Shown in pieces: positions 1-64,000 of a stretch of 64,000 bases of DNA. Under the pieces are notes generated by a model, which was given only the letters and a program-made list of their open reading frames with translations, did no database searches and was not told where the DNA came from. Numbering within the stretch: the first letter of the stretch is position 1; each line of letters starts with the position of its first letter. The stretch spans positions 10,852,501-10,916,500 of the forward strand of contig OZ019759.1 in assembly GCA_947034885.2 (NCBI GenBank), read 5' to 3'. The stretch comes from Thuidium tamariscinum (lineage: Eukaryota > Streptophyta > Bryopsida > Hypnales > Thuidiaceae). The position numbers and the translations under genes are program-made.

Positions 1-1
1 C

Positions 2-382
2 TACAATTGGTTTAGGTTTTCTGTGGAACACTCTCTTTGTGCAAAGAATTTGGATCTTCAAAGTGATTGTGAGCTTCCTAACATTCCAAAGCTTAGATGT
101 GCACTCCTGAAGAGAGCTGCAGATTTTCCATTTGACAGCAAAGGTGGGAGGAAAAAGGTAGCTCTAAATAGCTTAGAAGAGAAGGCTCTACTTACGGCAA
201 GCAATACTGGTTGTTACATTGAATCTATTCTTGAAGAAACAGTAGAGTGTGTGCCTTTGAATTTAGACATAGAGGAAGATAAGCCCAAAGCAATGAAAGC
301 TAAAAAAAAGGCACGTGAGTAACCTCCTTGTCCGTCTGCCAGTAGAGTTCTTACTCGAGCTGAGACCAAAAAAAGATAATAA
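2..382 (+). CDS. C-terminal exon of an unrecognised gene, partial
   Basis: The reading frame is open from the left edge of the window, so this is the 3' part of a longer gene. It codes for about 100 residues rich in Lys, Glu and Leu, with a basic cluster near residue 40 and a Lys-rich end (KAMKAKKKARE). A TAA at 320-322 closes the frame. The same frame then continues for about 19 codons, ending in a basic RVLTRAETKKR before a second stop at 380-382, so the TAA may be a mutation. I recognise no domain. The basic tail would suit a nuclear protein or a transposon accessory protein, but that is a guess. It lies outside the inverted-repeat boundary at about 614. Confidence 0.35.
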
Positions 383-383
383 C

Positions 384-613
384 TTACATCTTTGGCTCTG
401 CAAGATTGAAGCTCTAAGGACTATCTATGTGGTTTCTGTTTTTCCTCTTTAGTGCAGACTTCATAGTTTAACGTGTGTTTGTTGAAGTGTAAAAAAAGTG
501 TCTCTTTTTGTTTTCGAATGGAATGGTAAGAGAAGAAGCTGTTGTGGTCTAAAATGGTTTGGAAAAATTTTATTTCGTGGTTCCAATTATTCCCGAGCAG
601 TCTGTAGTACAAC
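384..613. other. Non-coding flank left of the large element
   Basis: I see no convincing gene here. A minus-strand open frame (421-702) runs across the low-complexity GAGC repeats of the element end and has no recognisable domain. Confidence 0.4.
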
Positions 614-850
614 GATGCTAGCGTGCGAGCGTGGAGCGGCGAGCCTATGAGCCGTGAGCGTGGAGCCTGTGAGCGGGAAGCCTCCAAACCAGATATTTTC
701 AAATTTTTTGGGTAAAATTACTTTTTTTCATTTTTTTTTTCAAAATTCTAATTTTTTTTCCATTTGTTCTTCAATTTAAGACCTATGACCGTGTGACCTA
801 TTACCGCGTCACCAATGATCATGACCTATGACCGTGTCACCTATGACAAT
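614..850 (+). repeat. Left inverted-repeat end of the large element
   Basis: It begins with TGCTAGCGTG followed by tandem GAGC-type units (GAGCGTGGAGC, GAGCCTATGAGC), then poly-T tracts, then tandem copies of ACCTATGACCGTG at 781-836. The same blocks occur in reverse order and orientation at 15265-15381. Confidence 0.5.
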
Positions 851-1487
851 CATTTCTGTGAAATTTTAGTTTTTTTTGTTTAAAGTTTAATTTGATGAAG
901 ACAGAGGCCTTCAAAGTTTATCATACGTATTTTAGGATTTAGTTTCTCGACACTCTAAAAATTGTCAAACACTTGTATTGAAGCTATATCCTAGTGATAC
1001 TTTATGCCAAAATATAAAGCTAATTTTGTGTCCTTCTTAGTCTCATGATTGCCCCTACGTCATCATTTTTCAAATTTAAATACCATACCTGTACTATTGT
1101 AGACGTGTTTTATCTACACATGCTTCAATTGGTATTTTCAACAAAATGTCAAAGAACCGAGGGGAATATAATTCGATATCATGATGACGGAGAAAGGCTA
1201 TTCCCCCACACGGTCCTTTGCCATGTATGACCATCGAAGAAGAGAACTCTTATAGTAGCGCGTTGTAGAATGGCAATTGTTATGGGACATATGAATATGA
1301 ACCCTGGAATTTGAGTCTTGTCACTCTTCCTCATTTTCAGGGTTCATGAATACTCTTCGCTCACATACAAGCATAGTTGCATCAACACTTTCTAATACTT
1401 TTGTAATATGAGGAAATGAATTTCAAACAGCAATTATAATATATATTTATAAATGAAATTGAAAAACATAAACATATCTAGCCATAC
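851..1487. other. AT-rich non-coding stretch downstream of the SWIM gene
   Basis: No gene seen. It would hold the 3' untranslated region and terminator of the minus-strand gene that stops at 1488. A 61-codon plus-strand frame at 1045-1230 has no domain features and is taken as chance. Confidence 0.4.
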
Positions 1488-4400
1488 CTATTCTGGAATT
1501 GCAATAATTCCTGCTCGAACTAGAAGTACCTTCAATTCATTGAAGCTACAACTTGGTGCATGAATGAATTTGTCTTCGTGGACATCCATCTTGCAAAAGT
1601 ACCTGTACAAATAGTACAAGTGCTTGCAGTTCACGTACTGTTGTCGACCACCAATAGCTGAAACAGCCATATTCACAAAGTCTGGACATGTACACGTTGG
1701 AAATATACCTATTGTAACTCGATATGCATTCCTGTTAGAATCTGACCCTGTCTCGAGTACTACAATTGCACCAAGTCCTGGAAAAGGGAGCAAAGTCACC
1801 TCTAGAATTTGGCCTCTGACATTGCCCGCACTTTCCCACTTATTCCGTTGTTCGGTGGTTGGTGCATTTGCAACCCTTCGAATGGTACGGTTATTCCTCA
1901 CTGTTGGATATGCGTCAGGGTTCTTCGGTGAAGGGTGGTCATACAAAGCAGTGGTGAAAATCTTTGACATAGTGAACAATCGAAGTGGTGACAATACTGG
2001 CTGTGCTTGTAGGTGAAATCCAACATGCTGCAACAATAATGTCTCTTCACGATTGAGGTTTGTTCCAATGAGAATAGGCCAAACCTCTGGTATCTCGGGC
2101 CAATCAATAACCCACTTCCGTTTAGAACCCTTCACACAACGTTCAATGTCATCCCAGCAAAACCAAAAGTCAACTACCACTTCTCGTTTACTACCATATT
2201 CTTCTTTTCTTCCGCGGTAGGTTGGCGCTGGAGTTCCCTTCTTTCCCCTTGAAATTTTAGCTGTGCACTTGATGTTTGAGGTCTTCTGTTGAGCTTGACA
2301 TCTTGCATTTGATTTGTGGTTGATTCTTGCAATATGCCATTTGGATGTGTCGCAATCACTCTCAAATGCAATTGGAACATATATTGAAGTATTCGCCTCA
2401 GATTCTTTAGTCTTGTCCTGCAAAGAAGGTGAAGAAGTTGTCGTAGACCTTGTTCTAACACGAGGTTGAGAGAAATTCATTTTGTCCGGTCTATGTGAAT
2501 CACCTGCATCACCAATGGGGACATCTAACTTCCTCTTCATGCTCCCAAATATTTCTTCTCCTTCTAAGTGCGGTATTCTTGTTCCCACACCTTCTGATCC
2601 CGGCAAAGCATTCAACGCATCTGCAATTTTTTTGGGATCTCCACTCCTCCTAGCAGCTCTGAGTTTCAACTCTCCTTTTGAGGGACCTGAGCCCGATGCA
2701 TGGCCTTTCAAGTATGCTCTGTAATTTGTCATTTGCATCCAAGCACGGATACTGTCATCACATGTTGCATCAAATAAGTTGTTCCCTCGATTTCCCGACA
2801 TTTGCAGCCACTTGTTATGTACCGTTTCAGATAGGTTACATGATGGTAAGTCCAGCATCTCCTCCAAACTCAATTTCTAGGAAAGCCAGAGAACTCAAAA
2901 GAAGTTAGTCTTGTATACTTCAAATAAATCAAGCTTCTTTGCATGTATCTACTTGTACGTATTCAATATACATTCTAACATTGTATACGACTAGCAATGA
3001 CTTCATCAATAGGGTTAATATATGGAAAACTACATAATGAAGAATATATCATTAATCCAAATTGTTAGTCCAAGAGATTAAATGCCTTTCAATTTTTTCA
3101 ATTCATCCAGAAATTTTTAATGTAAATCTCAAATTTGGGGGGTCCACCTAAAACCATTAATATATCCGTTGGATCCGGGTGATGTAATTACAATATTACT
3201 TGGACCCCTTCGTTTTCAGACATGGGAAGGAAAAATTGAAAAAATCTGAAAAAAATCCAAAAAAAATTGGATGTATTCACTACCACTTCATTCTTATCAT
3301 ATATTAAACTGAACTTTCTATTAGAGAATTTTTCATTTCATCTATAAGAATTACATAACTTGACATCAAAAATTCAACGCACCATGTCCATGAAGCCTCC
3401 CCACTGCCGATATCGAAAATGCCAAAAAGCCAGCCAATGATCTAAGTCACGAAGTGCATCTTCAGTTGCAGCTCCCGATGATAGCCACCATGAACGTATT
3501 GCCAAGTAACGTGTCTCTGCTTGGTCCATATTCTTCGAATCTTTGTATTGCTTGCATAACGAAATATGTTGTTGTTGGAATGCCTCTTTGATGTACTTCT
3601 GTGTATGTCTATGGAGAGAGGTACTCCAATGCAGCAAACATGTTCTTTCACGATTCTCCATTGCAACATTGGCAGAACCGCTACCATACACAATGCGAAT
3701 TGCATTCCAATTGGCCATGGCACTATCTGCCATAAATCCCTTGAAATTCGGATTAGGCACCCCATGTTGAAGCATTACTGTGTTTAAACTTCGCCAAAAT
3801 TGTACTTGAACCTCGGTGTCTTCAGATTGCATATCACAAATAGCTACAGTCATCACCTTCTTGTACTCCGTATCATACACGTGGCAAGCCATTGTGGTCC
3901 ACTCCTTCACGCGCTTCACGTGGTCAAACATCAACCAAGCATTCTGCAGATCACTTCCTCCTTGCATGCGCTTCACAAGGTCTACTCCACTCCCAGGCCC
4001 CTCTGTAAGCATTTTAAAAATGTAGACCTTTTCTTTACCTTGTCCTGGAAAGACGTTGTCGTGTATGAATTCGAACTTCGACTCTTTCTTCATGGTCATA
4101 ATGTTGTCAATTACTCCTCCACGATTGTTTGAACGGAAAGAAGAGATAACGTTGCGGATACTTGGACTACTCAGGTACTGGAAGCGATCCATAACCTCTT
4201 CCATTTCCTCCTCCTTCAACATCTCCTTCTTGCCCACTCCATTGTGAAACAAGTAGTTTGTTAAGAAGTCTTTACTAGCTGAAAGAGCAATAGCAGAGTT
4301 TGTAGCCAAGGGTGTCTTTGCCACTTGCTCCGCTATAAGTCCGCAAATCTTTTCAGTAGAATCTCTGTACATGCCCTTAGCAACAGGGTGCCTGTGCTCT

Positions 4401-4702
4401 CCAAAGTGAATTGTTGCTCTACTCACTTCTGGCTTATTACTGCATACGTAATATATCCTAGCTGGGCATGCGCTAAGACACATAGGTGAAGTTTTGCAAA
4501 CCTTGCATATTAGAGTTGAGTCTACAGGTGTACACTCTCCCGGAGTAAAAGGGAATACAGTATATCCAGTCCACTCTATCTCATTTTTCTTTGAAGTTCT
4601 CTTCAGATAATCACAATTTGCATTCTCACAAGAAAGATGTCCAACACAGAATGACTTACGGAATTTCAAGTTGTCGGAGTTGTGAATGTTTGTAGTCATC
4701 AC
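1488..4702 (-). CDS. DDE-like transposase with C-terminal SWIM zinc finger, two exons
   Basis: Two exons can be joined with good sites. Exon one runs 4702-3383 and the donor is ATG|GTGCGT at 3382. The acceptor is CCTAG|AAATTG, so exon two starts at 2876 and ends at the stop at 1488. The phase is kept across the 506-nt intron. The first exon has a Cys/His cluster at residues about 20-110 (CENANC, CKVCKTSPMC, GEHRHP), like the GCM/FLYWCH-type DNA-binding heads of plant transposases. A core follows with MACHVYDTEY, AICDMQSED, MADSAMANWNA, a conserved HW pair and WLAFWHFRYRQWGG. The second exon carries a SWIM finger, CTCPDF...CKHLYYLYRY. Mutator-like transposases share this order, and a cut-and-paste nuclear role is inferred. 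The upstream frame (4709-5542) is the same frame behind one TAG, so the true protein may be longer. Confidence 0.65.
2877..3382 (-). other. Intron of the SWIM transposase gene
   Basis: It is AT-rich and bounded by GT at 3382 and AG at 2878-2877. Joining its flanks keeps the reading frame. Confidence 0.6.
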
Positions 4703-4708
4703 TTTACA

Positions 4709-5542
4709 CTACGGATGTCCGTCGTATCGCTTATCCATCCCCTCCAAATTGCGGGCCCCTGATGAAGAAGAAGATGAGCGGCATGGTGGCAATTCGAAGA
4801 TGACATCTCCATCAAAGACGGCGGGAAGAAATGGAACTTGCATGTGCTTGAAACTGCCCAGATCCATTGTTGACAACTCATTCCGAGAGCGGCGCATGGT
4901 ACCTAGTCTCTTCAAACAATCCACTATGCTCTCTATGCTCGCTACATGTGGATTGAAATGGGGGACCGTCGATGCCGATTTTGAAGGACTACTTGAAGGG
5001 ATTGCGGATAGTGACTCAATTGTTTCCATCTTGCATGGTGCAAGCAGAACATAACTAGCAGGATTCTCAAAACCAGAGTGAGGAGTTTCCCCATCAGAAT
5101 CTGAAGACAACTCAATGATTGGATCTAATCTCTCTACTTTCACTGCACGAAGTGCTTTATGCTTCTCAAGAATTGGCGAAGCTTCCGGAGGTGGACTAAG
5201 TGCAATGCCCGATTTGGTACATGGCATATTCACTGTAGAATTATCTGACTGACGACTAAGGATTTCCAAGGACGCACTGAACATAGACAGTGGAAGCCCA
5301 TACGCTCTATAGTTTCCTGGACCAAGGTACCAACAACGTATTCCGTCCTCTACGGACACAACAACAGGGATGGACTCCTGGACTTCACCCGAATCTAGCA
5401 TTTTTTCCTCTTCAACATATATGGAGGTCTCTATAAATTTGAATCGAACATGGAGAAGGTGGGAGGCCACTCTAGCGGGTTTACCATCTACTACTGGAAA
5501 AACCAAAGGAACTTCACGGCCATCTACTCTAATGTAAGCCAT
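4709..5542 (-). CDS. N-terminal part of the SWIM transposase gene, ended by in-frame TAG
   Basis: This frame opens at ATG 5542-5540, just after a clean acceptor (GGATTTCAG|G), so an upstream non-coding or coding exon probably exists. It gives about 277 residues: a hydrophobic first part (MAYIRVDGREVPLVFPVV), a middle with GIRCWYLGPGNYRAYGLP, and a Ser/Pro/acidic-rich linker (PIIELSSDSDGETP). It stops at TAG 4711-4709. The next ATG, at 4702, is in the same frame only two codons further on. The simplest reading is one long exon split by a single nonsense change. Two separate genes are possible but the spacing argues against it. I recognise no domain in this part. Confidence 0.5.
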   Translation of the reverse strand: MAYIRVDGREVPLVFPVVDGKPARVASHLLHVRFKFIETSIYVEEEKMLDSGEVQESIPVVVSVEDGIRCWYLGPGNYRAYGLPLSMFSASLEILSRQSDNSTVNMPCTKSGIALSPPPEASPILEKHKALRAVKVERLDPIIELSSDSDGETPHSGFENPASYVLLAPCKMETIESLSAIPSSSPSKSASTVPHFNPHVASIESIVDCLKRLGTMRRSRNELSTMDLGSFKHMQVPFLPAVFDGDVIFELPPCRSSSSSSGARNLEGMDKRYDGHP

Positions 5543-5543
5543 C

Positions 5544-6420
5544 CTGAAATCCAAAAGAGGGTTGTGAGAAAGAGAAGACTATGAATCCTTGGAACCACAT
5601 GAGTTTGAAATGAACACAAGCATGACTACATTTGAACTTTGTCATGTCTAGAGATATAAAATCTTATCTATTTCTATTTCATCCAATTTTAGCCGCCACT
5701 GTGCTTTACATTCTTCATTTATTAGCAACCTTCTTATAGGGCCTAAAACATTGAAATAATTACTTCTGTAATATAATTAATTTAAAAGTACTTCTGACAT
5801 ACACGTTTGAAAAAGCAAACACCTCTATTCCACAGAATCCTTCAATATTGTATAATCTTAAGAAATTAAAACATAGCCACTAATGTAAGGTCTACAAGTC
5901 CTTCTCTAATGAAATTTAATTCTCTGTGTGGAGGCGGCTGTCATAGCCCATTATTACTGTAGAATCTGACATGTTAGCGGTCATTTTAGTAGACAGCAAA
6001 CTCACTTTTTTGAATTGCAGAAATTAAGGCTTCAGGGTGAAGAAACTGACAATGACAAAACTGTCAAGTCCAGATCCTCCAATAAGTTTTTGCCGGCGCC
6101 GCCCATAGTACATCATTCAACCCATGTAACATTGTACTCCCACGCGCGTCATTACTCCATATGAGGAAAAAGCGGCTAACCCTAACCTTCTACTTACACC
6201 ATAAGAAGGAGGAACCTTGGCTCCAAACACATTCTTATCAATTGCTTGTGGAAGTGCGGGAGAGTGCGGGAGAGTGCGGGAGTTGTGATGTTCTAGCTTC
6301 TGACTTCATGCTTGTAGAGAATAGTAGAGATTTCTTGGGTAGTTCGAATCATAGAAGAAGAAAGAGGAAGCGAACTGCATTCTATTTCTCATCCTCTCGG
6401 GCTTTAAGACGATCTAGAAT
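5544..6420. other. Intergenic region between the divergent genes
   Basis: It lies upstream of the minus-strand transposase and holds its 5' region and probably a first exon I cannot define. A perfect three-unit tandem repeat of AGTGCGGGAG sits at 6253-6282. No other element recognised. Confidence 0.4.
6253..6282 (+). repeat. 10-bp tandem repeat, three units
   Basis: The unit AGTGCGGGAG is repeated three times without change. Confidence 0.8.
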
Positions 6421-6611
6421 GACAAGAGGGAGAAGAGGGCCATCTAAGTTAGCACACGCAGCAGAAGATCTTCGGAGATCCCTTCACTTTGAAGGAGAGA
6501 GCACTGGTGGGGAGGAGGAGGACCAGATCCACGTCGGTGAAGCAGTCCAGGAGACGTACGAAGCCAATACCAATATTGAGGCAGGTGGAACAGCACAGAG
6601 TTACAGAACTG
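6421..6611 (+). CDS. Candidate first exon of an unrecognised gene
   Basis: ATG at 6420-6422 opens a frame of about 64 codons (MTRGRRGPSKLAHAAEDLRR at the start, then acidic Glu/Gly-rich). It runs to a good donor, CAGAACT|GTAAGA, near 6611. Beyond that the frame soon turns hydrophobic and stops at 6718. The short basic start resembles in style the first exon at 7783 (MTQTTRSRAREGSS), so it could be an alternative or duplicated first exon of the ParB-methyltransferase gene. I found no matching second exon nearby other than those of that gene. It is weakly supported. Confidence 0.25.
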
Positions 6612-6718
6612 TAAGATCCGCTAGAAAATTTCTTTGCTTTAGTGTTGCCTCTTCAATTTTGTTATCTCCGCAACTTCTGGGAGAGTGTCACGGTATTTTA
6701 TATCTTCCAGAATTTTGA

Positions 6719-7249
6719 TGTACGCATTTCAATTAGATTATTGAAGGCGGAATAGGAATTTGAAGGGTGTAATGTATACACTTTCACTACTTATGAGAGA
6801 GATATCTTATGTTGAGAGCTAAGAATTCAGTGTACAAAGCTTAGCCTTTTTGTTGAGGATCTGTAAGATTCAATATTTCAAGATGCTCTTAATAGACTAC
6901 CATATACGATTTTCTTTTCATTTTGAGCTTGGCTATAGTATTGACGTATTCAAAAGTATCCAAACCTATACCAACCTTAATCCAAGACAAAGAGGATAAA
7001 TAACCGACAATGGAACAACTAGATTAAAGAATAACCAAAATTTAATCATTCACCACTAAATATATAGCTGTTAGAGGCACAAAAAAAATCATTAACATCA
7101 ATAGGAAATCTTTTCTTGACCAAAAAATGAAGAATGATTATGCATTAATTAAATTCTACTTAAAAGTTGATTTTGATATTCCATCATCTGCATTGACAAT
7201 GCCATTAAAAAATTAAATTTGAAAATTGGATTACCTCATGACGAATAAG
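6719..7249. other. AT-rich non-coding stretch
   Basis: I see no gene, RNA or clear repeat here. Confidence 0.5.
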
Positions 7250-7360
7250 AAATTGCCACGCGTCCGTTCTGACGTGGCACAAGGAGGACGAAAACTGGAC
7301 TCATATGGGTCCTGCCCTGTTACTGCGTGCCACGTCAACAGTGACAGGCCACGTCACGGC
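7250..7360 (+). promoter_or_regulatory. Cluster of ACGT-core (bZIP/G-box-like) motifs
   Basis: TGACGTGGCAC at 7270-7280, its inverse GTGCCACGTCA at 7327-7337, GCCACGTCACG at 7348-7358 and GCCACGCGTCC near 7256 lie within about 110 bp, some 430 nt upstream of the ATG at 7783. ACGT-core sites are known targets of plant bZIP and bHLH factors. A promoter role for the ParB-methyltransferase gene is inferred. The stretch loosely resembles the CACGTGG-rich part of the SINE-like repeat at 19085-19150, so it may instead be a repeat fragment. Confidence 0.3.
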
Positions 7361-7782
7361 ACCTCCGTATTATCACCTCGTAATATCACATTATCATGCG
7401 GTTGCTTCAGTCTGTCAAAAAGTGCCTCGGGAGGTCCGTTGAGAATCTGCAGATTTAGAAAACTAAAATCTCGGGAGGCTTGCGGCGCGCGGAGAGACCA
7501 GGAGCAGAGAATACAGATCGACATGGGATCCTCGCCTTCGCGAATCACCCGCGGCGCGTATCCACCTCGCATTCGGAGAGAATGTTTCGGATTTCTTATC
7601 CTGACAGGGAATGTTGCCATTCTGGTGCCTGCTTGGCATGCAAGGCTTTCGCTTACAAGGCTCCTGACCTCGAGCAACTGATCCACTTCGGAGCTGGATT
7701 CTGAGCGTCGGAGGACCTGTGCTCTCATTTTCACTTCCATGCGCATGTTTGAGATTCTTCTGCTTCTGCTCAGGACACAAGG

Positions 7783-10700
7783 ATGACACAAACTACTCGA
7801 AGCCGGGCGCGGGAGGGCTCATCGACGCCACCAGCTCCAGCTGCAAGAAGGAAACTGCGGAAGAGCTCCAAGGTTAAACTCAACTCATTTTGTTTCTCAC
7901 CTGCGCAAGTGCTCGGTCATGCCGAAGGAATCCTCTGATTTCCTGGTCTTCCTACGATAGGATACAAGGTCGGCGTCTTTAGTTTTGTGTTTGGAGTTCT
8001 TCAGTTCTTGGTTGCAAAGTCCCAGACTTCCACAACAGGTTGGACAAGAGAATCCAGTAGTTGCGTCGATGTACACGGGATCACTCCGAACCAGGTTCCG
8101 ACGATTGGTGTCGTTGTTCTGTCATCAAGAATTTTTTAAAAATCCCCGCAGGGTTGCTTACTTCGGGGGTCCAGACTTTGGCAGTCCGAGGTAGCTCGGA
8201 TCTGAGCTACCTCGGACTGCCAAAGTCTGGACCCCCGAAGAATGCAACCCTGCGGGGATTTTTTGTTTCTTTTTTCAAAATTTCATTCATGAAACCAAGT
8301 CATGCTAGGATTTCGATGATGATCTCAGGCAGGCAGGAGTTTTGTCGATGCACAATCTCATTTTGATAACTAGCTCCTATTTACAGAAGTTTTGGACGTC
8401 AAATGCGAGTTGCAGACCTCTTATCACGATCATTTTTAAGTTTGAAAGTGGGATTTTGGAAGTTCGGTTATGATCTATAGATCTGAAAATGAAGATACGT
8501 TAAGAGTATTGAACTCTGGTTTTCATGTATTGCATGCGGGAGAAGGATCTCCAGCCGTCAGATGATGGTGATCCTGGGGTCCCCATGATCGTAGCCTGGT
8601 GACCATCGGATCCGCCGGTCACCCGGCCACGATCATGGGGACCCCAGGATCTCCATCATCTGACGGCTATAATTTTTTTTTAAATTTTTAAAAATTTTTT
8701 CATTAATTTTTTTAAGATTTTTTTCATTAATTTTAAAATTTTAAAAATTTTTTCATTAATTTTTTCAAAAAAAATTTCATTAATTTATTTTTCATTAATT
8801 TTAAATCGAAATTAATATTTTGATATATATATATATATATATATATGTTGTATTTTTTAGATATTTTTTAAGAAAAAAAAAATGAAAATAATTTTTTTTA
8901 ATTAGTTAAGCCTTTACAGGTGTCTGATACTTAAGACCGTGAGGTCCCCAAGATCGTGGCCTGGTGACCGTCGGATCCGACGGTCACCGGGCCCCGATCT
9001 TGGGGACCTCACGGTCTCAAGTACCAGACTCCAAAATTTAATAAAATATTTTTTTTTTTTGGAAAAAATGAAATTTTGGTTAATTTTACAATGATTTCAA
9101 CGAATTAGCGGAATTCAAAGATTCTTCATTTACTAAAAATTTTCGATTTTATAGATTTTGGAATTGTAGTATGTTAATGAATTTTGAATGTTATTGATTA
9201 GAAATGCCTTCGCTTTAAGTCTTTCATATATTTTTATTGTTATTGTTCCAAAGTATATGGCTAACTAGACTAAATTTCATGGTGCCAATAAAGAATGTAG
9301 AATGAATCAAAGTCCAAGATGATGGGAGTCTTGTCTTTAGTGCTATAAAACCCTGAGATCATCTATCTCTTAGTAATGGGCTTCTATACTTTCAAGTGTG
9401 TCCATGAATGACTTCCAATTTGTTCTATCTTTATGTATTTTCTAAGTAAATTAATTTTTTTGGGACTGTGATTTTGAAAACAGGAAGGACGTGAAGAAGG
9501 GGCCTCTTCACCTTTAGCACCAGTTGACAGTGCCTTGGTGACTCATGGAGCGGGTCCATCCCAGTTCCCTGCACGAGTGAATCGAAATGTTGATGTTTCA
9601 AGTGACTCCGAAGAGGACACACAAGCTCCATGTGAAGACTTGGTAAGTTTTGATGACATCATGGATGCAGCATCGCAAGTAGCAGATGCCTTTGAGAGTT
9701 CAGTGACGAGTCGAGTGAGTGACATCAGGGCTCGCAGTAAAAGACATTTTGCAAGGCAATTAGAGATTCTGTATAAGAGAGGAAGATTCACGTCTCTAGA
9801 GAGCTCTGACACTGAGTATAGCTCAGAGTCACAAACCTCTATCACAGTAGATGGTCCACCACAACAAGAGTTTTGTATGTATGCTCATAGTGGTCCTACA
9901 GGTCCACAGGAGCTAGTGTTCATCCACTTGAGCTCAGACTCAGAAGGGGATATAGAGATAGACTAAGTGGATTTAGCTTTATTTTAAACTATACATATTT
10001 TATGTAAAACCCTATTGAAATTTTATAAATTACTAAAGTTTTCTTTATGTATACTTTCAAAGAATATAGGTTTCCATTGGATCTTGAATTGACTTAGATT
10101 TTGACTCCTCATATTTAGATTTGTAGACATTGATTTCTTTTTTGATTTTGCAGATGGATGTGTCACCAGTCAACCTTTCTCAAGAAGACACTATTCTTGA
10201 GACTCCAAACACGGAAGAGACAATTCAACAAGAGATTTCAAGTGTACCCAAGGATTCTAAGGAGGGACAAGATGTGTTGGAGCAAGATGTGTTGTATGAC
10301 TTCATAGCAGAAGAGGACAAGGACTTGTTGGAGGATGATTTGCGACAGTTCCAAAAAGGGGATTCCGTGAACACAATAGCAAGCCTAAGAATGAAGCCGG
10401 ATCACTTATTCCGGCTTCAAATTCCTTTGTGTCGAATGGTGTCTATACCGATGGTGAGACCTACCCTTTCTTCTGATTTGGAATTGCTCGAGCACGAGTT
10501 TGCAGTTGGTTACCATGAGGGTGCAGCAATTTTTTATGTGACTACAACAAACGAAGCTGGGGAGAGCTCCGAGTTCACCGAAGAAGAGATGGACAAGTGG
10601 GATCCATTTTGGAAAGAAAAAAACAGTACATTCATTGCCCATTTGGAGTCGAAGCCCGAGTTGAGGTTCTTAAGGAACCTGAAGTTCTATGTTTGTGACG

Positions 10701-13700
10701 GTAACCACCGTCTCATCTCATGGATGAACTACATTTCCAGGAGACACTCCAATGACAGGAAATGGCATTATTGTGTGGATTCAATTGTCTTGGAGACAAA
10801 GGGCAGAATCGAGCTTACCATGCATGTCATGCATGACATTAACAAGTATGGAATACCCTAAACCCTCAATTTCTATGCTTTCAATTCATAATTTAGTAGA
10901 AATCTCAAAATATGGATTCACGATGAACACGACATTGAGAAACTTGTTTTGTATGACAGATCAACGGAAGGCTCTCATGTGAAGACGAATATGATTCACA
11001 ACATATACCAGGTTCAGAAGTATGGGTTGTTACCTATTGAACGGTTCAATGAGATGTTGAGGCCGTCAGAGTTGAAGCGGTGTGGACTACCGAAAACCAA
11101 GAAGACGTGGTATTCTATGCCACAAGAGGTCTTCACTTCCTTTATTTTCCGGGTGAGATATTCCTTTCCCATGTTTCTTAATTTTCATTTGACTAATGTT
11201 TTCTATTAATTTTTGAGGTACTGATTTCAAGTCATTTGGGAACTTGGTTTTCTCAGCAAGAAATATCTCAAGCCGCTGACGCAGCTGCTCGCAAATACAA
11301 TGAGGTCACTCCAGAGGGCAAGAACACTGCGGAAGGTCTTGCACAAGCAATGAGAGATGGGGCAAAAGAGAAGACTGGAAAGTTGAACTCGAAGATGTCC
11401 AAATTGTTAGCGGTGGCAAATCCAGCTAATACGCCTGGATTTTTGGAAGAAGTAAGTAATTTCTCCATTTCATAATAAAATGAGAAATGTCACTTGAAAA
11501 TCCCATACAAATCTAATTTTTTTTTCTCTGGTGTAGGTGGAGAAGCATTGGATCTCAAATGAGATTCCTGAGATGACCTTGGAGAAGTTGCAGATGGTTG
11601 CAACATGCAATACGACTCCGGCTCATAAAATCAAGTTCTTGAAGTGGTGGAATTCTTCCATCCTTTCACGGGAGTCAAGGCGTTTCCCACCGAAACTAGT
11701 ATCTGAATTACTACTTGGTCCATTTCTAAACCGATGTGTCTGGTATGCTGGGGTAAGCACTTCTTATCATCACATGCTGCATTCTTGAAATTCGATTTGA
11801 GAAAGGCATTCTTATAAATGTTTGAGTATTGAAATTGAACCACTATTGTTTGCTTAGAATGGTTTATAATTTGTTTATCAATTACAACAGATTGAGGATG
11901 CTGCACTTGAATACTTTGAGGCGGTGGTAAGCCAAGACAACATTCCTATCAACATGAAGCTTCCCTCAAAGCCCGAGACGTTAGTGGACTATTTGGAAGG
12001 ATGGAAGAGGAAGATTTGGGATCAAGGTTTCATGGCACAGTTGAGAGGAGCTAACTACTTCAAGAAAAGTGACAACTTCCACACTTTTGAGGGGGCCAAT
12101 CATGCTCTGCGTAGGGTTCTCTTTCGGTGAGTTCTTCCTAATAATTAACTGTCTTCATTCCTACTTATTGCACAATTCTCTAATTTTTTGTGCTACTTAG
12201 TTGTTTTTTTCCGTGATGTTCAATATTTTGGGGGTCCTAGCGGTACCTCTTGGACATCCGTCGGATCCGCCGGATGTCCAAGAGGTACCTCTGGGACCCC
12301 CCAATTTCCATCACTGGAATTGAAATAACGACTTTTTAAATGAGATTTTTTTTTGGGTTCAAATGTGGTTTCTTTTTGTTTTGCTTGTGGATTGTATCTT
12401 TATCATTGTTTGTCTTCCAAGCTTCTATTACTTACCACATTATTGCTCATGGCAGGTACTTCAAGTATGAGCTAGAAGCAAAAGGTGCCATTGAGAAAGC
12501 AGACCTTCCTCCATTTCTATCTGGATTTCTTGACCGCAACTCATCGGATTGCATGTTCACGGCGAATCAAATTCGCACATTCACCACGGCTCATCTTAGT
12601 GGTGGGGGTGGTACCTTGATTGCCCTATTTCTTATACACATCCATCTGAGGTAGAGCTGCGGAATTCTTTGGAGGGAATTGGCACCGTGACCATGGAGGT
12701 TGATGAGTTTGTTGGCCTCACTGAGAAGCAGAGGCAAAAGGCCATTGCAAGGAGGGAGACTAATGACAGAAGAAAAGCTGCTCACATTCAGTTGGCTCTA
12801 AAGAACAAAGAGAAGAAAGAAGCCGAGCGTCTTGCAAAGTTAGAGGAGAAGGAGAAGGAGAGGGAGAAGAAGGACGAGGAGAAGGAACGGGCAAAAGGGA
12901 AGAAAATAGTAGATGGCAGTGGCGCTCCAACATCATCAACATTGGATGAAGGTTCTCAGATGCAAGGTGCATCTCAGGGAGGATTGAAGAGGAAGGCGGT
13001 ACTTCCTGACTTCACGGAAGAAGTCATCACTCAAGGGACCCAAGTCATTGCCCTTGGTGATGATGATGATGTCACCTCCGAGGAGTTACTATTGGGTGTC
13101 TCCATTGGAGAAGTGGTAGACAATGAAGGTGTACGGGGATCAAATTGTTACACCGAGGTCATGGAGTTTCTGCGGAAGGTAATCTTTGTCATTGTCACTG
13201 TATTGTGCAGTTCAATTGGATCACGAAAAGAGTATTATTTTGTATTTCTATTCATCAAATTCTCATATATTGAAGAAATGAACTTGCAGATGGTGGTAGG
13301 AAAAGCAAGAGTTTATGGTGGGGTTGTCAATCGGCATCAAGGAGTTGATCTTATGATTTTTGACTGCCAAGAGAACTTGCCTGTACCAGACATTGGGGGC
13401 TCCAAGCACATTCCTTATTGGAACGCAGATAAGGAGTATTTTACCATCTTTCAAGCTTTTGCATTTGCAGACAAGCATTTGCAGGACGACGGTTGCATTG
13501 TTGTGTTCCATTCTTGAGGCCAAGACTCCTTGGAAACCATTGCAGGACTTCTTCAAGAGTACCCAAACATCAGGAAGATGAAAGAGTGGATGGGCATGAA
13601 CCGCATGCACCTTACATCAGCAGTTCAACCAGATCAAACGGTATTACTTTCTTAATGTTTGAAAATATTCATTAGAAGATGAATTAGTTACTTTTTTTGT

Positions 13701-14670
13701 TACTTATTCTCATGTCACTTTTGCTTGTGCTTGCAGACTTTGAAGTTTGGCATTACACTGTTTGTCAAGCATCTAGGAGATCGAGGGAAATCAAATTTTC
13801 AGTTCAGGCGTTCTCAAACCATGCTGAAAGCCAAGGTAGACCTCCGTCGCGATGACCTGCTCATGAATTACACAATGGAGGACACCATGTTGATGAATGA
13901 CATGGATCGAATGACTTGGCGCGGAGCTCGAGAGAAGGACGCCCGCTTCATTCAGTTCATCATCGAAGGCACCACTGATGAAGGAGACATAGTACTTGAT
14001 TGTACTGCATCTACAGGTGAGTTCTGATTTCTTGAATGTCTTGAAACCATCTCTACTTTATGTAGTCAATGATTACAAAAATGATTCACCTTCTGGTTTG
14101 TGGCAGGTGCATCTATTACTGCATGCCGTGCAACGGGGCGTCATATTGTTGCGTTGGAAGAAGACAAGAGGATTTTTCAACACATCCTCTTGCCAATGAA
14201 GAAGGTAGATGCTCCAGTGATCGTGGCTCCAAGTTCAGAGGCAGCACCTGTGGTTTTATCACAAGATCAAGATGCTGTTGTGATTGTGCCTCGGAAGTTC
14301 GTTCGGCGCCCTAAACCTTGTAAGTAAGTTTTTTTATATATCCATTTTCTATTTTCATTGTAGTTGGAATGTTTCATTTATCTAACAATGCATTTGGTGC
14401 ATATGTAGCAACGACGGAGTAATCATGGAGGACGAAGTGAAGAAGAGACAAAGACTCATCTGAAGCCCGGAGAAGCCGTTCGATCTTCCAATCTATGCAG
14501 AGCAATTAGCATCAGCGTTTGTTGAGTTTGGTACTTCTAAATCCAAAAAACGCAAACCTTCTTACGCTCTAAATGTCTTACAATTCATAGATGGATCAGC
14601 GTCTGAGGGTAGAGAGACTTCAGAGTCTTCTAGTGACATGGATTCTGCGACAGAGTCTACTGCAAATTAG
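7783..14670 (+). CDS. ParB-like / DNA amino-methyltransferase-like multi-exon gene, damaged
   Basis: Exons read by eye: 7783-7872, 9484 to about 9642 (donor TTG|GTAAGT; the frame stays open to a stop at 9966), 10154 to about 10847, about 10905-11152, 11257-11451, 11537-11752, 11891-12126, 12456-13178, 13290-13640, 13737-14016, 14107 to about 14330 and 14409-14670. Most junctions have consensus GT-AG sites and keep phase. In order the protein has a basic start, a Ser/acid-rich linker, a ParB-like domain (CDGNHRLISW in exon 3), helical segments, a KEKKEAERLAKLEEKEKERE coiled coil, and a C-terminal methyltransferase-like fold. That fold places the catalytic region (VDLMIFDCQENLPVP) before the SAM-binding motif (DCTASTGASITAC). 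Three lesions are seen: a G-run frameshift at 12604-12608, TGA at 13515-13517 and TGA at 14461-14463. A role in marking or binding transposon DNA is inferred. It may be a pseudogene. Confidence 0.6.
8138..8263. repeat. Intron hairpin 1 (foldback element)
   Basis: The two arms of about 60 bp are nearly perfect reverse complements (AAAATCCCCGCAGGGTTGC pairs with its inverse at the right end). They meet at a centre reading GCTCGGATCTGAGC. The arms are GC-rich inside AT-rich intron 1 of the ParB-methyltransferase gene. Length and structure suit a MITE or snapback repeat. Confidence 0.8.
8553..8668. repeat. Intron hairpin 2 (foldback element)
   Basis: AGCCGTCAGATGATGG at the left pairs with CCATCATCTGACGGCT at the right, and the arms contain GGGGTCCCCATGATCG. 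The centre is ATCGGATCCGCCGG. It lies in intron 1 of the ParB-methyltransferase gene. Confidence 0.8.
8822..8846. repeat. (AT)n microsatellite
   Basis: A pure run of about 12 AT units between hairpins 2 and 3. Confidence 0.9.
8922..9029. repeat. Intron hairpin 3 (foldback element)
   Basis: GTCTGATACTTAAGACCGTG at the left pairs with the right arm ending CAAGTACCAGAC. The arms carry GAGGTCCCCAAGATCG and the centre is GTCGGATCCGAC. The inner arms are very similar to hairpin 2 (GGTGACC[A/G]TCGGATCCG). It lies in intron 1. Confidence 0.8.
10394..10850 (+). other. ParB-like nuclease/partition fold domain
   Basis: The segment from FRLQIPLCRMVSI to the end of exon 3 has the layout of ParB-N/sulfiredoxin-like domains: a beta strand with conserved Val-Ile positions, a variable middle, then VCDGNHRLISWMNY, which matches the [D/G]G[N/Q/E][H/R]RL signature. 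In bacteria and phages such domains are often fused to DNA methyltransferases. CTPase activity and specificity cannot be judged from the sequence. Confidence 0.55.
12229..12302. repeat. Intron hairpin 4 (foldback element)
   Basis: GGTACCTCTTGGACATCCG pairs with CGGATGTCCAAGAGGTACC around a centre TCGGATCCGC. The outer arms are GGGGGTCC and GGACCCCC. It lies in the intron between the exons ending at 12126 and starting at 12456. Confidence 0.8.
13290..14330 (+). other. Methyltransferase-like domain with atypical catalytic motif
   Basis: Spread over three exons. VDLMIFDCQENLPVP occupies the position where N4-cytosine and N6-adenine methyltransferases have [D/N/S]PP[Y/F/W]. Next come FADKHLQDDGCIVVFHS, the in-frame TGA, and a helix-rich region. 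DIVLDCTASTGASITAC followed by GRHIVALEED fits the SAM-binding loop and the following acidic strand end. The order (catalytic motif first, SAM motif last) is that of beta-class permuted amino-methyltransferases. Loss of the PP[Y/F/W] core suggests an inactive or altered enzyme. Confidence 0.5.
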
Positions 14671-15264
14671 ACTCATGGAATTGACATATTTCATGAGTCA
14701 AACCAGTATGTTTTGATTTTTATTATGATTGGATTTGTGTGCTTTATGGCTATATATTGTTTGCTCTCATGGCTATATAGTGTTTGCTTCTATTGCTATA
14801 TACAGTTTTTTTTATAGCTATAAATTGTTTTTTATTTTTCTCTTGAATCTTGTTATTTGGAATTTTCTATTCAATTGAATATCAAGGAAATAGATCGTCA
14901 CCTACAAATGGGTCTCAATGAAAAAAATGGGAAGTTAACATATACTCCCCTCCAAATGGATCTCAATGAAAAAAATGGGAAGCTGAACATATAGTCCCTT
15001 CCAAATGGTTATGTATGAATAAAAATGGCAAGTAAAATATACACTTTATCTTCCTTGAAATACAATATATTTTCACTAAATATAAATTGAAGAACCCTAA
15101 ACCAACTCGAACCAAAGACATAATAAATTTGGTGTTGAACAAAGAACTTTAAATCCAACACAAATTCATTATTACAAGCTCTTTTGACGGACTTAAGGTT
15201 TCTGCGGGAGGAAATATCCAAAATTCCAAATAACCCTCCAAAAGCAGTATACACTATTCAAAAC
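14671..15264. other. Non-coding 3' flank of the methyltransferase-like gene
   Basis: It has degenerate repeats of GGCTATATA-TGTTTGC at about 14745-14830, then the 48-bp tandem repeat at 14903-15008. An 81-codon minus-strand frame (15009-15254) shows no domain and is not called. Confidence 0.5.
14903..15008. repeat. 48-49 bp tandem repeat, two to three units
   Basis: Units contain CAAATGG[G/A]TCTCAATGAAA followed by AAAATGGGAAG and recur at about 14904, 14953 and 15001. Confidence 0.7.
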
Positions 15265-15381
15265 CACGGTCATAGGTAAATCCACGGTTACAGATCCTCA
15301 TCCACTTTTTTGGAAAAAAAATCCACTTTTTTGGCCAAAAAAAGTTCCTGCTCACAGGCTCCCAGGCTCACACGCTAGCAA
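15265..15381 (-). repeat. Right inverted-repeat end of the large element
   Basis: In reverse complement it reads TGCTAGCGTGTGAGC, AGCCTGTGAGCAGGAA, poly-T, then ACCTATGACCGTG, the same order as at 614-850. Confidence 0.5.
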
Positions 15382-15407
15382 CCCTGCATTGACCCTGCAT
15401 GTTCTGG

Positions 15408-16022
15408 TCAGTTTAGCATGTCATTGTGGTGGTACAGATGGAACAAGTAGGTGCAAATAGGACTAGATTTGTTCCGCTCAACATGTTCGGCTAGCCGATT
15501 GACTACATACTGGATGACTAGGCTCCAGTTGACTATCCGCTTCTCGAAGCATCTGAAAATGGTGTTCGCTACCGTGACAGTGACCCGGGTAGGCTTTTCC
15601 GGATAGAGGATGGGAATTAGGAATTCCAACATCCGCCTATGCCGGTCATTCTCACAATCTGTAACAGAGTATCCGTCCTTCGGGTGGGGCGGATTCCAGA
15701 ACCTCGAGACGCCAAACTTATCAGTCCGGGGAGCCATACCTAATCCGGTTTTCTCAAACCCGTAAACTTTTGCCCAGACTTCCGACAACCAGGTGCCTGG
15801 TCTACCCCTCACTGTTAGCTGATATTGATTCGGAGCTCCCGAGAAGAGTTCCTACACCATCTCATCACTCTTGATGCTCCACGGGCGCCAAATCAAACCT
15901 TCACATCCTAGGAACACTAAATCATCCTCTAACTCCTTCAGATGCTACGGATTGGAAGGGATTATCGGCGAAATTGCCTTGGCAGTCACCATTATCCGTT
16001 TCGGATTGGAGGAGCTCGCCAT
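15408..16022 (-). pseudogene. Gag-like family copy 1, truncated and with two stops
   Basis: ATG at 16022-16020 opens a frame of 205 codons interrupted by TAG at 15947-15945 and TAG at 15854-15852; the frame is unchanged across both. The protein has the family signature: FLGCEG...RPWS near residue 50, WAKVYGFEK, then TDKFG, HPKDGYSVTDC, RRMLEFL, RVTVTVANTIF and ICTYLFHLY. It stops at 15408-15410, where the two longer copies (36330 and 42630) go on into a charged coiled-coil part, so only the N-terminal domain is left. The function is unknown. The layout recalls the gag-like 'putative plant transposon protein' domain, but I cannot confirm that. A TATA-like motif lies about 180 nt upstream. Confidence 0.5.
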
Positions 16023-16194
16023 GTCTCCGTCCGAGTCGGAACCTGTCAGTGTGGTCGGCACTGATCCCGAACTAAACTCGGAACTGATCTCTACTGCTCA
16101 CCACTCTTTCTCTCTCTATATGCGCTCCAAAACCTACACACAAGCGTACCTCAATTTGCTAAATCAAAAAGGGAAAATGAAGTGGGGGCGGAGG

Positions 16195-16208
16195 GGTTTA
16201 TATACTAG
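16195..16208 (-). promoter_or_regulatory. TATA-like box upstream of gag-like copy 1
   Basis: On the minus strand it reads GTATATAAACCCC, about 180 nt before the ATG at 16022. Copies 2 and 3 have similar motifs before their frames (GTATAAG at 36092, CTATATAAG at 42276). Confidence 0.35.
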
Positions 16209-16209
16209 T

Positions 16210-16904
16210 CGGTATCCAGCGTTCCCGGTTCTCATTGGAACGATGCAACGTTCCCGGGCTGTTACGCTAGCTTCCATAGGTCGGCGATGTAGACCCGTAT
16301 GTGCCGTCCATCCGAAACTCATCCGGATCCGATCTGGATTGCACCCAATTCGTCCAAGATCCGTTTCGGACATTGCAAAGATCCGTTTCGAACACTGAGG
16401 GCATCCAACCCGGAAACTCGTGGGTCCGATCCAGAGACTACCTTTGGTCAATTCGGTTGGACGGATCTTAGGATGTAAAAGACTCTAAACGTCTTCCTCC
16501 CCTATATCTAAACCTAAAAATTTTGAAAATTTGAACTAATCTATAAACTATCTTCCTATTTTACTTACTTGATATTTTCGGACTGTGACAGTACAAATGC
16601 TTTGTTGTTAATAGTCAATGTGCCAAAGCAAGTCTCAAGATTCAGAGGCTGTGAACCATTTTCCAACCTCACACAACAATAAAAGAACGATTTCTATGAC
16701 CAAGCTAGTAGAAGTTAAAGATGCTGACAATCACACACAACATTAGATCACTGTTACACATATTTGCGCAACACTTTGGTATCTGTAGCAACTGAACCAA
16801 ACCCTTTACAAAAAATTGGAACCTGACTTCAATGAACTAATATGGATTCAACCAAAACCAACCCAAATCCTAAAAGAACATAAACATATAAAGCACACCA
16901 TCTG
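16210..16904. other. Non-coding stretch between decayed elements
   Basis: It is the CCGG- and GGATC-containing 5' flank of gag-like copy 1, then AT-rich sequence. No gene seen. Confidence 0.4.
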
Positions 16905-17201
16905 CTAGGTAGTCTGGCAAATGCAAAAGCAGCAAAGCTTCACATTTGAACAAGTTCCAAATTTCACCACAATACCTGTGTTCTCAATACTCTGCAAATA
17001 ATACATCAAGTGCAAACATACTTGGGAAAGTTGAAGGTAGTGCGTCGCATGCTCGATGTATAGATTTGGAGCAATCCACTTCCTTATGATATCCTTGCGA
17101 TTCGGAGAAACAGTCGTCTCTTTAGACCACCAATTCGTGATAATTTTCTTCACTACATTGGAGACTACATCTGAGCGAACTCTTCTTTGATCTCGGAGCC
17201 A
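16905..17201 (-). pseudogene. 3' part of a transposon-like gene split by the 18.5-kb CACTA element
   Basis: The frame starts inside the target-site duplication of the CACTA element and reads WLRDQRRVRSDVVSNVVKKI, then VSPNRKDIIRKW and HATHYLQLSQ. Downstream an intron or decay follows. The matching upstream exon is at 35730-35686 on the other side of the element: removing the element and one GAA copy joins the two frames without a break. The mix of Arg-rich and [S/N]P[N/G]KKD-like motifs is familiar from broadly distributed transposon-associated proteins, but I cannot name the family. Confidence 0.45.
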
Positions 17202-17204
17202 GAA

Positions 17205-17231
17205 CACTATAAGAAATGACCGTTTTCGGTG
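17205..17231 (+). repeat. Left terminal inverted repeat of the 18.5-kb CACTA element
   Basis: It starts CACTATAAGAAATGACCG and ends TTTCGGTG. The target-site copy GAA is at 17202-17204. Confidence 0.95.
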
Positions 17232-18594
17232 ATAGGTACTGAAACACTCATATTTGTTCTAGAAAACATCCACCACTATGAACAACAACGTCACCCAAAA
17301 TCCCTTATAATAGACATGCTGAAAACAAGTACCGATTTCTAGAAACAGGGCATCAAAATGGGTTGTTCAGCTTGTACATCCTCGAGAACAGGGTGTTTCA
17401 AAGCCTGGTCAACGTCTGTGAGACTTGACACGTCACTTCAGCCCAACTGAAAAGTGCTGCCATGTAGCAAATTTTTTTGATTGGGTAGTGTTTGCCCGGA
17501 TACCAGAACATTCAGGCCGAACTATTCACATGCTCCTGACACGGGGCGTCAAATTAGCGGAGGGTGCGGCTTTGTTCTCTTCAGCACTTCCTGTTTGTTA
17601 CACGCCCGGCTTGATAAGAAAGTGACATCTCGAATTACACTTGTTGAACGTGTGCGCATGAGAATTAATATTCTAGTTCATTATACTCCGGTTTGGAATA
17701 ACGCTTTCTTGCACTGAAAGAGGTCAGTCGTGATAACAGATTGGTCTCAACAACGCGCTTCCTCAATGCATGCGCATCATAATTAGCATTCAGGTTCATG
17801 TTCTTGTGGTTTACGGTGACAATTTCTGGCAACGACAGTGCTCAGTCTTTATAGAGAAGTGATGTCAACATCCGTAAATGTGTGTGCATCAAAAACAATA
17901 TTGTGTTTCATGTTACTGTGGTGTAGGGTGACAGCAACGTCCAGTGGCCGTGAATTCTGATGAATTCTGAAAACACCAGGAAATTGGACAGGCGACATCT
18001 CTGGGAACACCCTACAATGCGGTTCCAGCGTGCCGTAGACGTTGAAAAAGATTCCATACTGCACGGTAGGTAGCATAATTGTGTTCCATGTTGCAGTCAT
18101 CACCGAATCATGATGAATCTCGCATATCCGGCTACCATGTGGACCAGAACTTGTGGACTTCGCGCGTGTTAGTGGTCGGAGAAGTTCACGTCTAGTCCTC
18201 TATGGACTGGATTTGTGCACATCCTAATCTTTGAATAGAAGAATGACGTTGTCAAATAAACACTAATAGAAAAACAGTGCCCAAATTAACAAAACATCAA
18301 CAAATTTGTGTTGATTTCGATACTGCATCGTCCATTTTCACAGATTTTTGTTAATTTATATAAAAACTGCCCAAATCAACAAATTTTTTTGTTGATTTGG
18401 ATACTGCATCTTCAAAGTAACAAAAAATCAACACTTTTTTGTTAATTTTGACTAAAAAATATTTCAAGTAAATTTTTCTATTTGGAAAATGTTTAAATTA
18501 TCTTAATAAGTATTCTATAAATAGTGTATTCACAATAAAAAATTTTAAAAAAATTCTCAATTCGGTATTTTTTAAATTCAGCAGACTTTAGAGA

Positions 18595-18910
18595 CCATTT
18601 AGGCATAGAAAAACAACTTTTTTAGAAAAATTTTGAACTAAAAAAGTTTAGAAATAGAATTATCTTTCATCTCCAAAAATCCATTTGCAATTTCAAGTCT
18701 CCAATCAAAAGTTATGACTAAATTTCAGAAAGGGGTTGCTTTGGATTTTTTTTGACATTATGAAAAACCCTCTTTGAAATTAATTCATAACTTTTGATAA
18801 AAGACTTCAAATTGCAAAAGGATTTTTGGAGATGAAAGATAATTCTATTTCTAAACTTTTCTTAGTTCAAATTTCTTTTATTTTAATTGTTTTTCTATGC
18901 TTAAATGGCC
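18595..18910. repeat. Long imperfect hairpin inside the nested element
   Basis: CCATTTAGGCATAGAAAAAC at the left pairs with the reverse complement of 18890-18909. Pairing goes on through ATTATCTTTCATCTCCAAAA and into CAAAAGTTATGA. The arms of roughly 140 bp meet near 18750. Confidence 0.75.
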
Positions 18911-18994
18911 TTCGAAGTACGCTGACTTTTTAAAAAAAGGGAAAAAACCCACTGAAGCTACATAAAATTTTTAAAACTTCAGATACACACATGC

Positions 18995-19150
18995 ATGTGT
19001 AAAGGTGGTGCAATGGCTGGGACCTTGCACCTCAGCCATGGGGTGTAAGGTTCGAACCTTGTTGGTGGCACCCCAAGGGAGCTGCCACGTGTCCTGCCTG
19101 CGTGGCGGATTGCCTACGTGGCTTTTGCCACGTGGTAGCTTCTTATTGGT
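18995..19150 (+). repeat. SINE-like repeat with tRNA-derived head
   Basis: TGGTGCAATGGCTGG at 19006-19020 fits a pol III A box and GGTTCGAACCT at 19049-19059 fits a B box, with tRNA-like spacing. A GC-rich tail with repeated CCACGTG and CGTGG follows. No full tRNA cloverleaf was made out, so a SINE or tRNA pseudogene is more likely than a working tRNA. Confidence 0.5.
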
Positions 19151-19321
19151 CCAATTTGAAAAAAAATTAATTTTCAAAGAAAAAATTCAGTGTTTAAATT
19201 AACAAAAAAATCAACACTTTTGTGTTAAAAAGTACCCAAATTAACACGTCCAAATCAACAAAAAAAATCAACACTTTTGTGTTGATTTTTGTTAATTTAG
19301 GCACTATTTTTTTCTACTAGT

Positions 19322-21136
19322 GAAAATTTGCCGTGAACATGAATTCAATATACATCACGACGTCACCTGCTCCTGTCGACTGTACATGAAGATCTAGTTT
19401 ATGCGTTCTGTGGACATAGAGAGCGTGCTCCTAAAGCATTGGAGAACAAAAACCGGTTCTGTGAAAACGTGAAGCGAATGTCCCTTGCCTTTCAGGGCTT
19501 CCGTCACTCAAAATCTGTGACACACGAATTTGGACGTCTGCAATCTGCATATACCAACTCCGACGACTCTGATTCTTGCAAAAACTGAAAAACTGAAAAC
19601 GCCCTACTCAGAAAGCAAACACTATCTTCCCTTTCTTGACGCACGTCATACTGTGTATGAACCGCGTATTGACGTTAGTAGGAGCGGTGCTTCTTAGCCT
19701 GGAACTGTGACGCTCATGTTCGGTAGAGCAGCCTGCACTGTCGGTATTGTCAATTTCAGATCGACAACGACCCCACGATGAATGTCTGGTGAAGTGTGTT
19801 GGCCATTCGTGAGACGTGGGTACATTCCCGTTTTTAGCTTTCAACGTAATTCTGGTGCACTTGTTATTCCAACATTTAGTATAGACTCGTAGAAATTACT
19901 TTAAAAAGACATATTCGCATAAACTGAACCAGGAAGCATGAGCGACATGAAGCAAACCCTCTTTTCTTGTACAACCACTGCAATGCAGGGCACTTTATTG
20001 AAGAAGAAAAAGCCACTATGAACAAGACAGTTTGTGCACTTCTGAAGCTAGCAATGTAGTCCTAAAAAAGGAAATTTTTTTTTTCTTAAATTCCTTTTGG
20101 TACCCTCTTTGTTGCATGAATTGAGTACCTACAGCTTGCACATGAACGGTACTTGACCTCCATATTCACAGTGTTCATGGACATATTCGGAGCCAACCTC
20201 CATGTGTAACTCCCTTCCTCCACACGCATGCTAGCCCCCCAAAACATTGATCACCGTCAACCTATTCTTCCTGAAGCAAGGAGTTCAATGACGACAGAAG
20301 CAATGCGTCAATAATTGTACCTTAAGCACACGGTCAATCTGTGAGAGTTGCTACATGTGTCCAAGCAGACCTTGCAATACCCAAGATGAACATCAACTAC
20401 TACTGTGCAGACATTCTTGCATTGGCTACGAGTATAAAGAGGCAGGCTGCATGCAAGAACTGTTTGAACGGGGACTCCCTTGGCCGTCTATCTGGAGGTC
20501 AGGACTCTTTGATTCCCCCCAACTGTTACAGAAACTCACGATCAGCATTGACGGCGCGTGCACTCCTCACTTTTTCTTTGATGCATCTGATTTCTTCACG
20601 AGCGCAGCCTGCATGAAGACCCAAACCAAGACTTTCAAAATAGGACGGAGTCCTCTACCGTGATACAAAAACAAGCAGAGGGCATTAAAAAGCACAACCA
20701 CATGTCGAATAGATAATCACCCGACATTGCATACAGGGTAACATCATCCTATCTACACCGAACAATATCCTTGACTCAAGAGTTGGATTGACACCCAGTG
20801 TGTCTGCGTGGTAGCAGCACAGACCTTCCCGACATTGCTTCTAGTCGGCTTTGTCGGTGCCCCTTGCACCGCTGCCTTCATCAGTTGCGTTTGAATGAAC
20901 ATCCGCCTCGGCCGTGAGGTTGGTTCCAGTATGGCATCCTCTTGATCACATATTTCATAAGTTAGAGAACATGAGAACAAATTTTGCACCACACACTTTC
21001 ACATTGCCTAAACTAATCGGTGACACCTTACTCATGCACCGTAGTCAATAAGAGCATCTCACTCTCCAGTTCTGTTCGACAAGATTCATGACTGTATGGC
21101 CTCGTTTTCCATGAAAAACATAGAAAATTCCTGCAT
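19322..21136. other. Left subterminal region of the CACTA element
   Basis: This A/C-rich sequence has no gene I can support. Plus-strand open frames at 20341-20663 lie antisense to the accessory gene's direction and have no domain features. The 3' end of that gene may decay into this stretch. Confidence 0.4.
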
Positions 21137-21806
21137 TCATGACTGAACTTGAGAGAGAAGAAAACAAACCTCAGCTACTTGCGCTGTTGCATTGAGCTTC
21201 CCTCCCTTTGCTGTGACTGCGTCTTCCGCTGGTGCTTCTAAGATCACTTCTTCCGCGACTTCACCGGGCAGGTCGTCGCTGTGGCCACTCAAAATGACAG
21301 TGTCAGGCGATTTAGCGCCTTCTGCCAAACTGAGAACATCATCCTGCTCTTGAAGGAGGACTTTGAGGAATTCCTCCTCTGCGCCATCACAGGTAGGCAT
21401 TTTTGGAATCGAAGTACGACGTTCTCCTAATTCTTCCTCGGTCGTATCGAGCACTCCCGCTGTTGGTGGCTTCGCACCATTGAAATGGCTCGGGCCTGCA
21501 GTCGCATTGTGGTCGCCTTACAATCCAGCCTACTCTGAAGCATGTGTTGGTCGCGGAATGGGGCTGGGGCTGCGGCATGAAGGACGAGTGGGTCTGGTTT
21601 GGGCTGCCATGAAAGCCCTCAGCATTTCCTCTATTCGATTCTGGGATTCAGCCACTCTGGCTTCAAGTCGCGATACGCTTTCCTCGATGTCGACGACGCA
21701 TGTGCGCACCTCGTCCATGTCGGACCCCTTTTGCAGCGCTGCCTTCCGTTTCTCCAACTATTGCTTCGTATACTCCCGTGCAACTTCATCCGTGATCTCC
21801 ATTTGA
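21137..21806 (-). pseudogene. CACTA accessory gene, coiled-coil exon, broken
   Basis: A single frame can be followed from ATG at 21806 to about 21170 through two TAG codons and one TAA. It contains VSRLEARVAESQNRIEEMLR, a clear coiled coil, then a Pro/Ser-rich linker (RSPSPIPRP) and an acidic tail (DTVILSGHSDDLPGEVAEEV). The matching exon of the second CACTA element (58288-58995) has the same order: coiled coil around KEMEKRMVLLEAFLQKWEPQ, then an acidic Ser-rich tail. This supports one accessory gene shared by both elements. In En/Spm elements the accessory protein binds subterminal repeats; such a role is inferred here. It is transcribed away from TNP2. Confidence 0.5.
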
Positions 21807-21941
21807 TAAGGCTTACGATCGTGCTGAAGAGTCTGAGTACAACGACCACAACATTCAGGCTATTAATACCTTCTCAACCGCAAAGGCTAATGTGCTGAAT
21901 TCAAGTTCGCTTTAGTATGTTCTAGGTAATTTATACCGCTG

Positions 21942-22175
21942 CTATAACAGTACTGCCTCTGACCTATCGGAAGTGCAGACAGAGCCTACTGAGGACAAGA
22001 ACACGACAGCCCAAAACATGAACTGAAGCACACGTACAAAGAATGGAAAAACAACTTTGGAAACCAGTACTTGACCGCTGTCCAGTACGAATCTCATCAG
22101 CTTCACAATGGCATCTTTCTTGATGGCTTTGAGCTGGGCCACCTTCAAACCTTTGCCTTGAGAAATGGACCTCAT
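21942..22175 (-). pseudogene. CACTA accessory gene, weak additional exon
   Basis: The minus-strand frame begins MRSISQGKGLKVAQLKAIKK and lies between the DNA-binding-like and coiled-coil exons. Its position corresponds to the SLTQFRFAINQLIDKGKAKP part of the second element (57520-57600), though similarity is slight. Its second half is hydrophobic and is probably intron. Confidence 0.25.
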
Positions 22176-22602
22176 GTGCTCTGATAGGACTTGTGAATCC
22201 TCAGTGCTTCGCCGGCGGACTAACGTGTTCCACTACTCCTGAGTTACATCAGCAGGCTTCAATTGACCAACATCTATTAGCGTATTCAGTCTCCAACGAG
22301 TGGTGATCAACACCTTTGTAACAATTGGACCAACCCACTTCTCACTGAGCCTGAAAGATTGGCCTAGCATGTCCCATTCTAAATGAAATCAATCCGCAAA
22401 ACCATGAGATCTTGTTAGTAGGAACACCATATAAGACTATAAGTGCGTCCTACAGAGAACGGCATCACCATTTCCCAGAATGGTCGACAACAGGTTCGAA
22501 GGCATGCAGTACGTACAGTAGGACAATTGAACTACCCAAAGAAATGATGATGCCCTCTCTTTAAGTTTAGCACATCTAACGATACATATTGACAACAGTC
22601 TT

Positions 22603-22797
22603 TCACATCTGCATCTCAGACAACGTACCCTTGTATACACGCTTAAACAATTGCGATCTGAGTGGCGATGGTTGGGACTCCCAGTTCGCAGTGGGATCCA
22701 AACTCTTTGCGTACTTCTTGATATCATCTGCCAGGCAATCCTTCATGCTGCCCCACGGTACACCATTCACGTCTAAAGTCACCGGTATTTTCATCAC
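22603..22797 (-). pseudogene. CACTA accessory gene, conserved N-domain exon
   Basis: The frame reads VTLDVNGVPWGSMKDCLADD and then IKKYAKSLDPTANWE. The second CACTA element has LYLDKTGRPCGKMASHFHSD and IVAFVKDMDPTVGWE at 57300-57415, an evident match with the same spacing. This type of segment opens the Transposase_24-like accessory proteins of plant En/Spm elements, a comparison made from memory. Exon limits are not certain. Confidence 0.5.
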
Positions 22798-23643
22798 TCT
22801 GCGACGATGCTACTGATTTGCGGCCACTCGCTCCGAGCCAGTCCCACTGTCGTCAGTGGCTTCGGACATGCTGAACTCCCCGTCTGTGCCTTCTTTGCCA
22901 CTACAGAGCAACAAACAACAAACAAGGGAGCACACATCTCTTAGCAAGCGCACGGCTCAGAAAACGTGAACCAAAGACAAGAATGTCATGTGAAGAATGA
23001 CGTGCACTATCCGCTCATACATCCACTGCAAACTTTGAGAACGTCACTGAACTGTTCTTCGACTTGTAAGTTTGGGCACGCTAGGGAAAAATGTCATGTG
23101 AGCACCGAGGGCACGCATCAAAGACACATCATGTTAGCACTGAGATACGCATCGCAGAAAGGGCCACAACGAACCGCGAAATCACCTGATGAGTCAGTCA
23201 CAAACACTGTGCAATTCCTCAATGTGAGGGCTCGATTTCCATGAGAAAAGATGTTGCACAACTGAAATAACTAATTCTCAGTGACACCAACCTTTCAAAA
23301 TGGCATGCACATATAGCGTGACCACAAATTCTGGACATCATGATACTTCACACTGTCGAAGCTGAAACCGTTCATTATAACTTGCATGCACGAAGAAGTC
23401 GGCCAATACCATGCTCTGGGAAACAGTCCCTTCTCAACTCATTCACAAATTCTGAACACACGCATTCCGAACCCACTGATGAGGGCTTCGTTGTTATGTA
23501 CCACTTGTGCGGACTATGTCAGGACTGCGATGTTATGACTGGGACAACGTCAGTCCCAACATGTAGAAAAACAACTGACCAAACACGCGAACTTGGACTA
23601 CGCTAAAGACACTCGACTACAAAAAGGGGGACGACACGAACCT

Positions 23644-23941
23644 CTACTCATGATCATCATCCTTTTCATCTTCTACCTCGAAATCGGAATCGGAGCGGCC
23701 CTTGACCCTCTGCTTCTTAGCGGGAGGTGTCTCATGCCTCACTCTCCCCTTGCCTTTGCCAACAGTGTTCAAAGATGGGTGGTCATGAGCACCTTTGCTT
23801 CTTCTCTCTACATCAGAGCGCACATGCACCTAATCCTAGCGACAGAAGTCCTTCTCAGCTCCTCCGTCTACCCTTGAAGATGAAGGCTTCTTCTTCATGG
23901 ACTTTGTTCCACTCGCAGCCATTCTGATTCGCGATTTGGAG
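23644..23941 (-). pseudogene. CACTA accessory gene, possible first exon
   Basis: On the minus strand an ATG near 23921 starts MAASGTKSMKKKPSSSRVDG and stops after about 28 codons. Another frame gives a basic then acidic stretch with KGKGRVRHETPPAKKQRVKG and an end DFEVEDEKDDDHE. The composition, basic patches followed by acid, suits the start of a nuclear DNA-binding protein, and the position suits the first exon of the accessory gene. The frames do not join without a shift, so this is tentative. Confidence 0.3.
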
Positions 23942-26325
23942 CCCTAAACCGAACACAACCTTCCTCTCTGCATAGTCACGAAATAGAACAAAATTAATCA
24001 ATGTCATGGACTGCTTATTCAGACAATGAACAGGAAGCATGATCAACAGTGTACGCCGTCACAGTACTCATAAAACACATTTTCATGACGTTTGTTTGAC
24101 GTTCAGTCCGTCGAAGACTACGCAAACATAGTTACCAGACAGCTCGGGTGGCAACTACTTCACAGTATCTGAAGCAACGACTCCCATGCAAGGACACGGC
24201 ACCACTAAATTGGAGCAGTGCATGACATACAAGATGGCGTAAACTACATGCTACTCCCTCCAGATTTTCACAAGCTGGTCTCACGCTGCGAGACTGCAAC
24301 GAATCTAACATTGTAATGTCAACATACATGCACTGACAAAGGATTTCATTCTCCCTCGGGACTACAAGCGTATCGCTTGCAGAAATTGACCTCTAATGAA
24401 GAATGAGTACTCACAGTCGGACCACTAATTACTTGAACTGGCACTGAATACAAAGCCTACAGCAGCGTACTCCTCTCGTGCACTGCCTTACCTATGCAAT
24501 CTTGCAATCCTAAAACAACGGAGGCAACACTAATGGAATGCTTGTTGCTGTTCGTGAAAACGTCACTGCAAACACATTTGTAAAGCAATCAAAACAAAGA
24601 GGGATGAATACTTCGGCTTCAAGAGCATATATACATGTTGTTCAACATAAACAGAACCGAAAACTTTCCTAAGACCGCCTACTCCTGGCGACATGCGGCC
24701 CATGCCCGCGTTTCCATTTCCACTTGCAATACGTCATCTCTACACATCCATAACTCCACATCATGCGTTAATGCCAATTGGAGTGTGCAGCCACTAAACC
24801 TACGGAAGGGCAAGGAGGCAACGTGGCATTGGCAAAGACTGCACAAAATTGAATGCCTCATACGTACCGATAGTCCGCGCCCTAATTCTGAAGTCTGACT
24901 CGCTGTAGAGACCGTCCCTGGAAATCTCCTCCCATCGCACTCAGGTCTGCGTCCACCTTGTGAGCGCCTCTGCAAACCAGCACTTGCACTTCATTGTTTG
25001 CTCAGATTGTGCCCAAGACTCCTCCAAGTGGATGCAGTTTCTAAAGCCACCTCCGTCACAAAATTTTGGAAGATACTAACTGCACCGTCACTCACTTCGA
25101 GGTCCTGTGCTTCGGAGCTTCCCACTTGTTGTGTCTGCGACCTCTATGTACCCTCACTGATGCTGAGACTAAAGAGTGCCATGTCTCACTTACTGCAACA
25201 CTGGGACACGAGAAGGTGCACAAAACTTAGGGTTTCCGGTTAGAGTGACTACATAAATTTGAACGTCTCTCAACAGCACAGGCTATCGCTCACGGACAGC
25301 CACGTGGCCGAAGTCTGTGGGCAGGCGCAAGGCCAACACAGCTTCTGTAGGCCCCCGTTGACTTCGTTCCGTCCCTGGTGACAAAATCAGTGCCTCTGCA
25401 GAGATGCAGGTCTTCTGAATGGGAACTTAGAATTGCAGTACTGAGCTCAGAAAATGCTTAACGGTTTTCTGTAGCCATATCCGGAACATTGCATCTTCAG
25501 CTTCAATTATGTAGTACGAATTTCAAAGAGCTGGCTTGAATAGTGATCGGATTTGACAATTCGCTGAACATTTTCCTGTGTATGCGAAGGCACCTCGTAT
25601 GTCTGCATACACCCTAAATCCGAATTCAGGGAACTTCTTAATGCTTACATGAAAGTGTCCTCATCATACTGAAGCTGCCATGAATTTTGGTCACTCTTCG
25701 CTTCTCTTGTGCACTAAGAAGCACACATTGGAATGTCAGTTTAACAAACCAAAATGTCACTTCATCTTTTTTGAACTTTGCTACTCATCAAAGTATTCCA
25801 GAATTGCTGGAGAACATTGAATTCACTATGCCTTGTACGAGTTCCCATGCTATTCTCTAACTGTGGGTGTGCTGCGCAGCCCAGGCGGTTCGTGCTCATT
25901 AGCCGCAAATCCAGAGCCTTCCAAGTGTTTGGCTTCACATACCAACAGCATTACGAACAAGTAGTCATGAAAGCCCCTGACGGTCACCACAGAACGCTCA
26001 TTCAATTCTCATCGCCACGCGAAGGCAGGTTTGTTCCCCCACAGAATTTTAACTCATGTGTTCAGCTTACCTGAATTGTGCACTATGGCTTATTTGAATA
26101 CCTTTCTGTGTGTCATGACGCGCTCTGCTGTCTAGTCCTCCGGTACCCATGCCACTTGTGCATCGGTGGAATTCAAAAATGTGAAAGCCCTAATTGTATA
26201 GCTATGTGCACTTTCCTTTTCCCATGTTTTCTGGATTCTCGTTGGAAGTGTCTACTTCAGATCTGTCTGCCGTCGTGTTTGATTCAACATCATTGTCGGC
26301 CCTAGGATTCTAAGAACCCTACAAC
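23942..26325. other. Central non-coding part of the CACTA element
   Basis: It is A/C-rich up to about 26.2 kb, where the strand bias flips. Open frames here are short and without domains. It probably holds the divergent promoter region. Confidence 0.4.
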
Positions 26326-26694
26326 ATGGTGCCTGTAGAATTGCAGGATATGGAGACTATGAGTGGGCAAGAGCAGAATGTGTCATCGGTTTGTTCCGAT
26401 TTTGAGAATTACGAGGCTGGGTATGAAAGCTACTTACAGAATCTTCTGTTCCATTATATGAAACACATGTCCTGGTATAACCTCGGTTTCGTGTAGACGA
26501 AGGACTTCTTGCCAGAAACTGTGATCGACGTTTACAACCAGAACTTGTATTACATGTCCTGGTTTTACCATGGTGTGTTTCCTTTCGACACTTGGGAGGA
26601 CGATTTTGACAAGTGGCTTTGTGAGCAAGTGTTTCTGGACCTGTTAGAGACTGAAACTCAGTGCCAGTTAGTTGGAAGTTCATCGTCGTCATGA
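26326..26694 (+). CDS. Unknown small protein encoded in the CACTA element, one in-frame TAG
   Basis: ATG at 26326-26328 opens a frame of 122 codons with a single TAG at 26494-26496. The part before the stop reads MVPVELQDMETMSGQEQNVS and ends HMSWYNLGFV; the part after contains NQNLYYMSWFYHGVFPFDTW. The internal repeat of YMKHMSWYNLG and YYMSWFYHG on both sides of the stop suggests that both halves belong to one protein. It lies between the divergent accessory gene and TNP2, in TNP2's direction. No domain is recognised. A chance frame is possible. Confidence 0.35.
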
Positions 26695-29600
26695 ACGCCG
26701 ACTTGTCATGGCAATTGCTGTAGCAAGATTAAGTAAGAGGTCACTACACGAATGCGTGAACTGTAGGTTTCAGCACAGCACGAGAGCAACAAAGCTTAAG
26801 CTATTATCAACTTCAGATCCATCAAGTATGGATTGATGCTAATTTGAGTTCAACTTCGTTGACCTCTGGAATTAGGGTTCACCCTTTGTTTATGAACAGC
26901 GCCATGCGGAGTCAGTTTGACTATTAGTTCGAATTCCCCTTGTGAAGCTATCATTCACTTCGAGGGCTTGTACAGTGAACACACTTTCCGAATTCCATGA
27001 CATGGAAGGGAATTGGTAACTGACACGTTTTTGGACCTTCCTTGCATTGAAGCAAGAAGTGTGCACTTGAAGTGAGCCTTCATTACCTATACGACTTGTT
27101 CTCTCGCGATGCCCGTTCATACATGACCACATCAGTGAGCTTGCGAAGTACTGGCACTCTCCGAATTCAATGGCTGCATAGTATTCCTAGTCTACGGAAC
27201 TCATGCATCTGGGAGAAGTGGACGTAGTTTACGGAATTTCGAACTTCCATTCATCGCAGCTGTACAGAAGCACAAACACGGTGGATTCACAGTGTTTCAT
27301 TACAGTGCTCCGCGCAAGTGTCACATGCACAGGTCACTGGTAAACCCGTGTCATGTGCGAACTACGGATCCTCAGTGATGCAGTTACCCTGCAAATAGCA
27401 TCCACCATGTCTGAGGGATGCAGGAGATGTGCTGTTTATCCTGCTTCACAGCACAGTTGCTGTGGATTTGGGCTTTTTCACGGGGAACGTCATTTTGGAG
27501 AGAGAATATTCCATCCTCGTCTATTATGACTCATGAAATACTTGCTTCTCCTACCGATTTATTGCTTGTTTTCTACATTAGAAGTGGTAGCACTTGTAGA
27601 AGGTGCAGTTATTAGAAGCACAGAATTCCCGTGTGTTCAAGTTTTTATATTTCGCTAGTTGTTGGTACACATGAAGTAGTCAGCAAATCTTTGAATTCGT
27701 GAGCATTAGTAGGGATTCAGTGAGCATGCTTTCTGTCTTCATGTCGTTGTATTTTATGCCTTCCATGATGTCGCTCTCTTTTATACCTGGCAGTAAAATT
27801 TGTCAAGGAGAGGCACCGACCGAAAATATTGGAGGTCTGACACGTCCCATTCCACAGTCTGATGTTTTGTTGAAGAAGGTTGTTTCAGTGCCAATGTCAA
27901 TGCATAGTTAGCGGGAAGTAGTATGTAATTCGAGGTTTTGCATATGCAAGTTCAGTGCTTGAAGTACATGCAACGTTGACATGCAAGCTATAGTACAAAT
28001 ATACTTTTGAATTATAGTAAGTCTACTTCCAAGGCTGCGTTTGGTAATTGATACAGTGCTAAGGAAGCTGTGAACTGAAGTATATTCCAATTCTTTTGTG
28101 TACGCACTCTTTCGTATAGCAGGGATTCATCGGTATTATATTCCCGATTTAGTGGCTACAGTAAATTTTTGGAGGAGGCTGACTTCTTTGTAAGGGGAAG
28201 AGTGTGCTCTGAACTTAGGAGTTTTCAATTTTTCAATTTCGAGGCTACATGTACTTCATTCAGAAGCTTTCTTTGAGTATTTGAAAGTAGATTCATGACT
28301 ATGAACCTACATATATTCTCATTATTTTGCACCCACTAATATACTAAGAAGGTGATTCAGTTTTACATGAGGAGAGTTATCAATTCAAGATACTATACTT
28401 CTTTTCTTGTGTAGGCCCTTATTTCTATGTGAAAGACTAGTCATAAGTTCAAAGTTCACTACTCATAAGTTCAAAGTTGTACAATTTTTTGGGCTAGAGT
28501 AATGTATTTTATCATGTGCCTTCAGGATGACGTAGCTACTATTCTAGGCTTCTCTAGTTCCCAAAACTACTATTTTGAAAACCATTGTACTTACATATTT
28601 CATATCTTTTTTATGGTAAGAAACCCCTAAAGTACGATTCTCCCTTGAGGGTGCATATGCAAATATATAAGTGGTCAAGTAGCTCCGGGCTGAATTCGTG
28701 TCCTAATTTTTTGGAACTTCGTGTATAGATAAGGAAGTTGAATAAGTTCGAGGGGATATAATTTATATTTCAATCGGTGACCGGCAACAAAAGGTATGCC
28801 CCGAGCACCTCAAACCTAGAGATGGCGGGCACTTCAGGCATCGAAAAGAACTTTTTAATGTAATGAACTTTTCATTTTCTTGCTTGTCTATTATACTCTT
28901 CTCTATCTAGGAAGCTCATATTCTTTTTATTTAGTTCTGTTGTGAGAAAGTTATGGACATTTTTGTTTTCTAGGTAATTAGAGCTTTCCCTTAGAAGGAA
29001 GAACATGTAGGACTCATTTGTGTTAGCAATTTATGTAGTTCTTTAAAAAATCAAATTTTGCATGGTACTGTGTACGTGGTAGAACAATCTCATCACTAGG
29101 GTGAGTGCCTTTTAATTCCAGGTAGAAGATATTGAAATTTGAGATTTGCGTTCTTTCTCCTACATACTTGAATTGAACAATTTCTTGGAGAATTCAAATC
29201 ACTTTTCATTTTAATTTATGTTTCTTCCGTAGATTCTGAACTCAGTGTTGCACTCAAAGTAATTTGAGCTCAAAACTATTGAGAGCATAATTCTTAAGTT
29301 AAAAATGTTGAAAGTCAGAACATCCAATCCCTCAGTGTAGAGAAAAATATGTTTTCCCCACGTTAATTGCTAGCACCTTCCAATTTCTGTGGCCCTAAAC
29401 TCTACATTACTTTTCGCATAGTACACTAAGAACTTGTGAGGTATAAGATCCTGTGGTCTGATGTTCGAAAAATAAAATCATTTGTTTCTGACTCTGTGCT
29501 AGAGAATTGGTAGTTTGTAGTATTTCTCGTTTGAAAACAAGGTTTCATCCTTAAGGGGTTCATGTAGTGGTTTCTAAGTTGTGAAGTGGTTTGAAGACTA

Positions 29601-30618
29601 TAAAGTTTCCGGTTCTCCAGTTCAGTTGGCAACAGTAAATGTCTTTTGAGGAAGGTTTCATAGTGTAGGATGAGTACGACTCTGAACTATGAAGTTGAAT
29701 TACTTCAATCCTTAGGGCTGTTTTACTTAGACTTTACAAGGTCGGCTGTGGTATTTCATTGTGTTGTTTCAGAACATGAAGTTATACATCTACATGTTAA
29801 TTCTTGAGCGGTTTGTCCTCCTATGTTGAAGGTGATTATTGGATTTTTGATTGACTGTGAAGTACAGTAATTGATGAAGTTGAATGAATTCAAATAGCGG
29901 AAGTTGAATTCCATGTAAATTAGTGCTCTTCTTTTCTATTAGACAGATTACGTGGGTTCACAAATGTGCATTCCGTAATTGACTAATTAAGTTAAACGAG
30001 TTCCAATTGTGAAGGCTACTATAATTCAAAGTGGAACATTTTACATTCTATTTGATAGAGTGAGTTCACAACCGTGGATGTCCACTTCTTCCCATTTGGG
30101 ATGCAGAATTCTCTTCTTTGTTTAGGTGTTTGGAATATCGAGGACTTTGATAACATCGCAGATGAAGTGTAGTGCAATCATCTGTTATAGATGGAAATTT
30201 CTAATTTGATATTCATTGTATTATTCAGGAATTCGATAGATTCTCTGTGTTCATGACAATGAAGTAGTACAGCTTCCCATAAAAGGAAGTATTGTAATGT
30301 TGTTGGAAGTAGAACTTCTAGATTTAGCAAAGATTGCACTGCGAGGAATGAAGTTTGAAGTAGTCTTGTTCTTTTCGACTCACAAATTCTCTTCTCTAAC
30401 ATATTCATCAGAAACGGGAGTTCAATTTCTAGTTTGTGCTAGTGAGTACTACAAAGTTCAGTGTATATCACTTTCTGAGGATACTTAAATGCTTTTTGGA
30501 AACTGATTTGCTGTTTTCCATTAATTGTATAGGGGTTTGTGAACTTACTTCGAAGGAGTTTGAAAGAGCTGCACTTTCAAAAAACAGTATTCTCTTCTGT
30601 GAAGGCATGAGATAGAAC
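26695..30618. other. Non-coding G/T-rich stretch upstream of TNP2
   Basis: I see no gene in these 3.9 kb. Open frames are short and lack domain features. Plus-strand G and T are visibly in excess, the reverse of the left half of the element. Confidence 0.4.
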
Positions 30619-33600
30619 ATGGCAGAGCAACGTGCACATGTACCCATTAGTACTAATGGACGAACACTACGGCACATTCCTGTTGGAGATCTGATTCTAC
30701 AGACGGAGTTGCGGGTGGCAACTGAGAAAGAAGTCCGAAGCTTCAGATGTCCGTGTCGAAATTGTCACGACGGACGACGGAAAACGATTGAAGTGATTTG
30801 AACACATCATGCGGCAGTGGGGAGGGATCCATTTCTAGTGAAGTCCATGATAGGTGGCGATCCCACTGATGGCTATCCAGCATGCGGAATATGGGTGGAA
30901 GATGAAGCGTATGACAATGATATTGTTGATGTCGATCCTGAGCATGTTGCAGCACACGTGGACAATGATCCTCAACAACAAAGTGGGCATCTCGGAACAG
31001 ATGATCCAGAAGATGCTCGCCTAGATGCACATCACGAGGTGCACCGTCAAGTCATGGAGGCTCTTGATCGTGGAGATGCCTTGTACAAAGAGATTGGTGA
31101 TGGTATAGATGTTGAAGACAATGATGAAGGTGACAGTGATATTGTTGATGGATTGGAGGAACTCTATGACCAAGCGACAACCCCAGTATACACAAGGGCA
31201 ACGTGCAGTGTTGTTTCTGCTACAATTGTGATCATGAATATGTGTACCGTGTTCCGCGTCAGCAACAAATTCACAAATGAGTTGTTGCGGTATTTGGCAA
31301 TAGATTTGTTACCAACGCAAAATAAGTTGCCAACTTCACATTATATTGCTCGACGAAGTATACGGAAGTTGGGGTTGAATTATAACAATGTGCATGCTTG
31401 CTCAGATGGATGTGTGTTATTTGAAGAAGAGTACGCTGCTTTGGACAGTTGCCCGAAGTGCAATCTATCCCATTGGGTTGAAGGTAGTACAACAATTCCA
31501 GCAAAAGTGATTCGTCACTTTCCGCTTATTCCTCGATTGAAATGCATGTGGAGGTCTGCTGAGATAGCGAGTATGTTAACAGGCTATACAAAGCATGTTA
31601 GAACAGATGGTGTTATGCAATCGGTGGTGGACAGTCTTGCTTGGAAGCACGTTGACACTGATCCAATATTTGGAAATTTCGGAGCTGAGAAGAAGAATAT
31701 GCGATTTGCATTAACTCTCGATGGGGTCAACCCATTCAAATTGAGCAATACCAACTGGTCGACGTGGCCTGTACTCATTTTAAGCCATGGTTCGTCACGA
31801 AGAAGTTTTTCATTTCCCTGTGCATACGGATATCTGGGAAGCACTCACCAACAACGAAGAATATGGACATCTACTTGAGGCCACTCATGAGGGAACTACA
31901 TGAATTATGGGACGGCGTGCAAGCATTAGACTATTCAAAACTTGAAGGCACAAGGAGTTTCTTGCTTCGTGGTCTTGTGATGTGGACTATATCTGATTTT
32001 CCAGCGTATGGTTTAATATCAGGATTTTGTTGTAAGGGTTGCAAAGGATGTCCTCCATGTGGACCTCAAACAAAAGCACGTATGGCAAGAACAGGTGATG
32101 TTCTACCGAACGGGAGGACAAGAGGTTCAAAAATAGTTTATGGTGGCATGAGACGATATCTACCAGGTCACCATCCGTACCGTCGAAATAAGAGGTTCAA
32201 CGGAGCTGTTGAAGACCGTGAACAACCTCCAGTAGTCTCTGGACTAGATGTGATACGATATGCTGCATGGCGCCAAGCCTATCTAGATCTGGGTGGGAAG
32301 GAAAATGGTAAAGATGATCCTGTACATTGGACAGGGGTGAAACGGTTGTGTGCTTTGTACGATCTCCCATATTGGCAAGTACAGCATACTTCTACAAATC
32401 ATTTATTGGAAAAGAATGTCCATTGTGCAATTAGAGGTGGAAAGAATGTGAACTACATGCAATGTTAAAAAACAACAAGAAACGGCTTACTAGTTTTTCT
32501 GAATCACAATGGTAATCGTTGTAGCTTGAAAACTTTGGAAGTACTCTTGATGCTTGATTGTCAAACTCAATGTTGAATAGTCAAAACTGATGCCTCGTTT
32601 TCGATGTCTGTCACAATACTTACTCATTCGACATGTTCTGGACGTCATGCACTATGAGAAGAATCTATGTGAGAATATTGTGAAGACATTGATGGCAATG
32701 AATGATAGCGCTGGAAGTCGTCAAGATGTGCAGAACATGGGTATTCGTGAAGAATTATGGCTGAAGCCATCCGAGCATGCGAATGCGCAATATTATATGC
32801 CCCATGCACCTTACGTGTTAAATGCAGAAGAGCAAAAAGAGTTTGTCAGTGTTATATCGAGCATTCGAACACCAACAAATTATGTTGGTGCAATTCACAA
32901 GCGTTTAGTGGATGGGAAACTGCACTACATGAAAACACATGATTACCATGTGTTGATGCAACAGGTTAGTTCCACAGTGAAGCAGAATGTCATGGATATG
33001 GAATGTTCAATTGCTTCTACATATTGCTTTCTCTATTTGGAACGTAGTTCATTTTATTAGTGGTCCTCAGTGAAAAACACTGTATGAATTTGAATAGCAC
33101 TTAGGTACGTTTAGTTCCTCTAAATTTAGAAATTATAAATTATGAAGACAGTACACAGTTTCTGAATGAAGCCCACGACGTGGTACTACATGTACACAAT
33201 GTAAGACGCTTGCATTGTAGATATCATTAAGCTCTGTTTGAATTTCATATTTGTGTAGGTACTTCCAGTGGCTGTTCGCGGTGTACTCAATGAAAGTGTA
33301 CGCTTAGTAATTATAAAGATAAGTAGAGTTTTCCAAAGACTTTGTGCAAAACAAGTACGTCAGTCTGATGAAGTAGACATGATGAAGGATGTCGTGATTG
33401 CAACCTGCATGCTGGAGAAAGAGTTTCCTCCAACTTTTCTGAACATGATGACTCATCTTCCAATACATCTAGTACAACAATTATTCATGTACAGTCCAGT
33501 GCATTGACGTTGGATGTACCCTATAGAAAGATACATGAAAACGTTGAAAGATTATGTGCGTACGTATGCTCATCCGGAGGGAAGCATAGCAGAAGGATAT

Positions 33601-33816
33601 CGAATGGAAGACACCTTGGGATTCTGCACGGAGTACATGAAGCAATATAGAGGAACAACCCACAGAGTGTGGGATGCCATGGAAGATGCCATTATGAATG
33701 ATGAGGTTCTGCCGCCACATGAATCAAGGAAGCGCAAAATGTCACAAGAGATGCGGACATATGCCCATGCATTTGTTCTAGACAACGCTGCGTGTTTGCA
33801 AACTTGGCGAGAGTAA
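30619..33816 (+). pseudogene. TNP2-type CACTA transposase with DUF4218-like region, decayed
   Basis: Exons: 30619 to about 32355, about 32605-32964 and 33259-33814. The first part starts MAEQRAHVPISTNGRTLRHI and has the Cys motif FRCPCRNCHDGRRKT, a transposase-associated zinc-binding head. The catalytic core shows FALTLDGVNPF, LVMWTISDFPAYGLISGF with CKGCPPCGP, and VMHYEKNLCENI, which I read as the D, D and E positions of TNP2. YMKTHDYHVLMQQ and HLPIHLVQQLFM...YPIERYMKTLK are typical of the adjoining DUF4218 region. Breaks: TGA at 30799-30801, a frameshift near 31780 at the end of WPVLIL, and TGA near 33505 just before RWMYPIERYMK. It would have been the enzyme that cuts and rejoins CACTA ends. 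Confidence 0.8.
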
Positions 33817-34144
33817 GTGTTTTTCCTTCAATTCGCAATGGAAGCTATAATTATTGTTGAACACTGACCACTGACATTTCTGGCTCGAAGGTATACACAT
33901 TCCCATCAGCTTCTAAAGTCACTTTCCCAGATTGGGAAAGAGTCATCGTACAGTACTGTGAAAGCAATGCACAGTAGTGTAGGAACAACAGGAACGGAAG
34001 TGCATCTCTTTCACAGAATTGTGTAAGTACATATGCAATAATCGGATGTAGTTTCGTACTTGATAATGAGGAGCGTCTGTTGTTGCTCGCAAGCAATATA
34101 CAACATCCAAAACAAGAAGATGGGAAGAGCGAGAAGCGTATCGG

Positions 34145-34900
34145 TTGGAATATAGACGCCGCCATGCAGCTAGGGTTGTACGGTTTCCTCTTGACCTAGC
34201 CGACCTACCATCATTTGTAGATTGGTTTCGTGAACAAGTATGTAATGCACAAAATAATGGAGAAGATGTCGACGCTGATGTTCTACAGTATAGCGTACCA
34301 CCGGAAAGGTCAGCTACCTCACATCGGCAAATGTATTGTTTTGGAGTGCATTTCCATGTACGTAGTTCTGAAGCATCCCTTGTAATAAAGGATTCTTGTG
34401 TCATAGCTTCGTTTGCTCGGGAACTACGATGGGGTATGCAGAATGGAAGACCTGTTGAGACAACAGATGATTACGTGGGGTACATTGAAGAAATCCTAGA
34501 GTTAGACTACCGCAACAATTGCACCACCGTATTGGTATGCGATTGGGTACGAACGTCACATGATGCACGTTCACCAAATATTGTACGAGACAAATATGGT
34601 TTCACAGTGGCGAACTTCAACCACATGGATGGCAAAGTACATGCAAATTCATTTGCATTTCCTTTGCATTGTCAACAAGTATTTTTCTCAGATGATCCAC
34701 ACAAACGTGGATGGAAGGTTGTGTGTAGAACAGATGTCCGAGGTAGACGCAATGAACCGATCTTCGCAACAAATAGTCAGAACTTACTAGATGTAGGGAA
34801 TGATGTGGACTTCGTTGGTTTGCAGCCACCGATGTTACAAACAGACCCACTTAGGCTACCTCAAACAACCGGCGGTACGTATATTAGGACAGTGGAATAG
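34145..34900 (+). CDS. DUF4216-like C-terminal part of TNP2
   Basis: This is an unbroken frame of 251 codons beginning MEYRRRHAARVVRFPLDLAD. It has YVGYIEEILELDYRNNCTTV, VCDWV, DKYGFTVANFNH, FAFPLHCQQVFFSDD and WKVVCRTDVRGRR, the usual sequence of motifs of the DUF4216 domain that follows DUF4218 in TNP2 genes. The second CACTA element has the same domain at 47659-46886 (YGFTVADFSR, FAFPTQCQQVFFLDD, WKVVCGTKVRGRR). It is probably the last exon of the TNP2 gene rather than a separate gene; an intron of about 330 nt would lie between. The frame ends with TAG at 34898-34900. Confidence 0.75.
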   Translation: MEYRRRHAARVVRFPLDLADLPSFVDWFREQVCNAQNNGEDVDADVLQYSVPPERSATSHRQMYCFGVHFHVRSSEASLVIKDSCVIASFARELRWGMQNGRPVETTDDYVGYIEEILELDYRNNCTTVLVCDWVRTSHDARSPNIVRDKYGFTVANFNHMDGKVHANSFAFPLHCQQVFFSDDPHKRGWKVVCRTDVRGRRNEPIFATNSQNLLDVGNDVDFVGLQPPMLQTDPLRLPQTTGGTYIRTVE

Positions 34901-35658
34901 AGAACTTTTGCACAGGATCCAGCAATGTCCAATTAGAGAGGTCTAGAGCAACATGTACAGCTCAGCTGATGAAAACGTTCGTAATTTGAAAGTGACACCT
35001 TCTAAAACTACAGTGTTACAATACATTTGAATGCAACAACTTTGTCAAACAGTTGGGACAACATTATGTACTGTAGTACATCACATTGTGAATAGCGAGG
35101 TGCATGCTGTCAACAACGTCTAAGAAGGTAGTGTCTAAGTAGGAAGACAATCTTTTTCGCATTAGCGACATGGATTTCAGTAATTCAAATTTTTGGAAAA
35201 GAAGGTTTGTCCAAAGTACTCTAGAACAAGGAGAGAACAAATGATTGCATATTTCTTTTTCCTGGAAGTTTTATTTTATTTCCCAACGTAAAAGTATATT
35301 TTAAACAATTTGTGCAACACCATATGCATCTATGAGGTATATTTTATTTTTAAAGTTTTTATATGAAACCGAAGTGTACATGTATTTGTTTCAGTGATAA
35401 ATGTACAAGACTCCTTCGTAGTACGTAGAAACACTTGGTAGGATGCATGATTCTTGTTTGTAGCCTAACGTGGTTTTTAAACATGCGTATGGTTTGCGAA
35501 GTACCTAAAATAACAGGAGTGTCATCAGCACCAATGTATTTGTTTGAGAAGACTGTGTGTACATTCCTCTAAGCATTTTCGCAAATTTCTTGGTTGGATG
35601 GCTTTTTCCAATTAATGTCTTTATGTTTCAAATAACGAACTCTGTTCTCAACAAACAC
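34901..35658. other. Right subterminal region of the CACTA element
   Basis: No gene. It has G/T-rich sequence with recurring GTAGTAC-type words, as expected for the 3' untranslated and subterminal part. Confidence 0.45.
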
Positions 35659-35685
35659 CACCGAAAACGGTCCTTTCTTATAGTG
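35659..35685 (-). repeat. Right terminal inverted repeat of the 18.5-kb CACTA element
   Basis: The inverse reads CACTATAAGAAAGGACCG. The target-site copy GAA is at 35686-35688. Confidence 0.95.
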
Positions 35686-35730
35686 GAAAGTGTCTTCTTT
35701 ATTGTCCAGAAGAACTCTCCTTGCAAGTGC
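35686..35730 (-). pseudogene. Short exon piece of the gene interrupted by the CACTA element
   Basis: Fifteen codons (ALARRVLLDNKEDTF) follow a possible acceptor AAGTAG|GCA and run into the GAA/TTC target-site copy. They join in frame with WLRDQRRVRSD at 17201 once the element is removed. Arg-rich starts followed by acidic residues and FW are typical of this transposon-linked family. Confidence 0.45.
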
Positions 35731-35839
35731 CTACTTAATGTTTCTCCGATCCACTTCAAGAAGCCCTGCCACACCCCTTTGTGGCAACCTAGAATTCACC
35801 TAAGTAGGTTCTTAAGCAAAATACGGGAAAAAGGGATTT

Positions 35840-36329
35840 ATTCAATCCCCATTTTTTTGTTGTTTCCTTAGTTTGACGCACAATTAAGACCAAGACCGGA
35901 AACCGGAAAACTGCAGACCGGAAGAAGAAAACTACATTAAGGAACAGCGTAAGAAAACCCGGATCCAGCCCACCTAGCGACCGAGACCGGATAGGCAATG
36001 AGTGGCTACCGAGCCTAGAGATTGTCGGGAACTCTCCCACGTGACCAGACTAGTTTAAACCTAACGATCAGTAATTAATGCTGGGGGAAAAGTATAAGAC
36101 CAGGAGAGTAGGGCCAGGTCTTGCCACTTTCTTGCACGCAATTCGAGAAAGGGTCTTCCGGCCAGAGAGAGAGTATTCGGTCTACAGACAGAGAGAGGGG
36201 ATAGATAATCTGTCAATCCGGTCTGGCTTATAGTTGAGCAATTAGCACGAAGCGAGTTAAGAGGTTCTTGAGCGCTGAGAGTTTAGTCAAGTTGGACCGC
36301 ACCTAGATAGTGTAAGCGTAAAGTGAGCG
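35840..36329 (+). other. 5' region of gag-like copy 2
   Basis: No gene. CCGG- and GAGA-rich sequence with a TATA-like GTATAAG at 36092-36098, about 240 nt before the ATG at 36330. Confidence 0.35.
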
Positions 36330-38422
36330 ATGGCAAGTGAGGTACAGGAGGGAATGATTCTAGCCTTCCGGAATGTCATTCCGGTCGTGCCAACTAACGT
36401 ACAAGAGAAGCTGGAGTTGGAAGAAGACCTCAAGCAGATGGGCTGCGAGGGGTTTATGACGCGTCCCTGGAACTTAAAAGACGAGGAGATGGTGGAGGAA
36501 TTGCTGGGCGGCCAGACCAACGAATGGAAGGGGACGGTCCGGGCGCTGCCAAGGGAGTGGAGTGCGGCTATGTGGCGCAAGGTGTACGCCTTCGAGCAAG
36601 GCGGAGATGCGACGGGCACCCGGACAGACAAGTTTCACCAGGGTAAGTTCCGCAGGCCCACCAACCTGAAGGATGGTTTCACGGTAGCCGAGTGTGTGTC
36701 TGCTAGACACAAGAGGCTGCTGCGGTTCATGATGGCGATCTTGAACCCGGATAGACCTAGTAGAATTACGGTCACCGTAGCCAACACCATCTTTGGTGCG
36801 CTGTCGGGAGACAGGAGGATAGATTGGGGTTTAGTCATGCGGTAGCAGATGGTTAAAATGGTGAATGGAATTGGGAAATCAAAACCCTCTTCCATTTCAC
36901 CATTCCTGTTTCACTTGTACCACTCATTAGACTTCCTAAGGGAGAGAGAGAGAGGCTTACGAGGTGAGAGCCGCAATGATAGAATATGAGATAGAGGATC
37001 CGGAGGCCGACAAGGACCCGGATGATGAGGTCTCGGAGGAAGAGGGTCAGGATGAGCAGCAAGAAGAACTGCAGGAGAGAAAGGAAGAACCAGAGGTAGG
37101 AGAAGGTAGTGTGCCGCTAGAAGCCTCTGTATTGGCAAGAGAGACCCAAGGAGTGGATCCGGTCTGGGGACAGGACCCCTTGATGAGGATAATCCGGGAC
37201 CTGGATGACTTTAGGAAGCACCACCTGGAGGAGAGGGGGTTACTACAGGACATCAGCCGAGCCCTAGGCTCTATCCCACCCTCTAAAATCATGGAGGTAT
37301 TGGGAGAGTTAATTCGGGAAGCCCATGAGAGCCGGGACATGGAGGAAGTGCTCTGGCTGACGAACCAGGTCTCAACCCTGAAGAGGGAGCTCCATCACAC
37401 TCAGGAGGAGTTGGATGAAGAGAGACGCCTCACCACGAAGGCCCGGAACACTCTCGGAGAAATCCGAGAGTTCATCACATCCGGGCGAAGTCGTCAACAA
37501 GACCATGCTGTTCGACAAGAAGGTGTTGGAGGCAGGCAAGATGGTAGGTCCACAGATGCTCATTGCTCTGGTGGCCTACAACAAGAAGATGGAGGCAGTT
37601 CTGGAGAAGTGGCGAGCGGTCGCCACGGAGGTCCAGACTAGCTCTATTCCGGTCCCAAGACCGGAGGGGCAGAAGATGGAGGTGGAACACCCGAAGGAAC
37701 AACCACCACCAACTACTGTTGAGATGGAGGCCGGTGCGTCCGAGCCAGCGAAAGAAGAAGAAATCAGGTCTGAAGCCGTGGTGGAGGTACCTATCACACA
37801 GACCCAGATTGAAGAGCCCAGGGTTTCTAAACCCGAGAAGACCAAGGAGCCGGAACCCGAGCCAAGCGTGTTGCGGGAGGTTATCCGGGGAACAACACCA
37901 CCGAGGGAGAAGACCAAGTTCATCAACTTGCTGGACGATTCTCCCGGTAAGTCATCACCCACGGTCATCACGCAACCAAAGACCGGAGGGGAAGCAAAGG
38001 CAACGGTGCCAGTCCGCACCATACTGAAGACTGGATCTGGATCTGGCTCACCAAGCAAGGGACAGGTCCGGATTGTCGAGAGAGTGGGGGAGCAGACCCC
38101 GCAGAGCAAGGCAGTGCACCATCCGCCCATCACCGGGTTCAAAAAGAAGACCACGGAGACACCCACAGCGAAGCGGAAGGCCCGGGTTGAAGAGGAGGAG
38201 GATTCAGAAGAGGAAGATGAGGACTCGGAGGAGGAGACTGACTCCGGTGATGAGTCGGACCAGTACTCAGACGTAGACCAAGCACTGGCGGAGACCAAGC
38301 AGACCAGGGCCAAGGCGCGAGGTAAAACCAAGCCGAAACCCAGACCAGTCAAGATGTACCGGTCTCCGAAGAAGCAGCCAGCCCGGAAGGGTGCATCGCC
38401 TGTAAAGCGGGCGAGGAAGTAG
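36330..38422 (+). pseudogene. Gag-like family copy 2, with coiled coil and basic tail
   Basis: The first frame (36330-36845) begins MASEVQEGMILAFRNVIPVV and has MGCEGF, RPWNLKDEEMVEELLGG, WRKVYAFEQ, TDKFHQGKF, KDGFTVAEC, RRLLRFMM-like sequence and RITVTVANTIFGALSG. It ends at TAG 36843-36845, but the frame goes on through PSSISPFLFHLYHSLDFLRE to a GA-repeat, where a frameshift leads to a second frame (about 36955-37480: acidic, then coiled coil WLTNQVSTLKRELHHTQEEL). Another shift near 37480 leads to the third frame, which ends at 38420-38422. That last part is Pro/Glu-rich, then acidic (EEEDSEEEDEDSEEE), then basic (KARGKTKPKPRPVKM). A GAG-like nucleic-acid-binding protein of a retroelement is one possibility. 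No protease, reverse transcriptase or integrase was found. Confidence 0.5.
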
Positions 38423-39682
38423 GGAAGCATTAACGCCAGGTAGATAGGAAGGCAGCTAAAGCAGGATGTATTTAGGTTAGGTCTTTCTAAACCTAGACCG
38501 GATCTGGATTTGTAGGATCTGAGATCCTATTTTGTTGGTATTTTTGGAGTTTTGTGGAAGTCAACCCGCCCAAGTTGTGGAGGAATGTTACGTGGCATTC
38601 TTGGCGGCTGGTGTTGATTCCATTTGCGCTTTTAGGTTTCCTTGTAGTTTAGTATTTAAACCCGGTTTGTAATTGAATCCGGGCGCGCATTATGTTATCT
38701 TACTTTCACAAGTTTTTGTATTGCAAATACAAGTCAGAGCCTTTCTTATTCACTCTGGAGTGGACTGTGTGCATGGGATCTTGTCTAAGTCTTATGGTGA
38801 TGGTTAGGATTGCAGCCTTGTGTGGATAAGTGTGTGCCCGGATGTTCAATTTATCCGGTCTCTGGACTTAAAGTGAATTCGGTTTTGATAGGGAATTTGT
38901 GCAGGATCTCACAGTGTTTTCTGGAACAGGTCTAGGGAGTACTCGATAGGGATAGACACTTGTAGAGTCTGGGTTTGAGATCGGGAAGTACCCGGCCAAA
39001 TGCCAACTGAATGGTGATCCGGTCTCTGAAGAAGAAAGAAGGACTAAGTGAAGAAATTCAGCTCTCTTGCATGAGCTACCGCCCTTGTTCTACCAGGACT
39101 TAGACTAACTGGATAATCTGTCGTTGTAGTCTTTGTTAGGATTAGGCAGGAGTGCTTGCGTGACCTGCTGGGCCGGATTAGTCCCGGTCTAGTTGTGAGG
39201 TATTCCGGTCTGGTTGTAGTAGTAGTCTCTTTTTCTTTGCAAGTGGAACTTCTGACACTTTAAAACTTGAAGGGTAGGAGTAAGCTTCCTTCCTAAACGC
39301 CCAAACAAGCAGACCCCTCTTGTTATCGAGGTAAAACTTACATTTGGTTACTAATCTAGGGACTGGACCAACTCCTAGTACCCGATCTTTAGTCCCATAT
39401 CTAGTAAGGGTAAGTATAAAGGTGATAAATATACTAGTATAAACAAATATATAATTCTTGAAAGATAAAGGATTGGGCTAGTAATCAGGTCTAAGGAAAT
39501 CTTAGGAACCTTTGAGACCTGGACCGGATCGGTCTTTTGCTTGGGTTTTGTTGTGGTAACTACTAACGTATTCCGGTCTTTCGTCAACTTTCGACCAAAT
39601 CCTTTGGGAACGATACACGAGTCACTTTAAGGCTACTTTAGTCCATTCTAACGCCTTAGAGGAGGAATTGTGCTTTCCTGTG
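38423..39682. other. 3' flank of gag-like copy 2
   Basis: No gene. CCGG-rich sequence with repeated CCGGTCT and GGTCTGG words. I looked for long terminal repeats against 35800-36330 and did not see them. Confidence 0.4.
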
Positions 39683-40863
39683 CTACGACACCCTTCCACT
39701 CCCAATTCTGGGTGCAACTACAAATGCAGTAACAATGTTTTTGGCATGCACAGTTTTAGCTTTAAGAAGCTCCACTAGATGACTCTGCATCCCATCTCTT
39801 AAGTTACCAAGAACCTCATGACACAATTTCATTGCAGTAGGATCCTTCAAGAATGGTGGTACCATTTGTTTCAATAGTGGTTGGCCTAACATCTTCATGA
39901 TTGTGAGGTGATGAACCTCTGTGTCATGAACCTTCAATCTCTGAGCTGCATACACGGAAATGTCTCGTGCAACAGCGGTGCTAGTTCTGTGAGCTTGTCT
40001 CTTACTTGTACCTCCAAACTTAGGATTTAAGATCTCGATTCTAAGTGCCTGTAATTCCTCTGCATTTCACAATCCTACTTTCTTAGCACGGCATTTGCGG
40101 GTCCCCTCTCAACCATCTGCTTTGCGCTTCTTAGCATACCAAGCACAATAGTCGAAGCCCTATAAGAGGAACTCTGTACTAGTTTCTAAATCGGCAGAAT
40201 TAACGGCCGACCCTTCCATTCAAAACCCTAACCAGAGATAACTTATGTGTAGTTAAGCAATGTGAAGAAATTTCTAAATTTCTAAACCACCGTAGAAAGC
40301 TTTACATACTCCCTAACAGACCACAAGCCATAGATCTTGTAAACTAAAAGGATCACCCTTACCCAAAACACTTGACGGACTGCAACCTTAAACCTACTTG
40401 ACAAACTTCAATCAATTAATCCAAATGACATTGACTTCCAAGTTCAAGGCTTTCGATTCAACATGAGAACACTACTTGTGGAGGCTCGCTTTGCACCCGG
40501 AGGGTGACACACCGTATTTTACTTCCAACGACACTTGCACACCTTAAATTTAGATGGACCCGGTAGCACAGTCGGTTCCCAGAAAACCTGGTCTACAATC
40601 CTATTGTGCATCTCAAGCACACAAGCTTCTTTTTTAATGGAATTGGAAATACTACTAGAGTTATTGTCTGAATCTTAAAAAAGAAACTACCGTAGACTCT
40701 CAAGCGGTGTCAAAAAAAATTCTTCACTTGAATCGTTCTCTTCATCATCACCACCAATGCGCTTCAAAGTATTCCACACAGCATTGCTTACTCGCTGACA
40801 CGCAGCACTTGGACACTTCAAACCACGTCCACTGTACACAAAGTCAAAGACAATGCTCTTCAT
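39683..40863 (-). pseudogene. 5' part of the transposon-like gene later split by two insertions
   Basis: ATG at 40863-40861 begins MKSIVFDFVYSGRGLKCPSA, with the Cys pair LKCPSAACQRV, an acidic patch and, in the same frame past stops, CVLEMHNRIVDQVFWEPTVL. A second block from ATG 40219 carries EGTRKCRAKKVGL, TSKRQAHRTSTAVARDISVY and AAQRLKVHDTEVHHLTIMKM, ending near 39690. In-frame stops at 40162 (TAG), 40111 (TGA) and 40069 (TGA), plus a TAG and a TAA near 40690, show decay. Direction and order fit the exons at 35730-35686 and 17201-16905, with gag-like copy 2 and the CACTA element sitting in between. The family is not recognised. Confidence 0.4.
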
Positions 40864-42275
40864 ACTCTAGATTCTTAGCGCTCGTTTCTTGGTTGAGAAA
40901 GAGATGTCGGCAAAGAACTAAACCCTATATACCCAAACCCTAGAGCGAAGAACATCTCCCTGAAAATTGCAATGTTGCCAACCTCAAAGCGCCCACATTG
41001 AATCTAACGGATCGTAGCAACGTTCGACAAGCTCAATGTGCCAACATTGAATCTAACAGATCGCTACAACGTTCGGCAAGATCAAAGCGCCAACATTGAA
41101 TCAAACTAATCGCTGTAACGTTCATCAAGCTAGAAGCGGGAACATTTCCTAAACCCTAACTTGAGCGACAACATTAATATTCAAAAGTGTAATCTCATTA
41201 CACTAATTGCGGAACGCGGCAACGACGATTGCTGCAACCCTAAATCCAAGCTCAAAGCGCCAAATTGAATCACAATGAGCGCCACAACGTCACCATGCTG
41301 CAAGAACGGACATTTTCGAAGCCCTAATTTAAGCGGCAAGATTCAAAACAAAACATTTAATTGCCCCAATCGCATTCCACTTAGTTTAGGATTTGGCACT
41401 AAAGACAAGATCGGATCCCTCATCGGAGGTGTTAATGCTCTGACCAACAACAATCTTGAATCACATTTGTCATCCTAAACTTCCCATCCATTTTATGGAA
41501 CATTCATCCAATTATTTTAGCAAGTAAGAACAAAAAGGACTGGTTACACGGAGTATATGGTACTGATTCCATTTGAAAAAATTATAGAACATCACCATTT
41601 TTAAAAAATAAGGTAGATGTAGTATAATTCAATGAAATTGTAAAAAAAAATTAAAAGAATTTGAAATTGTGCCACTTCAAATGATGAATTTTAACCCAAA
41701 AAAGAACTTGTTACGCCCAATTGGCTCCTATTAGTGTGCTTTTACCCTTTACAACAAAATTCGTTGAAGATTAAAGCTTCTGTATTACAAAATTTGGTTT
41801 AGCTAATGGTCATGCAATAAGTAGATGCTTGTATTTGGTTGGGTTTCTGTCCATGAGGCTAGGATTTAGTTGCACCTGCTTAGGGTTTAGGGTTAGGCCG
41901 GTTGTGTGGCTTAAATAAGAGCCAGGGTTGTAAGACAAGACTGCACGTTGTCATTGTGGCAAGGCATATTTTTGATTTTTTTCGTTTAGCAGATTTTGTG
42001 AACGGAAGTCAAAACGTTAGCATCCGTATTTGTTTAGGGAACAGATAAGATCCAAGAAGGATTCCGGATAATGCTATAATGATTGTAGTGGGACAAATCC
42101 GGTCCATAACAATGGAGAATCGGAACGGAAATGTTTCCGGACTACTACAGAACCAGAGCGGGTTCTTTTCGGAATCAGTTCCAGAACGGAACGGATCCTT
42201 TCCGGACTTGGGTATTGACCGGATGAGATCAGGTACAGAAGATTAGGAGCGGAAGACCGAATCAGCTTTTGAAAA
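40864..42275. other. Non-coding stretch with a 49-bp tandem repeat
   Basis: No gene. The tandem repeat lies at 40985-41145; the rest is AT-rich, turning CCGG-rich after about 42050. Confidence 0.45.
40985..41145. repeat. 49-bp tandem repeat, about three units
   Basis: Units contain CCAACATTGAATCTAAC, then GATCG-AACGTTC, and recur at about 40995, 41044 and 41093. A degenerate unit is near 41260. Confidence 0.75.
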
Positions 42276-42284
42276 CTATATAAG
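42276..42284 (+). promoter_or_regulatory. TATA-like box upstream of gag-like copy 3
   Basis: CTATATAAG followed by GCC, about 350 nt upstream of the coding frame. Confidence 0.4.
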
Positions 42285-42629
42285 GCCTGACATTTTCAGT
42301 CGGCCCATTTGCTCTCAGGTGCTACGCTATGTGTTTTTCAACCCTCAACGCTTTGAGTTCCTTTTCCGTCCTGTGAGTTGATTTTCCACGCGGTGGAGTG
42401 TTTGCTGGTGGCGCAACGTTCTGTGGGAGCGGTTGGCGTCTGCGCGGGTCTGTTTGTTCGAGCAGAAGGTGTGTGTTTGTATATGCAGGTGGTTCTTGCT
42501 CTGTGTGTGTGTGGGTTCCGTGAGTGATTGTGAGGAATGGGACGTGCGGCTAGGAGAGAAGTGAGGTAGTTTTCTTTGAAGGGTTTCCAGGTAGCGTTGA
42601 TACCGCAGCTACTCTAGGAGAGGACCGGA

Positions 42630-44281
42630 TTGACTACTCCTCCTCCCACCGGAGTGAAGCTCAGGAAGGTGATTCCGCTCATCCCTTCTACTGAGCCGGA
42701 GAAGTCCAACCTGATGGAGGACTTAACCTTCATGGGTTGCCTAGGGTTTGCGGAGAAACCTTGGAGGTTTAAGGAAGAGTGGATGGTTAAAGAGTTGTTG
42801 GGGAAGGTGTCGAATCAGTTCGACAACACGGAGAGGGGGCTGGCATACAAGTAGACAGAAGCTCATTGGAGGATGGTGTACGGCTTCAAACACCAAAGGC
42901 ATGGACCGACTGGGCGAAAGGTGGACTTCCTCCAAAATAAGTTCCATGGCACCCCTCACCCGAAGGACGGATTTCGGGTGATGGACTGCATCGACGACCA
43001 GTACAAACGTCTATTGAAGTTTATACTTTCGGTTTTGCATCCGGAAAAGCCGACCAGGGTAACAGTTGGCCTGGCGAATACGATCTTTGGCGCTCTGAGC
43101 GGGGAACGGAAAAAGGACTGGGGCTGGGTCATGGTAGATAGGTAGAGCTAATCACCCGGCTGATCGGCAATATTGGGAAGAATAGGGCAACTCCAATCTG
43201 CCCGTACCTCTTCCACCTATACCGCTCCCTGTAGCTCCTCACTGATACGAAGGAGAAGACCTGGAAGGCTCAAAAGACGCTCCTGAAGTACGGGGAGTCG
43301 GAAACAGATGACAAGGAGGTGGAGTCCAAATCCGAATCCGATCCGGATGACAAGGACAAGGAGGAGGAACCGGTAGTTCTGCTCGTAAAACGACAGAAGA
43401 CGACACCTCCGAACACAAGAGGATCGCCTCCGGCTCGCCAAAATCCAATCACGGAAGAAAGACCGGAAGAGGAGAAGCCGGCGTCGGAAGGAACGGATCC
43501 GAATGATCCGTTCGAGAAGCTGACGGACATCCTGTGCAATGTCCGAGCGGATTGGGAGGTCAAGCGCCAAGTCTTGGAATCAATCGCAGCTATGGTGAAT
43601 GGCCAACCAAATAGTACTCTTCCGGGCGCGGTGGCGAATTGCATTGTCAGCCCGACGGAGCTCGCCAAGTAGGAGGCGGAGAACCGGAAACTTCAAGAGG
43701 AAGTGGATGGTCTGAAAGCGGAACTTCTCGTACTCAGGGAGAATGAGACCGCTACAAAAGAGATGGCGGCGGAGACCATCAAGCTGGCGGAGATGGAGAG
43801 GGCCACATTTGAAGAATCCGGATTAGTCGCAATCGGGGCCGGGTTGTTTGACAAGGAAGTTCACAAGGAGAAGAAGCTGTCCGGAATTCGGGTGGTGCAG
43901 ATCCTTTCTGACTTCGCCAATCAGGTGGAAAGAACATTGGTAGAGGCACGGAAAGCGGCAGAACGGTTGGAGGACTCCGCCCAGAGGTTGTCGGAAATTC
44001 CGATCCGATTATCCGATCTGTCACTTCTGGAGTTCTCCGATGGACCGGCTGCAAAGGGAGGGAAGGACAAGACGCCACAGTCAAAGAAATCCGAGCGGAC
44101 GCCTGCCGATCTTGCAGGGAAGACAATCAAATTGTCTGAATCACCTGCAAGCCCGAACGCTAGAACTCTGGTCGCAGTGGACGGAAAACGGAACTGGAAC
44201 CTCAGTGAAGTGTTCCAACAGATAGATACTAGGGTAGAGAGTCCAACTATAAGCTCTAGAGTAGCGGAAGTAGAAGAATAG
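42630..44281 (+). pseudogene. Gag-like family copy 3, with several TAG stops
   Basis: The frame starts around 42630 with TTG in place of ATG (TTPPPTGVKLRKVIPLIPST). TAG at 42852-42854 stands where copies 1 and 2 have Trp. The same frame then has MVYGFKHQ, HPKDGFRVMDC, RLLKFILSVLHPEKPTRVTV and LANTIFGALSG. After TAG at 43143-43145 a shift leads to ICPYLFHLYRSL, TAG 43232, an acidic and basic stretch (PDDKDKEEEPVVLLVKRQKT), TAG 43670 and then a coiled-coil region (EAENRKLQEEVDGLKAELLV) ending in SEVFQQIDTRVESP. The architecture matches copy 2: an N domain, then a charged coiled-coil part. No polymerase or integrase genes accompany it. Confidence 0.5.
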
Positions 44282-45697
44282 TTGTTAGTCTTTTTGTATT
44301 TCAAGTTTTTAACTTAGGATAGGGACCAGGAAGTAATCCAGTCCGGATTTTGGAACTTGGATTGGGATGGAATCCAGTTCGGTTCGAGGATAGCTTAGAA
44401 TGGATTCGTTTCGGTTTTAGATCTGGAATCGGAAAGGGATCCGATTGGAGGTATGTAGGAACGGATCCACCGAGCGTTAATTGTGGCGGACTTGTATGGG
44501 CGCTTTTTGCTTTTTGCTGATTATTGAAGTTAGTCCCCTCGCGATGGACTAGGAGTCTTTCTTTTGCATTTCCTTGTGTATTTTATTTGCTCTTGCTTTG
44601 CGCGTGTATCTCCCGAGTTTGGCAGGGCGGCGTGACGTGGAGTTAGGAAGACGCAAGTGGTTTTGCAAGCGGCATTCTCCCTTTGGTGTTTATTTTTCGT
44701 GTCTAAGTGTATGAGAACGGGTAGAAAAGAGTTGGGAGTATAATTCCAGTTCCTCAACACTTCTAGAACTTAGTATTCCGGGTGAGAAAGCCGTTGTTAG
44801 GCTAGACGATAGGGAGGGATTCCTTAGTCGTGCTAGAACTCTCCTAGGTGGGAAATCCAGTTGAGTGTCCAATCTCCTGTGAGGTCTCGCCGTCCTAGTG
44901 GCAAACCGAAGAGTTCTGGTTGACGTTGGAATGGACGGATACACTTGTAACCACCTGATTCCACATGAATGGAAAGAAGTTCCAAAGTCGTTGTAGTATG
45001 AGAAGATCGTACGGGGGGGCTCTGTGTGACCTACAGTCCGGATTTCTATCTGTGTTGCTGTGAGAGATCAAACCGGATCTGAGGTAATTTTGGAGTTAGA
45101 GGATAGAAAAGTGGGTCTTCAACCACTATAAATCACGGAAGAAGCGATGGGCCTACCGCTCACAAAATCCAGCGGCGACCCCTCTAATGGTAAAACAGAG
45201 GCAAAGCTAAATCGGATTATGGAAAGGATACTTGCGGATCATCCAGAACGGATTGATCCTGAGAGGAATTCAAGAGCGGAATCCGTTAGAATACGGATCT
45301 GCTATATTTTGTCGGAACGGATTAGTTCCGAAGGAGTGACGGATCCGTATAGGACCGGATTGATAGAATACCGGTCTACGTGGGAAAAGCGGGTTGTTAT
45401 CTTTGGGTTGTTTGGGTATTTCCGGTTCTGATCTTAGGACCGGTTTGGAGAGTTTTAGGACTGACTTATCCTAATCGCTTAATAAGGCCAGATACTTCAC
45501 AGAATCTCGTGGGTTCGATCTTTAGAGTCACTTAGTTATACTCTTCAGTGATTTTTGTGAGTATAATGGGGAATTTACTTACTCTGTATTGCGACAATCA
45601 TGTAGCAGAATTGATAGTCCCAACTTTTGCCGAACTGGAGCTTGAGAGAGCACATACTTAGGGGCAGAAGAATTGTCAATACCTACGAGGTAAGTTG
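44282..45697. other. 3' flank of gag-like copy 3
   Basis: No gene. It is rich in GGATCCG, CCGGAT and GGAAC words. A 94-codon frame at 45147-45431 is composed of these repeats and is not called. Confidence 0.4.
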
Positions 45698-45732
45698 CAC
45701 TAGAAGAAAAACATGTTGAAATTCATGTTAAG
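45698..45732 (+). repeat. Left terminus of the second CACTA element
   Basis: CACTAGAAGAAAAACATG then TTGAAATTCATGTT. The preceding three bases are TTG. Confidence 0.7.
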
Positions 45733-46885
45733 TCTCTGTTTTTTTGTGTTAGGCGGCTCCTTCAACATGATCCTTGGGTTTGAGCAATGCCATTGCGTTT
45801 GGAATTACGTTTCCACCAACTATTCATGTTAGACTTCCACTTCTTATGTTGAGTACCGAATTCCTACGTTCCGTTCCCGTTACAAACAGCGTGAGTGATG
45901 TTCTTCTCAACATCGTTGAATAGTGACATGTTTTCTAATTTGCAATGAACACGTCAGCTTCTACATGGAAGTCGTTGTGGCACATATTCTGTTATAGATT
46001 CCTTTGGATGGACAGAAAAATGTTCCTCTGGCCTAGTAGATATATTGTCATTCGTGCCACTATCATTGGGTCCAAAAGGGGATGGCCATTGGCCACATAC
46101 ACATAAGACATTTTCTATTAAGTTGCAATTATATACACTAGACTATTTTCTTACTACAATATTGGCTATTTCTGCTGCATGTCCAATATGTTGTTGTAAC
46201 GCTATAATTCTGTAACGTTTACACAAGTCCTGCACATTCTGTCAACATTTCCTTCAATTCTGCGTGATGTTGCTGGCTTTTAGTTCACTTTTTAAAATGT
46301 TGTCGTATACATGACAATAGGCAAATGAACAGAAGAGAACGTTGCAAACCCGTTTTCGGCAATGACATTCCCAAATTCATGTACTTCTTTTCTTCGTAGC
46401 CAGATGAAAAATCTCATTGACATGCCTATGGAACAGATACTAGTGCTAACTAGAACTCAACATGCCTTCAAAATATCTACAAAAACCAATACTGTAACTA
46501 GTTATTCAAGATCCAGTCTCCAACATATTCTTCTAAGAACTAGTAAATAACAAATGAACAAAGACATCTCTACCAAAATATTCATTGCTCCCTTAGGAGA
46601 ACATCTCGTTTAAGCCAAACACTCAAATGCTATGGTTGTCAGTGCAACAACGTCTACCTTTGCTGACAATATTTTTAAGCACCTTCTCAAACTATGCCCA
46701 CACATTGTGTTACACCTTTACATTCACTATGCAACTTCTGTCGATGAACAACACTTATTAGTCTTCCTTCAAATGACAAACCCAATGCTACAGTTTGACA
46801 TCACAAATGCTGAGAATCATAAACCTTGTTCACAATGCATTTCGCAATGCATATCACTACATCATAAATTTTGCCCTTTGTTTCT
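45733..46885. other. Subterminal non-coding part of the second CACTA element
   Basis: A/C-rich sequence with repeated CATGTT-type words and no supported gene. Confidence 0.45.
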
Positions 46886-47659
46886 TTATTGTCTAATTCT
46901 AAGACCCTGAAAATCTGCATCCCTACCAAATGCCTTACATTCTAATTCTGTTGTAGCCATTCCTGTCTCTGCACGACGTCCTCTTACTTTTGTCCCACAA
47001 ACAACCTTCCACTCTCCTCTATGAATCCTTGTCCTCTCTAAGTCGTCCAAGAAAAAAACTTGTTGACATTGAGTGGGGAATGCAAATGAATTTGGTCCCA
47101 ATGGAAGACATCTTGAAAAATCTGCAACTGTGAATCCATACCTGTCACGCACAACTGCTGCATTTAATGTGCCCATTCTTGCAGGTACCCACGAACACAC
47201 TAATACAACGCAACAGTGGCTACGATAGTTCACCTCCAAAATCTCTTGAATTGAACCCACATATTCACTGCTTCCCCATTGCTGCATCTCATTCATAGAC
47301 CTTCCTGTAGTACGACTTAGTACTGATGCTGCTACTCCACTGTCAAAAGTCACCTTATCATCCTCTGCACTCTGTATACGGAAGTGCATTCCATGAGCGT
47401 ACATAGCTCTATAAGAAGTTGCTTCTTTGTGTGGAAGCTTTGACGCCTCAACAATGTCAACAGAGGGCTTATTAGGTCCATTTATAGTCTTCTGTACCTC
47501 TTTGCGTAACCACTCTGCAAATTTTGGCAAATTCTTGCAATCCTTTGGATATTGAATCCTGGAATTGTGTCCGTAGTGACGAATGTGGTGCTCGATGAAA
47601 GCATGCCTTCGTGCTACTCGTTGTTGATACGCAATGTTGTATTCCTTGTTTGAATACAC
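46886..47659 (-). CDS. DUF4216-like C-terminal part of TNP2, second element
   Basis: An unbroken frame of 257 codons starts MYSNKEYNIAYQQRVARRHA. It has FAEWLRKEVQKT, SYRAMYAHGMHFRIQSAEDD, YVGSIQEILEVNYRSHCCVV, RDRYGFTVADFSR, FAFPTQCQQVFFLDD and GEWKVVCGTKVRGRR, the DUF4216 motif series. It aligns over its whole length with the 34145-34900 frame of the first element. It probably forms the last exon of the TNP2 gene, about 300 nt downstream of the DUF4218 exon. Confidence 0.75.
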   Translation of the reverse strand: MYSNKEYNIAYQQRVARRHAFIEHHIRHYGHNSRIQYPKDCKNLPKFAEWLRKEVQKTINGPNKPSVDIVEASKLPHKEATSYRAMYAHGMHFRIQSAEDDKVTFDSGVAASVLSRTTGRSMNEMQQWGSSEYVGSIQEILEVNYRSHCCVVLVCSWVPARMGTLNAAVVRDRYGFTVADFSRCLPLGPNSFAFPTQCQQVFFLDDLERTRIHRGEWKVVCGTKVRGRRAETGMATTELECKAFGRDADFQGLRIRQ

Positions 47660-47959
47660 ATAATTAGTGTACTTTCAAACTACATTGTGCCTCTCCTAGT
47701 TCTTCAATACATGCATACTACATACAATGTCATTTTCCTTAATCCTAATATTACACATTCATTGCAGCTACGACTTTGACCTAATACACTCCAGCACGAC
47801 ACATTTACGTTATGCAAATGTCCAACAACTTCTATTACAAACAAAATTACACATTCTAAAAGAAAATATGGAGTTAGTTACGAATCCAGGCTTCTCTTCT
47901 GCTAAACTTTCAGTGTTATAGCTTTCTTATTTAAGCACATCCAATTTGTAAATAGGAAC

Positions 47960-49123
47960 TTACTGTCTCCAGTCCTCCAAGTCCATTGAATTTGAAAGGA
48001 CAAAATTATAAATCCAGCCTCTAAACTGTTCTGACATTTCCCGTGGCCAACCACTCCCTTGAACTACCTCATCATTCATTCGTTGTTCTTCTTTGTCATC
48101 CCACACACGACGGCGAGTTCCTTCAAACCGTTGAAGATACTCTGTGCAATACCCCAAAGTCTTAGACATAGCATAACCCTTTGCCATACTGGCCTCCGGA
48201 CGAGCATAACTTCTCACGTACTCCTTCAAGGTTTTCATGTACCTTTCTATTGGATACATCCATCGAGAATGAACAGGGCCACATATATATAGCTCTTCCA
48301 CTAAATGAATCATCAAATGAGACATGATGTCTATAAAAGTTGGTGGAAATTCTTTCTCCAACATGCACAAAGCATCTGCTGCATCTTTCATATCTACATC
48401 TCTATCTGCAATTTTGATTTCTCTTGCACATAATCTTCGAAACACTCGACTGACTTTCATTATTGCTTGTCAAACTTCCTCACTCAAGACATTTCTCAAA
48501 GCAAGTGGTAGAATCTGCATAAACTCACAACTCACAAAATCCAAGGCTCAATTTCGTTTGGCATTCACTTCATTAATTTGCAACTGTATGTACTAATTGA
48601 TAGAAGATATAAATGCCAAATCTATCACTCCTTATCACTCTACACAAAATTTCCTTACTACCAAATCAGTTTTGTTTTTCTACTTCCTCCTTCACGAGCT
48701 GCGTTACACATACAAAACATTCATAACACACTCTACATATCCTTCTACGCATTCTTCATGTTCATGGACACTAATAGAACAGAATTGACTTACTTGTTGC
48801 ATTAGAACATGGAAGTCATGTGACTTCATGTAACGAAGCTTTCCTTCTTCCAAGCACTTGTGGATTGCACCCATATAATTCGTAGGAGTCTTCAACTTCT
48901 TTATAATTTGCATCACTGACGTCCTCTCTCTAGCATTTAAGATGTATGGTGCACTTGGGAGGTCATAATGGTCTCTACTGTTCTGAGACGAGGCCACCCA
49001 TAAACCTTCACAAATGTTCATGGCCTCCATATCTTGTCTGCTACCAATGGAATCTTTGCCTCCCCACAATGTCTTTGTCATATTTTCGCAAAGATTTTTT
49101 TTGCAGTGCATAGGGTCCAACAA
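47960..49123 (-). CDS. TNP2 E-motif and DUF4218-like region, second element
   Basis: Two exons. The first (about 49140-48795) has MLDPMHCKKNLCENMTKTLW, the counterpart of VMHYEKNLCENI in the first element, then NYMGAIHKCLEEGKLRYMKS and DFHVLMQQ followed by a donor. The second (about 48475-47960) has VSRVFRRLCAREI, MLEKEFPPTFIDIMSHLMIH, SRWMYPIERYMKTLKEYVRS and GYCTEYLQRFEGTRRRVWDD. Here SRWMYPIERYMK is intact, whereas the first element has TGA at that point. The expected acidic residue in MHxEKN is replaced by Cys-Lys-Lys in MHCKKN, so the catalytic Glu may be missing. Confidence 0.7.
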
Positions 49124-49144
49124 ATGCCGACAAAGTAGTTGCTG

Positions 49145-49937
49145 TAGTCACAAAACAAAAAATCTCCAAACATTAGAGACACACAACACTTGCAAAGTCA
49201 AACCACTCTCCAAATTTTCCCTTCATGCCATGCAAGGAGTAGCAATGCCAAGACTACTCTCTGTAGACTAACACATATCCCTCGGTACATTCCAATACTT
49301 TTAAAGTGCTCTCACCCATTTGCTCCTACACTAAATTCTTACATTCCACTCATTTGATTTGCCCTCAATAAACAATGTTTCTTCTAAGACACAGATTTTT
49401 CTGGCTTCAAGTAATGAAGACTTCTGTTGTACTTTGCTTCTACTAACACGTTCCTATTATAACCACAAGTCCTATAATTTCCCACAAATTAACCCACAAA
49501 CTGTTCATTTCCACCATTCAAAGTTGTTGAAAACTACTGCTTCCACCAATTCCTGCTCTCATGTGCATCTATTGTGTTTATTCACACAATAAAAGATGTC
49601 CCAAAAACATGTACTATCAGACATTTGAATCCTGCATTCATTGTAAATAGACATCACCGTCAACTACTAATAGTAAAACCTGAATACAACTTTGTACTGT
49701 AATGTTTCAATTCAAAATGCAATCGGCTTTCCAACTTACGAGTTTGAAATCCTCCTAAGTACACTTAAAACACATGTTGTGCCCCACACTCCCCTCTACT
49801 TGAATATTGAACTTCAAAACTGTGAAGAATGACATAGAGAACAATATGTTGATGTTGTCTACAAGCTCAATTCCTTGTTCCTAATGTGACGTCCTCATCT
49901 TACTTACAGAATTGCAACATAGAAAATTCTCACCGTC
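49145..49937 (-). other. Intron of TNP2 in the second element
   Basis: About 0.8 kb of A/C-rich sequence between the DLPYWT exon and the MHCKKN exon. No coding potential seen. Confidence 0.4.
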
Positions 49938-51694
49938 CAGTATGGAAGATCATTCAGTGTTGAACACCGTTTAATGCCATGTTCATGCACGGGGTCATTG
50001 TCAGCACCTTTTCGTCCTCCGCTTGCGATGAAGTCATCGCGTTGTTTGCCACATCATTCACTTTCCTCAGCTGTCATCCTTCTTGGCGTTGGGCGTAACT
50101 CCTCTTTACCATCAAATTCAACGTTCTGCTTATATGGATGTGTCCTAGTAGTCCATCTCCGACTACCAGCATACACTATCTTCCTCCCCTTCGCGCGCTT
50201 TTGAGCATCGATTTTGTTGCCAGACTTTGCTAATCTCGCGTCGGTTTCAGGTCCACACACTATACATGCCTTGTACCCGTGTGTACACAAACCCGATATT
50301 AAACTGTAACCAGGGTAATCAGAAATGGTCCATAACAAAATACCTCGTAGTCTGAAATGACGGGTGTCTGGTTCTCTTGAGAAGTCTTGTGCAGACACTC
50401 CGTTCCAAATTTGTTGCAGCTCCTCTATCAAAGGTCTTATAAAAACGTCAATATTTTCATTTGTGGGAGACAATTTACCAGACACTAGAATACTTAACTG
50501 AATGAAGAACTTCTTAGTGATCAAGTATGGGGGCAAATTGTAGATGAGCAACAAAATTGGCCATGTTGAATGACTGGTACTATTGTGCATAAATGGATTT
50601 ACTCCATCCAATGCCAGACCAAACCGCAAGTTCTTCACTTCATTTGCAAATGAAGGATCCACATTTGTATCTACATGCTTCCATGCAGGACTGTCAGCAA
50701 CTAACTTCATGACACTCGTATCTGTATTTGGATGATCATAGTGATAACGTAAGAATTCGGCAATGGCTGGAGAGCGAAACATTTGCCTCAATCTGGGAAT
50801 GAGTGGGAAGTGACGTATCACTGGTGCTGGGATCACATCTGAGCCACTTACGAATCTTGATTTCCCGCACCCTACATTTGGGCACTCCTTCAAATGTGCT
50901 TCATCTCCACGATATAGCACACATCCATCTGGACAAGTATGTATTATATCATGATTCAGTCCTAACTTCTTTATCAATTTCTTTGCCTCATAGTGGCTTC
51001 CAGGAAGAGTATTGGTTGGAGGCAAAAGTACAACCAATAAGTACCTCAGTAGCTCATCTACATACGCGTTACTAATACCGTGTATGACTGCCATGTTGAT
51101 AAGCACAATAGTAGCAGAAATAACACTCATAGTTGTTCCTTCATATACGAAGCGCATTGCTTGCGCATACAATTCCTCCATTCCCTCCATTCCATCTAAT
51201 TGCACGTCATCCTCATTCTCAGTTTCTTCAACATGTGGTGTATCTTCACGGATACGATCTCCTTCATCAAAAGCATCAAACAACTACCTTTGGATATCAT
51301 GATAGGGGTCCATGTGTTTACTATACTCGGTTTGAACTTCTTCATCATTGAAGACATTTTCTAATGTCATTGTCTCCCCGGACTCTATTACCCACATTCC
51401 TTCTTCTGGGTATCTCCCTACAGGATCCCCTCCTAACATGGAGTGCATAAGAAATGGATTCCGTTTGTTCAAACGCAGGTGTTCACAGATTGCTTTAATG
51501 CTATACCTTCGGCCACCATGGCATTTGGTACAAGGACAACGATACGATGAATAATGTTTTTCCCTGGCAATCCGCATCTTGTATCTAAGATCAAATCCTC
51601 CATTGGAATGTGTAGACACTAGAATGCGGACATTGTATATATGCACCCTACTTCCAAACAATATTTCCTTGAAAAATATTCTAAAACTAAACAA
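49938..51694 (-). pseudogene. TNP2 N-terminal and catalytic core, second element
   Basis: A long minus-strand frame. It starts with YSSYRCPCTKCHGGRRYSIK, the zinc-binding head, and FLMHSMLGGDPVGRYPEEGM. TAG at 51286-51284 interrupts; the same frame continues at once with LFDAFDEGDRI. The core has FGLALDGVNPFMHNSTSHST, WPILLLIYNLPPYLITKKFF and LLWTISDYPGYSLISGLCTH with CIVCGPE. It reaches TGA at 50056-50054 and continues in frame to STLNDLPYWT and a donor near 49938. Both Asp positions of the core are present. WPILLLIYNLPP is intact here and shows what the first element lost in its frameshift near 31780. Confidence 0.75.
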
Positions 51695-52327
51695 CAGTCA
51701 CAAATACTTTGAAACTAAAAATGTGCTGCATGTGCTTCTTTGTATGGGTTCAAAAAAGGGCACAGAAGATGCTTCCCTGAAGAAAAATAACAAGATTGAT
51801 GCGGAACACCAATTACACCGAAGTCGCTGTCAGTTGCAGTCGGTGTCCATATGCACTTCTCTAATCCCCCACTGCCATTCATTCAAAGAATGTTTGTCAG
51901 CAAAAAAAATTGTCCTTCACTAACCCATCATTATAATTTATGCAATCTCATTGAACTTTAGTGTCCACTCGTAAGCATGCTGTATTATAGGATCAATCAA
52001 CTGCACAGGCGTTTGACAGCTAGTATACAATTGAATTATTTGAACATCACATGCTGCGGTAGTAATTGGCATGCCACTCTATAAGCTACATAGAATTATA
52101 CATGCAAACAAATAAGGCATGTATACGATACAACGGTATTATAGTAATTTTCAATTTCATCATAAATGTTCAACATCCACTGCATTCTACTAGAAAAATG
52201 CATACATTTTTCATAGTCCTCTATTGTTTGTAGAGCTTATAGAGTGCCATCATTCTCTCACATACTAGCCTACAAGCAAACATGCTGAATTATGTTAAGC
52301 TGGATGACTATTTCCTGTTGAAATAAT

Positions 52328-52819
52328 TCAAATCCAGTTATATTCAACGGATGAAGCCTCATCACCTACACTCTTTTTGTTTCTCTTGGTCTCAACAATG
52401 CGCTCACGCATTGTAGGTGTGCAATTGGTAACTACATTTTTCCGCTTCCCAGTTGCCATGCTCTGAGTAGCATCCCACAACTTATCTTTCATGGTCCCCC
52501 CTCTTTTTTGGCATTCCATTAGGAATGCTTCTTTCTGCTCAATGCATGTGCCCATCTCTGTTAAACCCTCTTCAACTGCTGCTAAAGCTTCTTGCACTTC
52601 TCTTTCAGCGATGTGCAAACGTAGTTCTATTGAATCTAACGACATATCTCTATACACTGTCGCTGTCATTGGGGGCTCCAATACATTGACAGCTTTCACT
52701 GTTGGTTTTTCATCTGTAAATCCCAAATCTGCAGAGACTCCTCGACGGATTCTAGTCCACTTCCCTGGGACTACAATTGGTGACTTAGGGTCGACGTAAC
52801 TTTTGTGTTCCATTGACAT
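52328..52819 (-). CDS. Unknown coiled-coil protein in the second CACTA element
   Basis: The frame of 163 codons begins MSMEHKSYVDPKSPIVVPGK. It has a basic start, a central helical stretch (SIELRLHIAEREVQEALAAV, then EEGLTEMGTCIEQKEAF) typical of a coiled coil, and a basic end (TMRERIVETKRNKK) before an acidic SSVEYNWI tail. It lies upstream of TNP2 on the same strand, in the divergent central region. No counterpart was found in the first element. It could be a regulator or a captured fragment, or a leading exon of TNP2. The family is not recognised. Confidence 0.45.
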   Translation of the reverse strand: MSMEHKSYVDPKSPIVVPGKWTRIRRGVSADLGFTDEKPTVKAVNVLEPPMTATVYRDMSLDSIELRLHIAEREVQEALAAVEEGLTEMGTCIEQKEAFLMECQKRGGTMKDKLWDATQSMATGKRKNVVTNCTPTMRERIVETKRNKKSVGDEASSVEYNWI

Positions 52820-54247
52820 AACTGTCCTCCAGTACTACACATGAATTACATGTACAGTCACTAGAATGTGGAAAACCAGTTCTCAATACAACTACATGCA
52901 AGAAGGAAAGATCCATTGATGTATAGTCACTAGACACAGATTATTTTCATGAATTCGGGTTGAAATGGAGTTCTACATTCTTGTTAGTAGCACATGCTCT
53001 AAAAAGACCTCAACAATATAGCTATACTGACATTTAAGTGTCATGGACCTATTAATTCATGTAGACAAGGTCTACCTTCATATTGTCCATTCCATGTAAG
53101 CAATCATAACCTATATCCTAATTTTGAATAACGAAGAACATCAGTCTTTGTAGCAAATGGTTAAATTTGTCTAGTTTACATTAGCTCCTTCTAATTCAAT
53201 TCACGCATACAGAAATAGAAGTGAAAACATGGTACACTAGCCAACCTCACTTTTTCCATGTTGTTTCATTGGTAAGAAGAGCATGCAGGAAATCCATGTG
53301 TAGCATTATTTTAATTCAACAAATGTGAATTCAATTATTGCATTCACCTCTAAGGTCATTCGAGCTCAATAAACACATTCTTATATGCTTAAAACATACA
53401 ATACGCTTCCAACAATTACAATGTCCATCGAACATCAATTATTCATATTAGTGTATGATCCATTCTAACGTGTGATTTTGTACAATAGTTCTACACTCCC
53501 TTGTCCCCATGAAAGCTTCCTAATTAGACTAATTCACAATCTAGGAAGGAGGAATTTGAGAATCTTTCAGTGGGATAGAGGGACTATTGTTACACCTCCT
53601 TCTCAAATAAAAAATGTCTATCCACCTTTAACTCATCCACATTGAAATTGCCATAATTTCCTTTCTCATGTTGAAGACTTCGATTGAATTTTCCCTGTCT
53701 AATGAATTTCACACAATGCCTGAATTGTCCCTTCAATTGTTATAAACTATTTTATAATTACGAACATATTTTTTTAAAAACAACCCAAAAAAACTTGCTG
53801 ACCTTTAATAGTTGTCTCTCAATATTTTGACATGGATGAGCTAGATCACTAGGTTATTACTACAGACTATATTAAACTACGCATATTGCAATTAGAGCAC
53901 AACCCACTCAGGAAAACTAAATCACGGTGTTTATTATTCTCTCAACTCAGAATCACGTATGACTGTATTTTGGGTTCTGCACATATTCCACGAAGTTCTC
54001 TTACAGCTTGGAACCCCTTACTGCAATTCTCTATTATAGTCTCCAAATTTATTTTCGGCACAATCCATTACTATTATAAAGGAAGACAAAAAGGGTTTTA
54101 AAAGCTGTCTAGTCAGCGACTAAATTTTAGACACGTGTTCACATACAATGGAAGGGACAATGAATGACTTCGACCCTCTTTAAGCAAACAATCTCAATCT
54201 AAAATCTGCAAAGGTGATTTGAGATTTCAAGTTCTCCTAGTAAGTCT
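52820..54247. other. Central non-coding region of the second CACTA element
   Basis: A/C-rich sequence up to about 53.9 kb, then the change to G/T-rich. It probably holds the divergent promoters. No gene. Confidence 0.4.
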
Positions 54248-54597
54248 GTGGCGCCACCTACATCAGAGAAGTCATTAAATCCAGATATGGACCATAGTTC
54301 AGAAATCTGTGAATATGAGAGACAGAGGAACTTCAAGAGGAAAGCATTCCATGACGAAGTTGAGTGTACCTTATTGGCAACGGATTACTTCGACGTTGTT
54401 GCATTGAAGACGATTTTCTCTGGAGAGGCGAGTAATACAGAAGGCAACAACAACGTCTTGAGATAGAAGAAAGGGCGTTGTGTGAAGCAAGTTGCCGCTC
54501 AGACAGAATTTTTGTTGAGGCGCAGTACAAGAAACAAAGTAGTAGAGTTGAACATCACTCCCGTCACAGCCCAGCAAAGTGGTACACAGCATATGGT

Positions 54598-56292
54598 GAG
54601 TTCTGTCTTTCTTTGAATTGAAATTCTCTTCCACATTTCTTAAGAGCAACGTCCTTTGTGTGTGCATAAATTGCTTTTTCGTATTAATTGCTGAGGCGGC
54701 TGCACATTCCCCGCATCCCATTTTTGGTTGTTTCCGCGTTGAGCGCCTCCTTCATCTACCAAAACAGCCTACGTGTTCAGCTACATTCCGAGAAAATGGC
54801 ATAAAAATTGTTAGGGTTTTCTAGTGCTCCCAGCAGCTTTTCTATTTCAAGGTGCAGCAATTGGATGTAGTTCTCAGTGTTCACCAAGTGGAGTATTGAT
54901 TTTTTTATACGGAATCAAGTATTTCCAAGCACTTTTGAGATGGCTATGTCTAGCTGAGTGGGTGGCGGGTTTGGCGGAGCGATATGGCACTGAACGAGAA
55001 TGGCGTTCAGCGGTCTAACAAATTAGAATTCCATGTTTTCGCTAAGAGAGTTGTAGAAGTCTTTGTGGTTGGTGTTTGACATCAAAGGTAGGTCGTTTCC
55101 TATCGAATAATAGGTGCTTGCTATTATTTTAGAAGGAAACAGCTATTGTCCATTTTGTATTGAAAAAGGCGTCCGCGAATAGATTTGCACTTTGCAGGTG
55201 ATGTGCGCTGCAATGGCCATGTCCTAATATTTCACATTCAAGTGTAGTCCTCGCTGCGTTTTACGTCATTTTTACAATTCTCAGGCAAACCAAATTTGAG
55301 AGACGGAGGGATCGGCCTGGTAGCATTATATTGTCTATTTAGTCATTTTTATTTAGGGTTTATTAGTAAAGCTACTCGGGTTGCTCGAAATCACCTTTGT
55401 TAGCCTCCGCTTTCAAGTTATTTATATTGAAACATGTAGCATTAGAGGAATTGTGTAACTAATATAGAAAAAGATGAAGTATTTGTTCTTGTCCATGCTT
55501 TTAAAGTTTGCTAAGATTGCCCTTCTTCCATATGTTCCAGCTACTTCAGTAGCGCATGGACAAAAAAAGCTCCCTCGTTTGTCAACCAGCCTTCACTGTT
55601 TAGGACTGTATCATTTGTTATGTGGTCACTAATTTTTTTCCTAACTAATTTCATTCCTTTAAAAATTATGAAATGTTGTCATTTGTAACGAGGTCTTCAG
55701 ATGTGTTTGAAAATGATAACATTTGCAGTTAGTTAGGTTTGGGTTTAGGTTTTGGATGCCAAGTATTCATGCACAATGAAACTGGATCTCAAAATTCTTC
55801 AAGTAGGATTGGGTTAGTAGTCAGCGAGTACTTCTTGTTGTAGTGGGACTTCTGTCATACTGTACAAGATAAAAAACTTCTTCCTATGTGTTTAGGATCG
55901 CAGGGACATTGAAGCTTGGAATTTCCATTGTTGAAATCAATGGAGAATGCTTAATTCCTCCGACATAAGCACCATATGCTAATCCATAGTAGGGATTTCC
56001 GCTTCACAGTGAATGCCATAGTTTTGGTTCATGTCCACAACATTGTATAACAATCTGTTTTGAGCAACTGAATTGACAGGAGAAGTAGGCATTGTGCATA
56101 TCGTTGGGGCATCGCCTTATAGGGAGGAATATTTACTGTTCTTCTAGACATTGATCGTAGTGAGTTCTTCTTGCTGAAGAGGCTTGTTCTCGACTAAAAT
56201 CATTGTTGTGATGCTAACTTGCAAAAAATGCATTCTTTGAATGTTATTGAAAGTAGATTGAAGAGCACTTCCTTGGCTAACGAGGAAAACCT
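54598..56292 (+). other. Long first intron of the accessory gene
   Basis: Bounded by ATG|GTGAGT and an AG before 56293. G/T-rich, no gene inside. Confidence 0.35.
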
Positions 56293-59200
56293 TTGAAGAA
56301 AAACATGAACGTTGGAATGAAGAAAGGAAAGGAATCTTCCAAGAGGAAGAAACACAGGTCACCAATTCCACTCATGGAGGCGGATTACGGAGAGGGGGAC
56401 TTAGGAGATTCTCCAACTAGTCAAGACTTACAAGAGCATCCTACGTCTTTGTCTCAAGAGGAAGGAGGTTGCCAATCCCTAGAAGAAAATCAAGAGAGAC
56501 TGAAGCAAGATCTCGGACGTGGTCATGGAGGTGAAGGTAGAGATCGTCCGCCTGTCGGTGGACACCGTAGTCAACCTGTGGACAGAGGATTGGGCCAAGA
56601 AGTTGCGAAAGATTATAGGTTTCCATATAGACAAGCGTCAAACGACCCTTACCGAACTTCTCATCACAGACCTTGGTCACCCATTCCACATGCTGGTGGA
56701 TCCCAGTACAGTGGACGCATCCAACGTATTGGATAGTTTGATGGAAGAATAATGTACAACGAACGGAGAGGTATGTGCACTTCAAAACTTCAGTACTATG
56801 TTAGTCTAAAATCATTGAAACATTAACTCAATGAAAGTGGTTATACATTTTGTAAAAAAGGACTAACACATTTTGTTATTTTGAACTATAATTTCTTGCA
56901 AGAGTTGTGTTAGAAGCAGCGAGAATATATCTTGAAGCTTGGAATTCACAGACTTACAATTGTCATTTTCAAAACTATTAAACAAGTTAGGGAATAATCT
57001 TTTATTGTAGGAGTGCTGCTCATTTCAAACTGTAATTTTATTGTTCCATGATGCAGACCCTTTCTATGATGCTCGAGGGCAGGAATTCAATAGATGAGCC
57101 ATGGATTTCGAAGAAGAGCGGCGATATGAGGAGGCACGCTATGCACCCCGTAATCCTCCATACCTAGACATGTATGGTCAAGATTTCGGTGTGCTCCCTG
57201 ACATCCAGAGGGGACAAAGCAGTAGACGAGGAAGTAGTCCACCTCCGTCGTCTTCTGCCATTGTTCTTAGTGAGAAGGATAGAGAACCTCAAGTCAGGAA
57301 ACCGTTGTATCTAGATAAAACAGGGAGGCCATGCGGGAAGATGGCATCTCATTTTCACTCTGACATTGTTGCTTTCGTGAAGGACATGGATCCCACTGTT
57401 GGTTGGGAGGGTCAGACAAAAGAAGCAAAAGAGAGGTTGATGAATCGCTTAAAGAATGACAATGAATATCAAGGACAGTCCCTGACTTTGAGCGAAAAAT
57501 ATCTTAGGAAGAAGGCAGAGGCAAGCCTTACACAATTTCGATTTGCAATCAACCAACTCATTGATAAAGGTAAAGCCAAACCATCTGATTTGAATCCAAC
57601 CTACTGGAAGGCAATGCAAGATATAAGAGCTAGTAGAGAAAGTCAGGAGAAGTCTCAAAAAATAGCTCAAGTAGCTAGAGGCCGTGGCTCCAAGAACACC
57701 ACTAAGAAAGCATTGGAGCAAACAGTGCTTGTCCAGCTGGTACCATCTCCCTTCAGTGCAACTTTTGTTTCAATTTGTTGACATGGAAGTACAAGAGATT
57801 TGTGAATTCAAAATGTACACAGAAAATGCTAATCTCATACAAATAAATGTTTTTTATTTTTGATGCTATCAAAATATTTGGGAATGTCATTAGAAGACAA
57901 GCATGTTTTCTTCCATGGTTGAATCATTCAAAGTATCATGTGATAATGGATATGTATTTTATGTCATTGCTGTCACTAACGTCATTGGAACATTTCTTTT
58001 TTAATTACTTCAGTGTTAGAGCTACAAAGAAATTGATATTGTTAGATGAAGCAGTGAAGAAACTGATTTGAAGATTGGAAGGGATTGTTGATGTCGAAGA
58101 ACAAGGCATTTAGTGCTCACTGTCATATTGTTTGTAATAAAACAATTCAGTTAGGAGAAAAATATTTCAGCATAGTCTCATGGACTTCTACATGTATACT
58201 ATTCACTTGGAATGGTGGCAAACTTAAGCAATAGTATAGAGTGAGGAGACACTTGCGTAGAGGAATGACATTTTATTTTTCTCCTTTCAGTCTCACGAAT
58301 TGAAACATGAGCCATTTGATGTTGAGATTCAAGAGGAAGTGGAGAAGTAGTGGGCAGCTCTTCAGGAAAAGGCTTCAGAGAGGAAGCGGTTGAGGGTCGC
58401 AGTGAATGCAAATACAGCAGCAACAGAGGCGATGAAAGAGATGGAGAAACGCATGGTTTTATTGGAGGCGTTTTTACAAAAATGGGAGCCTCAATTACAG
58501 GAATTGGAGAGAAGGATACTTGCACCTCCAAGAGCTGATCTCCCAATTCTAGAATGTAGTAATGAATTGGAAGGTGCAAAAATTGATTTGGTGTCAAAAG
58601 AAAATGACTTACTCGACACAAAGGAAAATGAAGATAAGAAAGTAATTGATAGCAATGATGAAGAGGAGTCCGAAAGTGGAAGCTCCAAATTAGATGATAA
58701 TGATGACAGCAGTGACTCTGAGGACGATGTACTTCAATTACATGGTAACAGCGACAATGTGTTACCAGTACAACCTACTCAAGTTGTGGAGCCAGAAGAG
58801 CAAAGCTTATCAAAGAAATTATCTAAGAAGGATTTTGTTGTTCAATCAATAGCTGCCCCTTTGAAACCGATAGCATCGCCATCTGTAGCATCACAAGCCT
58901 TGCCATTGTCAACAAAGTCTTCAGCAGAGGTGGAAAATCAACAGGAAGAAGATATACAACAACATACTACAGAAACTAAAGGGAAGATGAAGCAGGTAAT
59001 GAAAGAGGACACCTTTTTGTTGATTAGTGTCATAGTGTTACCAATTTTTAAAGCTAATATGTTCTATGCACTTTTCCTCAATTGTATGTAGAAATAAACA
59101 TTTGTGCTGGTCATTGTTTTTGTAGGTTCTGGGTGCAGTGAGAATCTCAACTTGATTATTAGAAGGAGCAGGTGAGGTCCAAAAAAAAAAGGTAAATAAA

Positions 59201-59495
59201 TGAATCACAGACTTAGTCACTCATTTTGTACTAAAGATATTATAGTGTTTCATTTCAACTAGGGTGTAATGATTAATGGAAAGCAAAGATTTCTGGAATT
59301 AATCGTGAAATGTTTTGTAGGAACGGGGAACTGATACGGCCCTTGAGAAAGAATCATGTGGCCAACCTGGAAAGCGTCAAAGGGAAGAGTCAATTGTAGG
59401 TGAAGAACCAAATGTAACGCCCCCTGAAGCAGCAACTAGAAATGCTAAGAAGCAGGAAGGTACATTGAAGAACAGTAAAAATTCTAGGAAGAAAT

Positions 59496-59711
59496 CACTA
59501 GTAGAAACCCCTATTTAATATGACAAGGCCAATTTTTCTTGACGGATTTTGCTATGCATTAAAAGTAACAACCCGTGTTTTTATGTCAGCATTGATGTTG
59601 TGTTGAACCTTTTTTGTTGACATAAAAACACAGGTTGTTACTTTTGATGCCTAGCAAAATCCGTCAAGAAAAATTAGACCTTGTCACATTAAACGGGGGT
59701 TTCTACTAGTG
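59496..59711. mobile_element. CACTA-type foldback MITE, 216 bp
   Basis: CACTAGTAGAAACCCC at the left pairs with the right end GGGGTTTCTACTAGTG-like sequence. Nearly the whole element folds back on itself, including CTTGACGGATTTTGCTA and its inverse. AAT lies on both sides (59493-59495 and 59712-59714) as a 3-bp duplication. The ends resemble the right end of the nested element at 18261-19321. Confidence 0.9.
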
Positions 59712-60665
59712 AATTGAAGCCATCAGTAGAGAAAGATGACAACAAGGTTTCGAAGGTGCATATAATTTTTTGTGGACGTCTTTCATTGAGAAATTCCATC
59801 ATGCACTGTGATTCTTGAAATGCATTCAGTATTTATTTTCTAGTCATAGTTAGTGGTTAATCAACATTAACTCAGAATTTGTCATTTTTTTCCTTTGGCA
59901 CATGAACGTCATTTTGATATGTTATGGTAGTAGGTAGTAAGTATTGATGAATGCCAGGAAAGTGCAATTCAGTCATTAGTTCGGTGGAATGAGTTCTGTT
60001 GTGTTACCAACATTAGGAGTTTAGGAAAGTTGTTTGTTTAGAAACTTAGGGTGCATGAGTTTGAAGTGTTTTTTGATTTAGTGTACCAAACAATATGCAC
60101 CGGATGTTTGTCACATCCTCTGACAATATGTTTGGAATGTCGCAGAAAGGGAAATGAAATTCACCTTCCTTAGGGACAAGAGAAGTGAGCACTAGAAGTA
60201 GATGAATTGCTCTGTAATGCTACCGAGTAGAGGAAGTACTTCGGAATTAGTTTTTTTTGGCTTTTTTCTGAAATGACTTCATACCTAGAGTGTTGTTCTT
60301 GCCAAATTCGCATGCTTTATGTTGACTTCTTTTGTGGATAAGTAGCCAATGATAGTGGATTTGGATGTCAGGAAATGGATGTTGGCATCCCGGATGTGAT
60401 GCTGTTGGAGAATAGTGAACCCTGGAAATTACTCGGGTCAGGAAGTCTTGTGTTATCAGATTTTGATCGGGATGTGGCTGCCATCGAGGGATCCAAGGGT
60501 AAAAAATTAGTACGTCTTATGTTGAAGACAGTGAACTATGAAGATATGCCTTTGCCTTTTGTGGAACTAGATTCCGAGGGGAAAGTAGAGTGTACAACTC
60601 TTGGTGAAGCTTTTAGGAAGGGCTTAGCGATATGGTGGCCGGCTCCTCCTACTCTGCATCCATAA

Positions 60666-61629
60666 TTGAGCAGAATTGGGAGTACTGCAAAGAAGTTAGT
60701 GTAGTATTTTTGTTTTTGTTTTTTGAGAAACCGACGTTGTTTATTAAAGTAATTACAGTATGTTAGTATTTATGTGGTTTACGTCAATCTTTTTATTGGA
60801 GCGGACCTCATTGTGGCATCAAACAGGAGAATGTGTTGGAGGACACAAAGTTCTAAGCTTCTAACATGTAGGAGACGGCATGGAACAATGGTTGTGGATG
60901 TTAATGGAGTCCATAACCTTTTTGTTTTTTTTAAACGAACCGTGGCAATTATTGCCTCTTGGAAGACTACGGTTTTATGTGTTATACAAAAATGCATGTG
61001 GTATTGGAAGTTATGATGTTCAACAAGTTGTATTGCTCATGATGTAAGTATGCTTGTAATAGAAAATGTTGTTTTCCTTAGTAGTTTTGGTAACTTCTAA
61101 AACCGTTTGAGCTGTATTGTGGGTATGAATGTGTAGTACAGTTTCAAATGGGACGTGTGTTTTTTTGAGTGGAAAAAAAAGTTACACAATTGACATATCT
61201 GGGTTGTTTGTGGTCAAGGAAGTTGACCAAGATGCTGAAGCCTACAAGGTAAATGTACTTTGACATGTTGCTATGAGTATATTGTGTGTCTAATGTATGC
61301 GTTAGTTTCCTATTAAAGAAAGGTTTGGGTGAGAGTTCTATGTTGGTAATCCACTTTTTTCTGGGTAGATGGAGGTAGAACTGACAAGAATACATATGGC
61401 CACAGAAGTAATTGACTTCAAATTACTTAATAAAGTAAGAGAAGAAATTAGGGAAGAGTGACTTGAACTTGCATCTTAAGGAAGGTTGGAGTATGTTAGT
61501 GGAAATGTAGGCTACAGTTGAAGAAATGGATTAGAAATGTAATAGGACATATTAGTGATTTCAGTCCGTAAAGAGTCTGAAACCGTAGCGGTGGGAAGAT
61601 GAAGGAGCTCCAGGTCTTTAATACACAGG
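60666..61629. other. G/T-rich non-coding stretch
   Basis: No supported gene. Open frames of 70-83 codons on both strands overlap each other and have no domains. Confidence 0.4.
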
Positions 61630-61962
61630 GTGCATAATTATAGGAATTGTTCCCGAAACGTGGAGTTGTCATTATCTGGGAAAAGAATGATACCTAGAGA
61701 ACAAGTGTCATTGAATTCTATTTTTGATTACAATAGTATATTAGTGGTAAAGTTAAATATTGTATTTGATTGTGGACCAACAAAATCACAGAAGGAAAAG
61801 GCGGCGCTGACATTCTATATGGGAAAGAAGCATCGAGTCATTGCACATGGCCAAATATCCCTTGCAGTATCCCATTCCAATCATTTTGTTGTGGTGATTG
61901 TAATTTGTAGTGGAAGGATTGTATGCGTTGATGCAAAAATATTAGAAGGTAGTGTCACATGA
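61630..61962 (+). pseudogene. DUF8039-like fragment
   Basis: A frame of about 110 codons whose second half reads KAALTFYMGKKHRVIAHGQI, then SHSNHFVVVIVICSGRIVCV. It follows the pattern of DUF8039, where a Lys-rich start leads to V[I/V]A.G.[V/I] and a His-containing segment before RV.VD. It lies 1 kb after the WPAP exon of the accessory gene on the same strand. It may be another exon or the remnant of a duplicated accessory gene. Based on motif memory only. Confidence 0.3.
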
Positions 61963-63309
61963 TTGTAGTGCTTACAAGGTAAGGGATATTTGAATCCTTT
62001 TCTGTTTTTTGTCTTAGTATTGGTTGTTTGAAGGAATTAGTGATGGATGAATAGAACCTTTTTTTATGTAGAGGCTGTGTTTTGGTATATGATGTTAGTA
62101 GAAAGAAGGTTGTGAATGGAGTCTTCTCTTGAATTGAATATATGAATGTGTTTTTGGAACAAGTGGTAAGGGGGATGATGAATTCAGTTCTACTTTGAAT
62201 TTATTTCTACTTAGTTGTGCAGTCACGTGATTGTGGCAGTGGGTGGTTGATCAATGCAAGTGTGTCGTTACGAAATTTACATGCTCAATTTGCGGAGGCT
62301 ATATTTTTTGCAGGATTGAAATGTGGATTGTGAAGTAGGGTAGAAAGATATTGCAGTGCAACTGTGAAGGTATCGCCAAATGTTCTAGCAAGTACTGGTA
62401 AGGCAGTAGAAGTTATAGAAATGGAAATGAAATTTGTTATGGTAGTTTGAGCATGTGAAGAAAAGGTGAGTGTAGGACTTCTTTGTTTTTTCATTGTAGT
62501 AACAAGTGTAAAATGTAGGGGAAATTCTGATAGTTTCATTCTATCTTGATATTGCTTCCGCAATGTTCTCTGTGTGTAGGGAATGTAATGGTGGAGGTGA
62601 ATCAGTAAAAGAATTAAAAGACGAAAGGAATGTAGTGTTCAAAAGAAGATGATATCGTAAAATGTAGGTGCACAATGCTTGTTGTGTAGTGTAGAGAAAG
62701 ATGTAGGAATGTTTGTAGACTTTTCTGAAGCAACAATTATAATTGAATTATGTGAAGGAAATGATAATTTTGTTGCCAAATATTCAAAGAAAGGCCATAT
62801 TCATTAAATTGAGAAAAAATGGCCATAATGAGAACTTAAGTCTCCTTCATTTCAAAGATAAGTTGTTGAAGGCAAAGATAAATATTTAAGAAGGCCATGA
62901 GTACAGAACATTTTCCATGTGGAATGTGCCTTGGATACCAAAAGACTTTGACGATAAGATCAAAACTACAGAAGAGAGTTCCATACAAGGGATTGAAAAA
63001 TATGAAACAATTACAAAAAAAAATTTTACATTGAAAAATATTCTGAAGATGCTTCAAAACTCATGTATACATGAAACTATTTTCCTCACATGTCTATATA
63101 CTTCACTTCTTAAGAAATGAAATCCCAAAACCTATTTGTCATTGATTAGGGTGATGTATTTTATGTCTAAATATAAACGGCACATGCTAATGGATGGGTG
63201 CATTGAAATTTTTCCTAACCAATAAGTGGTTGCATTATATGAATGTATAGTCTATTAATAGGGATAAATGTCAACCAAGGCCCTAGGGATATGGACACAA
63301 ATGTCTCAA
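61963..63309. other. Non-coding stretch between the CACTA element and the last gene
   Basis: G/T-rich to about 62720, then AT-rich with an evident change of character. The right end of the second CACTA element should lie here, but no matching inverted repeat was seen. Confidence 0.4.
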
Positions 63310-64000
63310 CTACCCATTCTTCTTTGGGGAAGCATGGCTATTACTTTCCTCTTGAGCTTTCAGCTTAGCTAGCCCTCTCAGAATATCCTCGTGGCGAGAA
63401 GGCCTAAATTTAGGTTCCACACTAGGAATGGTCCACATTCCCATCTTCATGAGTTCCATAGCCTCCCTACGATCACTTCGAGGAACGCTTGTGTTTGAAA
63501 GTGACCTGGAATTTTGAGGAGGCCGTTTAGGCAAGGATCTACGGAGGGTATTTACATTAAGATCTGCAGTGGCAGTTGGCCGATCGCCATTCGATTGCTG
63601 GTACCCCGCAAGAACAGCTACGCGCGATAGAGACCCCACGAAAGGCGAAGATTCACACCTTACGAGTGTTGAAGGTGCAGATCCATCAATGCCTTGTAGC
63701 TGCTCAACATCACTGGCACTACGGGAAGCACAAGGTACCTTCCTCTTACGTCCTCTCATCAACAAATCTACCCCAACATCCCATTTGACGATTTCAGGGG
63801 CTTCAGGGGCATTTGCAACCGGAACATCATCTTCGTCTCGAAGATCTTCCGCAACTGCTTCCGTGTCCGCATATAGTTTCCTATGTACAGCCATTTCAAC
63901 ACGGGGAGTCGGCGACTGGGATCGCAGTCGACTGGGCTTGGAGATTGGCCACTTCAGAGGGGATGGTGAGCAGATGGGAGTTCTGGGCGGACCCTTGCTT
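63310..64000 (-). CDS. C-terminal part of an unrecognised Ser-Pro-rich protein, open at the window edge
   Basis: The frame ending at 63310 has an ATG at 63894, but it stays open upstream to the window edge (PPRTPICSPSPLKWPISKPS, then RLRSQSPTPRVE), so the real start is outside. Several S/T-P sites (RTPICSPSP, SQSPTP), a basic RGRKRKVP patch that could be a nuclear signal, and a conserved-looking end (KFRPSRHEDILRGLAKLKAQ) suggest a phosphorylated nuclear protein. There are no stops, frameshifts or repeats, and base use differs from the CACTA DNA to its left. It is the best candidate for a host gene in this window. I do not recognise the family. Confidence 0.5.
   Translation of the reverse strand, partial: SKGPPRTPICSPSPLKWPISKPSRLRSQSPTPRVEMAVHRKLYADTEAVAEDLRDEDDVPVANAPEAPEIVKWDVGVDLLMRGRKRKVPCASRSASDVEQLQGIDGSAPSTLVRCESSPFVGSLSRVAVLAGYQQSNGDRPTATADLNVNTLRRSLPKRPPQNSRSLSNTSVPRSDRREAMELMKMGMWTIPSVEPKFRPSRHEDILRGLAKLKAQEESNSHASPKKNG

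Follow-up and report, generated by a model that had tools for sequence, protein, structure and literature searches.

A stretch of 64,000 nucleotides from the moss Thuidium tamariscinum (contig OZ019759.1; referred to here as the window, in whose numbering all positions are given) has been proposed to contain a large DNA element that couples a SWIM transposase to a ParB-methyltransferase gene. The locus raises the question of whether these genes form a unit, and of what a protein with ParB-like and methyltransferase domains does for the element that encodes it.

Extent and copies of the element

The transposon spans about 14.8 kb of the window (Table 1) and is multi-copy in the T. tamariscinum genome. 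In a genome-wide search for its left end, 32 of 40 scored ends (310 candidates) start at query positions 49–51, equivalent to window positions 608–610, and of the 134 right-end candidates 40 were scored, 26 of which finish at query positions 216–218, or window positions 15385–15387. The limits of 614 and 15381 given in the preliminary description are therefore corrected to 610 and 15386. Three copies (c5, c8 and c9) match the window copy end to end with identities of 95.5–98.1%, and c10 matches it in two pieces (96.6–97.4%). The three inverted blocks described earlier at the ends are all present: positions 616–634 pair with 15362–15380 (19 nt, 89%), positions 662–679 pair with 15345–15362 (18 nt, 94%), and the third block, CCTATGACCGTG, occurs at 782 and 825 on the forward strand and at 15265 on the reverse strand with 0 mismatches. 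The end-to-end comparison that had been suggested gives a best single local alignment with a score of 37, equalled by one of 1939 random window pairs, so that a single block alone is modest evidence for an element. The ends are established beyond this by the genome-wide copies.

Many genomic copies with shared borders and the same gene pair were found, as the preliminary description had anticipated. Among 18 copies read at both ends, 13 are flanked by a target-site duplication, of 10 bp in 11 copies and of 9 bp in two. The duplication is near-constant rather than constant, and it is lacking in five copies. None was found at the borders of the window copy. Its absence there was considered as an argument against the element and rejected, because 13 of the 18 copies have one and because two of the copies that lack it, c5 and k16, carry each other's flanks, which points to an inversion. 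Ratios of transitions to transversions, counted for c1 against three copies, were 2.0, 3.0 and 1.4 and proved uninformative.

Table 1. Positions of the features of the transposon within the window.
Feature	Position	Strand	Basis
Transposon copy, complete but damaged	610..15386	.	genome-wide left and right ends; c5, c8, c9 and c10 alignments
Left terminal inverted repeat, CAACGATGCTAGCGTG..., inner block GAGC-rich	610..679	+	end alignments, genome copies
Subterminal tandem array, CCTATGACCGTG at 782 and 825, and at 797 with 2 mismatches	780..847	+	motif scan
Transposase exon with SWIM-like finger CTC...CKH	1488..2876	-	copy comparison; Pfam SWIM sub-threshold
Transposase exon: N-terminal part rich in serine, Cys/His-rich region, D...D...CxxH core	3383..5542	-	motifs by eye; start codon and exon join inferred
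Conserved third ORF, probably the final exon of an unnamed acidic protein	9486..9966	+	copy comparison
ParB-methyltransferase exon 1, DGNHR motif at about 10697-10711	10154..10845	+	copy alignment
Exon 2	10960..11152	+	copy alignment
Exon 3	11257..11451	+	copy alignment
Exon 4	11537..11752	+	copy alignment
Exon 5	11891..12126	+	copy alignment
Exon 6, frame-shifted in window copy	12456..13178	+	copy alignment
Exon 7, with FDCQEN at the motif IV position (DCQE at about 13362-13373) and, in window copy, an in-frame TGA	13290..13640	+	copy alignment
Exon 8, start of motif I (VLDCTAST)	13737..14016	+	copy alignment
Exon 9, remainder of motif I region (GASITACRATGRHIVALE)	14107..14323	+	copy alignment
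Exon 10, C-terminal tail with a single in-frame stop in window copy	14409..14670	+	copy alignment
Right-end subterminal motif, same as CCTATGACCGTG	15265..15276	-	motif scan
Right terminal inverted repeat, inward reading CAGGGTTGCTAGCGTG...	15345..15386	-	end alignments, genome copies

Transposase and linked genes

Both genes are damaged in the window copy, which has an in-frame TAG at 4709 in the longer transposase exon, and none of 11 copies read (c4 and c7 only in part) holds both genes intact together. The transposase-like core and SWIM finger claimed earlier are visible as motifs, namely a D...D...CxxH pattern recognized by eye and a SWIM-like CTC...CKH finger, but find no firm counterpart among profiles. 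The Pfam SWIM matches lie below the cut-off (E 0.075 and 0.052), and no Pfam transposase model was matched by three pieces of the window copy (E up to 1) or by a composite of 1,182 amino acids (E up to 5). One scan of a viral collection revealed no relatives of the core. The cysteines and the histidine of the finger are kept in most copies; one cysteine is missing in c8 and the exon is interrupted in c6.

In the Mutator (MULE) superfamily the target-site duplication measures 9–11 bp, and a SWIM-like finger and the D...D...CxxH pattern are traits of Mutator-like enzymes. The duplications of 10 bp (11 of 18 copies) and 9 bp (2 of 18) fall within this range. A Mutator-like character of the element is suggested by the 10-bp duplications, the short inverted repeats and the SWIM-like finger of the transposase. 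The failure of both the pieces and the composite to match any Pfam transposase model would fit a transposase of another or a new superfamily, such as KDZ or an unnamed SWIM group. We consider this rather unlikely in view of the duplications, the finger and the by-eye core, and KDZ itself gave no Pfam match with the window pieces or the composite.

The preliminary description had allowed that the two genes might occur apart, with no shared boundary. Instead, a divergent ParB exon lies 1–25 kb from the transposase at 76 of 96 transposase loci, the other 20 having no ParB exon in the list. Conversely, the transposase accompanies 77 of 150 ParB exons, compared with a mean of 0.65 and a maximum of 4 for shifted transposase positions. 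ParB exons that are 59 to 100% identical keep the same orientation beside the transposase. The two genes thus constitute a unit that is linked across families. Values of dN/dS range from 0.06 to 0.28 (pairs with dS between 0.2 and 1), and both genes are under purifying selection. The divergent pair is joined by a third ORF, which runs uninterrupted from about 9490 as far as its stop codon in 10 of 11 copies, the exception being c10 with two internal stops. This ORF is also conserved in the diverged copy d2, so that the earlier statement that the element brackets only two genes is inexact.

Mutator-like elements are known for capturing host sequence, and the ParB-methyltransferase gene could in principle be a neutral passenger of this kind. 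Pack-MULEs are named in the accessible text of a report on algal transposons (PMC12477816). The constant orientation of the gene beside the transposase among exons of such different identity, together with the purifying selection acting on it, already largely refutes host-gene capture, which we reject as extremely improbable.

The ParB-methyltransferase protein

Copy c5 retains a complete frame across ten exons with GT-AG joins. It predicts a protein of about 1,120 amino acids in which a ParB-like domain at the N terminus is combined with a permuted amino-methyltransferase domain of the beta class. The ParB part has no significant profile match in Pfam, PHROGs, NCBIfam or PDB profiles; its weak matches are DUF1015 (0.022 and 0.11) and one unrelated NCBIfam entry (0.002, far below the cut-off). 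One scan of the viral collection detected no relatives of the ParB exon. The label proposed earlier is founded on the architecture and on the conserved DGNHR motif (DGNH in 5 of 5 aligned sequences, R in 4 of 5) and not on a significant profile match.

The methyltransferase part belongs to the DNA amino-methyltransferase-like fold class, as previously suggested. It matches the profile of DpnA (5hfj; E 9.4e-4), and motif IV precedes motif I, which preserves the permuted beta-class order. The window copy matches Pfam N6_N4_Mtase with 6.4e-5, just under the gathering score, and the model is matched by 3 of 9 members (best 1e-5). A 261-residue piece around motif IV found no relatives in phage records at E 1e-5.

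A departure from these enzymes concerns motif IV. The catalytic (D/N/S)PP(Y/F/W) of N6A/N4C methyltransferases is absent from all 20 sequences read, 18 of which have DC and two DY (c3 and c9); DPP occurs in none. Genome-wide, the coding pattern DC[QHP]ENLPV has 170 exact matches and its backward control 0, and DPP[YF]NLPV has 0, a search that covered DPPY and DPPF in this one context. The FxGxG of motif I is also not kept and reads TxSxG (TASTG) in the copies seen. The segment of the DpnA alignment that sets DPPY against DC[QP]E is weak when taken alone (independent E 15–17). As judged from these sequences, DPPY is replaced at motif IV by a conserved DC[QP]EN, which makes ordinary N6/N4 self-marking by the element doubtful. 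The replacement alone is not proof of lost activity.

All six copies in which both ends were scanned carry the CCTATGACCGTG motif at each end; one of the six is diverged. These repeats are the best candidate binding site of the ParB-methyltransferase protein, and they could instead serve as transposase sites. Palindromes with GGATC-like centres also occur inside the element and were considered as candidate methylation sites.

On balance, we lean towards a Mutator-like plant DNA transposon with a fixed ParB-like/altered-methyltransferase protein. This protein would no longer be an ordinary N6A/N4C methyltransferase, would bind the element, possibly at the subterminal repeats, and would help it as an accessory of transposition or as an anti-silencing factor like VANC of the Arabidopsis VANDAL elements. 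Such a DNA-bound accessory or anti-silencing role is the one we favour. More tentatively, a bacterial-type amino-methyltransferase may have been repurposed, with DC[QP]EN at motif IV and ParB-guided binding of the element's own ends, for a new chemistry or as a non-catalytic guard against silencing. DCQE superficially resembles the PCQ of pyrimidine C5 enzymes, and the motif IV cysteine might then serve another methyl transfer or some other chemistry. D-C is kept in 18 of 20 sequences, maintained under selection and not decaying; its register, however, is unlike that of PCQ and the methyltransferase matches are to amino-methyltransferases, which leaves a catalytic switch quite improbable. The earlier claim that the element could mark its own DNA, as an active N6A or N4C methyltransferase would, draws on the fold class, the beta-class motif order and the purifying selection, and self-marking has been published as a proposal for similar algal proteins (PMC12477816). 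It is weakened by the replaced DPPY in 20 of 20 sequences, the lack of DPP[YF]NLPV in the genome (a search for DPPY and DPPF in this context) and the altered motif I, and we regard it as improbable. With its altered catalytic signature, the protein may help the element otherwise than by ordinary DNA marking. The question lends itself to experiment: diverged families are numerous in this genome, the ParB-methyltransferase frame is intact in one copy or more (c5), the replaced residues are clearly delimited, and there is a candidate for the binding site.

Comparison with known systems

To our knowledge, no ParB or methyltransferase domain has been reported in VANC, unlike the Thuidium protein, whose role is a predicted one. 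VANDAL elements, which are of the Mutator type (PMC12730594) and encode VANC anti-silencing proteins (PMC10398659), resemble the Thuidium element in being plant elements that encode an accessory protein and have tandem repeats in their noncoding parts.

Genes for DNA modification are carried by several other elements, according to the accessible parts of the respective reports. Retrotransposons of Klebsormidium and Symbiodinium encode DNMTs, with DNMT3 in charophyte retrotransposons and purifying selection on the Klebsormidium enzyme (PMC5890265). They share an element-borne DNA methyltransferase with the Thuidium element, but theirs is a C5 enzyme with conserved key residues, whereas the Thuidium element is a DNA transposon with an altered amino-type domain. 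Mariner elements in viral genomes (PMC3627910) are likewise DNA transposons with a methyltransferase gene beside the transposase; they differ in having Methyltransf_26 or C5-type domains and an endonuclease, and ParB goes unmentioned in the available text. Fungal DNA transposons carry TET/JBP genes (PMC12730594), a parallel in which the enzyme class differs. Among bacterial proteins, the permuted motif order is that of the beta-class DpnA and CcrM, of which DpnA keeps DPPY in place of the DC[QP]EN of Thuidium, and a ParB part joined to an adenine methylase is found in a Bacillus cereus protein (PMC5512222).

With the ParB part taken as a candidate assignment, the closest likeness in architecture and orientation is to Sola1-1_Ec32 of the brown alga Ectocarpus. 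In this large DNA transposon, the strand opposite the transposase encodes a 1104-residue protein that combines a ParB-like domain with an N4C/N6A methyltransferase domain (PMC12477816). The same report cites green and red algal ParB-methyltransferase transposons and already proposes self-marking; the Thuidium element is consequently not the new kind of element that it was first taken to be. A literature search found no bryophyte or land-plant ParB-methyltransferase transposon, a result that applies to the papers covered by that search. The algal transposase is of the Sola-1 type, in contrast to the SWIM-like finger transposase and 10-bp duplications of the Thuidium element, whose host is a streptophyte. 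The Thuidium protein has DC[QP]EN at motif IV; the algal proteins are compared here by architecture and orientation, from their published description. If transposon ParB-methyltransferase proteins work by binding and not by marking, the idea of self-methylation in the algal elements needs rethinking.

Element ends, copies and target sites

Alignment of the two ends recovered all three inverted end blocks claimed in the preliminary description, and the best block score was equalled or exceeded by 1 of 1939 random window pairs. By themselves, the inverted blocks constitute modest sequence evidence; the copies in the genome decide the matter. Among the left ends (40 scored of 310 candidates, 89–100% identity), 32 begin at query 49–51, equivalent to window 608–610, and 26 of the 40 right ends scored (of 134 candidates) terminate at query 216–218, equivalent to window 15385–15387. 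These ends form 25 same-strand pairs, of which 19 span 14.6–15.5 kb and the remaining six 5.5, 16.6, 19.2, 19.8, 37.3 and 50.8 kb. Other copies with the same ends, which the preliminary description proposed to seek, are present.

Ten further close copies (c2–c11) were compared with that of the window (c1). Copies c5, c8 and c9 align over the full length at 95.5–98.1% identity, and c10 as two pieces at 96.6–97.4%. Copies c2 and c3 are 97–98% identical on either side of a middle region with only 70–77% identity; c6, c7 and c11 share this low-identity middle and carry insertions. The right end of c11 lacks the last bases, and the alignment of c4 reaches window position 11484. The middle region separates two subfamilies that have the flanking gene modules in common at ~97%. 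Of the left ends scored at ≥96% identity, 17 of 22 (counting that of the window) lie on contig C11, as do 20 of the full set of 40, although C11 makes up just 17.5 of 363 Mb (4.8% of the genome). This enrichment may reflect a sex chromosome or local hopping, but the loci were ranked by how closely they resemble a copy on C11, which biases the count.

Both flanks were read in 18 copies (c1, c2, c3, c5, c8, c9, c10 and 11 more), leaving out c11, truncated at its right end, and c4, c6 and c7, whose right flank was not reached. An exact 10-bp duplication borders 11 of them (c2, c3, c9, k12, k13, k14, k17, k18, k23, k24, k25), a 9-bp duplication two (c8, k31) and none the other five (c1, c5, c10, k16, k20); the duplication is thus near-constant at 10 bp. 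Copies c5 (1.22–1.24 Mb) and k16 (412–427 kb) lie on C11 in opposite orientation, and each holds the 10-bp flanks of the other, the pattern that would result from recombination between the pair with inversion of ~0.8 Mb; a misassembly is a possible alternative.

The motif CCTATGACCGTG (exact or with one mismatch) faces inward inside both ends in all six copies scanned at both (c1, c5, c8, c9, c10 and the more diverged d2). Copies c3 and d1 also have it in their left ends. At the distant locus L043, whose proteins are ~50–60% identical, it lies ~330 nt past the gene, about where a right end should be. With up to two mismatches, four matches in the window fall within the ends (478 nt together), and the only two others sit in palindromes inside the element. 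The motif is the best candidate binding site. The palindromes are near-perfect, with arms 90–95% complementary, no spacer and GGATC-like centres, one being inside an intron of the ParB-methyltransferase gene; they are possibly small fold-back insertions.

Features of the element and its surroundings (window positions)
Feature	Position	Direction	Remark
Transposase, two exons	5542-3383 and 2876-1488	leftward	joins inferred
ParB-methyltransferase gene		rightward	ten exons, ~1,120 aa
Third ORF	9486-9966		conserved
Middle region differing between subfamilies	6884-9318		
Palindromes	8138-8263, 8553-8668, 8919-9032, 12227-12304		
CACTA/EnSpm TNP2-type transposase look-alike ORF	30817-34900	+	by eye
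CACTA/EnSpm TNP2-type transposase look-alike ORF	46886-51283	-	by eye
TVTVANTIF... ORF	15408-15812	-	apparent repeated family, by eye; adjoins right border of element
TVTVANTIF... ORF	36330-36845	+	related ORF

Gene content, linkage and selection

The transposase contains a Cys/His-rich region, a D...D...CxxH pattern recognized by eye and a SWIM-like finger for which the Pfam support is below threshold. The claim of only two genes between the ends is not exact, as a third ORF is conserved. In the window copy, a frameshift and in-frame stops interrupt the ParB-methyltransferase gene, and an in-frame TAG the transposase. In c5, the rightward gene has a complete frame with GT-AG joins and NCTAST as motif I, whereas a stop interrupts the transposase; in c3, the transposase frame is open and the ParB-methyltransferase gene has stops. 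Both genes are intact in none of the 11 copies read (c4 and c7 in part only).

Genome searches yielded at least 150 loci for the ParB exon (exon 1; 150 scored of 642 candidates, 57–100% identity), at least 150 for the motif IV exon (exon 7; 150 of 598, 49–100%) and at least 96 for the transposase core, the segment with D...D...CxxH (96 of 953, 78–100%). A divergent ParB exon lies 1–25 kb away at 76 of the 96 core loci listed. Conversely, 77 of the 150 ParB exons listed have a core in divergent position, 70 of these at 5.9–8.1 kb, with a core list that reaches down only to 78% identity. Shifting the core positions linked 0.65 ParB exons on average (maximum 4) versus the 77 observed, and three wrong-arrangement controls gave 2, 4 and 3. 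The linked ParB exons span 59 to 100% identity, and a listed motif IV exon lies downstream of 98 of the 150. Among the 20 cores without a listed ParB exon, five lie within 30 kb of a divergently oriented motif IV exon, and five more are, by coordinates and among the matches listed, 9.6–13.3 kb from a DC[QP]EN match; ten of the 96 stay unlinked. The gene pair recurs as a unit across families.

For pairs with dS of 0.2 to 1, dN/dS is 0.13–0.16 in the ParB exon, 0.13 in the motif IV exon and 0.06 in the motif I exon (one pair each for the latter two), 0.08–0.15 in the transposase core and 0.26–0.28 in the SWIM exon. Above dS 1, near saturation, it is mostly 0.05–0.23, and many pairs yielded no ratio. 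Close pairs give higher values (0.19–0.57, and 0.99 for c1–c8), as is expected of copies that no longer act. Between c5 and d2, dS is 0.23–0.29 in the transposase half and 0.41–0.69 in the ParB-methyltransferase half, a difference suggesting that families may have exchanged modules.

The putative ParB-methyltransferase protein

Profile matches and motif order fit the amino-methyltransferase-like fold of the preliminary description. The motif order is that of the permuted beta-class, and a nine-sequence profile matches DpnA (5hfj, E 9.4e-4; 5hek, 9.8e-4), followed by CcrMI (0.063) and one unrelated transporter (0.18). A Pfam methyltransferase match of 6.4e-5 falls just under the gathering score (best 1e-5, in 3 of the 9 members). 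The profile alignment places DPPY of DpnA, the usual motif IV of N6/N4 amino-methyltransferases, opposite DC[QP]E; the motif IV stretch is weak alone (independent E 15–17), and the class assignment is based on both aligned DpnA stretches jointly with Pfam and the motif order. Motif IV was compared in 20 sequences. Ten are close copies, all except c4, which has no motif IV exon; the others are d2 and the nine loci L043–L051, picked by hand among more distant matches to the ParB and motif IV exons. The motif starts with DC in 18 and DY in two (c3, c9), followed by Q (13 sequences), P (six) or L (one) as third residue, and DPP occurs in none. The coding pattern DC[QHP]ENLPV has 170 matches genome-wide, positions being available for the first 100 and compared in part with the exon loci, and none in the backward control; DPP[YF]NLPV has none genome-wide, in a search confined to that context and to Y or F. 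Motif I reads DCTASTG, the usual form being DPFxGxG.

The FxxCDGNHR motif, of a type that occurs in ParB/Srx proteins, retains DGNH in 5 of 5 and R in 4 of 5 aligned sequences. The claimed ParB-like domain had no significant match in any profile library searched, and with the motif conserved the label is plausible.

Nature of the element and known systems

A DNA transposon of Mutator-like character with a fixed, selected accessory gene is well supported. The preliminary description also held that the element could mark its own DNA; the similarity to the methyltransferase class stays, but the replacement of motif IV makes ordinary amino-methylation by the protein unlikely. We favour a role as a DNA-bound accessory or anti-silencing factor, for which the anti-silencing protein VANC would serve as the model. 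In the literature examined, the present host group, transposase partner and motif replacement find no match. The genome contains a LEAFY-type SAM domain (E 1.6e-27), for which 14 control genomes gave no match; such a domain points to a streptophyte host. The claim of a new kind of element has to be withdrawn, since the same architecture is in print for a Sola-1 element of Ectocarpus (PMC12477816), in a paper that refers to further cases from green and red algae and puts forward self-modification for such proteins. From that Ectocarpus element, the Thuidium element differs in host group and transposase partner.
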